A stretch of DNA of 41,074 nucleotides from Aigarchaeota archaeon (GTDB lineage: Archaea; Thermoproteota; Nitrososphaeria_A; Caldarchaeales; Wolframiiraptoraceae): the NCBI GenBank assembly GCA_025058515.1, contig JANXDW010000035.1, positions 1 through 41,074 on the forward strand, in the 5' to 3' direction. A program made the translations under genes and the position numbers. Shown here piece after piece: positions 1 through 41,074 of this stretch (positions are counted from its first letter, which is position 1; the number at the start of each line of letters is the position of its first letter). The notes beneath the pieces are model-generated. The model ran no database searches. It saw nothing but the letters and a program-made list of their open reading frames with translations, and was not told where the DNA came from.

Positions 1-201
1 ATTCATATCTCAAGATGGAGTAAAGAGAGAGCTTCTCAGATAGATGCACTTTCAATTCTCTCTATGAGATTCGGTCGTTGTTCGGGATTGATACTAGTAA
101 CTGTATACTTGTCTTTCAATTCTCTCTATGAGATTCACGATCCATTTTCTCCCATCAATTTTAAACCTTGTCAAACTCTTTCAATTCTCTCTATGAGATT
201 C
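1..201 (-). CRISPR. CRISPR array, leader-proximal end (partial)
   Basis: Three identical 24-nt repeats lie at 49-72, 113-136 and 178-201. The first four bases of the window (ATTC) match the end of a further repeat, so the array continues to the left. Complete spacers are 73-112 (40 nt) and 137-177 (41 nt), and 5-48 (44 nt) is probably a third. On the minus strand each repeat begins GAATCTCATAG and ends AATTGAAAG. ATTGAAAG is the crRNA 5' handle common in archaeal type I-A arrays, so transcription runs leftward and repeat 178-201 is next to the leader. The repeats show no decay. No cas gene is in the window. Confidence 0.93.
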
Positions 202-340
202 CGTATTGTTTTTTGTCTTTTCAAGCCTTTATTCAGGCATTCTGGATCTTAATTCTTTTAAGGTCCCTTATCTGGGAATTCATTTATTAACTGATCATGC
301 TAATTAATAAATATTGTGTAATACTATTACTAAAGATAAT
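202..340 (-). promoter_or_regulatory. Probable CRISPR leader
   Basis: This A+T-rich, non-coding stretch lies directly upstream of the first repeat in the direction of crRNA transcription. It holds a TATA-like TTAAAAG (minus strand, 255-261), which would place the start near 230, about 30 nt before the first repeat. It also has a short inverted repeat, GCCT/AGGC at 225-228 and 235-238. The leader call follows from repeat orientation. Confidence 0.55.
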
Positions 341-373
341 ACTCTCTTAAAATGTAAATGTTTTTAAAGGTTA

Positions 374-489
374 TAGCCCGGGCCGGATTCGAACCGGCGT
401 CCTCGGGGTTCTCCTCACCTTGATCCAGAGCCCGAGATCCTTAGTCCACCTCTTCTAACCAGCATGTTTGACCGCTAGACGACCGGGCT
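374..489 (-). tRNA. tRNA-Gln(CTG) with two introns
   Basis: The acceptor stem is AGCCCGG/CCGGGCT and the T arm is GCCGG-TTCGAAT-CCGGC; CCA is not encoded and the discriminator is A (374). Exons are 489-468, 440-425 and 408-374, giving a mature length of 73 nt. The anticodon CTG is at 428-426, in loop CTCTGG-C. The canonical intron after base 37 is 424-409 (16 nt); its bulge-helix-bulge has central helix CUCU/GGAG. A second intron lies in the D-loop between bases 21 and 22 at 467-441 (27 nt), with central helix GGUC/GACU and inner stem CAU/GUG. Removing it restores the D stem GTCT/GGAT. The related TTG gene at 11347-11467 has introns at the same two sites. Confidence 0.93.
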
Positions 490-514
490 TCACAATCTAT
501 ACTACTCACTCTTC

Positions 515-522
515 TATAAAAC
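515..522 (-). promoter_or_regulatory. TATA box of tRNA-Gln(CTG)
   Basis: TTTTATAG-type TATA element on the minus strand (TATAAAA on plus, 515-521). It is centred about 29 nt before the tRNA 5' end at 489, the usual archaeal TATA-to-start distance. Confidence 0.6.
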
Positions 523-559
523 CATAACAATCAATAAACCATCTATCTATCAAAAAATA

Positions 560-1360
560 TTATTTCTTATTTAATCTTTCAGCAATCTCTCTCGCTCTCT
601 TTGTAGCAGCCTCAACCGCTTTCATAACAGCCGTCCTTATCCCACCTTCCTCAAGATAGAATATACCTTCAACTGTAACACCTGCAGGTGTCAAGACCAT
701 CTCTTTTATTATCGATGGATGGAGCCTCGTCTCTAGATAGAGTTTAGCTGAACCATAAACAGTATAAGCTGCAGAATAGTATGCAAGCTCTCTAGGTAAG
801 CCTACCTTCAACCCTGCATAAGCCATGGCCTCTATCAAAGTCGAGACATAAGCTGGACCACTACCACTCAAAGCTGTAATAGCATCCATAAGCTCTTCAT
901 CCACCTCTATACATTCACCCATCAACTTAAACAACTCCTCAACCTTCCTAACATCCTCCTCACCTAAACCTGGACCTATAGAATAAGCTGTAAAACTACC
1001 TTTCACCAAGATAGCGATATTCGGCATCGCTCTAACTATCTTAGCTCTAGGAGCAGCCTCCACCAGACTCCTAATCGGTATAGCTGCCGCCACCGAGATA
1101 ACGATCTTCCCATCTAAATACTCAGAGACCTCTCTCAAAACATCTACAACCTTATGCGGTTTAACAGATACAATAACTATATCAGACCTAGATGCTAACT
1201 CCTTATTATCTTGAGTAAGCTCAACCCCTAACGCTTCAAGATCTCTAATCTTTAAAATATTCCTCCTCGAAGCAACTACACGATATCTACCCGATTCTGA
1301 AACGATCTTAGCAATAGCAGAACCTATCTGCCCAGCTCCCAAAACACCTACCGTCAACAT
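560..1360 (-). CDS. proC: Pyrroline-5-carboxylate reductase
   Basis: Catalyses the last step of proline synthesis, reducing 1-pyrroline-5-carboxylate with NAD(P)H in the cytosol. The 266-aa product has the N-terminal Rossmann motif GAGQIG near residue 9, the family signature ALSGSGPAYV in the middle and LTPAGVTVEG in the C-terminal helical domain; its length is normal. The reading frame stays open upstream to 1441, but that extension (an aromatic-rich segment) does not resemble the family. The ATG at 1360 lies 26-33 nt after a TATA box (1387-1394), so this start is preferred. It appears to be a single-gene unit, with a 333-nt gap to the citrate synthase gene upstream. Confidence 0.95.
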   Translation of the reverse strand: MLTVGVLGAGQIGSAIAKIVSESGRYRVVASRRNILKIRDLEALGVELTQDNKELASRSDIVIVSVKPHKVVDVLREVSEYLDGKIVISVAAAIPIRSLVEAAPRAKIVRAMPNIAILVKGSFTAYSIGPGLGEEDVRKVEELFKLMGECIEVDEELMDAITALSGSGPAYVSTLIEAMAYAGLKVGLPRELAYYSAAYTVYGSAKLYLETRLHPSIIKEMVLTPAGVTVEGIFYLEEGGIRTAVMKAVEAATKRAREIAERLNKK

Positions 1361-1386
1361 CTTCTCCCAGTAAGAGAAGACAATAA

Positions 1387-1394
1387 TATAAAAA
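1387..1394 (-). promoter_or_regulatory. TATA box of proC
   Basis: Minus-strand TTTTTATA, centred 30 nt before the ATG at 1360. It predicts a nearly leaderless mRNA and rules out the longer frame beginning at 1441. Confidence 0.6.
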
Positions 1395-1661
1395 TTAAAA
1401 ACATCAACAAAAGATGATCTCTCAGTATAAATAAAATACAAATTTAGAACATTAATAGATAACTCTTAGAGTTCTCCTATGAGCTTTATCTTCTACTTCG
1501 ATAACATCGATCTACGCAACCCCCTTCTCAATCTCAACACAGCTATTCTCAAGACATCCGTAACATTAAAGATAAAATAAAAAAGAGGAAAAAGAGAGTA
1601 AGATAGATAATTTCATCATATCTTTTACCTTACGTAACAATATATCTAACTTAAAAATTAT

Positions 1662-1674
1662 AAAAAAAGAAAAA
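1662..1674 (-). terminator. T-rich terminator after citrate synthase gene
   Basis: On the minus strand the sequence reads TTTTTCTTTTTTT about 20-30 nt after the stop codon at 1694. Oligo-T tracts without a strong hairpin are typical archaeal intrinsic terminators. Confidence 0.5.
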
Positions 1675-1693
1675 TATTGAGAAGATATTGAGC

Positions 1694-2902
1694 TTATCTC
1701 TTCTCTATTGGAATATATTCTTTATCTATCTCACCATCATAGTATAGTCTAGGTCTTATTATCCTATTATCTGCAATATACTCAAGTATATGGGCAGACC
1801 AGCCTATCGTTCTAGATGCTACGAACAATGTACAATATAGGTCTATAGGTATATTCATCGCATAGTATACGATCCCACTCCAGAAATCGCAGTTGGTACA
1901 TATATTTCTAGCTTCACATAATTCCCTCATCACAAAATCCTCAAGCTTACTAGCAATCTCATAGAAATCTTTAACCTTTCCACCTACTTTATCCGCAAAC
2001 TGCCGAGCATAATCTCTAAATATCTTCGCTCTAGGATCATACGTCTTGTAAACTCTATGACCTGCACCCATAACCCTCTTCTTACCAGTTAAGATATTCT
2101 CCTTATACCATTTCTCAACATTATCTGGGCTACCTATCTCTTCAAACTGTCTCATAGCAGCTACATTAGCATAACCATGTAGTGGACCTCTAAGAGCACC
2201 TATTGCTCCAACAATTGCACTGTAATAATCGCTCAATGTAGATGCTATAACCACTGCGGTAAATGCTGAAGCATTCATCTCATGTTCAGCTAATAATATG
2301 AATGAGACATCCATCGCTTTCGCAGACAATTGATCAGGCTTCTCACAGTGCATCATATACAAGAAGTTCTCTGCATGAGCTAATCTAGGATCTGGATCTA
2401 CAACAGGTTGATTATTCCTTATCCTATGCCAGTGAGCAATTATAGTTGGAATCTTAGCTACTAATCTTATAGTCTTTCTAAACATTCCATCTCTACTCGT
2501 ATCATGTCTTCCAGGATCGAGGTTTCCAAGATACGAGGTTGCTGTCCTAAGTACCTCCATCGGCTCAACATCTCTAGGCATTCTACACAATAGCTCATCT
2601 ATCTCTCTCGGAATATCTCTCTCTTCACTCATCCACCCACTAAAATCTGTCAACTCTCTCTTATTGGGAAGTTTATCGTAGAGAAGTAGATATACTACTT
2701 CTTCATACGTACTCTTTTGAGCAAGTTCCTCAATACTATACCCTCTATAATATAGCTTACTATGGAATCCATCTATATAGCAGATTGTACTCTTATCAAT
2801 ACATACGTTCTCTACACCCTTGTTTATCACAAGTTTACCAGTTGCTTTATCAATACACCAAGGTTGATCTTCCAATGATAACTTTTTACCCAACTGCAAC
2901 AC
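1694..2902 (-). CDS. gltA: Citrate synthase
   Basis: Condenses acetyl-CoA and oxaloacetate to citrate in the cytosol. The 402-aa product has all catalytic elements: His242 in GPLHGYAN, His282 in GHRVYK and Asp339 in NCDFWSG, plus the HEMNAS segment near residue 207. Most relatives read GPLHGGAN, so Tyr244 is a small departure beside the catalytic His. The start is GTG (2902); TTG codons follow at once, and a TATA-like TTTATAAT lies at 2918-2925, so a start a few codons later is possible. Transcribed alone, with a T-rich terminator. Together with the 2-oxoacid:ferredoxin oxidoreductases in this window it fits an anaerobic, partial or reversible TCA pathway. Confidence 0.95.
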   Translation of the reverse strand: MLQLGKKLSLEDQPWCIDKATGKLVINKGVENVCIDKSTICYIDGFHSKLYYRGYSIEELAQKSTYEEVVYLLLYDKLPNKRELTDFSGWMSEERDIPREIDELLCRMPRDVEPMEVLRTATSYLGNLDPGRHDTSRDGMFRKTIRLVAKIPTIIAHWHRIRNNQPVVDPDPRLAHAENFLYMMHCEKPDQLSAKAMDVSFILLAEHEMNASAFTAVVIASTLSDYYSAIVGAIGALRGPLHGYANVAAMRQFEEIGSPDNVEKWYKENILTGKKRVMGAGHRVYKTYDPRAKIFRDYARQFADKVGGKVKDFYEIASKLEDFVMRELCEARNICTNCDFWSGIVYYAMNIPIDLYCTLFVASRTIGWSAHILEYIADNRIIRPRLYYDGEIDKEYIPIEKR

Positions 2903-3155
2903 CCCAGATAAGTACGTATTATAAATATTGAAAAGTTACTAAAAAATCTTAATCTATACTATCTATACTCTAATATACTCTAAATAATACTAAACTTTAA
3001 ATTGTATAACTCGACAAAGTTCACGTAATCTGTGGATTTCTGAAATGAGACTACATATTATAGATTCAGATACTATCTTTTCTAGACTCTCCGAATACTC
3101 AACATTAGAAAGGCTTAACTAGGAGTATTACAGTGATCTAATGAGACGGATATAA

Positions 3156-4385
3156 GTGAGGAGAAGATCCTATAAATATGCCCGTACCACTATACCTCTA
3201 GTAATTTTTATCTACCTCATTACCATCTTTAGTTTCAATCTAACATCTACTCCACCAGTTTTTTCTCAAGAATTTGGAGAGAGACTGCATACTGATTGGA
3301 CGATAGTAGATCACAAGATCACGCCATCAGTTTTACATGTAGGTGAGAGAACAAAACTTCAAGTTTCAGTTGGTATAGCTACTATAATAGAACCTCTACC
3401 TCAAACAGTTGAAGTAGTCTTAAAGATAGATGGAATTCAAAGAGAGATATTCTCTTTAACTTTTGAAAGTGACCCAGCACAAGTGTTAACCATTCAAGTA
3501 TATTGGACGGCAACAGTTGGGAAACACCATTTTGAATGGATAATAGATCCATTCTCAAAATATGATGACCCTGATCTGGAGAACAACTATATAGCGTTCG
3601 ACTTAGAGATAACACCAACTATCGAAACAGTTACAATAGCAACTACAATAGTTAAAACAACTACGGTAACTCAAGTAGAGTTATCTACCGCTCACACCAC
3701 ACGTATAGAGACCATAACTGAGACAAAAATTATAACTGAAGAAGAAACGATAACAAAAGCTACAGAAGTATTAAGTGTGGAAACTGAGACAGTTACCGAG
3801 ACGATCACATTACATAAGCCTTTAACAATAACAGAGAAGACTACAGAAGTATCTACCAGCCTTATCGAGGAGATAACAAAACCTGTAGATTATATGACAC
3901 TCAGCCTCCTAGGAGTACTTACATTAATCGCAGGTATTCTAGGATTAATACTTGGTAGAAAGACTTCTCAAAAACCAGAACTCTTTAATTTTGGAAAGAT
4001 AGATAATCTACCGGAAGAAGCTATCTTTTCAAATACTATCTATCGTCTTGCAAGACGGCTAAATGAAGATGAGTGGGAAGCTAAGCCTGGAGAATATGTT
4101 GAAGATGCTAAAGGCATAGTAACAGTAGATAAAGAAGGAAATGTAACAATAGTTTCCGATCATCAATGCTTGTATAGTTCTAAGATAGAAGGAAGACCGT
4201 TATCTAGAAGTGACTTGGAACAGATGGATAGAAGGATACTTGAAGGTCTCTTAGGTCAATTGAAGAGCACTAGGGAGACAGCAGTAGCGATGGAGCTTGA
4301 ATTAAATGATATGCAGAGGCAAGCTATAGAAGGAGTTATACAGAAGATAGAAGAAGAATTAATGAGAAGAAAATTAATTCAGTAA
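3156..4385 (+). CDS. Thr-rich-stalk surface protein with CARDB-like domain and cytosolic tail
   Basis: 409 aa, GTG start. A basic N-terminus and hydrophobic segment (about residues 11-37) form a signal peptide or anchor. Residues 42-150 resemble a CARDB adhesion-type beta-sandwich, including a closing DDPDLENNYI-type motif. Residues 153-243 form a long stalk rich in Thr, Glu and Val with repeated TETxT patterns. A membrane helix spans about 246-267. The last 140 residues are charged, mostly helical and cytosolic, and I do not recognise them. This is the layout of a type I membrane receptor or cell-envelope protein with an outside binding domain. It converges with another stalk protein at 4441-4992. 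The function is unknown; a substrate- or partner-binding surface role is inferred. Confidence 0.8.
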   Translation: MRRRSYKYARTTIPLVIFIYLITIFSFNLTSTPPVFSQEFGERLHTDWTIVDHKITPSVLHVGERTKLQVSVGIATIIEPLPQTVEVVLKIDGIQREIFSLTFESDPAQVLTIQVYWTATVGKHHFEWIIDPFSKYDDPDLENNYIAFDLEITPTIETVTIATTIVKTTTVTQVELSTAHTTRIETITETKIITEEETITKATEVLSVETETVTETITLHKPLTITEKTTEVSTSLIEEITKPVDYMTLSLLGVLTLIAGILGLILGRKTSQKPELFNFGKIDNLPEEAIFSNTIYRLARRLNEDEWEAKPGEYVEDAKGIVTVDKEGNVTIVSDHQCLYSSKIEGRPLSRSDLEQMDRRILEGLLGQLKSTRETAVAMELELNDMQRQAIEGVIQKIEEELMRRKLIQ

Positions 4386-4440
4386 TCTCTCAAGATCAAT
4401 AGCGGTGCCGTGTCTATGCTTCTGCATATCTGTAGAAAAG

Positions 4441-4992
4441 CTACTCGTAGCTAGGTAGACAACGCTGTACCCCCACGATCTTGAACTCTGTGACAAGCAT
4501 GCCAACATTTAAAATATGTAGTCTTGCATAATATGTTCCAGTTGAAACTTGTCCTCCCATATTATCTCTTTGATCCCAAACCCACGTGATCAACTCGCCA
4601 GGTCTCACTTCTTTAATAACTTGTATTACTATTGGAGAGTAGATGATTTCACCATCAACGTTTGTTATTAGCCATGGAGCAGGATTAGGTAATACTAAAG
4701 TATAGTCACAATTATTCTCAAAAACTAAGACAACTTCTTCAGATATCATATATGCATCTTTACTAGATTTAAAGCTAATGCAAGATGTATCAGGGCTTTT
4801 AGTCTTATTGATTTTCTCAGTAATGGTTACAGTTACTATGCTTGTCACTATCTTCTCTTCTGTAGAAATTATTGTTATCGTATTTGAAATGGTAGCAGTA
4901 GTAGTGTAGACGTTGATAATTGCTCCAGAGACAAGACCTGAGATCAACCCAATAATGAAAAAGATAATAATAGCTATCGATGGAGACTTCAC
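4441..4992 (-). CDS. Membrane-anchored protein with Thr-rich stalk and BsuPI-like domain
   Basis: 183 aa from the GTG at 4992; the frame also allows TTG at 5001. GTG is favoured because a TATA box (TATAAATT on plus, 5017-5024) lies 28 nt upstream, giving a leaderless mRNA. A membrane helix near residues 5-25 is followed by a Thr/Ile/Val stalk (about 27-60) and a beta-rich domain. In that domain a W-x-W-D-x-R-D-x-x-G stretch and a following G-T-Y-Y resemble the BsuPI / FlgD-type Ig-like fold. Predicted to sit outside the cell, anchored by its N-terminus. It converges with the CARDB-like stalk protein at 3156-4385, and the shared stalk style suggests related envelope roles. No enzyme motif is visible. 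Confidence 0.75.
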   Translation of the reverse strand: MKSPSIAIIIFFIIGLISGLVSGAIINVYTTTATISNTITIISTEEKIVTSIVTVTITEKINKTKSPDTSCISFKSSKDAYMISEEVVLVFENNCDYTLVLPNPAPWLITNVDGEIIYSPIVIQVIKEVRPGELITWVWDQRDNMGGQVSTGTYYARLHILNVGMLVTEFKIVGVQRCLPSYE

Positions 4993-5016
4993 GAACCCCA
5001 ACTTTTAAAACTAGAA

Positions 5017-5024
5017 TATAAATT
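5017..5024 (-). promoter_or_regulatory. TATA box of the 4441-4992 gene
   Basis: AATTTATA on the minus strand, about 28 nt before the GTG at 4992. It supports the shorter, leaderless start. Confidence 0.5.
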
Positions 5025-5155
5025 TTTCATACTTTAACAGAACTAAACACTGAATGAATCTTTATCATATTATTCAATTTAAGGAAGGCATAGTTTGGAC
5101 TCACTTAAGTATCTTTTACTAAAGTTATAGTAGCAAAAATAATATTTGTGAATCT

Positions 5156-5256
5156 GGCCGCGGCTGGGATTCGAACCCAGGCATCCGGCTCTCTACTCCA
5201 GCATTATCTAATGTTGGTCCACAGGCCGGAAGGCTAACCGCTACCTCACCGCGGCC
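5156..5256 (-). tRNA. tRNA-His(GTG) with one intron and encoded G-1
   Basis: Acceptor GCCGCGG/CCGCGGC is extended by a genome-encoded G-1 (5256) opposite C73 (5156), the identity pair of tRNA-His. The D stem is AGGT/GCCT, the anticodon stem CCGGC/GCCGG, and the anticodon GTG is at 5222-5220. The T arm is CTGGG-TTCGAAT-CCCAG. The intron is 5218-5191 (28 nt), directly after base 37; its bulge-helix-bulge has central helix CUGU/GUAG. CCA is not encoded. I see no strong TATA box upstream. Confidence 0.95.
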
Positions 5257-5315
5257 ATATTCTTCTCTTCAATTATGTTTAGTTTGTCAGCATTATTTTA
5301 GGGTTAACTATTCTT

Positions 5316-5355
5316 ATATATCAATATCTCATCAATATCTAGTTTTTTGATATAT
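5316..5355. repeat. Direct and inverted repeats upstream of LysE-type gene
   Basis: TCAATATCT occurs twice in tandem (5321-5329 and 5332-5340, period 11 nt). The block is flanked by a 9-bp inverted repeat, ATATATCAA (5316-5324) and TTGATATAT (5347-5355). It ends about 30 nt upstream of the TATA box at 5386-5393. One helical turn between the direct repeats suits an activator or regulator site, but the A+T-rich composition weakens the case. Confidence 0.35.
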
Positions 5356-5385
5356 CTAATTCTAAAAGTATTGTATGATTCTTGG

Positions 5386-5393
5386 TATAAAGG
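5386..5393 (+). promoter_or_regulatory. TATA box of LysE-type gene
   Basis: TATAAAGG centred about 29 nt before the GTG at 5419, consistent with a leaderless mRNA and with that start. Confidence 0.5.
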
Positions 5394-5418
5394 TAAGGTT
5401 AATTTATCTCTTTTATAG

Positions 5419-6126
5419 GTGTTGATACAGATCTTAGTGGACTTATTAAGTCTCTTCCTCATGGTCGTATTGGTCTCGTCTTCAGGCGCCCTCTCCCCTG
5501 GTCCTCTTACAGTTGCAACTGTAAGATACTCACTTTCATATGGTAAGAAAACTGGCTTGTTAGTATCTCTAGGACATACCTTTTTTGAGCTTCCACTTGT
5601 ACTAGCAATCTCAATAGGCATCGCATCCTTTATCGATAATGTGGTTGTAAAGTTCTCTATAGGTTTAGCTGGATCGATAGCTCTGATATTCTTCGGTTTA
5701 ATCGAAGTATACTCTATTCTAAGGCTTCGAGGCTCTTCTAAAAATCCTATAGAAGTACAAGAGAGTAATCTTGAGGGAGGTATTTACTCTTTCTTAAAGA
5801 GAGGAGGAGTGGTTCAAGTGATCTTTATCGGCTTCATCTTTACTAGTCTAAACCCATATTTCATTATATGGTGGATGAGCATCGGTCTTACATTAATCAT
5901 AAAGTTCTTGGCTTACGCATCTCTTATAGGCGTCTTGCTAATGTACATATTCCACGTCTGGTTAGATTATGCATGGCTTGGATTCATCTCATACATAACT
6001 CATACAAGTAAAAAATTCTTAAAAAACAGACACATAGAGTTACTCTCATTAATGCTCTCAATCGTAATAATAGTTCTCGGATTCTATCTAATGGTATCGA
6101 CCTTCATGGAGTTCAGGATATTCTAA
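5419..6126 (+). CDS. LysE/RhtB-family amino-acid exporter
   Basis: A 235-aa integral membrane protein with six hydrophobic segments. The family signature near the first loop reads SPGPLTVATVRYSLSYGKKT, followed by G-H-T-F-F-E-L-P in the second helix. LysE-superfamily proteins export amino acids or similar small solutes by proton exchange; the substrate here cannot be told. The GTG start at 5419 is supported by a TATA box 29 nt upstream. A hydrophilic loop between the third and fourth helices (about residues 100-125) is typical. Its stop codon overlaps the stop of the convergent F420-dependent reductase gene by 4 nt. Confidence 0.85.
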   Translation: MLIQILVDLLSLFLMVVLVSSSGALSPGPLTVATVRYSLSYGKKTGLLVSLGHTFFELPLVLAISIGIASFIDNVVVKFSIGLAGSIALIFFGLIEVYSILRLRGSSKNPIEVQESNLEGGIYSFLKRGGVVQVIFIGFIFTSLNPYFIIWWMSIGLTLIIKFLAYASLIGVLLMYIFHVWLDYAWLGFISYITHTSKKFLKNRHIELLSLMLSIVIIVLGFYLMVSTFMEFRIF

Positions 6127-6749
6127 ATCCCCGATAACCTAATACATGGAGACTTCTTCTTATATTTTTTACTAAGATAGATCAAGAGATGCGTTAAGTT
6201 CTCAACAATCCTAGAATTCTCTATCGGTCCACCATCAAGTGCTCTCACACCAGATATCTTCTCAGCTAACTCTATACATATCTTCTTTGCCTTCTCATCA
6301 CCACATACGATAACATCACATTCTACATCTGCATCTAAGTCTAGTAGAGCTTTATACCCAATATTCTGGAAAGCTGAAGCAACCTGAGTTGATTTAGGTG
6401 TAAGCTCTTTAACAATCTCTCCAGCAGATTTAGTAGAATCTATTGGTGCGACTATAGTTGAGATAACTATCTTGTTATCGAGGTTAGGGTATATGTTTCC
6501 GAGAATTTGACGTAATCCTTCAAAAGGTATTGTTAAGACTATTATTTCTCCTATCTTAGAAGCTTCTTCATTTGTTAATCCTATGATAGATCTACCTACT
6601 ATCTCTGTTAATTGGCTTGCTACCATCTCAGCTTTCTCTCTATAACGTGAACCGATCACTATTTCTAGAGATGATCTCGCCCATCTTAAGGCAAGCCCTT
6701 TACCGAGATTCCCAGTCCCACCAATCAATGCAATAGTCTTATAATCCAT
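6123..6749 (-). CDS. npdG: F420H2:NADP+ oxidoreductase (NADPH-dependent F420 reductase)
   Basis: Transfers hydride between coenzyme F420 and NADP in the cytosol. The 208-aa product starts with the Rossmann motif G-G-T-G-N-L-G-K-G, and its short C-terminal part LDGGPIENSRIVENLTHLLI matches the family's F420-site region; length is normal. The ATG at 6749 has a strong ribosome-binding site GAGGTGA seven bases upstream. The gene follows thiI on the same strand after 55 nt. Its presence implies that the organism makes or uses F420. Confidence 0.9.
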   Translation of the reverse strand: MDYKTIALIGGTGNLGKGLALRWARSSLEIVIGSRYREKAEMVASQLTEIVGRSIIGLTNEEASKIGEIIVLTIPFEGLRQILGNIYPNLDNKIVISTIVAPIDSTKSAGEIVKELTPKSTQVASAFQNIGYKALLDLDADVECDVIVCGDEKAKKICIELAEKISGVRALDGGPIENSRIVENLTHLLIYLSKKYKKKSPCIRLSGI

Positions 6750-6804
6750 AACTTCACCTCATACATAGATTTAAGTCTAGTAGAATGTTGTTTAAGTATT
6801 TTAT

Positions 6805-7944
6805 CTAAAACTTGTATTCAGCTATATCGGTAAGAGTTTGGTCAACTACTTCATCTAGATTAAGCTTATCCCATAGCTCTTTCAGATCTTCAGCTCTCGC
6901 TCGAGTTTCAGGATGTCTAGCAATAATTGAACAACAATCTCTATAATCCTCAATGCTTAGATCGTATGTTCCAATCTTCTTAGCTAAATCTATTATCTCT
7001 TGTTTATCCATACCTATCAACGGTCTGTATACTGGAGTCTGGGAAAAATTATCTACAGCATAGAGATTTTCAAGAGTTTGAGAAGCTGCTTGCCCTAGAT
7101 TATCTCCTGTAACTATCCCTAGATATCCTTTTTTCTTGGCCAGTTTATCAGCGATTTTGAGGATGTATGCTCTGAATGTTACTAAGATCATTTTAGATGG
7201 TATCTCGAAAGATCTTAAGAAGAATGGTCTAAAAGATGCTAAGTAAAGTGTTAATCCTAGGCTGTAGCTTGATAAGAGTCTAGCTATCTTCTCTATCTTC
7301 GTCTCCAGTACTTCTTCATGTCTTAAGAATGGGTGGATATGTAGTAAGTCTACACTACATCCACGTTTCATCATCATCCACGTAGCTACAGGTGAATCTA
7401 TCCCTCCAGAGAATAGAGATAATACTTTTCCCGATGACCCAACAGGTAATCCTCCAAATCCTCTAATCTTGTTGAAGAGTATGTAGAAACTATTTTCAGT
7501 AACTTCTACATAAACTATCTTTTCAGGATTTTTCAAATCGACTTTAACGTTAAGCTTGCTTGATACTTCTCTACCGATCTCTTCAGCTATCTCGATAGAT
7601 GTTAAGGGATAGGTCTTATCACTTCTCTTAACGATTACCTTAAAGCTTTTAACATCTTCTTCTCTTAACGCTTCTACTATCTTTTCTTCTACTATTTTCA
7701 GATCTTTCTTTACATGAATCGCCGGAGAGTACCAAACTACTCCAAATGTTTTACCTATCTTGTTACAAAGTTCTCTATATTCACCGTTCTTTAAGTTTAG
7801 AATCAATCTCCCCCTCAATCTCCTCAACTTTCTTCCTAATGCTTTCTCAAGATTTTTCTTCAACATCTTTTCATAGATTGGTCTCTTACCACGTTTGAGA
7901 GTAATCTCTCCATAATGAATAACAATAGAATTATACTCTACCAT
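6805..7944 (-). CDS. thiI: tRNA 4-thiouridine sulfurtransferase ThiI
   Basis: Adenylates uridine 8 of tRNA before sulfur transfer. The 379-aa product has an N-terminal ferredoxin-like and THUMP region (about 1-165), then a PP-loop ATP-pyrophosphatase domain with SGGIDSP near residue 180 and the GDNLGQAASQTLEN motif. A Cys pair (D-C-C-S) lies near residue 340. There is no C-terminal rhodanese domain, as is usual in archaea. The ATG at 7944 is chosen over the in-frame GTG at 7950, because M-V-E-Y is followed directly by the conserved Y-G-E-I region. It overlaps the end of the upstream methylthiotransferase gene by 14 nt, so the two tRNA-modification genes form an operon. Confidence 0.93.
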   Translation of the reverse strand: MVEYNSIVIHYGEITLKRGKRPIYEKMLKKNLEKALGRKLRRLRGRLILNLKNGEYRELCNKIGKTFGVVWYSPAIHVKKDLKIVEEKIVEALREEDVKSFKVIVKRSDKTYPLTSIEIAEEIGREVSSKLNVKVDLKNPEKIVYVEVTENSFYILFNKIRGFGGLPVGSSGKVLSLFSGGIDSPVATWMMMKRGCSVDLLHIHPFLRHEEVLETKIEKIARLLSSYSLGLTLYLASFRPFFLRSFEIPSKMILVTFRAYILKIADKLAKKKGYLGIVTGDNLGQAASQTLENLYAVDNFSQTPVYRPLIGMDKQEIIDLAKKIGTYDLSIEDYRDCCSIIARHPETRARAEDLKELWDKLNLDEVVDQTLTDIAEYKF

Positions 7945-9253
7945 CTCCACCCTCTTTATCTATAATTCTCTCTAATCTTCCAATTAGGCAGTAAGGTCTA
8001 GCATCTACGATTTCTACTTCCACCCACCTTCCAAGGAGTAGTCGCCCACATTCTTCTCTCAATACAATCGGTTTATACAATATGTTCCTAGCAATAGGTT
8101 CTCCATCTTCTCCTATTTCATCAACTAGTGCAACACCTCTCCAACCAACCCACTCAACATTCTTTTTATATGCAATATTCCTAACTAGTTCTGTAATTAC
8201 TCTACTCCTATCCTCGATGATCTTCCTATCTAGCTGATCAAGCTTCTCCGCAGGTGTATTAGGTCTTGGGTAAAATTTAGAGATGTTAACAGAGTCAGGT
8301 TTCACTTCCTCTAACATCTTTAGAGTTTTTTGAAAGTCTTCTTCATCTTCTCCTGGGTATCCTACTATTATGTCGGTAGAGAGATTGAGTTTCCCTATCT
8401 TGCTTCTCATATAGTTTAATATCTCTATGAATGTCGAGATAGTGTAACCTCTATTCATTAGTTTAAGAATCTTATCTGATCCTGATTGGACTGGAAGGTG
8501 TAGAAACTTGTAGACTTTGGAGTTGAGGTATACTTCACTCAACTCTTTGAGTATCGGTCTTAAGTATAGTGGGTTCATCATCCCAATTCTTATCCAGAAA
8601 TCTCCATCGATCATAGCTATCCTTCTCACTAAATCAGGTAGAAGATTTCTTCCATGATCTATTCCATAGCTTCCCATATCTTGACTTGTCAACCAGATCT
8701 CTTTAACGCCTTTAGAGATCAGTCTTGATGCTTCTTCAACTATTTTATCTATCGGATAACTTACGAATCTACCTCTAGTGAAAGGGACTATGCAGAATCC
8801 ACATCTACTCCACCTACATCCTTCTGAGACTGGGACTATTCCAACAACTCTATTCTTCAGTACTCTAGGCTGACCAAGCTTATCTCTACCATCTTCCTCC
8901 ATTAAGTCTACTTCATTCTCAGCAGCTTCTACTACTCTTACTATAGATCTAGGATGAACTAGTATAGACCGAGGTTCTAAACGTTTTACTTTCTCTCCTT
9001 CTCCAGAGGCCATGCATCCAGCTACTATCAGCTTCTTCCCATAAGATTTCAACTTCTTGATCCTGTAAAGCATTCTATCACTAGTAGGCTTCTTAACTGT
9101 GCATGTTACGAGTAAGATTAGATCTGCTTCATCCGGTCTCTCTACTATCTCGTATCCTGCTTCTTTGAATAAGCCTAGAGCTATCTCTCCATCTGCTACG
9201 TTGGCCGTGCACCCATACACTTCTGCATAAACTCTAAAGCCTTCACTAGCCAT
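7931..9253 (-). CDS. CDKAL1-type tRNA N6-threonylcarbamoyladenosine methylthiotransferase
   Basis: Radical SAM enzyme that converts t6A37 to ms2t6A37 in tRNA. The 440-aa product has the three-domain layout of the family: an N-terminal UPF0004 domain with cysteines in Y-G-C-T-A-N, V-T-C-T-V and A-G-C-M-A-S; a radical SAM core with C-R-W-S-R-C-G-F-C (CX4CX2C as read here); and a C-terminal TRAM-like domain. The start is ATG 9253, not the in-frame TTG at 9259; A+T-rich TATA-like sequence lies at 9285-9294. It precedes and overlaps thiI, so one transcript would carry two tRNA modification enzymes. Confidence 0.93.
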   Translation of the reverse strand: MASEGFRVYAEVYGCTANVADGEIALGLFKEAGYEIVERPDEADLILLVTCTVKKPTSDRMLYRIKKLKSYGKKLIVAGCMASGEGEKVKRLEPRSILVHPRSIVRVVEAAENEVDLMEEDGRDKLGQPRVLKNRVVGIVPVSEGCRWSRCGFCIVPFTRGRFVSYPIDKIVEEASRLISKGVKEIWLTSQDMGSYGIDHGRNLLPDLVRRIAMIDGDFWIRIGMMNPLYLRPILKELSEVYLNSKVYKFLHLPVQSGSDKILKLMNRGYTISTFIEILNYMRSKIGKLNLSTDIIVGYPGEDEEDFQKTLKMLEEVKPDSVNISKFYPRPNTPAEKLDQLDRKIIEDRSRVITELVRNIAYKKNVEWVGWRGVALVDEIGEDGEPIARNILYKPIVLREECGRLLLGRWVEVEIVDARPYCLIGRLERIIDKEGGDGRV

Positions 9254-9420
9254 CTTCAAATTCTACCTTAAAATCTAGTCTCTCAATAAATAAACATTCT
9301 CGAGATTCCTAAGATTAGCTCTCATAGATCTTCCATATCTACATTTAAGTTTTAATAATCTTCAGTTTAATCAGCTTATAATATAAAGAGAGTGTTTAGT
9401 GGTTTTCTTAATGGTGTACA

Positions 9421-10044
9421 TCAAGGAGTAGAGAGTTTACTATAAGAGGTTGCACCTAAGAGTATCTCTCTCACCTTATTTCTATCTTTATCCACTAGCT
9501 CGGCTAGTTCTGTTATTGCTTTTTCTTCTCCAAATGTTTTAATAAATCTCGGTGCTAGAAGTTTTATCATCTCATACTTTTCCCATGGATAGATTATCCA
9601 TGCATCTACGACCTCAACGTAGTAGTCAGGCTTAAATGTGCTCCAAGGTTTTATATGAAGAGTTGCAGTTCTGTATTCTTCAGGATTCTTTGGAACTATT
9701 ACTTCTTCTATAACGTTCTTTAATGTTCCACCACTATCCGCTACATCATCCACGATCAGTACTCTCCTATTATTTAGAGTGTTGATGATGAGAGGATGAT
9801 ACATTCTTAGATGTGAACGTTTGTATATATCGACATAGCTAGTACATCCTATAGGGTAGATCTCATCGATCCCCATAATGTCTGAGAGTAAGTGTGCCAC
9901 AACTACGCCTCCTCTAAGTATTCCTATAAGTATATCAAATTCATAGTCTTTAGAGATCTTTTTTGAGAGCTCTTCCACAAGCTCTTCTACACGATTCCAT
10001 GAGACCTTTAGGTACTTCAAGTCTCCAACTCTATAAGTATCCAT
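9421..10044 (-). CDS. Phosphoribosyltransferase (COG2236 type, probable purine salvage)
   Basis: Cytosolic 207-aa type I phosphoribosyltransferase. The PRPP-binding signature VLIVDDVADSGGT is at about residues 112-124, and the pyrophosphate loop L-R-G-G is near residue 43. The following W-I-I-Y-P-W-E block is typical of the COG2236 hypoxanthine/xanthine/guanine-type branch. The C-terminal 50 residues form an added helical extension. The exact base cannot be assigned. The ATG at 10044 is about 23 nt after a TATA box (TTATTATA on minus, 10063-10070), so the mRNA is leaderless. It stands alone, with gaps of about 160 nt on both sides. Confidence 0.85.
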   Translation of the reverse strand: MDTYRVGDLKYLKVSWNRVEELVEELSKKISKDYEFDILIGILRGGVVVAHLLSDIMGIDEIYPIGCTSYVDIYKRSHLRMYHPLIINTLNNRRVLIVDDVADSGGTLKNVIEEVIVPKNPEEYRTATLHIKPWSTFKPDYYVEVVDAWIIYPWEKYEMIKLLAPRFIKTFGEEKAITELAELVDKDRNKVREILLGATSYSKLSTP

Positions 10045-10062
10045 ACAGATTATCTCTCAAGC

Positions 10063-10070
10063 TATAATAA
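10063..10070 (-). promoter_or_regulatory. TATA box of the phosphoribosyltransferase gene
   Basis: TTATTATA on the minus strand, centred about 22-26 nt before the ATG at 10044. Confidence 0.5.
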
Positions 10071-10205
10071 ATCTTTTAACTTTATGAGACGCTGAGAGTA
10101 ATCTCTTAAACCATTGATATGTATTAATAGAGGAAGTAATGTATAATAACTAAAGATAGTTCTTTAGAGTCCTCAAAAGATCTCGAGAAGACATTTCAGA
10201 TTAGA

Positions 10206-11021
10206 TCAATATCTTTTTAAAAAATTCAGCTTAGAATATTCTCCTTTTAATTCATCAATATATCTCTTAAGTTCCTCGTAATCTCTTCTACGAATTACCT
10301 CATACAGCTGGTAGAGACTCTCCAATATTCTTTGAGATATTTTTTCTGTATCTTCATTATAGTAGAGTATTGATGTAAGTGTCTCTCTACTTTCTCTGAG
10401 AACGAGATCGACCATTTTACACATATGTTTAAAACTTGTCCCAGCCAGCTCTCCCATATCTTCTCTCTCTACATCTTTGAGCAATCCTACTATCGAAAGA
10501 GATAGAAGATGAGTTGTTGACAATATGTAGGCCATAGCTTTATCATGTTCATCTACAGATACTTTTACAAACTCTGCTCCAGGCATAAGCTTTTCAGAGA
10601 TCTCCAATTCCTTCAAATAATTTCTAATAGGTATGATGGCTACTCTTTTATCTTTAAACCCTGAAGTATTAGGACCGAATAATGGATGGATGCAGACAGG
10701 GTTTAATCTTTCTGGAAGACTTCTTAATGTATTGTAGACCGGTTTCTTGAGAGATGATACATCTACTACTGCTCCTCTCTCCATATATCTTGATACCTCA
10801 ATTATTACTTGAGCCGCATTACTTATCGGTACCGATACGATCACTACTTCTACATCATGAACTGTCTCTCTCAACTCTCTACATCCGACTACTCTATTAG
10901 ATTCTAGTCTCTTAATCTTCTCTAAATCTATATCGTAGACTTTAATTTTCAAACCTAGATTAACATACTGGTCAACAAGCCATGAACCGAAAGCTCCTAA
11001 ACCTATTATCGCAAGATCCAT
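10206..11021 (-). CDS. tyrA: Prephenate dehydrogenase
   Basis: NAD(P)-dependent oxidative decarboxylation of prephenate in tyrosine synthesis. The 271-aa product has the Rossmann motif GLGAFG at residues 7-12, an Asp (YDID) at the end of the second strand that favours NAD, HPLFGPNTSG near residue 133, and the family His in S-T-T-H-L-L near residue 190. Its length fits a stand-alone archaeal TyrA without a chorismate mutase domain. The C-terminal 60 residues form a helical dimerisation region. ATG start. No other aromatic-pathway gene is nearby. Confidence 0.9.
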   Translation of the reverse strand: MDLAIIGLGAFGSWLVDQYVNLGLKIKVYDIDLEKIKRLESNRVVGCRELRETVHDVEVVIVSVPISNAAQVIIEVSRYMERGAVVDVSSLKKPVYNTLRSLPERLNPVCIHPLFGPNTSGFKDKRVAIIPIRNYLKELEISEKLMPGAEFVKVSVDEHDKAMAYILSTTHLLSLSIVGLLKDVEREDMGELAGTSFKHMCKMVDLVLRESRETLTSILYYNEDTEKISQRILESLYQLYEVIRRRDYEELKRYIDELKGEYSKLNFLKRY

Positions 11022-11346
11022 ATCTAATACGGTATCTTACTTAGAGATAAGAATTCGAAACAACATCAATTTAATCATAATCGACACGATAAATACTTCT
11101 AACCCCTCTTGAGGTTCATTAATCTAATTTTATAACATCTCCTTTCTAATTTTGTTTTTGATCTTAAAATGTTTGGAGAATCTGAATTCTGAAGATTGTA
11201 GAACCACTATTATGAAGGTCGATTCTAAGAAGGACATGTTAAGATACCAGTAAAATGTTATCTTGTATGTATAAATAAAGTTACAGAGAATTAGAGTTAA
11301 TTCTCTCATCTAATGGGAGAATGAGACAATATAAGGTGAAGATGTA
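11022..11346. other. 325-nt gap between tyrA and tRNA-Gln(TTG)
   Basis: No gene recognised. The right end (11285-11322) has two overlapping inverted repeats, listed separately. The remainder is A+T-rich with no tRNA, no clear C/D-box motif and no open frame with a start signal. The tyrA promoter must lie near 11040-11060, but no clear TATA box stands out. Confidence 0.4.
11285..11322. repeat. Two overlapping, mutually exclusive hairpins
   Basis: Hairpin A has a perfect 9-bp stem, AGAGAATTA (11285-11293) and TAATTCTCT (11298-11306), with a 4-nt loop. Hairpin B has an 8-bp stem with one G-T pair, ATTCTCTC (11300-11307) and GGGAGAAT (11315-11322), with a 7-nt loop. Both use the bases 11300-11306, so only one can form at a time. 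The block lies 25 nt past the 3' end of tRNA-Gln(TTG). Confidence 0.5.
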
Positions 11347-11467
11347 TAGCCCGGGCCGGATTCGAACCGGCGTCCCCGGGTATCTCCTCTATGCGGCCGA
11401 TGATCCAAAGCCCGGGATCCCTAACCCTACTTCTGACCAGCTAGTTTGGCCGCTAGACGACCGGGCT
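11347..11467 (-). tRNA. tRNA-Gln(TTG) with two introns
   Basis: Acceptor AGCCCGG/CCGGGCT and T arm GCCGG-TTCGAAT-CCGGC are identical to the CTG gene at 374-489. Exons are 11467-11446, 11420-11405 and 11381-11347; the mature length is 73 nt and the anticodon TTG is at 11408-11406. The canonical intron is 11404-11382 (23 nt), with central helix CUUU/GGAG. The D-loop intron between bases 21 and 22 is 11445-11421 (25 nt), with central helix GGCC/GGUU and inner stem CUA/UAG. CCA is not encoded; the discriminator is A. Confidence 0.93.
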
Positions 11468-11498
11468 TCACCCACTAATATTCTCAAGGTAGCTTCTG

Positions 11499-11507
11499 TA
11501 TTTATGC
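11499..11507 (-). promoter_or_regulatory. TATA box of tRNA-Gln(TTG)
   Basis: Minus-strand GCATAAATAC, centred about 36 nt before the tRNA 5' end. It predicts a leader of about 10 nt. Confidence 0.5.
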
Positions 11508-11621
11508 TATTCTTTACTAAGCTTAGGTAGAACATGTTCTCTAAGGAAAATTATGCTAAGTTTAAATCTTAGATAACTTCAATAATATTCTCCGCTTTCA
11601 ATTGAATATGATCTTCAAGGA

Positions 11622-11629
11622 TTTAAATA
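11622..11629 (+). promoter_or_regulatory. TATA box of ATPase H-C operon
   Basis: TTTAAATA about 30 nt before the ATG at 11656, giving a nearly leaderless mRNA. Confidence 0.6.
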
Positions 11630-11655
11630 CATGGAGAGAGGTTCATTAATATAGA

Positions 11656-11985
11656 ATGAGTGGTGAAGTATTCTCTTCAACGATCTCTATGCTAGAAGCT
11701 TTTGAGAAGAAGATTGATGAGATAATCTCTGAAAGTGGAGAGTTTAGAGAGAAGATACTGGAGTTAGCGGTAGAAGAATCTATGAAGATTAAAGAGAAGA
11801 TAATAGCTGAGCTTAGAGCTGAGCTCGAGAAAGAGTTGGAGAAGGTTGAAGAAAAGTTTCAGAGAGAGGCTGATGAACTTCTCAAGAAGGCAGATGAAGA
11901 AGCTGTAAAGATAAAAAAGAAGCTTGATGAGAATCTTGAAGTAGCAGTCAACCAAGTTTTAAAGATAGTTTTTGGAGAAGATTAG
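11656..11985 (+). CDS. ahaH: A-type ATP synthase peripheral stalk subunit H
   Basis: 109-aa protein that is almost entirely a charged coiled coil (about residues 25-95), rich in Glu and Lys with heptad-spaced Leu/Ile/Val. Its length and sequence style match archaeal AhaH, the partner of subunit E in the peripheral stalk of the A1Ao ATP synthase. The gene directly precedes subunit C with a 2-nt gap, which supports the assignment. Short coiled-coil proteins are easy to misassign, so the call depends partly on this context. Other ATPase subunits (A, B, D, E, F, I, K) are not in the window. Confidence 0.75.
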   Translation: MSGEVFSSTISMLEAFEKKIDEIISESGEFREKILELAVEESMKIKEKIIAELRAELEKELEKVEEKFQREADELLKKADEEAVKIKKKLDENLEVAVNQVLKIVFGED

Positions 11986-11987
11986 TT

Positions 11988-13049
11988 ATGTCGAGCATAA
12001 AGCTCGGAGCATTATACTCGATAGCCCGTTCATACGCATTAAGAGGGATGCTCCTAGAATTCTCTCAATATGAAGATCTTGCTCGATCAAAAAACTTAGA
12101 AGAAATCATTGATAGGTTGAGACCTACGGTTTACGGAGAAACCTTAACAGAGATACCCAAACCTTTAAACTCAGAAAATCTAGAAAAACTTTTTGAGAGA
12201 AACTTAATAGATATAGAGTACTCACTAATAAGATATATTCCTAAAGCTAGGTTTCTAGAAACATACTTTCTACGCCACGTATACAAGAATCTGAAGATAG
12301 TTCTCAAATCAAAGACTCAGACAACCGTCTCAGAAGAATTATATTCAAAGATGAATCTTAGAGCTGAAGAACATTTAAAGATTAGAGATCTCGTAGTTAA
12401 AGTACTTGCAGAGAAAGATCTTGAGAGCTCGATCAAGGCTCTGGAAGGCACACCGATGTACAAAGATTTAGTCTTCGCTTTAGAACTCTATAATAAAGAG
12501 AAAGACCCTCTAATATTTGATACATCTCTAGATCGATCATTCTATGAACAGATACTTCAAGCTCTGAGAAAGATGAAGAAAGATGAAAGACCCCCTCTTC
12601 AACGATTGATAGCCTACGAGATAGATAGTTATATAATTACTACAGCTTTGAGGTCAAGGTTCTGGAATCTTACCCCTGCTGAGACGAGGAGATTCATGAT
12701 ATCAAGCGGTATAAAGCTGAATAGTAGTAAGGTAGAGAACTTAGTGAAAGCAACGAAAGTCGATGAAGTATTAAGAGAATTAGAAGACACAGATTATCAG
12801 AGAATTGTAAAGATGTTAGATCCTTCACAAATATTAAAGACGATAATCGATGTAGAAAATTGGTTTAAAGAAGAATTGATAAAAGAGGTGGGGAGAACTT
12901 TCTTAAAGAATATCTTTAAACAAGCAGTTGTCTACTCATTCATCAAGCTTAAAGAATTAGAGGTAAGAAATCTCTCAGCAATATCTTTTGGTGTAGAATA
13001 TGGTCTATCATCTTCTGAAATACTGGAAAATGTGAGGAAAGTAGTTTAA
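11988..13049 (+). CDS. atpC: A-type ATP synthase subunit C
   Basis: 353-aa alpha-helical protein of the V-ATPase d / A-ATPase C family, the central stalk socket that couples the rotor to the membrane ring. The N-terminal A-R-S-Y-A-L-R-G-M-L segment and the repeated three-part helical layout are typical, and its length is normal. The ATG at 11988 follows the stop of subunit H by 2 nt, so translation is probably coupled. After it come DUF1922 and translation genes, not the rest of the ATPase operon. Confidence 0.9.
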   Translation: MSSIKLGALYSIARSYALRGMLLEFSQYEDLARSKNLEEIIDRLRPTVYGETLTEIPKPLNSENLEKLFERNLIDIEYSLIRYIPKARFLETYFLRHVYKNLKIVLKSKTQTTVSEELYSKMNLRAEEHLKIRDLVVKVLAEKDLESSIKALEGTPMYKDLVFALELYNKEKDPLIFDTSLDRSFYEQILQALRKMKKDERPPLQRLIAYEIDSYIITTALRSRFWNLTPAETRRFMISSGIKLNSSKVENLVKATKVDEVLRELEDTDYQRIVKMLDPSQILKTIIDVENWFKEELIKEVGRTFLKNIFKQAVVYSFIKLKELEVRNLSAISFGVEYGLSSSEILENVRKVV

Positions 13050-13072
13050 GAATATGAGCGTACGTCTTAGGT

Positions 13073-13282
13073 ATGGAGAAACACGTCTACAAGATAGTTG
13101 TCTGTAATAATTGTGGACACCTTCAGATAACATCTGCCAAGGCAACTTATAGATGTTTTAGATGTGGTCGAATTGTTAAGATCGACCAAGATAGAATATT
13201 ATTCAAACATAAAGATCCATCTAAAGCTAGGGAAAAACTGATATCTCTTAAATCCGCTAAAGAACGTGATAAGATAATGTAA
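13073..13282 (+). CDS. DUF1922-type zinc ribbon protein
   Basis: 69-aa protein with a zinc ribbon: C-N-N-C at about residues 11-14 and C-F-R-C at about 28-31, followed by a helical, basic tail. This matches the small archaeal DUF1922 family (MTH1184 type), whose function is unknown; nucleic-acid or ribosome association is plausible. The ATG at 13073 is 23 nt after the ATPase subunit C stop on the same strand, so it may be co-transcribed. Its position before rps27e links it loosely to translation genes. Confidence 0.75.
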   Translation: MEKHVYKIVVCNNCGHLQITSAKATYRCFRCGRIVKIDQDRILFKHKDPSKAREKLISLKSAKERDKIM

Positions 13283-13366
13283 ACTCTCTGAATAATAGAT
13301 TATGCTGAAAATAGCTATATTCTTTTTAACTACCTCTTACGCAGAGTTTATAGAGTGGAGAGTAAG

Positions 13367-13567
13367 ATGAGGATAGATTGGTCTAAACTTATCCCGAAGC
13401 CAAGGTCAGCCTTCCTACTAGTCCAATGTAATGAATGTGGACATAAGCAGGTAGTCTTTGATAATGCAAAGATCGAAGTATCATGCCAAATATGTGGAGC
13501 AACTCTAGCTAAACCTAGGAGTGGGAAAGCAGAGATCCTTGGAAAAGTGGTAGATAGATATGGCTGA
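13367..13567 (+). CDS. rps27e: 30S ribosomal protein S27e
   Basis: 66-aa zinc-ribbon ribosomal protein of the archaeal/eukaryotic small subunit. It has the C-x2-C ... C-x2-C zinc site (C-N-E-C-G and C-Q-I-C-G) and the family segment Q-V-V-F-D-N-A. The ATG at 13367 is preferred to the in-frame GTG at 13355, because GGAG lies 6 nt before it and the protein then starts M-R-I-D-W like its relatives. Its end overlaps the aIF2-alpha start by 8 nt. The order rps27e, aIF2-alpha, nop10, PAC2 is conserved in many archaea. Confidence 0.95.
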   Translation: MRIDWSKLIPKPRSAFLLVQCNECGHKQVVFDNAKIEVSCQICGATLAKPRSGKAEILGKVVDRYG

Positions 13568-14348
13568 GCTAGTAACCCGTGAAGAACCATCTGTAGGTGA
13601 AGTAGTTATAGGAGTAGTGAAGACAGTTGAGAAATATGGAGCATACATCAACCTACTAGACTATCCTGGATGGGAAGGGTTTACCCACGTCTCAGAGATC
13701 TCTCTTAAATGGATAAGGAATATTAGAGATTACTTAAGAGAAGGTCAGAAAGAAGTATTCAAGATACTTAGAGTAAACCCGCATCTCCATCAAGTAGACC
13801 TTTCATTGAGGAGAGTTGAGAAGAAAGAAAGAGAACAGAAGCTCTTAGATTGGAAGAGGAGGGAGAAGGTATTGCGAGTGATAAATCTCTTAGCAGAGAA
13901 AACAGGGATTAAAATAGATGAGTTGAAGAAGATGATTGTTGAACCTGTCTCTCAGAGAGGTCTAAGACTTTATGATGTTTTCCTTGATCTCATGGAGTCT
14001 GAAACAATACCTGAATGGCTTAAACTCGATGAGAATATCGTTGGTAAACTAATAGAGATAATTAAGCAAGAGATTAAAATGAAGAAAGTTGTTCTAAGAG
14101 GAGAGCTCATACTATCATGTAAGAGAGGAGATGGTGTTGAACATATTAGGAAAGCTATTGAAGAAGGGTTAAAGCTAGCTGGGAGAGGCGAGATAGTAAG
14201 TATAACAACTAAAGGGTCTCCAAGATATCTGATAAGGGTTGAAGCAGATGTAGAGGAGAGAGCAAGAGAGTTACTAGAAGAGGTTGCAAATAGGTGTATA
14301 TCTGTTATAAGGGAGAGCGGTGGTAAGGGAGAGTTAATAAGGGAGTAA
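13560..14348 (+). CDS. eif2a: Translation initiation factor aIF2 subunit alpha
   Basis: 262-aa alpha subunit of the ternary complex factor that delivers Met-tRNAi to the small ribosomal subunit. It has an N-terminal S1 domain (about residues 10-85, with W-E-G-F-T-H-V-S-E-I), a central helical domain (about 90-170) and a C-terminal alpha/beta domain (about 175-262) that binds the gamma subunit. Its length is standard for archaea. The ATG at 13560 overlaps the end of rps27e, and nop10 follows after 2 nt, so these genes are translated from one message. Confidence 0.97.
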   Translation: MAELVTREEPSVGEVVIGVVKTVEKYGAYINLLDYPGWEGFTHVSEISLKWIRNIRDYLREGQKEVFKILRVNPHLHQVDLSLRRVEKKEREQKLLDWKRREKVLRVINLLAEKTGIKIDELKKMIVEPVSQRGLRLYDVFLDLMESETIPEWLKLDENIVGKLIEIIKQEIKMKKVVLRGELILSCKRGDGVEHIRKAIEEGLKLAGRGEIVSITTKGSPRYLIRVEADVEERARELLEEVANRCISVIRESGGKGELIRE

Positions 14349-14350
14349 AG

Positions 14351-14578
14351 TTGAGGTCACTGATTAATAAGTGCTCGAGATGTGGAAAATATACGATGAG
14401 AGATGATAAATGTCCTTACTGTAATGGAGAAGTTAAGTCAGCCCATCCTCCTAACATATCCTTAGACCATAGATATCTCAAATTGATAATCAAAACTCGT
14501 AAAACCTCTCTCAACCTATCAAAACACTATAAGAACGAGAAGAATATATTAGATGATTTAAAAGTAGATCAATCATAA
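14351..14578 (+). CDS. nop10: H/ACA ribonucleoprotein subunit Nop10
   Basis: 75-aa component of archaeal H/ACA RNPs that guide rRNA pseudouridylation. The zinc ribbon is C-S-R-C-G-K-Y-T and C-P-Y-C-N-G, followed by the A-H-P-P segment that contacts Cbf5. The start is TTG (14351), fixed by the conserved N-terminus and by the 2-nt gap after aIF2-alpha. The tail after residue 58 is 15-20 residues longer than the usual Nop10 and is basic then acidic. Confidence 0.92.
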   Translation: MRSLINKCSRCGKYTMRDDKCPYCNGEVKSAHPPNISLDHRYLKLIIKTRKTSLNLSKHYKNEKNILDDLKVDQS

Positions 14579-14647
14579 TTATAAAGGTTGTGGAGAAGGG
14601 TTACTAGCAGTTTTACAATATATAATTACTTCTGAAAGAATGTGGGA

Positions 14648-14655
14648 GTTTTATA
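14648..14655 (+). promoter_or_regulatory. TATA box of PAC2 gene
   Basis: TTTTATAG-type element (GTTTTATAG region). The predicted start is near 14678, about 30 nt before the ATG at 14707 and inside the palindrome at 14666-14680. Confidence 0.5.
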
Positions 14656-14665
14656 GTCGATGAAA

Positions 14666-14680
14666 CAAGTTAATAACTTG
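14666..14680. promoter_or_regulatory. Palindrome at predicted start of PAC2 transcript (candidate operator)
   Basis: Perfect 6-bp inverted repeat CAAGTT-AAT-AACTTG just downstream of the TATA box and over the predicted transcription start. This position is where archaeal repressors often bind. The function is inferred from position and symmetry only. Confidence 0.35.
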
Positions 14681-14706
14681 GGAATATTGCTTAATAGTGA
14701 GAATAA

Positions 14707-15501
14707 ATGGTTAAGGAGAGGTGGAGATTTACACAGATCGAAGACTCTAAGATTATCTTAACTAAAGAAGGTGAAGAAGCAGACCTTAGAAATTCTTACT
14801 TAATTGAATCTTCTCCAAGTCCTGGAGCAGCTGGATTCATAGCTTTAACATACTTTATAGATCTTCTTAAGCCTGTAAAAATAGGTGAAGTAAGGTCTCC
14901 ACATTTCCCTCAGGTTAGTATCGTTGATGAAAATGGGATAGCCAGTATGCCTAAAATCGAGCTCTACTTCTATAATAGAGAAGTCAAGCTTATACTAATG
15001 GTGAGGAACTTTCCAATAGAGAGTAGTGAAGGAGGCTATATAATTGCAAGGAGACTTTATGAATTATTTAAATCAAGAGGGGTTAAAGCATACTATGCAT
15101 TGGCAAGTTCAAGAGTTTTAGGAGAGCAGTCAGTATACGTTGCCTCGACTAGCATAACACACTCTAAAAACCTACTCGATGCTGGTGCAAAACTTTCTCC
15201 AAATCTAGATACACTTCCTATAGATAGGTTTACATCTTATATGCTTTCATTCTTTGCTAGAAATGATAGTCAAGCATTCCTCTTGATCTCGGAAGTCTAC
15301 TCATATCTTCCAGACCCTGCTGCTGCGAAAAGATTACTTGAGATACTGTCTAAAGCATTAAAGTTTAATGTAGATATGGAGAAGCTAGATAGAGAGATAG
15401 AGAAGCAGAGAAGGATGATCGAAGAGTTTCAGAGAGGTTTCGGTCGTATAATCCCTGAGAAAGAAGAAGAGCCTAGTAGAGAACCATTCTACATAGGTTA
15501 G
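14707..15501 (+). CDS. PAC2-family proteasome assembly chaperone-like protein
   Basis: 264-aa PAC2-domain protein; archaeal members (PbaA/PbaB relatives) assist or modulate the 20S proteasome. The core alpha/beta domain (about 20-210) has the PAC2-type P-S-P-G-A-A-G-F-I segment near the start, and a C-terminal helix (about 225-245) is followed by a flexible acidic tail ending F-Y-I-G. Proteasome-docking tails end hydrophobic-Tyr-X; here one extra Gly follows F-Y-I. It sits 128 nt after nop10 with its own promoter and a palindrome, and converges with aglB at a gap of 8 nt. Confidence 0.85.
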   Translation: MVKERWRFTQIEDSKIILTKEGEEADLRNSYLIESSPSPGAAGFIALTYFIDLLKPVKIGEVRSPHFPQVSIVDENGIASMPKIELYFYNREVKLILMVRNFPIESSEGGYIIARRLYELFKSRGVKAYYALASSRVLGEQSVYVASTSITHSKNLLDAGAKLSPNLDTLPIDRFTSYMLSFFARNDSQAFLLISEVYSYLPDPAAAKRLLEILSKALKFNVDMEKLDREIEKQRRMIEEFQRGFGRIIPEKEEEPSREPFYIG

Positions 15502-15509
15502 AGTTTCTC

Positions 15510-17594
15510 TTAATCTACTATCTCATAGATATAGATGTACGCATAACTACTGTAGGGTTCACTGGATTCGTAGATCAACTTAAAATGTTTAAGATTTGGA
15601 GATTGATAAACGTGTCCTGTAACACCTGTGTAGATTTGTTGAGGCTTGTAAGGTATAAGCTGACCTAGAAGTGTATCAGTCCAGAATTTGTTCGTTGGGC
15701 TTCCACGCTCATCTAAGTAGTCTGATTCAGTAAAATTGTAGCCGACTTGCTTAGCTATCCTCAACATCCAGACCCATTTGGCCTCATCACCATATCCAAG
15801 TAGATTTGGAATAGTTCCAGTAGCTCCTTGATATCCTCCATGAGTTATAAAGATTAAGACATGCGTAGCTCCAAGTCTTCTGAATACCCGGTATGCGGTC
15901 TCTTCACTAGACATAAAAGCATAGGCTACTTCTCCAATGTGGGTAGTGTTTAGAGTTGCATTATCAACCAAGCTTGTATGATTTCCTAAGATCGTTATCC
16001 AGTAACCGTAATCCCACCATGAAGCTACCACAGCATCAGGTGGGAGATTATCTCTCATCCAGCTTAATGTTTTAAGCCAATCTGCAACACTCGATTTAAT
16101 TGGTAGACTTGAAGAAACTACTGTAGGAGGTGAGTATCCAACATCTATTGGAGAGATAGAGTATCTGAAACCATAGACAGCTGGGATGAAGTTTACTACT
16201 AGAAGAGCTGTGATAAGTATAGGGGTCAATATATAATATTCTATCCCTATAGTTCTCATCCTCTCTTTCTTTGAGTATAATACACTTAGATTGTGTGCAA
16301 GTCCTCTAAATATCTCAGCTAAACCATATCCAGCAACTAAAGATACGACTGGAGCTGCGAGAATCGTTAACCTAACCATTGTAGAAGCAAAGTATATGAC
16401 AAATATGGTTAATAATATCATGAAGATATCTATATCTTCTCTTCTCTTCAATAAGTAATATAATCCAATAGGTAGTAAGAATAACTTAAATCCAGAATCA
16501 GAGAATATTGTAGCCCAAGTAGATATCTGGTTTTCTGCAACGGAGATGACGATTGGAAGAGTAGATCTTAAAGTTGGGATAACTGTACTGAGAAACTTAA
16601 GTCCTGGGAGTCCTAGACTACCTATAGAGAGTAGAGATATGAGACCTATTAGACTCCCTATTAATACGTAATTTGGAAGGTTTCCAAGAGTCTTAGGCTT
16701 GAATGAAGCGATCTCGAATGATATCAAGTATATGAAGACAGCTATAGAGGTGATGATTGTTGCTTCTTTGAGGAAGCCCAGCCCAAGCTTAGGCACCATT
16801 ATAGCTATAAAGCCGTACAGAAAAGCTGTAATAGAATAAGCGATTAAGAGCTTCCTTCTATATCTTCCAATTAAAGCAATTAGACCAGTGAATAGAGGTA
16901 TGAACATAACGGGAAATCTAGATGCACCCCAGCTAGCTGTAACATAACCTAGAGAACATCCTGCGATTATCGAGTATATTATGAGCTTCTTCCAGCTAGT
17001 ATCTTTCTTAATAGCTGAGATATATGCTAAGAAACCGAGCATCATGAATGGGATGCTTACACTTTCATCATCAAACCATCCGAGATGGGTCCTCCCAATA
17101 CTAGCACTACTTAGAGCTATGAAGAAAGCTGCTAAAAATCCTGTAGGCTTACCTCCAACTTCTTTACCTAGTAGAAAGGCTAAAAGAGTCGTCAAGATAC
17201 CCATAATAGTAGGTAGGAAAGCAGCGAGCTCTAGAGGGTTTACGTAGAATCCAACTCCATTAAGTATATGGTATATGAATGCTGCAAGGAATGGTAATCC
17301 TGGGAAAGCAGTTCTACCTACATCTCTACCGTATGGATACCATGATTCATAATCATGCCATGTAAAGAACTCTATAAAGCCACTCCAACCTTTCTCTACT
17401 ACATACATCATCTCTTTATACTGCATCCATGGGTCAAACTCACTCAAGTATAGACCCCATCTAAGAGGAAGAATTCTCACGAAGAAAGATATACTCAAGA
17501 TTAGAAATAAGATAGTAACTTCAAAGAATACTATTCTTCCTCTAAAGACCTTCTTAGAGATGTTGAAAAGCCAGTTCTCTCTTATCCTCTTCAT
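15510..17594 (-). CDS. aglB: Oligosaccharyltransferase AglB (STT3)
   Basis: Transfers a lipid-linked glycan to Asn in N-x-S/T sequons outside the membrane. The 694-aa product has about 11-13 membrane helices (about residues 22-475) and an outside C-terminal domain. Catalytic elements are the first acidic motif E-F-D (Asp54), the second W-F-D-D-E (Asp175/176), the SVSE-type Glu354 in S-V-A-E, and the signature WWDYG at 526-530. Its C-terminal domain is short for an archaeal AglB. The ATG at 17594 is 26 nt after a TATA box (17617-17625). The neighbouring operon encodes a surface protein with seven sequons, a likely substrate. Confidence 0.96.
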   Translation of the reverse strand: MKRIRENWLFNISKKVFRGRIVFFEVTILFLILSISFFVRILPLRWGLYLSEFDPWMQYKEMMYVVEKGWSGFIEFFTWHDYESWYPYGRDVGRTAFPGLPFLAAFIYHILNGVGFYVNPLELAAFLPTIMGILTTLLAFLLGKEVGGKPTGFLAAFFIALSSASIGRTHLGWFDDESVSIPFMMLGFLAYISAIKKDTSWKKLIIYSIIAGCSLGYVTASWGASRFPVMFIPLFTGLIALIGRYRRKLLIAYSITAFLYGFIAIMVPKLGLGFLKEATIITSIAVFIYLISFEIASFKPKTLGNLPNYVLIGSLIGLISLLSIGSLGLPGLKFLSTVIPTLRSTLPIVISVAENQISTWATIFSDSGFKLFLLPIGLYYLLKRREDIDIFMILLTIFVIYFASTMVRLTILAAPVVSLVAGYGLAEIFRGLAHNLSVLYSKKERMRTIGIEYYILTPILITALLVVNFIPAVYGFRYSISPIDVGYSPPTVVSSSLPIKSSVADWLKTLSWMRDNLPPDAVVASWWDYGYWITILGNHTSLVDNATLNTTHIGEVAYAFMSSEETAYRVFRRLGATHVLIFITHGGYQGATGTIPNLLGYGDEAKWVWMLRIAKQVGYNFTESDYLDERGSPTNKFWTDTLLGQLIPYKPQQIYTGVTGHVYQSPNLKHFKLIYESSEPYSSYAYIYIYEIVD

Positions 17595-17616
17595 TACTAA
17601 TCACTCATATCAACAC

Positions 17617-17625
17617 GTATTTAAC
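17617..17625 (-). promoter_or_regulatory. TATA box of aglB
   Basis: Minus-strand GTTAAATAC centred 26-27 nt before the ATG at 17594, so the mRNA is leaderless. Confidence 0.6.
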
Positions 17626-17780
17626 ATTTGTTTTACTCTATAGTAAAAACTTATTTTCACATTAGTAGACCTACTACAATAAGCAGCTGGTTCTACTGGA
17701 TATGTTCATCAAAATAAAGGAGATGGATTATTAATGGTCTACTTTAAAGTAAGTATGTTTTTATCGTAGATTATCTTCAT

Positions 17781-17867
17781 CTACTGATGTCGTAGTCTAC
17801 TCTGAAGATATAGTGCAAGGAGTGCTAAAGCGAGAAGTGTAACTGCTAATAAACTAGTCATATCCAT
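17781..17867 (-). CDS. 28-aa single-pass membrane microprotein
   Basis: Small gene too short for usual gene calling. It begins ATG at 17867 and ends TAG at 17781, and encodes M-D-M-T-S then a hydrophobic helix of about 15 residues rich in Leu and Ala, and a basic end (Q-S-R-L-R-H-Q). Its start overlaps the end of the 145-aa gene by 14 nt in another frame, an arrangement typical of translational coupling. Orientation by charge would put the C-terminus in the cytosol. It is the last gene of a surface-protein operon. The function is unknown; a subunit or assembly role for the neighbouring envelope proteins is inferred. Confidence 0.5.
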   Translation of the reverse strand: MDMTSLLAVTLLALALLALYLQSRLRHQ

Positions 17868-18291
17868 AAATTATCTCCTCCTTGGGTCTCGACTTACCAA
17901 TCCTCACTAAGATCAATATCAATACTAGTAAAGTTAATAGCATTATTACTAGTATAGAAGAATAGACTTCTATTGGTAGGTAAGTGTACACGGTCATGGT
18001 TATTACTTCTGTAGAGATAACTGTAGTCGTCTTGAATAATGTGATGCCCTCCGTCTTGAATAATGTTGAAAACTCTGTAACGGTCTCTAAAAATGTAACA
18101 TACTCCTTAACGATCTTTGTGGATGTTAAAGTAATTGGGACGCCAGTGTAAGTGTAGACCGTTTCTGTTATTGTTTCTCTTACATCTTGAAATATCCTCT
18201 TATCTACTCCAGAAGATGTTGAGATTACTCCTAGAAACATTATCAACAACATTAAAATTATTGTAAACAATCTACTCTTCATAAACTTCAC
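17854..18291 (-). CDS. Small Thr-rich stalk membrane protein
   Basis: 145 aa. A hydrophobic segment at about residues 7-27 serves as signal or anchor. Residues 38-108 are a stalk rich in Thr, Val and Glu with repeated T-x-T and V-T-E patterns. A membrane helix at about 110-132 is followed by a short basic cytosolic tail. The layout matches the stalk part of the 409-aa protein at 3156-4385 without its binding domain. The start overlaps the end of the 792-aa gene by 20 nt, and a 28-aa membrane protein overlaps its end, so all three are one transcript. No catalytic motif is visible. Confidence 0.7.
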   Translation of the reverse strand: MKFMKSRLFTIILMLLIMFLGVISTSSGVDKRIFQDVRETITETVYTYTGVPITLTSTKIVKEYVTFLETVTEFSTLFKTEGITLFKTTTVISTEVITMTVYTYLPIEVYSSILVIMLLTLLVLILILVRIGKSRPKEEIIYGYD

Positions 18292-20650
18292 CTCTTTCTT
18301 CTATTAGTTTAACTCTAGACTTCCATATATGATGAAGCTTCCAAATGATAATTGAGGTTATGATTATCGATGTTAACTGGAGGAATATTATTATTGGAGG
18401 GTCTATAGATGGTGTTAGAGCCCAGACAACCTTGATTACTTTATCTTCGTAGACTACTTCAAGACCACTTTGATTTAATGCTCTCCACTTAAAACCCAAC
18501 AACCCCATTAAACCATCTGCAGGATACTCTTGTGGCTCAACCCTCCAGAACACATGTGACCCCTCAGGATACCTTCCTCCACCTATGAACAATCCTCGAT
18601 CAGTCTTCCCCTCTACTTTATAGTATCTAAGAAGTTTGTAATCCATAGATATCTCTAATGGTCTCTCAACGTAAACTGCAATCTGACCTGGGGTAGTAAT
18701 TTCTAAATTACCAATAGAACCTTTTATGAATTGTATCAACCCTATATTGTTCTCAATTCTCTCAGGAAAATAGCATGTCAAAAGTGTCTTTTCATAAACC
18801 CAAGCCTCGAGTACTCCATCTAAATCAACCCATTCAATTACTCTTGGAGGACCACTACAGATAGGATAAATAGTATCTACTCCTTTTACAGTATGTACTC
18901 TAACTAGAAAATACCTCTCGATATCCAACTGTACAAAACCAGGAGAATCCACTCTTAAAACCAACTCTCTACCATCATCAAGATAATCATATCTAAAGCT
19001 AGACTTCAAATTCTTTAATTCTATTCTTTCACCTATAGATTCTGGATTCAGAAATTTATCTAATAATATTCTATATTCTCCTCCGATCGGTATCCAATCT
19101 TCTCTAGTAACTTCTCTATCAAGGTATCTTAATATTATCTTTATTTTTGCCTCGATGTTGTAGTAGAGCTTTACTGTATCTGGTTTGTCGACGACTAAGT
19201 AGATCATATCTCCATCTAATCTTCCCATGATGAGATTGGACTCAATATTTAATGGCTTAAAACGAAGGTCTCCAATTGTAAAACCTCTAAAAGAAATCTG
19301 GAGTTTTTCTCCTTCTTTCATCCAGTAATCTCCAAGATACTCAGCGATCTGACTAGGTAGGACCTTTAAGATATCTTCTCTCTTGATCACTGTTGAAGAA
19401 GTAACAGGCTCAAATATTACGCTAACTTTATAGTATCTCTCATATCTATAACGGATATTGTGAGGTTTACTTATTTTTACTACTTCATCGAATCCATACT
19501 CAACTCCATCTACTTCTATTCTAGAAAGAATATACATAATAGAATTTGTCTGGAGGATTTTCGGAGGAGAGAGATCTACAATATCTCCTTCTTTGACCCA
19601 CTCCCTCACTTCAAGTATTCTAAGAACTTCTTCACTAGGTTCAACCTCTCTCGTTAATAGATACCAAGGAGTATAAGAGAATTGTAGAGTAATTCTCCAG
19701 CCTGGCTCAATATATAATTCTCTTATATAATTCTCCGCTACATACTTTATATTACTTGATGCCTGTACTTCTTCTTGAACTATTACTAATAGAGTTGAAG
19801 ATTGAGAGATAGATACATCTATACTGTACTCTCTACCTCCTTGGATCGTTCTCTCTATCAAAACACCTTTTGGAAGAATCAATATCTGCACTTGAGTTTT
19901 AAGGTTTAACGGTAAACCATTAACTCTGAGTTTAACAATAGTTGGTATCGGCTGAACACTTATCTTACAGATTCTTTGATCTGTTATCGTCCAGCTTTTA
20001 TTTTCTGGATGAAGATACTCTAGCATAGATGTAACTACTATCTCTTTAGGTTCAGATGGAGCAAGTATCTGTCTATACGAAGGGATTGTACCATTCCCTA
20101 CTAAATCAAGCTCTATCATCGTCTCAAGCTCTCCATCTATAAATATTCTCACTCTACTCTTCACTTTTTCAAGAGTACTGTACGAGAATGATAGATTTAG
20201 AGAGAACTTATCATCAACTAGAACGCTTACAGGACAGCTAAAATTAATAAAATTGAGTATAGGTTGTGTAAACATGGGCTTGATTATTATTCTTAGATCT
20301 TCTTCATCAAGGAGTGTGTTTCCTCTCCAGAGCTGTATCTTGAGAGAGTGATTCCCAAGTATTGCATCTTGTGATATCTTGATTCCTAATATTGAGGTAA
20401 AAGGCGTAACTCCCTCTACTCTAGAGAGAGTATAATTTAGCCATCTGGGCTTCTCAGGTATAACGATTCTAACCCTCCAATCTTTAACCTCTCCACCAAT
20501 GATTAGATTGATAGAGGCTGTCTCTCCAGGATGTAGTTCAATTGAAGTTGGGTTTAAGGTAATCCAGTTTATGGAGTAGGCTGATTGAAGAGAGAACAAT
20601 AATATTACTCCGACTAGAAAAACGAGTTTTCCAGTATATTGTTTAATCAT
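18272..20650 (-). CDS. Large surface glycoprotein-like protein, membrane anchored
   Basis: 792 aa. The signal peptide is at about 1-27, an Ig-like domain of NEW3-type style (N-P-T-S-I-E-L-H-P-G-E-T) follows at about 30-125, then a series of beta-rich modules. Repeated elements are W-V-K-E-G-D (351) and W-M-K-E-G-E (443), and E-R-Y-Y-K-V (404), E-R-Y-F-L-V (578) and L-R-Y-Y-K-V (674). A membrane helix at about 752-770 precedes a basic cytosolic tail. Seven N-x-S/T sequons are present (Asn72, 100, 136, 152, 186, 217, 726), fitting glycosylation by AglB encoded nearby. ATG start, 29 nt after lipB. The role is probably envelope or adhesion; no enzyme motif is seen. Confidence 0.75.
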   Translation of the reverse strand: MIKQYTGKLVFLVGVILLFSLQSAYSINWITLNPTSIELHPGETASINLIIGGEVKDWRVRIVIPEKPRWLNYTLSRVEGVTPFTSILGIKISQDAILGNHSLKIQLWRGNTLLDEEDLRIIIKPMFTQPILNFINFSCPVSVLVDDKFSLNLSFSYSTLEKVKSRVRIFIDGELETMIELDLVGNGTIPSYRQILAPSEPKEIVVTSMLEYLHPENKSWTITDQRICKISVQPIPTIVKLRVNGLPLNLKTQVQILILPKGVLIERTIQGGREYSIDVSISQSSTLLVIVQEEVQASSNIKYVAENYIRELYIEPGWRITLQFSYTPWYLLTREVEPSEEVLRILEVREWVKEGDIVDLSPPKILQTNSIMYILSRIEVDGVEYGFDEVVKISKPHNIRYRYERYYKVSVIFEPVTSSTVIKREDILKVLPSQIAEYLGDYWMKEGEKLQISFRGFTIGDLRFKPLNIESNLIMGRLDGDMIYLVVDKPDTVKLYYNIEAKIKIILRYLDREVTREDWIPIGGEYRILLDKFLNPESIGERIELKNLKSSFRYDYLDDGRELVLRVDSPGFVQLDIERYFLVRVHTVKGVDTIYPICSGPPRVIEWVDLDGVLEAWVYEKTLLTCYFPERIENNIGLIQFIKGSIGNLEITTPGQIAVYVERPLEISMDYKLLRYYKVEGKTDRGLFIGGGRYPEGSHVFWRVEPQEYPADGLMGLLGFKWRALNQSGLEVVYEDKVIKVVWALTPSIDPPIIIFLQLTSIIITSIIIWKLHHIWKSRVKLIEERGEVYEE

Positions 20651-20679
20651 CTCTTATAATTATATTCTTGATTTTTCTA

Positions 20680-21312
20680 TTAATAAGAATTCCTTAAAGT
20701 ATATTGAAAGACTTCTACCATATTTTTAACGATGATTTTCTTAACAGCATCCATGTCGACTTTAGATCTTAGTATCTTCTCCATGGATGTCATAACGTCT
20801 GGATCTAGACCGCATGGATTGATAAGCTTGAAGTAGTTTAAGTCTGTATTAACATTCAAAGCAAATCCATGAAATGTTATCCACCATTTTAAGGCTAAAC
20901 CTATTGAAGCAATCTTCTTACCTCCCACCCATACACCTGGATATCCATCAACTCTATTTGCATAGATATTAAATTCTTTCAAAGTCTTTATCAATACTTC
21001 TTCAATATTCCAGACGAGTTCTTTTACTGACATATTGGAAGAATTCAGGTTTATGATTAAATATCCAACTAATTGACCTGGACCATGATAAGTTGCTTCA
21101 CCACCTCTCTCAACTCTATAAACTGGGATGCCTTCTATCTTTAGATCAGCATCTTTCATCTTTCTCCCAAGAGTTATTACGTGAGGATGCTCAAGGAGTA
21201 AAAGAGTATCAGAAATCTTCTCTTCTATTCTCTCTTCTACTAATCTAAGCTGTAGATTGTGAGATTGTTCATAATCCATTAATCCTAGATCTATTACCTG
21301 GAGTATTCTCAA
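20680..21312 (-). CDS. lipB: Lipoyl(octanoyl) transferase LipB
   Basis: Moves an octanoyl group from a carrier to a lysine of a lipoyl domain. The 210-aa product carries the family motifs RGGEATYHGPGQ (substrate pocket), G-G-K-K-I-A-S-I-G with the catalytic Lys, T-F-H-G-F-A-L-N, and I-N-P-C-G-L with the catalytic Cys. Its length is normal. It is the third gene of lipA-lpd-lipB, 2 nt after lpd. Archaea generally lack a type II fatty-acid synthase, so the octanoyl donor is not obvious. No lipoyl-bearing E2 or GcvH gene is in the window. Confidence 0.95.
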   Translation of the reverse strand: MRILQVIDLGLMDYEQSHNLQLRLVEERIEEKISDTLLLLEHPHVITLGRKMKDADLKIEGIPVYRVERGGEATYHGPGQLVGYLIINLNSSNMSVKELVWNIEEVLIKTLKEFNIYANRVDGYPGVWVGGKKIASIGLALKWWITFHGFALNVNTDLNYFKLINPCGLDPDVMTSMEKILRSKVDMDAVKKIIVKNMVEVFQYTLRNSY

Positions 21313-21314
21313 TA

Positions 21315-22715
21315 TTATTTCACCAGCATGTGGATAGGTTTGAAGATCGATGCTTCTGCAACTTCTGAGTATATCTCACTAAAGGTTGGATGAGGATGTA
21401 TCGTCTCTGATAATTGTTCTACTGTTAACTTATTCTTTACCGCTAGAGATGCTTCTCCGATAAGTTCAGTAGCTCTACTTCCAACTATTTGTACTCCGAG
21501 GATCGTACCTTTCTCTTGATCTGAGATAATTCTAATAAAGCCTTCTGTCTCTTCTTCAGCGATAGCTCTGCCAAGTGAAGAATAGCTAAATCTACTAATC
21601 TTAACCTTATAGTTTTTCTTCTCAGCTTCTTCTCTACTCAACCCCACTAAAGCTATTTCTGGATCTGTGAATATTGCTAAAGGTATAGTAGATGGGTCGA
21701 ACTCCTTCTTTCTACCAGCTATGTTCTCTGCTGCAACTATACCTTGTCTAGAAGCTTTGTGAGCTAGAAATGGTGGTCCAGTTACATCTCCAACAGCATA
21801 GATATTCTCTATACTCGTCTTACAGTATTTATCTACTTTAATGAACCCCTTCTCATCTAAAACTATTTTAAGGTCTTCTAAACCGATATCTCTAGTTAAA
21901 GGTTTCTTACCGACGGCTAAGAGAACATACTCTGAGTTTTCTTCTATCATTTCATTAGGCGTCTCGATAATAGTCTTAACTCTATCTTCAAGTATCTGTG
22001 AAGATGCTACTTTAGATGATAGGTGTATCTTAACTCCAATCTCTTTAAGCTTCCTCTCAATAATCTTCGCGATATCTCTATCAACCCCCGGTAGGAGCTG
22101 GTCCATTATCTCTACTATCGTTACATCGGTTCCTAGTTTAGCGTACATCGTTCCAAGCTCTAATCCGATCGCACCTCCTCCAATTACCAAGAGTCTTTCT
22201 GGGACCTTACCCAACTCTAATGCTTCCTTTGACATAATTACTCTCTTACCATCATAGGGAATAGACTGTAAAGATGCTTGAGATGCTCCAGTAGATAGTA
22301 CAATATTCTCTCCTACAATCTCTCTTACACTCCCATCTCTTTCTTCCAATCTTATCTTAGAATCAGACTTGATTACTGCTTTTCCAAGATAGAGCTTTAC
22401 ATTATATCCTTTTAACAAGAATTCTACCCCCTCCCTAATCTTTTTAACTAGTTTCCTCTTTTTTTCTTGAAGATAGCTCCAGTCGATCTCTCCCCTTTTT
22501 AAGAAGCCTAATCGTGAGAGCCTGTAATATTGGTTAACATTCTCAATGAGGATCTTTGAAGGTATGCATCCATAGTTTAAACATTCTCCACCTATGAACT
22601 CTTTCTCAATTATAGCTGTCTTTAAACCTAGCTGAGCTAGTCTTATAGCTGCGACATATCCTCCCGGTCCACCACCTATTACTACTGCTCCATATCTATC
22701 CATATCTCTCATCAC
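21315..22715 (-). CDS. lpdA: Dihydrolipoyl dehydrogenase
   Basis: FAD enzyme that reoxidises dihydrolipoyl groups with NAD. The 466-aa product has the N-terminal FAD motif G-G-G-P-G-G-Y, the redox disulfide GGECLNYGCIPSK near residue 45, an NAD-binding G-G-G-A-I-G-L, the FAD motif Y-A-V-G-D-V-T-G, and the active-site C-terminal HPHPTFSE. It lies between lipA (12 nt upstream) and lipB (2 nt downstream), so it is dedicated to a lipoate-dependent complex. Which one (glycine cleavage, 2-oxoacid dehydrogenase or a lipoate-binding sulfur carrier) cannot be told here. Confidence 0.96.
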   Translation of the reverse strand: MMRDMDRYGAVVIGGGPGGYVAAIRLAQLGLKTAIIEKEFIGGECLNYGCIPSKILIENVNQYYRLSRLGFLKRGEIDWSYLQEKKRKLVKKIREGVEFLLKGYNVKLYLGKAVIKSDSKIRLEERDGSVREIVGENIVLSTGASQASLQSIPYDGKRVIMSKEALELGKVPERLLVIGGGAIGLELGTMYAKLGTDVTIVEIMDQLLPGVDRDIAKIIERKLKEIGVKIHLSSKVASSQILEDRVKTIIETPNEMIEENSEYVLLAVGKKPLTRDIGLEDLKIVLDEKGFIKVDKYCKTSIENIYAVGDVTGPPFLAHKASRQGIVAAENIAGRKKEFDPSTIPLAIFTDPEIALVGLSREEAEKKNYKVKISRFSYSSLGRAIAEEETEGFIRIISDQEKGTILGVQIVGSRATELIGEASLAVKNKLTVEQLSETIHPHPTFSEIYSEVAEASIFKPIHMLVK

Positions 22716-22727
22716 TTTCCGTACATC

Positions 22728-23612
22728 TCATGCTCTATTTATTATTGTTCTTAAGTAGAATTCTGAAGCGAGATAAGAACTTCTAACAAGAGGGCCTGAA
22801 GCAACATATAAGAAGCCTAGTTCTTCTCCTATCTTTCTATATTTCTCAAATTTTTCTGGATGAATATATTCTCTTACAGGTAGATGTTTCTTAGTAGGTC
22901 TTAGATATTGTCCAAGTGTGAGGAAGTCTACTCCAACACTTCTTAAATCGGACATGCTCTCGATCACTTCTTCTTCACTTTCTCCTAAACCGAGCATTAG
23001 AGAAGACTTCGTATATCTTGTTGGATCCATGTCTTTAATGAGCTTCAAGGTCTTAAGAGATTTTTCATATCCTGCTCTAGGGTCTCTTACTATAGATGTT
23101 AATCTTCTAACTGTCTCAAGATTATGGCCTATGACATCTGGCCTGCTTTCAACAACTCTTCTTATTGAGTTTAGGTCGTTATTGAAGTCTGGGATGAGAG
23201 CTTCAACTATTGTATCGCTACCCTCTTTTATCTTTTTTATTGTTTCTGCATAAATTGATGCACCACCATCTGGGAGGTCATCTCTAGTTACAGAAGTTAT
23301 AACGACATATCTCAACCCTAGCTCTCTTACAGCTTCTCCAACTCTTCTCGGCTCATCTAGATCAACCAAACCTCTCGGATTACCAGTTTTAACAGCACAG
23401 AATCTACAAGCTCTCGTACAAGTATCTCCAAGAATTATTATCGTGGCCGTACCATGACTCCAGCATTCAGAGATATTTGGACATAAAGCTTCTTCACATA
23501 CCGTATTAAGATGGAACTTCTTTATAATGGAGTTAACTTTAATGTATTCTTGGCTTGAAGGTAGTCTTACCTTTATCCAGCTAGGCTTACCCGTTAATCC
23601 CGTCTGCATCAT
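22728..23612 (-). CDS. lipA: Lipoyl synthase
   Basis: Radical SAM enzyme inserting two sulfurs into octanoyl-lysine. The 294-aa product has the auxiliary-cluster motif [12 protein letters not shown] (CX4CX5C), the radical SAM motif C-T-R-A-C-R-F-C (CX3CX2C) and the C-terminal R-S-S-Y with the Ser ligand. The frame is open upstream to a GTG at 23651. That codon would be only about 5 nt from the TATA box at 23656-23665, ahead of the predicted start of transcription, and its extension is unlike the family. The ATG at 23612 (or 23609) is therefore chosen. First gene of lipA-lpd-lipB. Confidence 0.95.
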
Positions 23613-23653
23613 CTGAATATGTAGAAGTAGGAATAGTAAAAATCTTTCCACGC

Positions 23654-23665
23654 CGCTTATAAAAG
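23654..23665. promoter_or_regulatory. Near-palindromic TATA box between lipA and porG
   Basis: The plus strand reads GCTTATAAAAGC. On the minus strand it is CTTTTATAAG, about 45 nt before the lipA ATG at 23612, placing that transcript start near 23633. On plus it could serve the por operon with a start near 23687. One element may serve both divergent operons. Confidence 0.5.
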
Positions 23666-23672
23666 CATAGAT

Positions 23673-23688
23673 ATCGATAGTAGTCGAT
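23673..23688. promoter_or_regulatory. Inverted repeat at predicted por operon transcription start
   Basis: ATCGA (23673-23677) and TCGAT (23684-23688) form a perfect 5-bp inverted repeat with a 6-nt spacer, covering the predicted plus-strand start near 23687. A possible operator; short, so it could be chance. Confidence 0.3.
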
Positions 23689-23755
23689 CTAACCGGTAAT
23701 CATTCAATAAACAATGGTTAAGAATAGATATGTTAACTTATTGAATGAGGATCAA

Positions 23756-24310
23756 ATGATTGAGATTAGATGGCATGGGAGAGGAGGTCAAGGGGTTGTA
23801 ACTGTAAGCGATATAATGGCTAGGTCAATAATTATGGGGGGAAAGTATGCACAGCATTTTCCTGAGTTTGGACCTGAGAGGTCTGGAGCTCCTGTTAAAG
23901 CATTTACAAGAATATCAGATGAACCTATAGAGATTCATTCTGGAGTTTACAATCCAGACATCGTTGTAATTATAGATGAAGGTATGTCAAAGAACTTCAA
24001 CCTATATATTCAAGGATTAAAAGAGAATGGATTACTATTCCTTAATCTAGGAGATATGAGAGACCAGATTAAGCAGAATCTACCAAAGAATGTTCGAGTA
24101 TATGTAGTTAATGCGAAAAAGATATCTTATGAGGAAGCAGGTAAACCAATATTCAACATACCAATGTTGGGTGGTTTAGTTAAAGTATTAAGGATGCCAG
24201 ACCTTAATACTATTGAAGAAGTTTTGAGTAGAAGGTTTCCAAGTGAATTGTTTGAAGTAAATATTAGGATATTGAGGAGAGCTTATGAAGAGGTGGAGTC
24301 AATTGGCTGA
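23756..24310 (+). CDS. porG: 2-oxoacid (pyruvate):ferredoxin oxidoreductase subunit gamma
   Basis: 184-aa gamma subunit of a four-subunit thiamine-dependent enzyme that converts a 2-oxoacid and CoA to acyl-CoA, CO2 and reduced ferredoxin. The family opening I-R-W-H-G-R-G-G-Q-G-V and the F-P-E-F-G-P-E-R-S-G-A-P block are present. The ATG at 23756 is preferred because GAGG lies about 6 nt upstream and homologues start there; the frame extends back to an ATG at 23714. First gene of porGDAB; it overlaps porD by 26 nt. Confidence 0.92.
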   Translation: MIEIRWHGRGGQGVVTVSDIMARSIIMGGKYAQHFPEFGPERSGAPVKAFTRISDEPIEIHSGVYNPDIVVIIDEGMSKNFNLYIQGLKENGLLFLNLGDMRDQIKQNLPKNVRVYVVNAKKISYEEAGKPIFNIPMLGGLVKVLRMPDLNTIEEVLSRRFPSELFEVNIRILRRAYEEVESIG

Positions 24311-24605
24311 AGTAGATGTTAAGAAGATCGCTAGAGGTGATTTCACTTGGAGGTCTCTACCTCTAGCCGCTATGATTAAGGTTCCAACTTCACTAGAGTA
24401 TAAGACTTCTGATTGGAGAATTGAGAAGCCTGAGATAGATCAATCTAAGTGTATAAAATGCTTACTCTGTTGGATCTATTGTCCAGATATGTCTATAAAG
24501 AGATTAGATGAAGGAAGAGTAGAAGTTGATTACGATTTCTGTAAAGGATGTGGAATCTGTGCTGAGGTCTGTCCAACAAAGGCCATTAAGATGGTCGAGG
24601 AATGA
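24285..24605 (+). CDS. porD: 2-oxoacid (pyruvate):ferredoxin oxidoreductase subunit delta
   Basis: 106-aa electron-transfer subunit with two [4Fe-4S] motifs: C-I-K-C-L-L-C-W-I-Y-C-P and C-K-G-C-G-I-C-A-E-V-C-P. The N-terminal 45 residues end in the W-R-I-E-K-P-E-I-D motif usual for PorD. The ATG at 24285 lies inside porG; porA follows after 3 nt. It accepts electrons from the thiamine site and passes them to ferredoxin. Confidence 0.95.
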   Translation: MKRWSQLAEVDVKKIARGDFTWRSLPLAAMIKVPTSLEYKTSDWRIEKPEIDQSKCIKCLLCWIYCPDMSIKRLDEGRVEVDYDFCKGCGICAEVCPTKAIKMVEE

Positions 24606-24608
24606 GCT

Positions 24609-25802
24609 ATGAGCAAGCTTGAATATGTTAGGAAGATGGCTTTGATGGGAGATGAAGCAGTTGCATACGCAGTTAAACAAGCAGATGTAGATGTTATAGC
24701 CGCCTACCCGATAACTCCTCAGACGATAATAGTTGAGAGGCTTAGCAAATATGTTGCAGACGGTGAACTCAACGCATCATTCATTCAAGCTGAGAGTGAG
24801 CACTCAGCATTATCGATATGTATAGGGTCTGCTCTAGCAGGTGCTAGAACATTTACATCAACAGCTAGTCAAGGACTCGCATTAATGCACGAGGTACTCT
24901 ATATAGCATCCTCAATGAGAGCTCCTATAGTTATGGCCATAGCTAACCGTGCTCTCAACTCTCCTCTAAATATCCACTGCGACCACTCAGATATCATGGG
25001 TGCAAGAGATACTGGATGGATACATCTATTCGCAAACAATGTTCAACAAGCATACGACCTCACTTTAATGGCTTTCAAGATAAGTGAAGACCCAGATTTA
25101 TTAATACCTGTCTCTGTAAATTTAGATGGATTTATATTAACACATAGTATTGAACCTCTTGAAGTCTTATTAGATGAAGAAGTACATCAGTTTATACCTC
25201 ATGAACCCTATCCCCATGAGATAGATTTCGGAAATCCCTTAGCATATGGAGTAATGGCTCTCCCAGATACATACATGGAGTTCAAGAGACAGTTTCAAGA
25301 AGCTATGCTAAAAGTTCCAGAAGTATTCCATAAAACTACAAGAGAATTCTATACAATATCTGGAAGAACATATAAGTCACTAACTTCATACTTTACTGAA
25401 GATGCTGAAGCAGTAGTAATAGCTCTAGGATCAACTGTTGAGACCCTAAAATATGTAGCAAGAAAGTTTAGAGAGAAGAATATTAAAGTCGGCGTTTTGG
25501 GGTTAACGATGTATAGACCTTTCCCTGAGAAAGAGATTGTAAAAGTCTTAGAGAATGTAAGATGTATAGCAGTACTGGATAGAGCATATTCTTACGGAGG
25601 AGTTGGTGGACCATTATACACAGATATCCTAGCCTCTCTCTATAAAAATGGTATGAAACCAATTGTTGCAGACTTTGTCTATGGGCTTGGTGGAAGAGAT
25701 TTCAAGTTAACTGACTCAGAAGAAATCTTCAGAAAGATGATGAAGGCAATAGAATGTAATGGTTTTGAGAGAGATATATATTGGTGGGGGGTAAAAGAGT
25801 AG
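24609..25802 (+). CDS. porA: 2-oxoacid (pyruvate):ferredoxin oxidoreductase subunit alpha
   Basis: 397-aa alpha subunit. It has A-A-Y-P-I-T-P-Q-T near residue 33, the A-E-S-E-H-S-A segment near residue 60, S-T-A-S-Q-G-L near residue 82, and the N-I-H-C-D-H-S-D-I-M-G-A-R-D block typical of PorA. The C-terminal transketolase-type domain contains G-S-T-V-E-T and R-P-F-P. Pyruvate is the most likely substrate by overall resemblance, but 2-oxoisovalerate (Vor) enzymes are close relatives and cannot be excluded. It abuts porB directly. Confidence 0.93.
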   Translation: MSKLEYVRKMALMGDEAVAYAVKQADVDVIAAYPITPQTIIVERLSKYVADGELNASFIQAESEHSALSICIGSALAGARTFTSTASQGLALMHEVLYIASSMRAPIVMAIANRALNSPLNIHCDHSDIMGARDTGWIHLFANNVQQAYDLTLMAFKISEDPDLLIPVSVNLDGFILTHSIEPLEVLLDEEVHQFIPHEPYPHEIDFGNPLAYGVMALPDTYMEFKRQFQEAMLKVPEVFHKTTREFYTISGRTYKSLTSYFTEDAEAVVIALGSTVETLKYVARKFREKNIKVGVLGLTMYRPFPEKEIVKVLENVRCIAVLDRAYSYGGVGGPLYTDILASLYKNGMKPIVADFVYGLGGRDFKLTDSEEIFRKMMKAIECNGFERDIYWWGVKE

Positions 25803-26750
25803 ATGACCACTGTAGAGAAGTATTTTAAAACAATAAGTGATGTACCTGTAGAAGACTACTTTGCTCCTGGTCATAGATTATGTGCAGGATGTGGTGCCTC
25901 TATAGCTATTAAGCTTGCGATGAAGGCTATCAAGTCGCCCACCATCGTAGTAAATGCTACAGGATGTATAGAGGTTGCGACATCAATGTTCCCATATGTT
26001 AGCTGGAGGGTTCCATGGGTTCATGTAGCGTTCGAGAATACTGCAGCAGTTGCGAGCGGAATCTCAGAAGGGTTAAAGATTCTAAATAAGAAGAGGGGAA
26101 AGATAATGTATGATGTTATTGCGATAGGTGGAGATGGTGGAACATTCGATATAGGTTTACAAGCTTTATCTGGAGCTCTTGAAAGAGGTCACAAGATGCT
26201 ATACATATGTTATGACAATGAAGCATACATGAATACTGGTGTACAGAGATCTGGAGCAACCCCTATAGGTGCAGTTACAACAACTAGCCCTGCTGGAGAG
26301 ATTATACCTGGAAAACGAGAGAGAAAGAAAGACTTGATAGGGATAGTTGCAGCCCATAGAATACCTTATGCAGCTACAGCCTCTATCTCTCATCCTCTAG
26401 ACTTCATCAACAAAGTTAGGAAAGCTCTAGAGATAAATGGTCCAACCTTTATTCACGTTATAACTCCATGCACCTTAGGATGGAGATATCCACCTTCCCT
26501 AACGGTAAAGATTGCAAGATTAGCTGTTGAGACTAGATATTTTCCAGTATTCGAAGTTGAAGATGGGAGAGTCAAGATAAATATTAGAGTCTCTAGACCT
26601 AAACCTCTTGAAGAGTTCCTTCAAGTACAAGGTAGATTCAGACATCTTCTCGATGATCGGAATAGAGATGTTCTAGAAGCTCTTAAGAAACAAGTTGAAG
26701 AGAATTGGAATAAACTTGTAAAACTTGAAGAATTAGGAGTCTATATCTAA
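25803..26750 (+). CDS. porB: 2-oxoacid (pyruvate):ferredoxin oxidoreductase subunit beta
   Basis: 315-aa beta subunit holding thiamine diphosphate and a [4Fe-4S] cluster. Conserved features are C-A-G-C-G-A-S near residue 28, N-A-T-G-C-I-E near residue 52, the thiamine motif G-D-G-G-T-F-D-I-G near residue 108, and C-Y-D-N-E-A-Y-M-N-T-G-V-Q-R-S. Its ATG is the base after the porA stop. Last gene of porGDAB; T-rich sequence follows. Confidence 0.94.
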   Translation: MTTVEKYFKTISDVPVEDYFAPGHRLCAGCGASIAIKLAMKAIKSPTIVVNATGCIEVATSMFPYVSWRVPWVHVAFENTAAVASGISEGLKILNKKRGKIMYDVIAIGGDGGTFDIGLQALSGALERGHKMLYICYDNEAYMNTGVQRSGATPIGAVTTTSPAGEIIPGKRERKKDLIGIVAAHRIPYAATASISHPLDFINKVRKALEINGPTFIHVITPCTLGWRYPPSLTVKIARLAVETRYFPVFEVEDGRVKINIRVSRPKPLEEFLQVQGRFRHLLDDRNRDVLEALKKQVEENWNKLVKLEELGVYI

Positions 26751-26751
26751 T

Positions 26752-26777
26752 TTTTATCTACTTCTTCTCTTATCTTA
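26752..26777 (+). terminator. T-rich terminator after porB
   Basis: Pyrimidine-rich tract with several T runs directly after the porB stop, ending just before the stop of the convergent regulator gene. Typical of archaeal termination, without a clear hairpin. Confidence 0.4.
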
Positions 26778-26783
26778 CTTTTC

Positions 26784-27767
26784 TTAACTGATGAGATTTA
26801 TCCCCGTAATATTTTGAATCTTGGAGAGAATTGAGTTAGTCAATCTATCCTCTAATTTAGTCTTGATACTATGGAGAGATAATAGTATCTCGTTTATTCT
26901 TCTTACTACACGCTGAGGGTAGGGTATAGACCTAAACTCGATATAAAGCTTCTCTAGATCTTTAGGAGAGATAGTTTTACCGTAGAAGGCTTTGAAGATA
27001 GCGGATAACTGGTTTAAATTATATTTATAGCAGTTAATAAATGATGAATGATTGTATAGACAATTACTACAGTTAGATGTAAGTAGTTCTCTCATAGGAC
27101 CCTTGCTACTTATTCTTACATGTTTTACAACTTTAACATAGTTCTCCTTCTTTAATCTCGATAAAGCTTTATAAAGTGTACTGACGCTTACACCTCCTCT
27201 AAGAACTCTTCTAAATAATTCATCTACCGTGGACTCTCCATAACTACATAAATAGTCGATGACCTTCTGGTGTATGGCTGGTGGAATTCTAGATATGTAT
27301 TCACTTAATCTAGTTTGTAGAAGGTTTAACATCATGCTATAGTCTTGGGGTAGGGTCATCCCAAGTTTTCTTAAGCATACCTCAAGCTGGGTATTAAAAT
27401 CTTCAACTATTATAGATGATAGAGAATCATACTCGTCTGCTCTAATACATGAGTTTAAGAGACACCATAAATAATGTACACGTTCATCTCTCCAACCCAT
27501 CCTAACAAACCATGAAAACTTATTTAATGCATCTACTATTGGAAATCTATCTATGAGATAGACTTCCTTATCTATCTTCTTTAAATAGTTGTTCAACGAT
27601 AACTTATCTAGAATTTCTACACCTTTATTGTTCATGGCCACTACTACAAGATCTTGATTATTGAATCTCTCAATTGGAACTATAGGAGGAGAATTTACAT
27701 AATTTTCTTCATCAAACTCATATGGCTTAAATTCTTTTAAAAGTGTTAGTAGCTCAGCCTCTTTCAT
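26784..27767 (-). CDS. Unrecognised winged-helix-like regulator with Cys cluster
   Basis: 327 aa, no family recognised. A mixed N-terminal domain (about 1-150, with W86, W92 and W101 in a hydrophobic patch) precedes a segment at about 165-220 that reads like a winged helix: a helix near V-D-E-L-F-R-R-V-L, a likely recognition helix S-V-S-T-L-Y-K-A-L-S-R-L-K-K-E, then a short strand-turn-strand. Next come Cys233, Cys236 and Cys246 (C-x2-C-x9-C), which could bind Zn or Fe-S with a fourth ligand such as His240 or another Cys. A helical C-terminal domain (about 250-327) ends it. It lies between two ferredoxin oxidoreductase operons, divergent from kor. A transcription regulator of one or both is inferred. 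Confidence 0.55.
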   Translation of the reverse strand: MKEAELLTLLKEFKPYEFDEENYVNSPPIVPIERFNNQDLVVVAMNNKGVEILDKLSLNNYLKKIDKEVYLIDRFPIVDALNKFSWFVRMGWRDERVHYLWCLLNSCIRADEYDSLSSIIVEDFNTQLEVCLRKLGMTLPQDYSMMLNLLQTRLSEYISRIPPAIHQKVIDYLCSYGESTVDELFRRVLRGGVSVSTLYKALSRLKKENYVKVVKHVRISSKGPMRELLTSNCSNCLYNHSSFINCYKYNLNQLSAIFKAFYGKTISPKDLEKLYIEFRSIPYPQRVVRRINEILLSLHSIKTKLEDRLTNSILSKIQNITGINLIS

Positions 27768-27774
27768 CCAAGTA

Positions 27775-27797
27775 AATATTGGAAATATGCGAATATT
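27775..27797. promoter_or_regulatory. Repeated AATATT motif between regulator and kor operon
   Basis: AATATT at 27775-27780 and 27792-27797, with AAATAT at 27783-27788 between them, gives a symmetric array. It lies just upstream of the regulator gene and before the kor TATA box. The copy at 27792-27797 may also be the regulator's own TATA element. A candidate operator; low-complexity A+T sequence is the main doubt. Confidence 0.35.
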
Positions 27798-27806
27798 AGC
27801 TTTTCC

Positions 27807-27815
27807 TTAAATAAA
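27807..27815 (+). promoter_or_regulatory. TATA box of kor-hdr-etf operon
   Basis: TTAAATAAA places the start near 27836, about 23 nt before the korD ATG at 27859, leaving room for the GGTGGG ribosome-binding site. Confidence 0.55.
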
Positions 27816-27858
27816 GCCCAATCAAAATAAATACTGTAAATTGTCTGGTGGGTTCTTA

Positions 27859-28143
27859 ATGACTTTAAAAATAGTTAGAGAGCCCATAAACAAACATATA
27901 CAGAAGATTCCGTTAGGATGGATTCATATAATACCTGAAAGATGTAAGGAATGCGGCTTCTGTATTGAATTATGTCCTAAAGATGTATTGATAGTAGGGA
28001 ATGAGAGGAATATAAAAGGATATAGGTGGCCAAAGATAGCTGATGGAAAAGCATACGATTGTATAGCTTGCAAGATGTGTGAATGGATCTGTCCTGAATT
28101 TGCAATATTTGTTAAAGAAGTCGAGAGAGGTGAAGTAGTTTAA
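27859..28143 (+). CDS. korD: 2-oxoglutarate-type:ferredoxin oxidoreductase subunit delta
   Basis: 94-aa ferredoxin-like subunit with two [4Fe-4S] motifs, C-K-E-C-G-F-C-I-E-L-C-P and C-I-A-C-K-M-C-E-W-I-C-P. The ATG at 27859 has GGTGGG about 9 nt upstream and follows a TATA box; an in-frame TTG at 27841 is less likely. Its stop overlaps the korA ATG by one base (TAATG). First gene of the long run korDABG-hdrA-hdrD-etfAB. Confidence 0.93.
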   Translation: MTLKIVREPINKHIQKIPLGWIHIIPERCKECGFCIELCPKDVLIVGNERNIKGYRWPKIADGKAYDCIACKMCEWICPEFAIFVKEVERGEVV

Positions 28144-29288
28144 TGTCAGGTGAACTTAAGCTTTTAAAACCTGGAACCCACTTTTTAATGGGAAACATCG
28201 CTTGTGCAGAAGCAGCTTTAATAGCTGGATGTGAATTCTATGCAGGATATCCTATAACTCCATCTAATGAGATAGCTGAACACATGAGTAGGAGGATGCC
28301 TGAATTAGGAAGACATTTTATACAGATGGAAGATGAGATCGCTAGTGCAGTAGCCATACTGGGAGCTTCTGCTGCAGGTGTAAAGAGTATGACCGCAACA
28401 TCTGGACCAGGCTTCTCATTAATGATGGAGTCTATAGGTTTATCAGCAATGCTAGAGCTTCCATGTGTTATAGTAGATGTTCAGAGAGCTGGACCTAGCA
28501 CAGGTATTCCTACATTCGTAGGTCAAGGAGATGTTATGCAATCTCGGTGGGGATCACATGGAGATTACGAGCTTGTAGTTTACGCTCCATCTTCTGTTCA
28601 AGAATTCTTCGATCTAACTATCGAGGCTTTCAATACATCAGAATGGTTACGGATTCCTACGATCGTTTTATCAGATGAGGTTGTAGGACATATGTATGGA
28701 AGGCTCGAAGTACCACCATATGATAAGATAACTATAATCAATAGGAAGAAGTATGAAGGTAGGAAAGAAGATTATCTACCTTATAATTACGAGACGTTGA
28801 TCCCACCATTCGTCGCAGCAGGTGAAGGATATAGAATACATATGACGGGCTTAACACATGATGAAAGAGGCTATCCATCATTGGAGATTGAGGATTCTCA
28901 TAAACTCCTTGAAAGACTTGTAATGAAAGTGAGGAAAAATGCTAAGAACCTTTGGAAGTATGAGAGCTACTTCATAGATGATGCAGATATCGTTGTCATA
29001 ACATTCGGAATAACCGCTAGAGCATCGATTGAAGCAGTGAAAAGAGCTAGGAAGGAAGGATTGAAAATCGGCTTACTCAAACTATTAACCCTATGGCCTT
29101 TCCCAGAAGATCCTGTAAAGATTGCAAGTCAATATGCTAGAAGAATACTCGTAGCTGAGATCAATATGGGTCAGTTAATCCATCCTGTTAGAGAAGTTGC
29201 AGAATGCCCTGTAGCAAGTATAAACTATCCAGTTGGCTATGTCCCACCACCAGAGTATATTCTAGATGGTATTAGAGCGGCGGTGTAG
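28143..29288 (+). CDS. korA: 2-oxoglutarate-type:ferredoxin oxidoreductase subunit alpha
   Basis: 381-aa KorA-type subunit. Motifs: G-Y-P-I-T-P-S-N-E near residue 35, Q-M-E-D-E-I-A-S near 61, T-S-G-P-G-F-S near 83 and Q-R-A-G-P-S-T-G near 111, the typical KorA set that differs from the PorA gene at 24609. The substrate is likely 2-oxoglutarate, but branched or aryl oxoacids cannot be excluded from sequence alone. Confidence 0.92.
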   Translation: MSGELKLLKPGTHFLMGNIACAEAALIAGCEFYAGYPITPSNEIAEHMSRRMPELGRHFIQMEDEIASAVAILGASAAGVKSMTATSGPGFSLMMESIGLSAMLELPCVIVDVQRAGPSTGIPTFVGQGDVMQSRWGSHGDYELVVYAPSSVQEFFDLTIEAFNTSEWLRIPTIVLSDEVVGHMYGRLEVPPYDKITIINRKKYEGRKEDYLPYNYETLIPPFVAAGEGYRIHMTGLTHDERGYPSLEIEDSHKLLERLVMKVRKNAKNLWKYESYFIDDADIVVITFGITARASIEAVKRARKEGLKIGLLKLLTLWPFPEDPVKIASQYARRILVAEINMGQLIHPVREVAECPVASINYPVGYVPPPEYILDGIRAAV

Positions 29289-29292
29289 GAAT

Positions 29293-30156
29293 ATGAGTCG
29301 GAGCCAGATCTTAAGAGAAAATATAGTGAAAGAATCTCCAAGAGATGATCTAATTAGAAAAGATAGGTTTCCACATATATGGTGTCCAGGATGTAGTCTT
29401 GGAACGGTCTTGAAATGTTATGTTGAAGCAATAGCTTCATCTAATATACCGATAGATAAGCACGTAGTTGTATCTGGGATAGGGTGTACTGGTAGGATTG
29501 CTGGATACATAAAACTCGATTCATATCATGTAACTCATGGGAGACCAATAGCCTTTGCAGAAGGTATGAGGATCGTTAGACCAGATCTAGAAGTAACTGT
29601 CATTAGCGGAGATGGAGACTTAGTAACTATAGGGGGAAACCACTTTATACACGCTATTAGAAGAAATGTCGATATAAACGTCTTCCTCGTAAATAACTTC
29701 ATCTACGGTATGACTGGAAACCAGATGGGATCTACAACCCCGATAGGAGCGAGAAGCTCTACAAGCCCTTACGGCTGCCCCGAGTATCCATTCAACTTAC
29801 CCCTCCTAGTAGCATCTCTAGGAGCACCTTTTGTTGCAAGATGGACTACACTCCACGTTAGACAATTAGCAGATGCTATGAAGAGAGCTCTCCAAGTAAA
29901 AGGTTTCGCATTTATAGAGATAATAACCTCATGCCCAGTAGGATTTGGATCATACAATGAGTTAAGAGAAGGATTAGACTTTATAAAGTTATTCAGAGAT
30001 AGCTGTGTAGTAGACCATAACGCAGACCTCACTAAAGTAGGTATAACTCTTAGACCTGGTGAACCTATAGTACTTGGAAACTTTGTTGATAGAGAAGTCC
30101 CCACATATCATGACCTTGAAAAAGAGGTCTTCAAGAAAGCGGGGTGGTTGAAGTGA
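29293..30156 (+). CDS. korB: 2-oxoglutarate-type:ferredoxin oxidoreductase subunit beta
   Basis: 287-aa thiamine-binding subunit. It has W-C-P-G-C-S-L-G near residue 32, G-I-G-C-T-G-R near 64, the thiamine motif G-D-G-D-L-V-T-I-G-G-N-H and the N-N-F-I-Y-G-M-T-G-N-Q block. The ATG at 29293 is chosen; the frame also reads back into korA to a GTG at 29266, which homologues do not support. It ends overlapping korG by 4 nt. Confidence 0.93.
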   Translation: MSRSQILRENIVKESPRDDLIRKDRFPHIWCPGCSLGTVLKCYVEAIASSNIPIDKHVVVSGIGCTGRIAGYIKLDSYHVTHGRPIAFAEGMRIVRPDLEVTVISGDGDLVTIGGNHFIHAIRRNVDINVFLVNNFIYGMTGNQMGSTTPIGARSSTSPYGCPEYPFNLPLLVASLGAPFVARWTTLHVRQLADAMKRALQVKGFAFIEIITSCPVGFGSYNELREGLDFIKLFRDSCVVDHNADLTKVGITLRPGEPIVLGNFVDREVPTYHDLEKEVFKKAGWLK

Positions 30157-30680
30157 GATGGGATATTAGGTGGGCGGGGTTCGGAGGTCAAGGAGTGATT
30201 AGAGCGGGAGAGATCCTTGGGAGAGCTGCTGTAAAACAAGGATTGGATTCTGCGATGAGACCTATGTATGGACCTGAGAAGACAGGTGGATGGTCTAGAG
30301 CTGATGTAGTAATCTCAGATGAACCGATAATCTTCCCACTCATAGTTAAACCAGACATACTGATAGCTATGTCTCAAGATGGTATGAATAGAGATGGCGC
30401 ATCTCTTAGGAAAGGTGGATTCCTACTAATCGATGGAGAACTAGTTAAAGAGATAAAGAGTTCTCCAAGTAAGATCTACTCTGTTGAGGCGACTAGTATA
30501 GCGGATAGCTTAGGGAGAAGAATAGTAGCGAATATAGTTATGCTCGGAGCCTTCGCTAAAGCATTTAACATCGTAGATCCAGAGATTCTTCTACAAACTA
30601 TTGTTGAATCTTTTCCGAGAGCTGTAGAACTCAACAAGACTGCTTTTAGATTAGGGATGGAGAAGGTTGAGGAGGTGTAG
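30153..30680 (+). CDS. korG: 2-oxoglutarate-type:ferredoxin oxidoreductase subunit gamma
   Basis: 175-aa gamma subunit with the opening R-W-A-G-F-G-G-Q-G-V-I and the Y-G-P-E-K-T-G-G-W-S-R block. The GTG at 30153 overlaps the korB stop in a GTGA, the usual coupling form, and gives the normal N-terminus; another in-frame GTG is at 30144. A strong GGAGGTG at its end serves hdrA, which starts 5 nt later. Confidence 0.9.
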   Translation: MRWDIRWAGFGGQGVIRAGEILGRAAVKQGLDSAMRPMYGPEKTGGWSRADVVISDEPIIFPLIVKPDILIAMSQDGMNRDGASLRKGGFLLIDGELVKEIKSSPSKIYSVEATSIADSLGRRIVANIVMLGAFAKAFNIVDPEILLQTIVESFPRAVELNKTAFRLGMEKVEEV

Positions 30681-30685
30681 CCAAG

Positions 30686-33600
30686 TTGCCTGATGAGGTA
30701 CTGGTTATAGGTGGAGGAATAGCTGGAATACAGTGTTCTTTAGACTTGGCAAATGCAGGTGTAAAAGTAGTCTTGGTTGAGAAGACTCCAACGATCGGTG
30801 GAAAGATGGCTATACTAGATAAGAACTTCCCAACATTAGACTGCTCTATCTGTATTGAAGCACCTAAGATGAGTGAAGTGGGAAAACATCCTAACATAGA
30901 GTTATTGACTTTAGCTGAAGTAGTAAATGTTGAGAAAGATGGTGGAGACTATGTTGTTGAAATATACCAGAAGCCTAGATATGTAACAAGCGAGTGTAGT
31001 AGATGTGGTCTCTGCGTAGATGTATGTCCCGTACTATTGAAGAATGAATTTGATTATGGGATGGCTGCTAGAAAAGCTATATACACTCCGATACCTCAAT
31101 CAGAGCCTGGAGCCTATGTTATCGATATCGATAACTGCTTGAACAAGCCTCCTAACTATCTCCCATGTGATAGATGTATCCAAGTCTGTGGTCCGAAATG
31201 CATAGACTTCTTCATGAAGCCGAAGCTGATAAAGAAGAAAGTTAAAGCAATAATCGTCGCAACTGGTTTCGAGGTATTCGATGCGACGAGGATCCCCGAC
31301 TACTCTTATGGAGTACACCCAGATGTCTTAACCTCGATAGAGTATGAGAGACTTCTACAATCAACCGGTCCAAGTGGTGGAGAGATAGTTAAACCAAGTA
31401 ATGGTAAACATCCTGAAAGTATCCTCTTTATCTTATGCGTTGGTTCAAGAGATCCAAGATACAACAGATATTGTTCAAGGTTCTGCTGTATGTATACTAT
31501 AAAGCAAGCTGTCCAAACTAAAGAGCATGGTATTAAGAATGTTGATATACTCTATATGGATATAAGAGCTTACGGTAAAGGGTTCGATGGATTCTACAAG
31601 AGAGCTAGAGATGAAGGCATAGTATTCATAAAGGGGAGAGCTGGAAGAGTAATCCCAAATGGAGATAAGTTGAAGGTACGTTATGAGAACATCCTTGAAG
31701 GAAGAATGGAAGAGAAAGAGTATGATATGGTCGTTCTCGCAGTAGCTTCAGAACCTCCACCAGATTTAGCAAAGCTTGCAAAGATCTTAGGAGTAGAGTT
31801 GGATGAAGACGGCTTCATAAAGACGATTCCAGTAAGGGGGAAGATGGTGGCCACAACCCGTGAAGGAATCTTCGCATGCGGTGGAGCATCAGGTCCAAAA
31901 GATATAGCAGATAGTGTAACAGAAGGAGGTGCAGCTGCTTCTGCAGCACTCGAATATGTAAAAGAGAAAAGTTGGCCTCAGGAAGAATATAAGGAAACCA
32001 TACCTACTGAAGGAGAAGTCAGGGTAGGAGTATTCGTCTGCCACTGTGGATCGAATATTGCAGGTGTAGCAGATGTTAAGCGGCTTGCTGAAGAAGCTGC
32101 AAAGATACCAGGGGTAGTCCACTCTGAAGATCTAAGATTTGCATGTGCAGGAGTATATACAAAGTATATTGAGCAAGTGATTAGAGAGAAGAATATAAAT
32201 AGACTCGTAGTTGCAGCATGCTCACCGAAGACACATACAACCGTATTTACTGGAGCAGCGATGAGAGCTGGTCTAAATCCATATCTATTCGAGATGGCGA
32301 ATATACGTAACTTAGATACTTGGGTTCACGCAGCTTACCCGAAAGAAGCTACAGAGAAAGCCCTCGATATGATCAAGATGGCTGTAGCCAAGGCGAAGTT
32401 GATGAAGCCACTATACGTTGTCAAGCTCCCAGTAACTAGGAGAGCTTTAGTAGTTGGAGGAGGTGTCGCAGGGATGGCTGCGGCCACAAGTTTAGCCCGT
32501 CAAGGTTTTGAGACATATCTCGTAGAGAAAGAGAGCCAGTTAGGGGGACTTGTGAGATACCTAGATACAATAGCACCGGAAGAGATTAGAGCAAGCGATC
32601 TACTCGAAGAGATGGAAAGAGAATTATACAATTCAGGTGTAAAGGTTATTCTAGGAGCGAAGATAGAATCGGTCAGTGGATATATTGGAAACTTCATGGT
32701 AAATCTATCAAATGGTATGAAGCTGGATGTTGGAGCAATCATAATGGCTACGGGTGCGAAGGTCTATCAACCGCACGGTGAACTTCAACCAAATGGGGGA
32801 CAAGTCATTACTTCACTCGACCTTGAAGAGATCTTTAAGAATGGAGGAAACCCTGATGCTAAAAAGGTTGTCTTCATAGGATGCGTTGGGTCTAGATACG
32901 ATTCAAAGGGGTGCTCGAGATTCTGCTGTCAAGTAATGATTAAGCAAGCGATCAAACTAAGAGAGATGGGAAAGAATGTATTCGTACTCTACAAAGATAT
33001 TAGAACATATAGTAGGAAGGCTGAAGAACTATACGAGAAGGCTAGAGCTCTAGGAGTCAGGTTCATAAAATACGATCCTGAGAAGAAGCCTGAAGAAGTA
33101 ATAAAGATAGAGGATAATATAGTGCATGTAAGAGATGAGCTCCTAGGGGAAGAGATTAGTATACCCGCCGACTTGGTAGTCCTCAATGTAGGGTTGGTTC
33201 CAAACGATGAGATAAACTCGATAGCTGAGCAATTGAAGATAGCTAGAGATGAAGCAGGATTCCTATTAGAACTACATCCAAAACTAGGACCTGTAGAATC
33301 TATGGTTGGAGGAGTATTCTTAGCGGGTGCAGCTCAGAATCCGAAAGATGTGAGAGAGGCGATTACACAAGGTCTCGCTGCAGCAGCAAAAGCATCCGCC
33401 CTCCTTGCAAAAGATACTATAGATAAAGAACCGCTGATGCCTCGTATTAACTACGATAAATGTACATACTGTCAGAGATGCGTTCAAGTATGTACCTTCT
33501 CAGCTTTAAGAGGAGAGTTGAGAAAGAGCCTTGAACTTATTAGTGCTCTATGTCAAGGATGTGGAAATTGCTCTGCTGAGTGCATGGTTGGCGCTATGGA

Positions 33601-34093
33601 AGCTCCAGGATTCACAGATGAGCAGATTATTGCTCAGATAGATGCAGCTCTTGAAGAAAGACCTCATGAGAAGGCTATAGTTTTTGCATGCAATTGGTGC
33701 TCCTACGCTGGAGCAGACCAAGCAGGTATAGAGAAGCTACAGTATCCTCCGAGTTCAAGAGTGATTAGAACCATGTGCTCTGCAAGAGTATCGCAGAAGT
33801 TTATCATGCGAGCATTCGAGAAAGGTGCAGCAGTAGTTATGGTTACAGGATGCTGGCCACAGGACTGCCACTATAACTACGCTAACCTCAATACAGAGAA
33901 GAGATTTAAGCAGTGGAGAAAGCTGCTTGAAGCTAGAGGAATAAACCCTGAGAGATTAATACTTCACTGGAATAGTGCAGCGGAGAGTAAGAGGTGGGCG
34001 GCGAAGATGAAAGAAGTAGATGAGTTGATTAAGAAAATACCTAGAGAAGAGATTATTGAGACTGTACAGAAGATAGGAGGTGGAAAGAAGTGA
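30686..34093 (+). CDS. hdrA: HdrA-HdrA-ferredoxin-MvhD fusion protein
   Basis: 1135-aa flavin/Fe-S protein, TTG start with GGAGGTG about 8 nt upstream. Module 1 (1-445): FAD motif GGGIAG at 9, L-D-K-N-F-P-T-L-D-C near 45, a cluster motif at Cys104/107/110/114, a second Cys set at 161-172, and C-V-G-S-R-D (251) with Y-C-S-R-F-C-C (262). Module 2 (446-910): HdrA N-domain opening V-F-V-C-H-C-G-S-N (449), second FAD motif GGGVAG (591), G-C-V-G-S-R (732) and C-S-R-F-C-C (743). Then two ferredoxin motifs (Cys926-936 and 956-966) and an MvhD domain (993-1100; Cys1002, 1005, 1031, 1056, 1061). This equals a QmoA-like plus QmoB-like fusion. It is probably the flavin hub of a heterodisulfide reductase-type complex. 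Confidence 0.9.
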   Translation: MPDEVLVIGGGIAGIQCSLDLANAGVKVVLVEKTPTIGGKMAILDKNFPTLDCSICIEAPKMSEVGKHPNIELLTLAEVVNVEKDGGDYVVEIYQKPRYVTSECSRCGLCVDVCPVLLKNEFDYGMAARKAIYTPIPQSEPGAYVIDIDNCLNKPPNYLPCDRCIQVCGPKCIDFFMKPKLIKKKVKAIIVATGFEVFDATRIPDYSYGVHPDVLTSIEYERLLQSTGPSGGEIVKPSNGKHPESILFILCVGSRDPRYNRYCSRFCCMYTIKQAVQTKEHGIKNVDILYMDIRAYGKGFDGFYKRARDEGIVFIKGRAGRVIPNGDKLKVRYENILEGRMEEKEYDMVVLAVASEPPPDLAKLAKILGVELDEDGFIKTIPVRGKMVATTREGIFACGGASGPKDIADSVTEGGAAASAALEYVKEKSWPQEEYKETIPTEGEVRVGVFVCHCGSNIAGVADVKRLAEEAAKIPGVVHSEDLRFACAGVYTKYIEQVIREKNINRLVVAACSPKTHTTVFTGAAMRAGLNPYLFEMANIRNLDTWVHAAYPKEATEKALDMIKMAVAKAKLMKPLYVVKLPVTRRALVVGGGVAGMAAATSLARQGFETYLVEKESQLGGLVRYLDTIAPEEIRASDLLEEMERELYNSGVKVILGAKIESVSGYIGNFMVNLSNGMKLDVGAIIMATGAKVYQPHGELQPNGGQVITSLDLEEIFKNGGNPDAKKVVFIGCVGSRYDSKGCSRFCCQVMIKQAIKLREMGKNVFVLYKDIRTYSRKAEELYEKARALGVRFIKYDPEKKPEEVIKIEDNIVHVRDELLGEEISIPADLVVLNVGLVPNDEINSIAEQLKIARDEAGFLLELHPKLGPVESMVGGVFLAGAAQNPKDVREAITQGLAAAAKASALLAKDTIDKEPLMPRINYDKCTYCQRCVQVCTFSALRGELRKSLELISALCQGCGNCSAECMVGAMEAPGFTDEQIIAQIDAALEERPHEKAIVFACNWCSYAGADQAGIEKLQYPPSSRVIRTMCSARVSQKFIMRAFEKGAAVVMVTGCWPQDCHYNYANLNTEKRFKQWRKLLEARGINPERLILHWNSAAESKRWAAKMKEVDELIKKIPREEIIETVQKIGGGKK

Positions 34094-35235
34094 GTAAAGC
34101 TCTTCTAGTAAACATTGAGCTAATGGAGAAGATGGCACAATTAACATCTAATGTTGCAGACTACTGCTACCAATGTGGAACCTGCACAGCATCATGTCCA
34201 TTCAACATCTTAAAACCCGATACATTAAACCCTAGGAAGATTGTCAGGAGAGCTCTACTTGGATTACCCTACGATGATGGAAGCTTATGGCTATGTTCTA
34301 CATGCGGTTTATGTGAAGTAAAGTGTCCATGGAGTATAAGAATTCCCGAAGTAGTAAGAGGTTATAGACAATTAGCATCAGAGAGTAGAAAGATCCCTCA
34401 AAAACTTGAAGAGATTCTATGGATGATCTATGAAGATGGAACAGCTTTCCCTGGATCTAGTATTGAGAGAACTGTATGGACAGAAGGTTTAAAGATTAAA
34501 GATGCCTCTAGAGAGAAGGTAAAAGTCCTCTTATACATTGGATGCGCAGTATCATTTGATAAGAGGTTGCAGAAGATTGCTAAATCTTTAGTAAATATAC
34601 TCTCTAAAGTAGGAGTAGATTTCGGGATACTTGGAAGAGAAGAGAAGTGTTGTGGAGACGTAGTATACAATATTGGGGAAGATGCTTTTCTAGAAGAACT
34701 AGCTACACAGAATATAGAGAGATTTAACAAGACAGGTGCAGAAGTCATCATCGCAATCTCCCCTCACTCTGCACATATGTTCAAGCGAATATATCCAAAA
34801 TATGGATTAAAGATACCTTCACAACATTATATTGAGTTTATAGCAGACCTAATTGAGAAAGATAAGATTAGGTTAGAGAAGCCTGTAGATGGCTTAGTCA
34901 CAATCCACGACCCCTGCTATCTTGGAAGATACTTGAAGATCTACGATGAGCCTAGAAAAATACTATCAAGTATACCTGGTTTAGAGATAATCGAGATGAA
35001 GGATAATAAAGAGAATGCAGTTTGTTGTGGAAGTGGGGGAGGTAGGCACTTCTTAGAAGTACATGGGGAAAGACTTAGCCACTACAGAGTAATGGAGGCA
35101 GCTGAGACAGGCGCTAAGATCATGGTAGCTCCATGTCCATTCTGTATACAAAATTTCGAGGATAGCGTGAAAGTAAAGAGACTAGATATAAATGTAAAGG
35201 ATATAATCGAGTTGGTCAACTTATCTGTAAGCTGA
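34090..35235 (+). CDS. hdrD: HdrD-like (HdrC-HdrB fusion) Fe-S protein
   Basis: 381 aa; the GTG start overlaps the hdrA stop in a GTGA. The N-terminal HdrC-like part has two [4Fe-4S] motifs, Cys26/29/32/36 and Cys69/72/75/79. The C-terminal HdrB-like part has two CCG regions. The second is complete: Cys276, Cys312-Cys313, Cys349-x2-Cys352 (CX35CCX35CXXC). The first keeps Cys152 and Cys187-Cys188, but the CxxC is replaced by S-P-H-S (224-227), so only one noncubane cluster is expected. In known Hdr enzymes such clusters reduce a disulfide; relatives act on other acceptors. Soluble, with no membrane helix. Partner of the HdrA fusion and EtfAB by context. Confidence 0.9.
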   Translation: MSKALLVNIELMEKMAQLTSNVADYCYQCGTCTASCPFNILKPDTLNPRKIVRRALLGLPYDDGSLWLCSTCGLCEVKCPWSIRIPEVVRGYRQLASESRKIPQKLEEILWMIYEDGTAFPGSSIERTVWTEGLKIKDASREKVKVLLYIGCAVSFDKRLQKIAKSLVNILSKVGVDFGILGREEKCCGDVVYNIGEDAFLEELATQNIERFNKTGAEVIIAISPHSAHMFKRIYPKYGLKIPSQHYIEFIADLIEKDKIRLEKPVDGLVTIHDPCYLGRYLKIYDEPRKILSSIPGLEIIEMKDNKENAVCCGSGGGRHFLEVHGERLSHYRVMEAAETGAKIMVAPCPFCIQNFEDSVKVKRLDINVKDIIELVNLSVS

Positions 35236-35244
35236 GGTATCGAT

Positions 35245-36222
35245 ATGAGTGGAGAGTTTAAAGGTATATGGGTATACTTAGAGAGACGTGGAGACCAGAT
35301 TATCGATCCATCTATTGAAGTCTTGGGGAAAGCACGTGAACTAGCTGAGAAAAGTAGAGATGAGATAGTAGGCATAATTCTAGGATATAGAGGTTTAGAT
35401 AAATTAGGAGAAGTAGCGATACAATATGGTTCAGATAAGGTTTACATAATTGAAGACCCCGTTCTTGAAGAATATTCAACCATACCATATGCAGAAGCTA
35501 TCTCAAGAGCTCTAACAAAATATAAACCAAATATAATACTCTATCCAGCTACTAGAAATGGTAGAGATCTAGCTGGAAGAATCTCTGCAAAGCTTAACTT
35601 AGGATTGTCGGCAAATACAGTTTGGCTAGATATCTCTAGTGATGGAGTCCTTCTAGCAGGAGTTCCTGGATTCGGAGGAGCAATTATGGCTGTTACTAAA
35701 TGCTTAACTAGACCACAGATGGCAACTGTTAGACCAGGAGTATTCCCTAAACCTCAACTAGACCCTTCTAGAAGAGGTTCTGTGGAGAGAATAGATGTAG
35801 GAAAGATCCCTGAACCTAAAATTAGAGTAGTTGAAAGAACATTCTATGAAGTTGAAGATATAAGTAAGGCAGAGGCAATAGTGGTTGCGGGAGTAGGATT
35901 AAGAGATAATGTAGAGATTGTGAAAAAGTTAGCAGAAGAATTGGGATGGAAGTTTGGAGCAACGAGACCTCTCTCAGATGAAGGTCTCGTTCCTAGAGAT
36001 ATCTTTATCGGAGCAACTGGAAAAGTCGTCAAACCTAAGATAGCTTTAATCATAGGGGTAAGCGGGGCCGCACACTTCATATCAGGTATAACTGGTGCAG
36101 AGAAGATAATCTCAATAAATATCGATCCAGAAGCACCCATTCACAGTTACTCAGATTACTCTGTAACTGGAGATGGATACAAGATAGTTCCAAAATTATT
36201 AGAGAAGATAAGGGGTGAGTAA
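35245..36222 (+). CDS. etfA: Electron transfer flavoprotein subunit alpha
   Basis: 325-aa alpha subunit that binds FAD. The N-terminal alpha/beta domain (about 5-190) is followed by the FAD domain with V-V-A-G-V-G-L-R, the A-T-R-P-L-S-D-E-G block, G-A-T-G-K-V-V-K-P, G-V-S-G-A-A-H-F and I-N-I-D-P-E-A-P-I. A G-A-G-G or G-A-L-G insertion seen in many relatives is absent. The ATG at 35245 has GAGGT about 6 nt upstream and lies 9 nt after hdrD. No ETF:quinone oxidoreductase, FixC or FixX is nearby; the redox partner is inferred to be the HdrA/HdrD pair. Confidence 0.94.
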   Translation: MSGEFKGIWVYLERRGDQIIDPSIEVLGKARELAEKSRDEIVGIILGYRGLDKLGEVAIQYGSDKVYIIEDPVLEEYSTIPYAEAISRALTKYKPNIILYPATRNGRDLAGRISAKLNLGLSANTVWLDISSDGVLLAGVPGFGGAIMAVTKCLTRPQMATVRPGVFPKPQLDPSRRGSVERIDVGKIPEPKIRVVERTFYEVEDISKAEAIVVAGVGLRDNVEIVKKLAEELGWKFGATRPLSDEGLVPRDIFIGATGKVVKPKIALIIGVSGAAHFISGITGAEKIISINIDPEAPIHSYSDYSVTGDGYKIVPKLLEKIRGE

Positions 36223-36226
36223 ATTG

Positions 36227-37015
36227 ATGCATATAATAGTTTGTATGAAAGTTACTCCAAAGCCTGAGCAGGTTAAGCTTGACCCTGTAACAAAAACCAT
36301 TATTAGAGAAGGTGTAGAGAACGAGATAAATCCTGCAGATAAGAATGCTCTAGAAGCTGCATTACAATTAAAGGAGAAACATAATTGTAAAGTTACTGTT
36401 ATTGGGATGGGGCCACCTATATGGGAGTCTTTTATGAAGCTTGCTGTAGCTATGGGTGCAGATGATGCAGTCCTAATATCTGATAAAGCATTCGCAGGAG
36501 CGGATACACTTGCAACTAGTAGAACTCTTGCAGAAGCTATTAAAAAAATAGGAGAATACCACATTATACTATGTGGAGAAGAATCGAGCGATGCTGGAAC
36601 AGGTCATGTTCCTCCAAGTATTGCAGAATTCTTGAATATTCCTCAGATAACATTTGTAAGCAACGTCGAGATCGTGGACGGTAAGATAAGAGCTAAGAGA
36701 GTACTTGAAGGAGCTTATGAAATAATTGAATGTGAACCCCCAGTACTCTTATCTATTGAGTATGGCTCGAATACTCCAAGATTCCCAGACTTTAGGAGGA
36801 AGAGATGGGTAGATAAAGAGTTTAAACTCAAAATCTTAAACATAAAAGATTTAGAGTTGAGAGAAGAAGAAGTAGGGTTGAAGGGTAGTAGAAGTATCGT
36901 AGAAGAATTAAGAGAGATGAGTTTAAAAGAGAGGGCTAGGCAGAAGATATCAGGTACAGAAGAAGAGATTGCATCTCAGATACTAGAGATCATTAGACCG
37001 TATATCAAGAAGTAA
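36227..37015 (+). CDS. etfB: Electron transfer flavoprotein subunit beta
   Basis: 262-aa beta subunit. The start M-H-I-I-V-C-M-K-V-T-P matches the family opening; the ATG at 36227 has GGTGA about 8 nt upstream. An in-frame GTG at 36215 overlaps etfA and is less likely. The nucleotide-binding region includes A-D-D-A-V-L-I-S-D and G-E-E-S-S-D-A-G-T-G-H-V-P-P. The N-T-P-R-F-P segment resembles the N-x-P-R-x-P found in bifurcating-type Etf proteins, suggestive but not proof. Last gene of the kor-hdr-etf run. Confidence 0.93.
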   Translation: MHIIVCMKVTPKPEQVKLDPVTKTIIREGVENEINPADKNALEAALQLKEKHNCKVTVIGMGPPIWESFMKLAVAMGADDAVLISDKAFAGADTLATSRTLAEAIKKIGEYHIILCGEESSDAGTGHVPPSIAEFLNIPQITFVSNVEIVDGKIRAKRVLEGAYEIIECEPPVLLSIEYGSNTPRFPDFRRKRWVDKEFKLKILNIKDLELREEEVGLKGSRSIVEELREMSLKERARQKISGTEEEIASQILEIIRPYIKK

Positions 37016-37060
37016 GGTAATACATAATAGTCTCAACTCACTTACTTTTATTTGAGTAGG

Positions 37061-37744
37061 ATGCATAATAATACTATAATAGCTGTTTGGGAAGGAGTTG
37101 ATGGAGCTGGGAAGACAACCTTATTGAAGAAGACTATAGAGATACTTAAATCGATGAACTTTAAGACTCTCTCATACAAGACTCCAAGTGATACGCCTAC
37201 TGGAGTATTTGCAAAGAAGTATGGGAATAGACTTGACATAGACCACCTAACCCGTATGCTCCTCTTCTTATCCAACACCTCAGACGACTCATCCAAGATG
37301 AAGAGAGAGATCCAATTAAACAACCCAGACTACTATTTTATCGATAGATACTATCTCTGCTCTATAGTATATGGGCTAGCACTATCGAAACTCAGAGGAG
37401 AAGATATCGATAATAGAGAACTTATACAGTTTATCGAGTATATTGAGAAAGTCGGGTCAAAAGTCTTTCTGAAACCAGATATCTATATAATAGTCGATGT
37501 AAGTGAAGAAGTTAGGAGAAGTAGGTTAAGAGAAAAAGAGAGTCAGGGAGGTATTGAAGAAGAGATAGAGAGAGATGTAAGATTGCAAGAGATGGTGAGA
37601 CAGTTCTATAAAGCTTTCCACGATCTTAGAAGATTAGAGACTTTATGGATAGAGAATGTTGAAGGAAAGCTGGAAGAGAATGCTCAGAAGGTAGTAAGCA
37701 AGCTTTTAGAATTAAAGAAGACTTACAGAATACCTTTAAGTTAG
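37061..37744 (+). CDS. tmk: Thymidylate kinase
   Basis: 227-aa P-loop kinase converting dTMP to dTDP. The Walker A motif is G-V-D-G-A-G-K-T-T at about residues 12-20, the D-R-Y motif I-D-R-Y-Y-L-C is near residue 93, and a lid region rich in Arg/Glu (R-R-S-R-L-R-E-K-E) is near residue 158. ATG 37061 is chosen; an in-frame TTG at 37052 also exists. It lies 45 nt after etfB and begins a separate group with thpR and cca. Confidence 0.92.
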   Translation: MHNNTIIAVWEGVDGAGKTTLLKKTIEILKSMNFKTLSYKTPSDTPTGVFAKKYGNRLDIDHLTRMLLFLSNTSDDSSKMKREIQLNNPDYYFIDRYYLCSIVYGLALSKLRGEDIDNRELIQFIEYIEKVGSKVFLKPDIYIIVDVSEEVRRSRLREKESQGGIEEEIERDVRLQEMVRQFYKAFHDLRRLETLWIENVEGKLEENAQKVVSKLLELKKTYRIPLS

Positions 37745-37764
37745 CTAAGATAATATGGAGAGCG

Positions 37765-38340
37765 ATGGCTCAGTTAACTCGTACATTTATTGCAGTAGAT
37801 TTCGATAACCCGCTAATAGTTAGTAGAGTACAAGACATACAGAAGGAGTTAAGAGAATCAGGAATTATAGCTAAAGATGTTGAGCCAGAGAACCTCCATT
37901 TAACAATATGGTTCTTAGGAGAGCTTACAGAAGACAAGCTCAAAATATTACTTGAAGAAGTGAATAAGATCTATTTTAAAGAATTTGAATTAAGAATTAG
38001 AGGATTAGGATATTTTCCAGGAGGGAATAGGATAAACGTCATCTGGCTAGGGGTTGAAGATCCAGAGAATATGTTGAAGAATATTCTTGAACAATTATTG
38101 AATTATCTTGGAAAGAAAGGGTTTAAGTATGATGAGAGAGGTTTCACTCCTCACCTAACAATAGCTAGAGTAAAGTATATTCAAGATAAGCAGAGAGCTC
38201 TAAAGATAATACAGAGTTTAAAGTATGTGGAGGTCGGGACCCAGCTCATATCATCTGTAAAAGTTAAGAAGAGTATTCTCACTAGTAAAGGACCAATCTA
38301 TAGCGACCTAGTCGTTGTAGAAGCGGGGAAGAAGTCTTGA
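37765..38340 (+). CDS. thpR: RNA 2',3'-cyclic phosphodiesterase (ThpR/LigT)
   Basis: 191-aa 2H-phosphoesterase that opens 2',3'-cyclic phosphates on RNA ends. It has two H-x-T-x motifs: H-L-T-I near residue 45 and H-L-T-I near residue 131. The ATG at 37765 has GGAG about 5 nt upstream. Its stop overlaps the cca start by 4 nt (TTGA). The thpR-cca pair recurs in archaea and fits RNA-end or tRNA processing. Confidence 0.94.
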   Translation: MAQLTRTFIAVDFDNPLIVSRVQDIQKELRESGIIAKDVEPENLHLTIWFLGELTEDKLKILLEEVNKIYFKEFELRIRGLGYFPGGNRINVIWLGVEDPENMLKNILEQLLNYLGKKGFKYDERGFTPHLTIARVKYIQDKQRALKIIQSLKYVEVGTQLISSVKVKKSILTSKGPIYSDLVVVEAGKKS

Positions 38341-39725
38341 CAATAGATGATGTGATCCAAGAAGCACTCAAAATTTATAAGCCTACTTTAAGAGAAGAAG
38401 AAGCTCTCCTAGAAATAGCAGATAAGATAATAAGTGAAGTTGGAAGAGAATCTTCAGGATATTCAGGAATTCTTAAAACTTCTCTAGAAGGATCTCTAGC
38501 TAAGAGAACTTGGGTTAGAGGACGAGAAGAAGTAGATGTATTCGTACACTTCTATCCAACTATTCCACACGATGAGATGGAGAGTAAGATAATAGATCTC
38601 GGGTTCAAGGTCTTAGAGAAGTTGGGTGGAAAACCGAGGCTCATGTATGCAGACCACCCCTACGTTGAGAGCAGGCTAGAGAATGTTGTAGTGAATATTG
38701 TTGCATGTTATAGTGTTGAGCCACCTAACTGGATTAGCGCAACAGATAGAACCCCCTACCATACAAGATACATTCTCGAGAAGATGGATCAATCTTTAAG
38801 AGATGATGCTAGGTTGATGAAGGCTTTCATGATCGGGTGTAATGTGTATGGAGCGGAGATAAAGATTAGAGGATTTAGTGGATATCTCGCAGAGCTCCTC
38901 ATCTTAAACTATAATGGTTTCAAGAATGCTTTAGAAGCGATCTCTAATTGGAGACCGCCGATAATAATTGACATCGAAGGTTACTATAACTCATATAGTG
39001 AAGTATTGAGTTTATTCCCGAAACAAAGCTTAATCGTTATAGATCCAGTAGATAAGTTTAGAAATGTAGCTTCAGCTGTATCAGAAGAAAGACTGTACGA
39101 ACTCATCCTAGCTTCAAAACTCTTCTTGAGATCTCCAAGTTTAAAATTCTTCAAAGTAGGGAGACATCTTCCTAAACGCTCTAATCTAGAAAAGAAGACT
39201 AGAAATAGAAACTTCATCGCGGTATTCTTTAGGTTATCAAAGTCGAAGCCTCCTGACATACTGTGGGGAGAGATCAAGAAGAGTGAGCAGGGTATTAAGA
39301 GATCGCTTGAGAAGAATGGTTTTAGAATATATAGAACAGCGTCTTGGACAGATGAAGAGAAGAATTGCCTAATAATACTTGAATTAGAATATAGTATGCT
39401 CCCCCGTATAATTATTCATGAAGGTCCACCAGTAACCCATCCAAATGTGTTAGAATTTATAGATGAGTGGAGTAGGAGGGAAGAGAAGGTCGCAGGTCCA
39501 TGGATCTCTGGATCTAGATTATATGTTCTCAAGAAGAAGCAGCTAATCGATGTCAAGAAGATATTGAAGAGAGATATAGAGGAGGGGAGAGTAGCATTAG
39601 CTAAAGGATTGGCTGAAGATATTAAGAATGGTAGAATATTTACATCGATTGAAAGATTGATGAAGTATAAACAGCTCTCAGTCTTTCTTGGAGAATTTCT
39701 AGATGGTAAGCCTCCATATCTGTGA
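38337..39725 (+). CDS. cca: CCA-adding enzyme (archaeal class I)
   Basis: 462-aa nucleotidyltransferase that adds CCA to tRNA 3' ends, required because none of the three tRNA genes here encodes CCA. The catalytic site is G-S-L-A-K-R-T near residue 49 with acidic residues in E-E-V-D-V-F-V. A K-A-F-M-I-G segment and the R-G-F-S-G-Y-L-A-E-L block follow, then a C-terminal RNA-binding region; length is normal. The TTG start is coupled to the thpR stop. Confidence 0.95.
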   Translation: MTIDDVIQEALKIYKPTLREEEALLEIADKIISEVGRESSGYSGILKTSLEGSLAKRTWVRGREEVDVFVHFYPTIPHDEMESKIIDLGFKVLEKLGGKPRLMYADHPYVESRLENVVVNIVACYSVEPPNWISATDRTPYHTRYILEKMDQSLRDDARLMKAFMIGCNVYGAEIKIRGFSGYLAELLILNYNGFKNALEAISNWRPPIIIDIEGYYNSYSEVLSLFPKQSLIVIDPVDKFRNVASAVSEERLYELILASKLFLRSPSLKFFKVGRHLPKRSNLEKKTRNRNFIAVFFRLSKSKPPDILWGEIKKSEQGIKRSLEKNGFRIYRTASWTDEEKNCLIILELEYSMLPRIIIHEGPPVTHPNVLEFIDEWSRREEKVAGPWISGSRLYVLKKKQLIDVKKILKRDIEEGRVALAKGLAEDIKNGRIFTSIERLMKYKQLSVFLGEFLDGKPPYL

Positions 39726-39750
39726 TTAGGTCTCTTAATCTATATAATAG

Positions 39751-39758
39751 TTTAAAAA
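39751..39758 (+). promoter_or_regulatory. TATA box of COG2112-type kinase gene
   Basis: TTTAAAAA centred 26 nt before the ATG at 39781. It predicts a leaderless mRNA and so picks ATG 39781 over GTG 39775. Confidence 0.65.
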
Positions 39759-39780
39759 GATTCTCTATAGATAAGTGGAA

Positions 39781-40554
39781 ATGAGTAATGAGGACGTTGA
39801 GTCAACAATAAGTCTTAGAGATCTACACGATAGTAAAGAGCTCATAGCTCAACTAGCCTATCCTTCTCATGAAGTTGAGTATGGATTAATGATACTCCGA
39901 GAATTAGAGCATATCCAAGTTGAATCAATATATATTGTAAGAGAGCCTAAGATATCTTTAAGATTTCTCGGGAAAGGTTACAGAGGAGTAATACTGAAAG
40001 TCTCTTATAGAGGTATCCCTTCTATCGTCAAGATTCTTAGAACAGATTCAACTATAAGTTCGCTTAGAAGAGAAGCAGAGATGATAAAGTTTGCCAACTC
40101 TATATTTATCGGACCAAGACTCTATGATTACTCAGAACACACAATACTGATGGAATACATCGATGGAGTAAACATGGAGCAGTGGTTAGATGCTCTCAAC
40201 GAAGATGATAAACATTCTCTCGTAAAGATTTTAAGAGAGGTCTTTGAACAAGCTAGGAAAATGGATGAGATCAATCTAGACCATGGAGAGCTGAGCAACC
40301 CTAGAAAACATGTGCTTATTAAAAGAGATCTATCTTTAAAAATTATAGACTTCGGTAAAGCTAGCGTAAGTCATAAACCTAAGAACGTTACATCAATATT
40401 CAGCTACATTATATATGGGCAGCATAGTGGAAAGCTCTTACGGATGCTACAGGTAGAAGAACCACCGATAGATGTTATCAAGATGTATAAAGAGAAGCGT
40501 GATAAAGAATGCTTTGAGAAGATTATTGAGAGATTGAACTTAAAAGATGTGTAA
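39781..40554 (+). CDS. Predicted Ser/Thr protein kinase (COG2112 type)
   Basis: 257-aa archaeal kinase-fold protein. It has a glycine loop G-K-G-Y-R-G (65-70), ATP-binding Lys84 in S-I-V-K-I-L, Glu98/Glu100 in R-R-E-A-E, a catalytic loop L-D-H-G-E-L-S-N (166-173) and the metal-binding D-F-G at 190-192. The first 55 residues form a helical extension that looks like a winged-helix or small partner-binding domain. The Asp-His-Gly arrangement in place of His-Arg-Asp is typical of this atypical kinase branch. Substrate unknown; separate promoter, 55 nt after cca. Confidence 0.85.
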   Translation: MSNEDVESTISLRDLHDSKELIAQLAYPSHEVEYGLMILRELEHIQVESIYIVREPKISLRFLGKGYRGVILKVSYRGIPSIVKILRTDSTISSLRREAEMIKFANSIFIGPRLYDYSEHTILMEYIDGVNMEQWLDALNEDDKHSLVKILREVFEQARKMDEINLDHGELSNPRKHVLIKRDLSLKIIDFGKASVSHKPKNVTSIFSYIIYGQHSGKLLRMLQVEEPPIDVIKMYKEKRDKECFEKIIERLNLKDV

Positions 40555-40585
40555 AGTATCTTTGAGATTGTTTAGAATAGGTATG

Positions 40586-40594
40586 TTTTTATAC
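40586..40594 (+). promoter_or_regulatory. TATA box of MTHFS-domain gene
   Basis: TTTTTATAC region predicts a start near 40616, overlapping the palindrome at 40601-40617. The coding start is ATG 40639. Confidence 0.5.
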
Positions 40595-40600
40595 CTCGCC

Positions 40601-40617
40601 TCTAGAATCGTTCTAGA
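40601..40617. promoter_or_regulatory. Palindrome at predicted transcription start (candidate operator)
   Basis: Perfect 7-bp inverted repeat TCTAGAA-TCG-TTCTAGA, starting about 6 nt after the TATA element and covering the predicted start. Binding there would block RNA polymerase loading. The role is inferred from position and symmetry. Confidence 0.45.
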
Positions 40618-40638
40618 AGATAGTTAAACGTGTTCGAG

Positions 40639-41074
40639 ATGAGTAAGGAAGAGATTAGAGAGAAGGTTTGGAAGATCTTAGAAGAAAAGGGTGTTGCAAG
40701 ATTTCCTAAACCAGTATGGGGTAGGATTCCAAACTTTGAAGGAGCTGAGATAGCTGGAAATAGAATTACAAAACTCGATGAATTTAAGATGGCCGCAGTT
40801 GTTAAAGTAAGCCCCGACTCTCCTCAATACATTATTCGCTTAACATGTTTAAAGAATGGCAAAATACTATTGATGCCTACACCGAGATTGAGAGAAGGAT
40901 TCCTACTACTAAACCCATCGAAGATATCGAGAAAGTATTATGAGAAAGCTGCAACCATTAGAGGAGCATTTATGTTTGGAGAGAAGATATCTCTTGAAAA
41001 TATTCCGAAAGTAGATCTTATCGTAGTAGGTTCTGTTGCAGTAGGTAGAGATGGTTCAAGGATTGGGAAAGGAG
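40639..41074 (+). CDS. 5-formyltetrahydrofolate cyclo-ligase-like (MTHFS domain) protein, truncated by window
   Basis: Only the first 145 residues are visible; the frame is open at the window edge. The opening K-E-E-I-R-E-K-V-W-K-I-L, G-R-I-P-N-F-E-G-A near residue 30, K-V-S-P-D-S-P-Q, P-T-P-R-L-R-E-G-F near residue 80, and V-V-G-S-V-A-V-G-R-D-G-S-R-I-G-K-G at the edge match archaeal COG0212 proteins of the MTHFS-domain type. Cyclo-ligases close 5-formyl-THF to methenyl-THF; whether this branch does so is not settled. The ATG at 40639 is chosen; an in-frame GTG at 40630 precedes it. A TATA box and palindrome lie upstream. Confidence 0.8.
   Translation, partial: MSKEEIREKVWKILEEKGVARFPKPVWGRIPNFEGAEIAGNRITKLDEFKMAAVVKVSPDSPQYIIRLTCLKNGKILLMPTPRLREGFLLLNPSKISRKYYEKAATIRGAFMFGEKISLENIPKVDLIVVGSVAVGRDGSRIGKG

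Follow-up and report, generated by a model that had tools for sequence, protein, structure and literature searches.

A conserved Kor–Hdr–Etf gene block in archaea and bacteria as a candidate NAD-linked 2-oxoacid oxidoreductase complex

Introduction

Flavin-based electron bifurcation is commonly centered on HdrA, whose partners reveal what is coupled. What, then, is coupled when HdrA is encoded between a 2-oxoacid oxidoreductase and an Etf? The window analyzed here, a 41,074-nucleotide stretch of contig JANXDW010000035.1 from a Caldarchaeales archaeon that its named relatives place in the genus Geocrenenecus, raises this question, as korD, korA, korB, korG, hdrA, hdrD, etfA and etfB form one compact run on its plus strand (27841/27859–37015). 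The initial annotation proposed it as a candidate undescribed system, and we found no earlier account of a Kor–Hdr–Etf block in the searchable literature. The boldest reading, to which we assign a probability of roughly 0.4, is that the block encodes a supercomplex, not described before, that ties a 2-oxoacid oxidoreductase to NAD. In it, the N-terminal FAD of a double HdrA would have taken over bifurcation or confurcation from Etf. EtfAB would serve as a nonbifurcating NAD(H) port, HdrD would act as a relay independent of disulfides, and both archaea and bacteria would have the supercomplex, among them Vulcanisaeta distributa, which can be cultured.

Results

Pfam and NCBIfam profiles agree with the gene identities first proposed for all eight members (Table 1). 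Domain profiles and PDB matches show that the KorABGD set is complete, with alpha, TPP-binding beta, gamma and ferredoxin delta subunits. The best PDB match of KorA is 1yd7, followed by the 2-oxoglutarate synthase 8ys5, and that of KorB is 8ys5_C, the beta subunit of 2-oxoglutarate:ferredoxin oxidoreductase. The best NCBIfam match of KorD, for which a TTG at 27841 is a possible alternative start, is OGOR_delta, with a score below that model's cut-off. Judged from the names of the best matches, the substrate is probably 2-oxoglutarate. The enzyme has the four subunits of the 2-oxoglutarate:ferredoxin oxidoreductase KorABGD, its alpha and beta chains being nearest to archaeal KorA and to OGOR, but unlike stand-alone KorABGD, this family always occurs with Hdr–Etf genes.

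Table 1. Coordinates and assignments of the eight genes in the window
Gene	Position	Strand	Assignment	Evidence and remarks
korD	27859..28143	+	2-oxoacid oxidoreductase delta, two-cluster ferredoxin subunit	Pfam Fer4_7 1.2e-10; first in conserved order
korA	28143..29288	+	2-oxoacid oxidoreductase alpha	NF006412 506 bits (cut-off 411); POR_N domain
korB	29293..30156	+	TPP-binding beta subunit	TPP_enzyme_C 8.6e-30
korG	30144..30680	+	gamma subunit, alternative start 30153	POR 1.2e-35
hdrA type II	30686..34093	+	1135 aa	NF040770 HdrA2 1160 bits (cut-off 1100); FlpD/MvhD 8.9e-44
hdrD	34090..35235	+	381 aa, soluble EtfD-like relay (proposed role)	Fer4 + two CCG domains, CCG 2.1e-33
etfA	35245..36222	+	operon-specific subfamily	ETF + ETF_alpha domains
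etfB	36215..37015	+		ETF 9.7e-43; ATG 36227 = possible start

In gene order, the junctions are an overlap of 1 nt, a gap of 4, an overlap of 4 or 13 (korG starting at 30153 or 30144), a gap of 5, an overlap of 4, a gap of 9, and an overlap of 8 or a gap of 4 (etfB starting at 36215 or 36227). Within this choice of start codons, the genes are as tightly packed and co-directional as first described. No membrane segment was predicted, the highest 19-residue Kyte–Doolittle mean being 1.68.

The block was found in Thermoproteota, Thermoplasmatota, Chloroflexota and Elusimicrobia, that is, in both archaea and bacteria, and the same order is present in Vulcanisaeta, the cultured V. distributa among them. 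All eight genes stand in identical order in 26 of 39 loci. A rearranged order was seen in none of the 39, the remaining loci being cut by contig ends or by ORF fragmentation or splitting. These counts are lower bounds; EtfA-based searches overlook Elusimicrobia, whose contig stops within hdrD. Comparison of the flanks across loci revealed no conserved neighbor outside the genus of the source archaeon except Por. An arrangement shared by archaea and bacteria within differing flanks is beyond chance, and the unit and its gene order are established. The initial annotation had named a gene order conserved in no relative as grounds for giving up its proposal; the order is instead kept across several phyla. 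Its view of a single soluble unit is supported, and EtfAB is most likely coupled to HdrA. Distance correlations are high (0.87–0.96), values that simple joint descent of linked genes would produce as well.

The operon might nevertheless be a co-transcribed set of central-metabolism genes that yields no single complex, with Kor using free ferredoxin and Hdr–Etf acting as a separate enzyme. Kor is indeed complete alone, and hdrD–etfAB pairs without kor occur in related archaea (loci L059, L061 and L062). However, contig ends aside, Kor is never found apart from hdrA–hdrD–etfAB in the 39 loci from two domains, and the residue signatures described below follow the complete operon, not simple hdrD–etf adjacency. 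Moreover, a related kor–hdr operon lacks EtfAB and contains a GltD-type NAD(P)H flavoprotein–HdrA fusion, so that it, too, joins Kor and Hdr to a pyridine-nucleotide flavoprotein, albeit a different one. This suggests that the GltD-type fusion is a swapped pyridine-nucleotide module in place of EtfAB. We therefore regard separate enzymes as improbable.

Within the operon, the initially noted absence of hydrogenase, formate dehydrogenase and FixC holds. Elsewhere, the genome encodes FixC/FixX-like proteins, a complete HdrABC–MvhDGA and three other Etfs. In no locus is FixC/FixX part of the conserved block, as it would be in an EtfABCX system. Lipoate genes adjoin the operon in the source genome; a functional tie to them, of the sHdr/LbpA-like kind, was rejected, as their presence is not conserved outside the source genus.

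The gene first annotated as an hdrA fusion is a true fusion, which can be refined to two HdrA units plus MvhD in a single chain of 1135 aa, or "type II" HdrA. Type II proteins consist of a duplicated HdrA, in many cases with MvhD in the same chain (PMC12054007, PMC11237513). The present protein shares the two units and the C-terminal MvhD, but the published type II clusters, from methane-metabolizing archaea, include a molybdopterin oxidoreductase and F420 dehydrogenase, in contrast to Kor, HdrD and EtfAB here (PMC12054007, PMC11237513). Core 1 (aa 1–430) contains an inserted ferredoxin domain and is followed by an N-domain with core 2 (aa 444–910), a 4Fe-4S domain (918–970) and the MvhD [2Fe-2S] domain (998–1118). 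The chain aligns to the PDB HdrA 5odc over three stretches. In its predicted model, the inserted ferredoxin region is of low confidence; the model supports the HdrA fold only and was not used for the mechanism.

The cluster cysteines of HdrA are conserved in 19 of 19 copies, as are the MvhD cysteines C1002, C1005, C1031, C1056 and C1061, which mark an MvhD docking domain. The conserved Glu and Lys of the HdrA FAD site are E356 and K409 in the numbering of PMC12054007. Both features are present in the N-half, where E/D221 (E221 in the source copy) and K273 occur in 19/19 copies, whereas in the C-half E714 is found in 19/19 and K753 in only 4/19. The N-terminal FAD site is thus the sole one in HdrA with both the acidic residue and the Lys of a bifurcating site in every copy, and any bifurcation or confurcation would take place there for this reason. 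These N-half residues, the FAD-bearing HdrA, the inserted ferredoxin domain, MvhD docking and an HdrC-like docking domain are shared with HdrABC–MvhAGD, Fdh–Hdr, Flx–Hdr, MetVF–Hdr and HdrA2B2C2. Unlike those complexes, the operon has no hydrogenase, Fdh, Flx or MetF, its HdrB part is degenerate, and the partners are Kor and EtfAB.

HdrD contains two cubane-cluster motifs, a degenerate CCG1 (S224-P-H226) and a complete CCG2 (C276, C312, C313, C349 and C352). All five CCG2 cysteines are present in every full-length copy. The CCG1 CxxC is replaced by SPH[C/S/T] in 38/38 copies, with Ser at the equivalent of EtfD C581 and His (H226) at that of H583, and further CCG1 ligands are lost in Dehalococcoidia; the canonical HdrB of the same genome has CPAC. 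The closest PDB sequence match is EtfD (9ojn), and the closest fold to the predicted model is also EtfD (TM 0.84). Five cluster-2 cysteines with a His in the CCG1 CxxC region constitute the EtfD-type arrangement, in which the His makes the cluster noncatalytic (PMC13083937). FadF/DgcB, homologs without cluster D1, are also thought to accept electrons from Etf (PMC13083937). With both, HdrD shares cubane motifs, CCG domains, a cluster-2 site with His and an EtfAB partner; it differs in its lost CCG1 ligand, in lacking a membrane/heme domain for reducing menaquinone (its 381 aa contain no hydrophobic segment), and in its tie to HdrA rather than menaquinone.

These data bear on the initial proposal, in which the HdrD of an Hdr-type complex reduces a disulfide, bifurcation occurs at HdrA, and the flavins are fed or drained by EtfAB. 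Type II HdrA and CCG domains are present as that proposal requires, and the nearby lipoate genes make a lipoyl disulfide conceivable. Yet the two complete noncubane sites with which HdrB can cut a disulfide are not found in HdrD: the cluster-1 ligand is missing in 38/38 copies, and an EtfD-type His stands where cluster 2 becomes noncatalytic, in a protein with an EtfD-type fold. The lipoate genes, moreover, do not accompany the operon beyond the source genus. HdrD was therefore rejected as a classical heterodisulfide reductase; it is probably not a disulfide reductase, and this complex is a most improbable reading.

The closest solved relatives of EtfAB are all bifurcating (CarDE, Ldh-EtfAB, Bcd-Etf and EtfABCX). 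By this kinship, EtfAB could be a canonical NADH-bifurcating Etf supplying reduced ferredoxin to a reductive Kor, with HdrD/HdrA as the high-potential sink. Bifurcation, however, needs an Arg contacting N5 of the β-FAD (R205 in A. woodii, R136 in C. difficile), and in Ldh-EtfAB its change to Ala abolished bifurcation while NADH oxidation was retained (PMC9232219). This Arg is present in 0/36 operon EtfAs (V140 in the source copy) versus 25/28 other EtfAs. The second Asp of DGDTAQVGP, part of the bEtf β-FAD motif, occurs in 0/33 operon EtfBs, the source motif being altered to D-A-G-T-G-H-V-P-P. On these two residue tests, a standard bifurcating Etf was rejected, and we consider that scheme very improbable; with the required arginine absent, the initial label "electron-bifurcating" can at most fit HdrA. 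A Desulfobacterota match proved to be an ordinary Arg-bearing CarE-type Etf, not the operon type.

Two further features distinguish the operon proteins. The α-FAD His found in 28/28 other EtfAs is absent from all 36 operon copies, each of which has Phe (F278 in the source copy). The EtfB NAD motif [RK]x[FL]x[GA] is kept in 33/33 operon copies and often lost in other EtfBs; the source sequence, K-x-F-x-G, matches RxFxG with a conservative K for R. SPT in EtfB is not strictly conserved. Because the β-FAD motif is altered, FAD or NAD binding at the EtfB β site is not assured. EtfAB resembles bifurcating Ldh-EtfAB, CarCDE, Bcd-EtfAB and EtfABCX in nearest solved sequences and NAD motif, and differs in the lost N5-Arg, second Asp and α-FAD His and in its proposed partner, HdrD. 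Separately, the EtfA of locus L101, which has no operon, carries Val at the Arg position, yet keeps the His.

An EtfB β site without bifurcation residues would also fit an EtfAB that collects electrons from acyl-CoA dehydrogenases. Via HdrD, these higher-potential electrons would be merged at HdrA with the low-potential electrons of Kor and delivered to a mid-potential acceptor at MvhD, whose invariant cysteines indicate that such a port exists. As an amino acid is degraded, one step could supply one electron pair (2-oxoacid to acyl-CoA) and the next step the other (acyl-CoA to enoyl-CoA), and mycobacterial EtfAB–EtfD, whose EtfD resembles HdrD, serves beta-oxidation (PMC13083937). Weighing against this are the NAD motif so consistently kept in operon EtfBs, the replacement of the α-FAD His by Phe, and the lack of an acyl-CoA dehydrogenase gene in the operon, alongside which only Por is conserved outside the source genus. 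We judge this scheme unlikely.

Discussion

The initial observation holds, and on firmer ground than first put. Of its interpretation, the single soluble unit stands, disulfide reduction by HdrD does not, and bifurcation can at most be assigned to HdrA. We give even odds to a single soluble redox complex, encoded by all eight genes and acting as a Kor–HdrA–HdrD–EtfAB–NAD(H) relay. Kor would oxidize a 2-oxoacid to acyl-CoA and CO2 and pass low-potential electrons via KorD to the clusters of HdrA. HdrA would carry two FADs, and the residues of its N-terminal site point to electron splitting or merging there. HdrD may dock on HdrA at the place of HdrBC and, as its ligands suggest, hand electrons through a noncatalytic His-ligated cluster to the α-FAD of EtfA, with no disulfide cut. 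The lost arginine and the kept NAD motif are consistent with EtfAB as a nonbifurcating NAD(H) port. The MvhD domain would be a third port, for a partner not encoded within the operon; such a partner may be missing from the scheme, because a direct path from Kor to NAD would require no pair of HdrA flavins and no MvhD. The net direction could be either oxidative, yielding NADH, or reductive, yielding 2-oxoacid from acyl-CoA.

The NADH-dependent phenylglyoxylate dehydrogenase PadEFGHI, compared by its NCBIfam family description only, likewise ties a Kor-type enzyme to NAD. It is not known to include HdrA or Etf.

An intact Kor–HdrA–HdrD–EtfAB block across phyla would make 2-oxoacid oxidation a further HdrA-coupled process. 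If our reading is true, a heterodisulfide reductase can be rebuilt as an Etf relay, and an Etf can lose bifurcation within a bifurcating assembly. The cultured V. distributa makes direct testing of the idea possible. Such a complex would offer an explanation of how anaerobic archaea with ferredoxin-type 2-oxoacid enzymes return low-potential electrons to NAD.

Organization and Distribution of the Kor–Hdr–Etf Operon

Our analyses bore out the initial annotation of korD, korA, korB, korG, hdrA, hdrD, etfA and etfB as tightly packed same-strand genes, separated or overlapping by only a few bases, and the domains claimed for the eight genes were found in each. The "hdrA fusion" encodes a 1135-aa single chain with two HdrA units and MvhD. 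Hydropathy analysis revealed no membrane segments in the eight proteins. The other redox loci of the same genome stand apart from the operon: a complete HdrABC–MvhDGA lies on contig C18, two further Etfs accompany FixC/FixX-like genes on contigs C5 and C25, and another accompanies beta-oxidation-like genes on contig C39 (FixC/FixX-like and beta-oxidation-like genes were named by eye from sequence).

Named relatives with HdrA 87–89% identical belong to Candidatus Geocrenenecus (Caldarchaeales, formerly Aigarchaeota). Of the other four genomes in this genus, three have the full gene order and one is cut off at etfB by the end of its contig; Terraquivivens and the Pelearchaeum, Calditenuaceae and HR02 relatives have the full order too. 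Scanning with an HdrA alignment extended its distribution to Dehalococcoidia, Elusimicrobia and Thermoplasmatota/Euryarchaeota. An EtfA profile detected operon-type EtfA in at least 17 of 398 Thermoproteota, 10 of 400 Chloroflexota and 8 of 390 genomes from the phylum of the euryarchaeal genome L084, here called Thermoplasmatota, these counts being lower bounds from genome samples. The same profile found none in 395 genomes from the phylum of the Syntrophaceae genome, and none in 248 from the phylum to which the Elusimicrobia genome belongs; the block in that Elusimicrobia genome is itself cut by a contig end. Genomic regions around the profile matches show the identical order without exception. 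All eight genes are in order at 26 of 39 loci, the remainder ending at a contig edge or having an ORF split or missed. Carriers are mostly metagenome-assembled genomes; the block is not a binning artefact, because the cultured isolate Vulcanisaeta distributa IC-017 (genome: PMC3035369) carries it. Pairwise distances of seven subunits correlate (0.87–0.96), compatible with a block moving or inherited as a unit, although such correlations do not prove contact between subunits.

Outside the genus, the only flanking genes that operon loci have in common are those of a Por cluster, present in two lineages (see table). Within it, all members have the 327-aa protein gene in divergent orientation between the Por and Kor operons. 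Its product, which has no Pfam match and weak similarity to the ORF80 DNA-binding family, may regulate both operons.

The Kor–Hdr–Etf unit had no match in the open-licence papers searched, and mention elsewhere is possible. Known HdrA complexes have hydrogenase, formate dehydrogenase, MetF, Flx or F420 modules as partners, whereas here kor and etf genes accompany hdrA. Type II HdrA clusters occur with molybdopterin oxidoreductase, and Etf has been described beside membrane HdrF or EtfD.

Coordinates of the operon and of associated or compared loci
Feature	Sequence	Positions	Strand
Kor–Hdr–Etf operon	window	27841/27859-37015	+
lipB, lpd, lipA (adjoining each other; bacterial-type lipoate pathway)	window	20680-23651	-
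Pyruvate oxidoreductase (Por) operon, adjoining lipB-lpd-lipA	window	23714-26750	
327-aa protein gene	window	26784-27767	-
PorGDAB-type cluster adjoining block, as in window (Terraquivivens)	L054	17964-20000	
PorGDAB-type cluster beside block (one chloroflexotal lineage; also L169)	L168	16178-19312	
hdrD-etfBA-hdrA or hdrD-etfBA without kor (other Thermoproteota)	L061	2980-10531	
As preceding	L062	4708-10366	
As preceding	L059	1517-4526	
Non-operon EtfA with Val at N5-Arg, beside acyl-CoA-dehydrogenase-like gene (Syntrophaceae)	L176	9013-10827	
hdrA with TGA as Cys56 codon (Dehalococcoidia)	L080	10001-13411	
As preceding	L082	4773-8183	

Residue Signature of EtfAB

In Ldh–EtfAB, the EtfA arginine at N5 of β-FAD is indispensable for bifurcation, and in EtfB DGDTAQVGP holds β-FAD and RxFxG holds NAD (PMC9232219; also PMC5691135). 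Operon EtfA lacks this arginine in 36 of 36 copies (Val in 33; V140 in the window) and has Phe in place of the α-FAD His in all 36 (F278 in the window). Among 28 non-operon EtfAs, 25 have the Arg and all have the His. Operon EtfB lacks the second Asp of the β motif in 33/33 and retains [RK]x[FL]x[GA] in 33/33. By these residues, operon EtfAB is a distinct subfamily; many operon copies turned up only after the signature had been defined. Three kor-less loci with hdrD beside etf (L059, L061 and L062) retain Arg and His, so that the signature tracks the operon and not hdrD–etf adjacency as such. One of these loci has a membrane HdrD, nitrate-reductase-gamma-like.

HdrD and a Sister Operon without Etf

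The best solved match of HdrD in sequence is mycobacterial EtfD, and its predicted fold (pLDDT 92) gives a TM of 0.84 against EtfD versus about 0.5 against HdrB. EtfD His583 completes cluster D2 and renders it non-catalytic; FadF and DgcB, without D1 ligands, probably likewise take electrons from Etf (PMC13083937). Operon HdrD keeps this His and has Ser at the Cys581 position (both 38/38), and every full-length copy has the five D2 cysteines; Dehalococcoidia HdrD lacks additional D1 ligands. In the genome that contains the window, by contrast, canonical HdrB reads CPAC at that position. The EtfD-type His, the Ser and the EtfD-like predicted fold argue against a disulfide reductase, and operon HdrD looks like an Etf relay instead.

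Anaerolineales, Syntrophaceae, one actinobacterium and Desulfarculus (L085, L087, L088, L089, L090) carry a sister operon, of which we found no published description, with kor followed by a GltD–HdrA fusion, MvhD, HdrD and a split HdrA–MvhD, and without Etf. Its HdrD has complete cluster ligands (CPEC). A predicted GltD-type NAD(P)H module thus occupies the place of EtfAB beside a fully liganded HdrD, which by analogy supports EtfAB as an NAD(H) port and a link between HdrD degeneration and Etf use.

Flavin and Cluster Sites of HdrA

HdrA cluster cysteines are conserved in 19/19; the only variable cysteines are C172 and C398, both outside the cluster motifs. At the N-half flavin site, E/D221 and K273 are present in all 19; at the C-half site E714 is retained, but K753 occurs in just four, leaving one candidate bifurcating flavin common to the family. 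In Dehalococcoidia, standard ORF calling shortens HdrA by about 57 residues owing to the TGA at Cys56. Because a tRNA-Sec gene scored above the Rfam cut-off in all three Dehalococcoidia genomes checked, this HdrA is probably a selenoprotein.

Proposed Mechanism

From the gene block, subunit identities, residue patterns and predicted HdrD fold, which are established here, we infer that the eight products would form one complex, with electrons passing from 2-oxoacid through Kor, HdrA, HdrD and EtfAB to NAD(H). The N-terminal FAD of HdrA would be the site of bifurcation, with MvhD as the docking point for a third partner. Textbook potentials place 2-oxoglutarate oxidation near −500 mV and NAD near −320 mV. 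Since direct 2-oxoglutarate-to-NAD wiring would waste energy, we conjecture that a third, higher-potential donor, or operation in the reductive direction, is likely.
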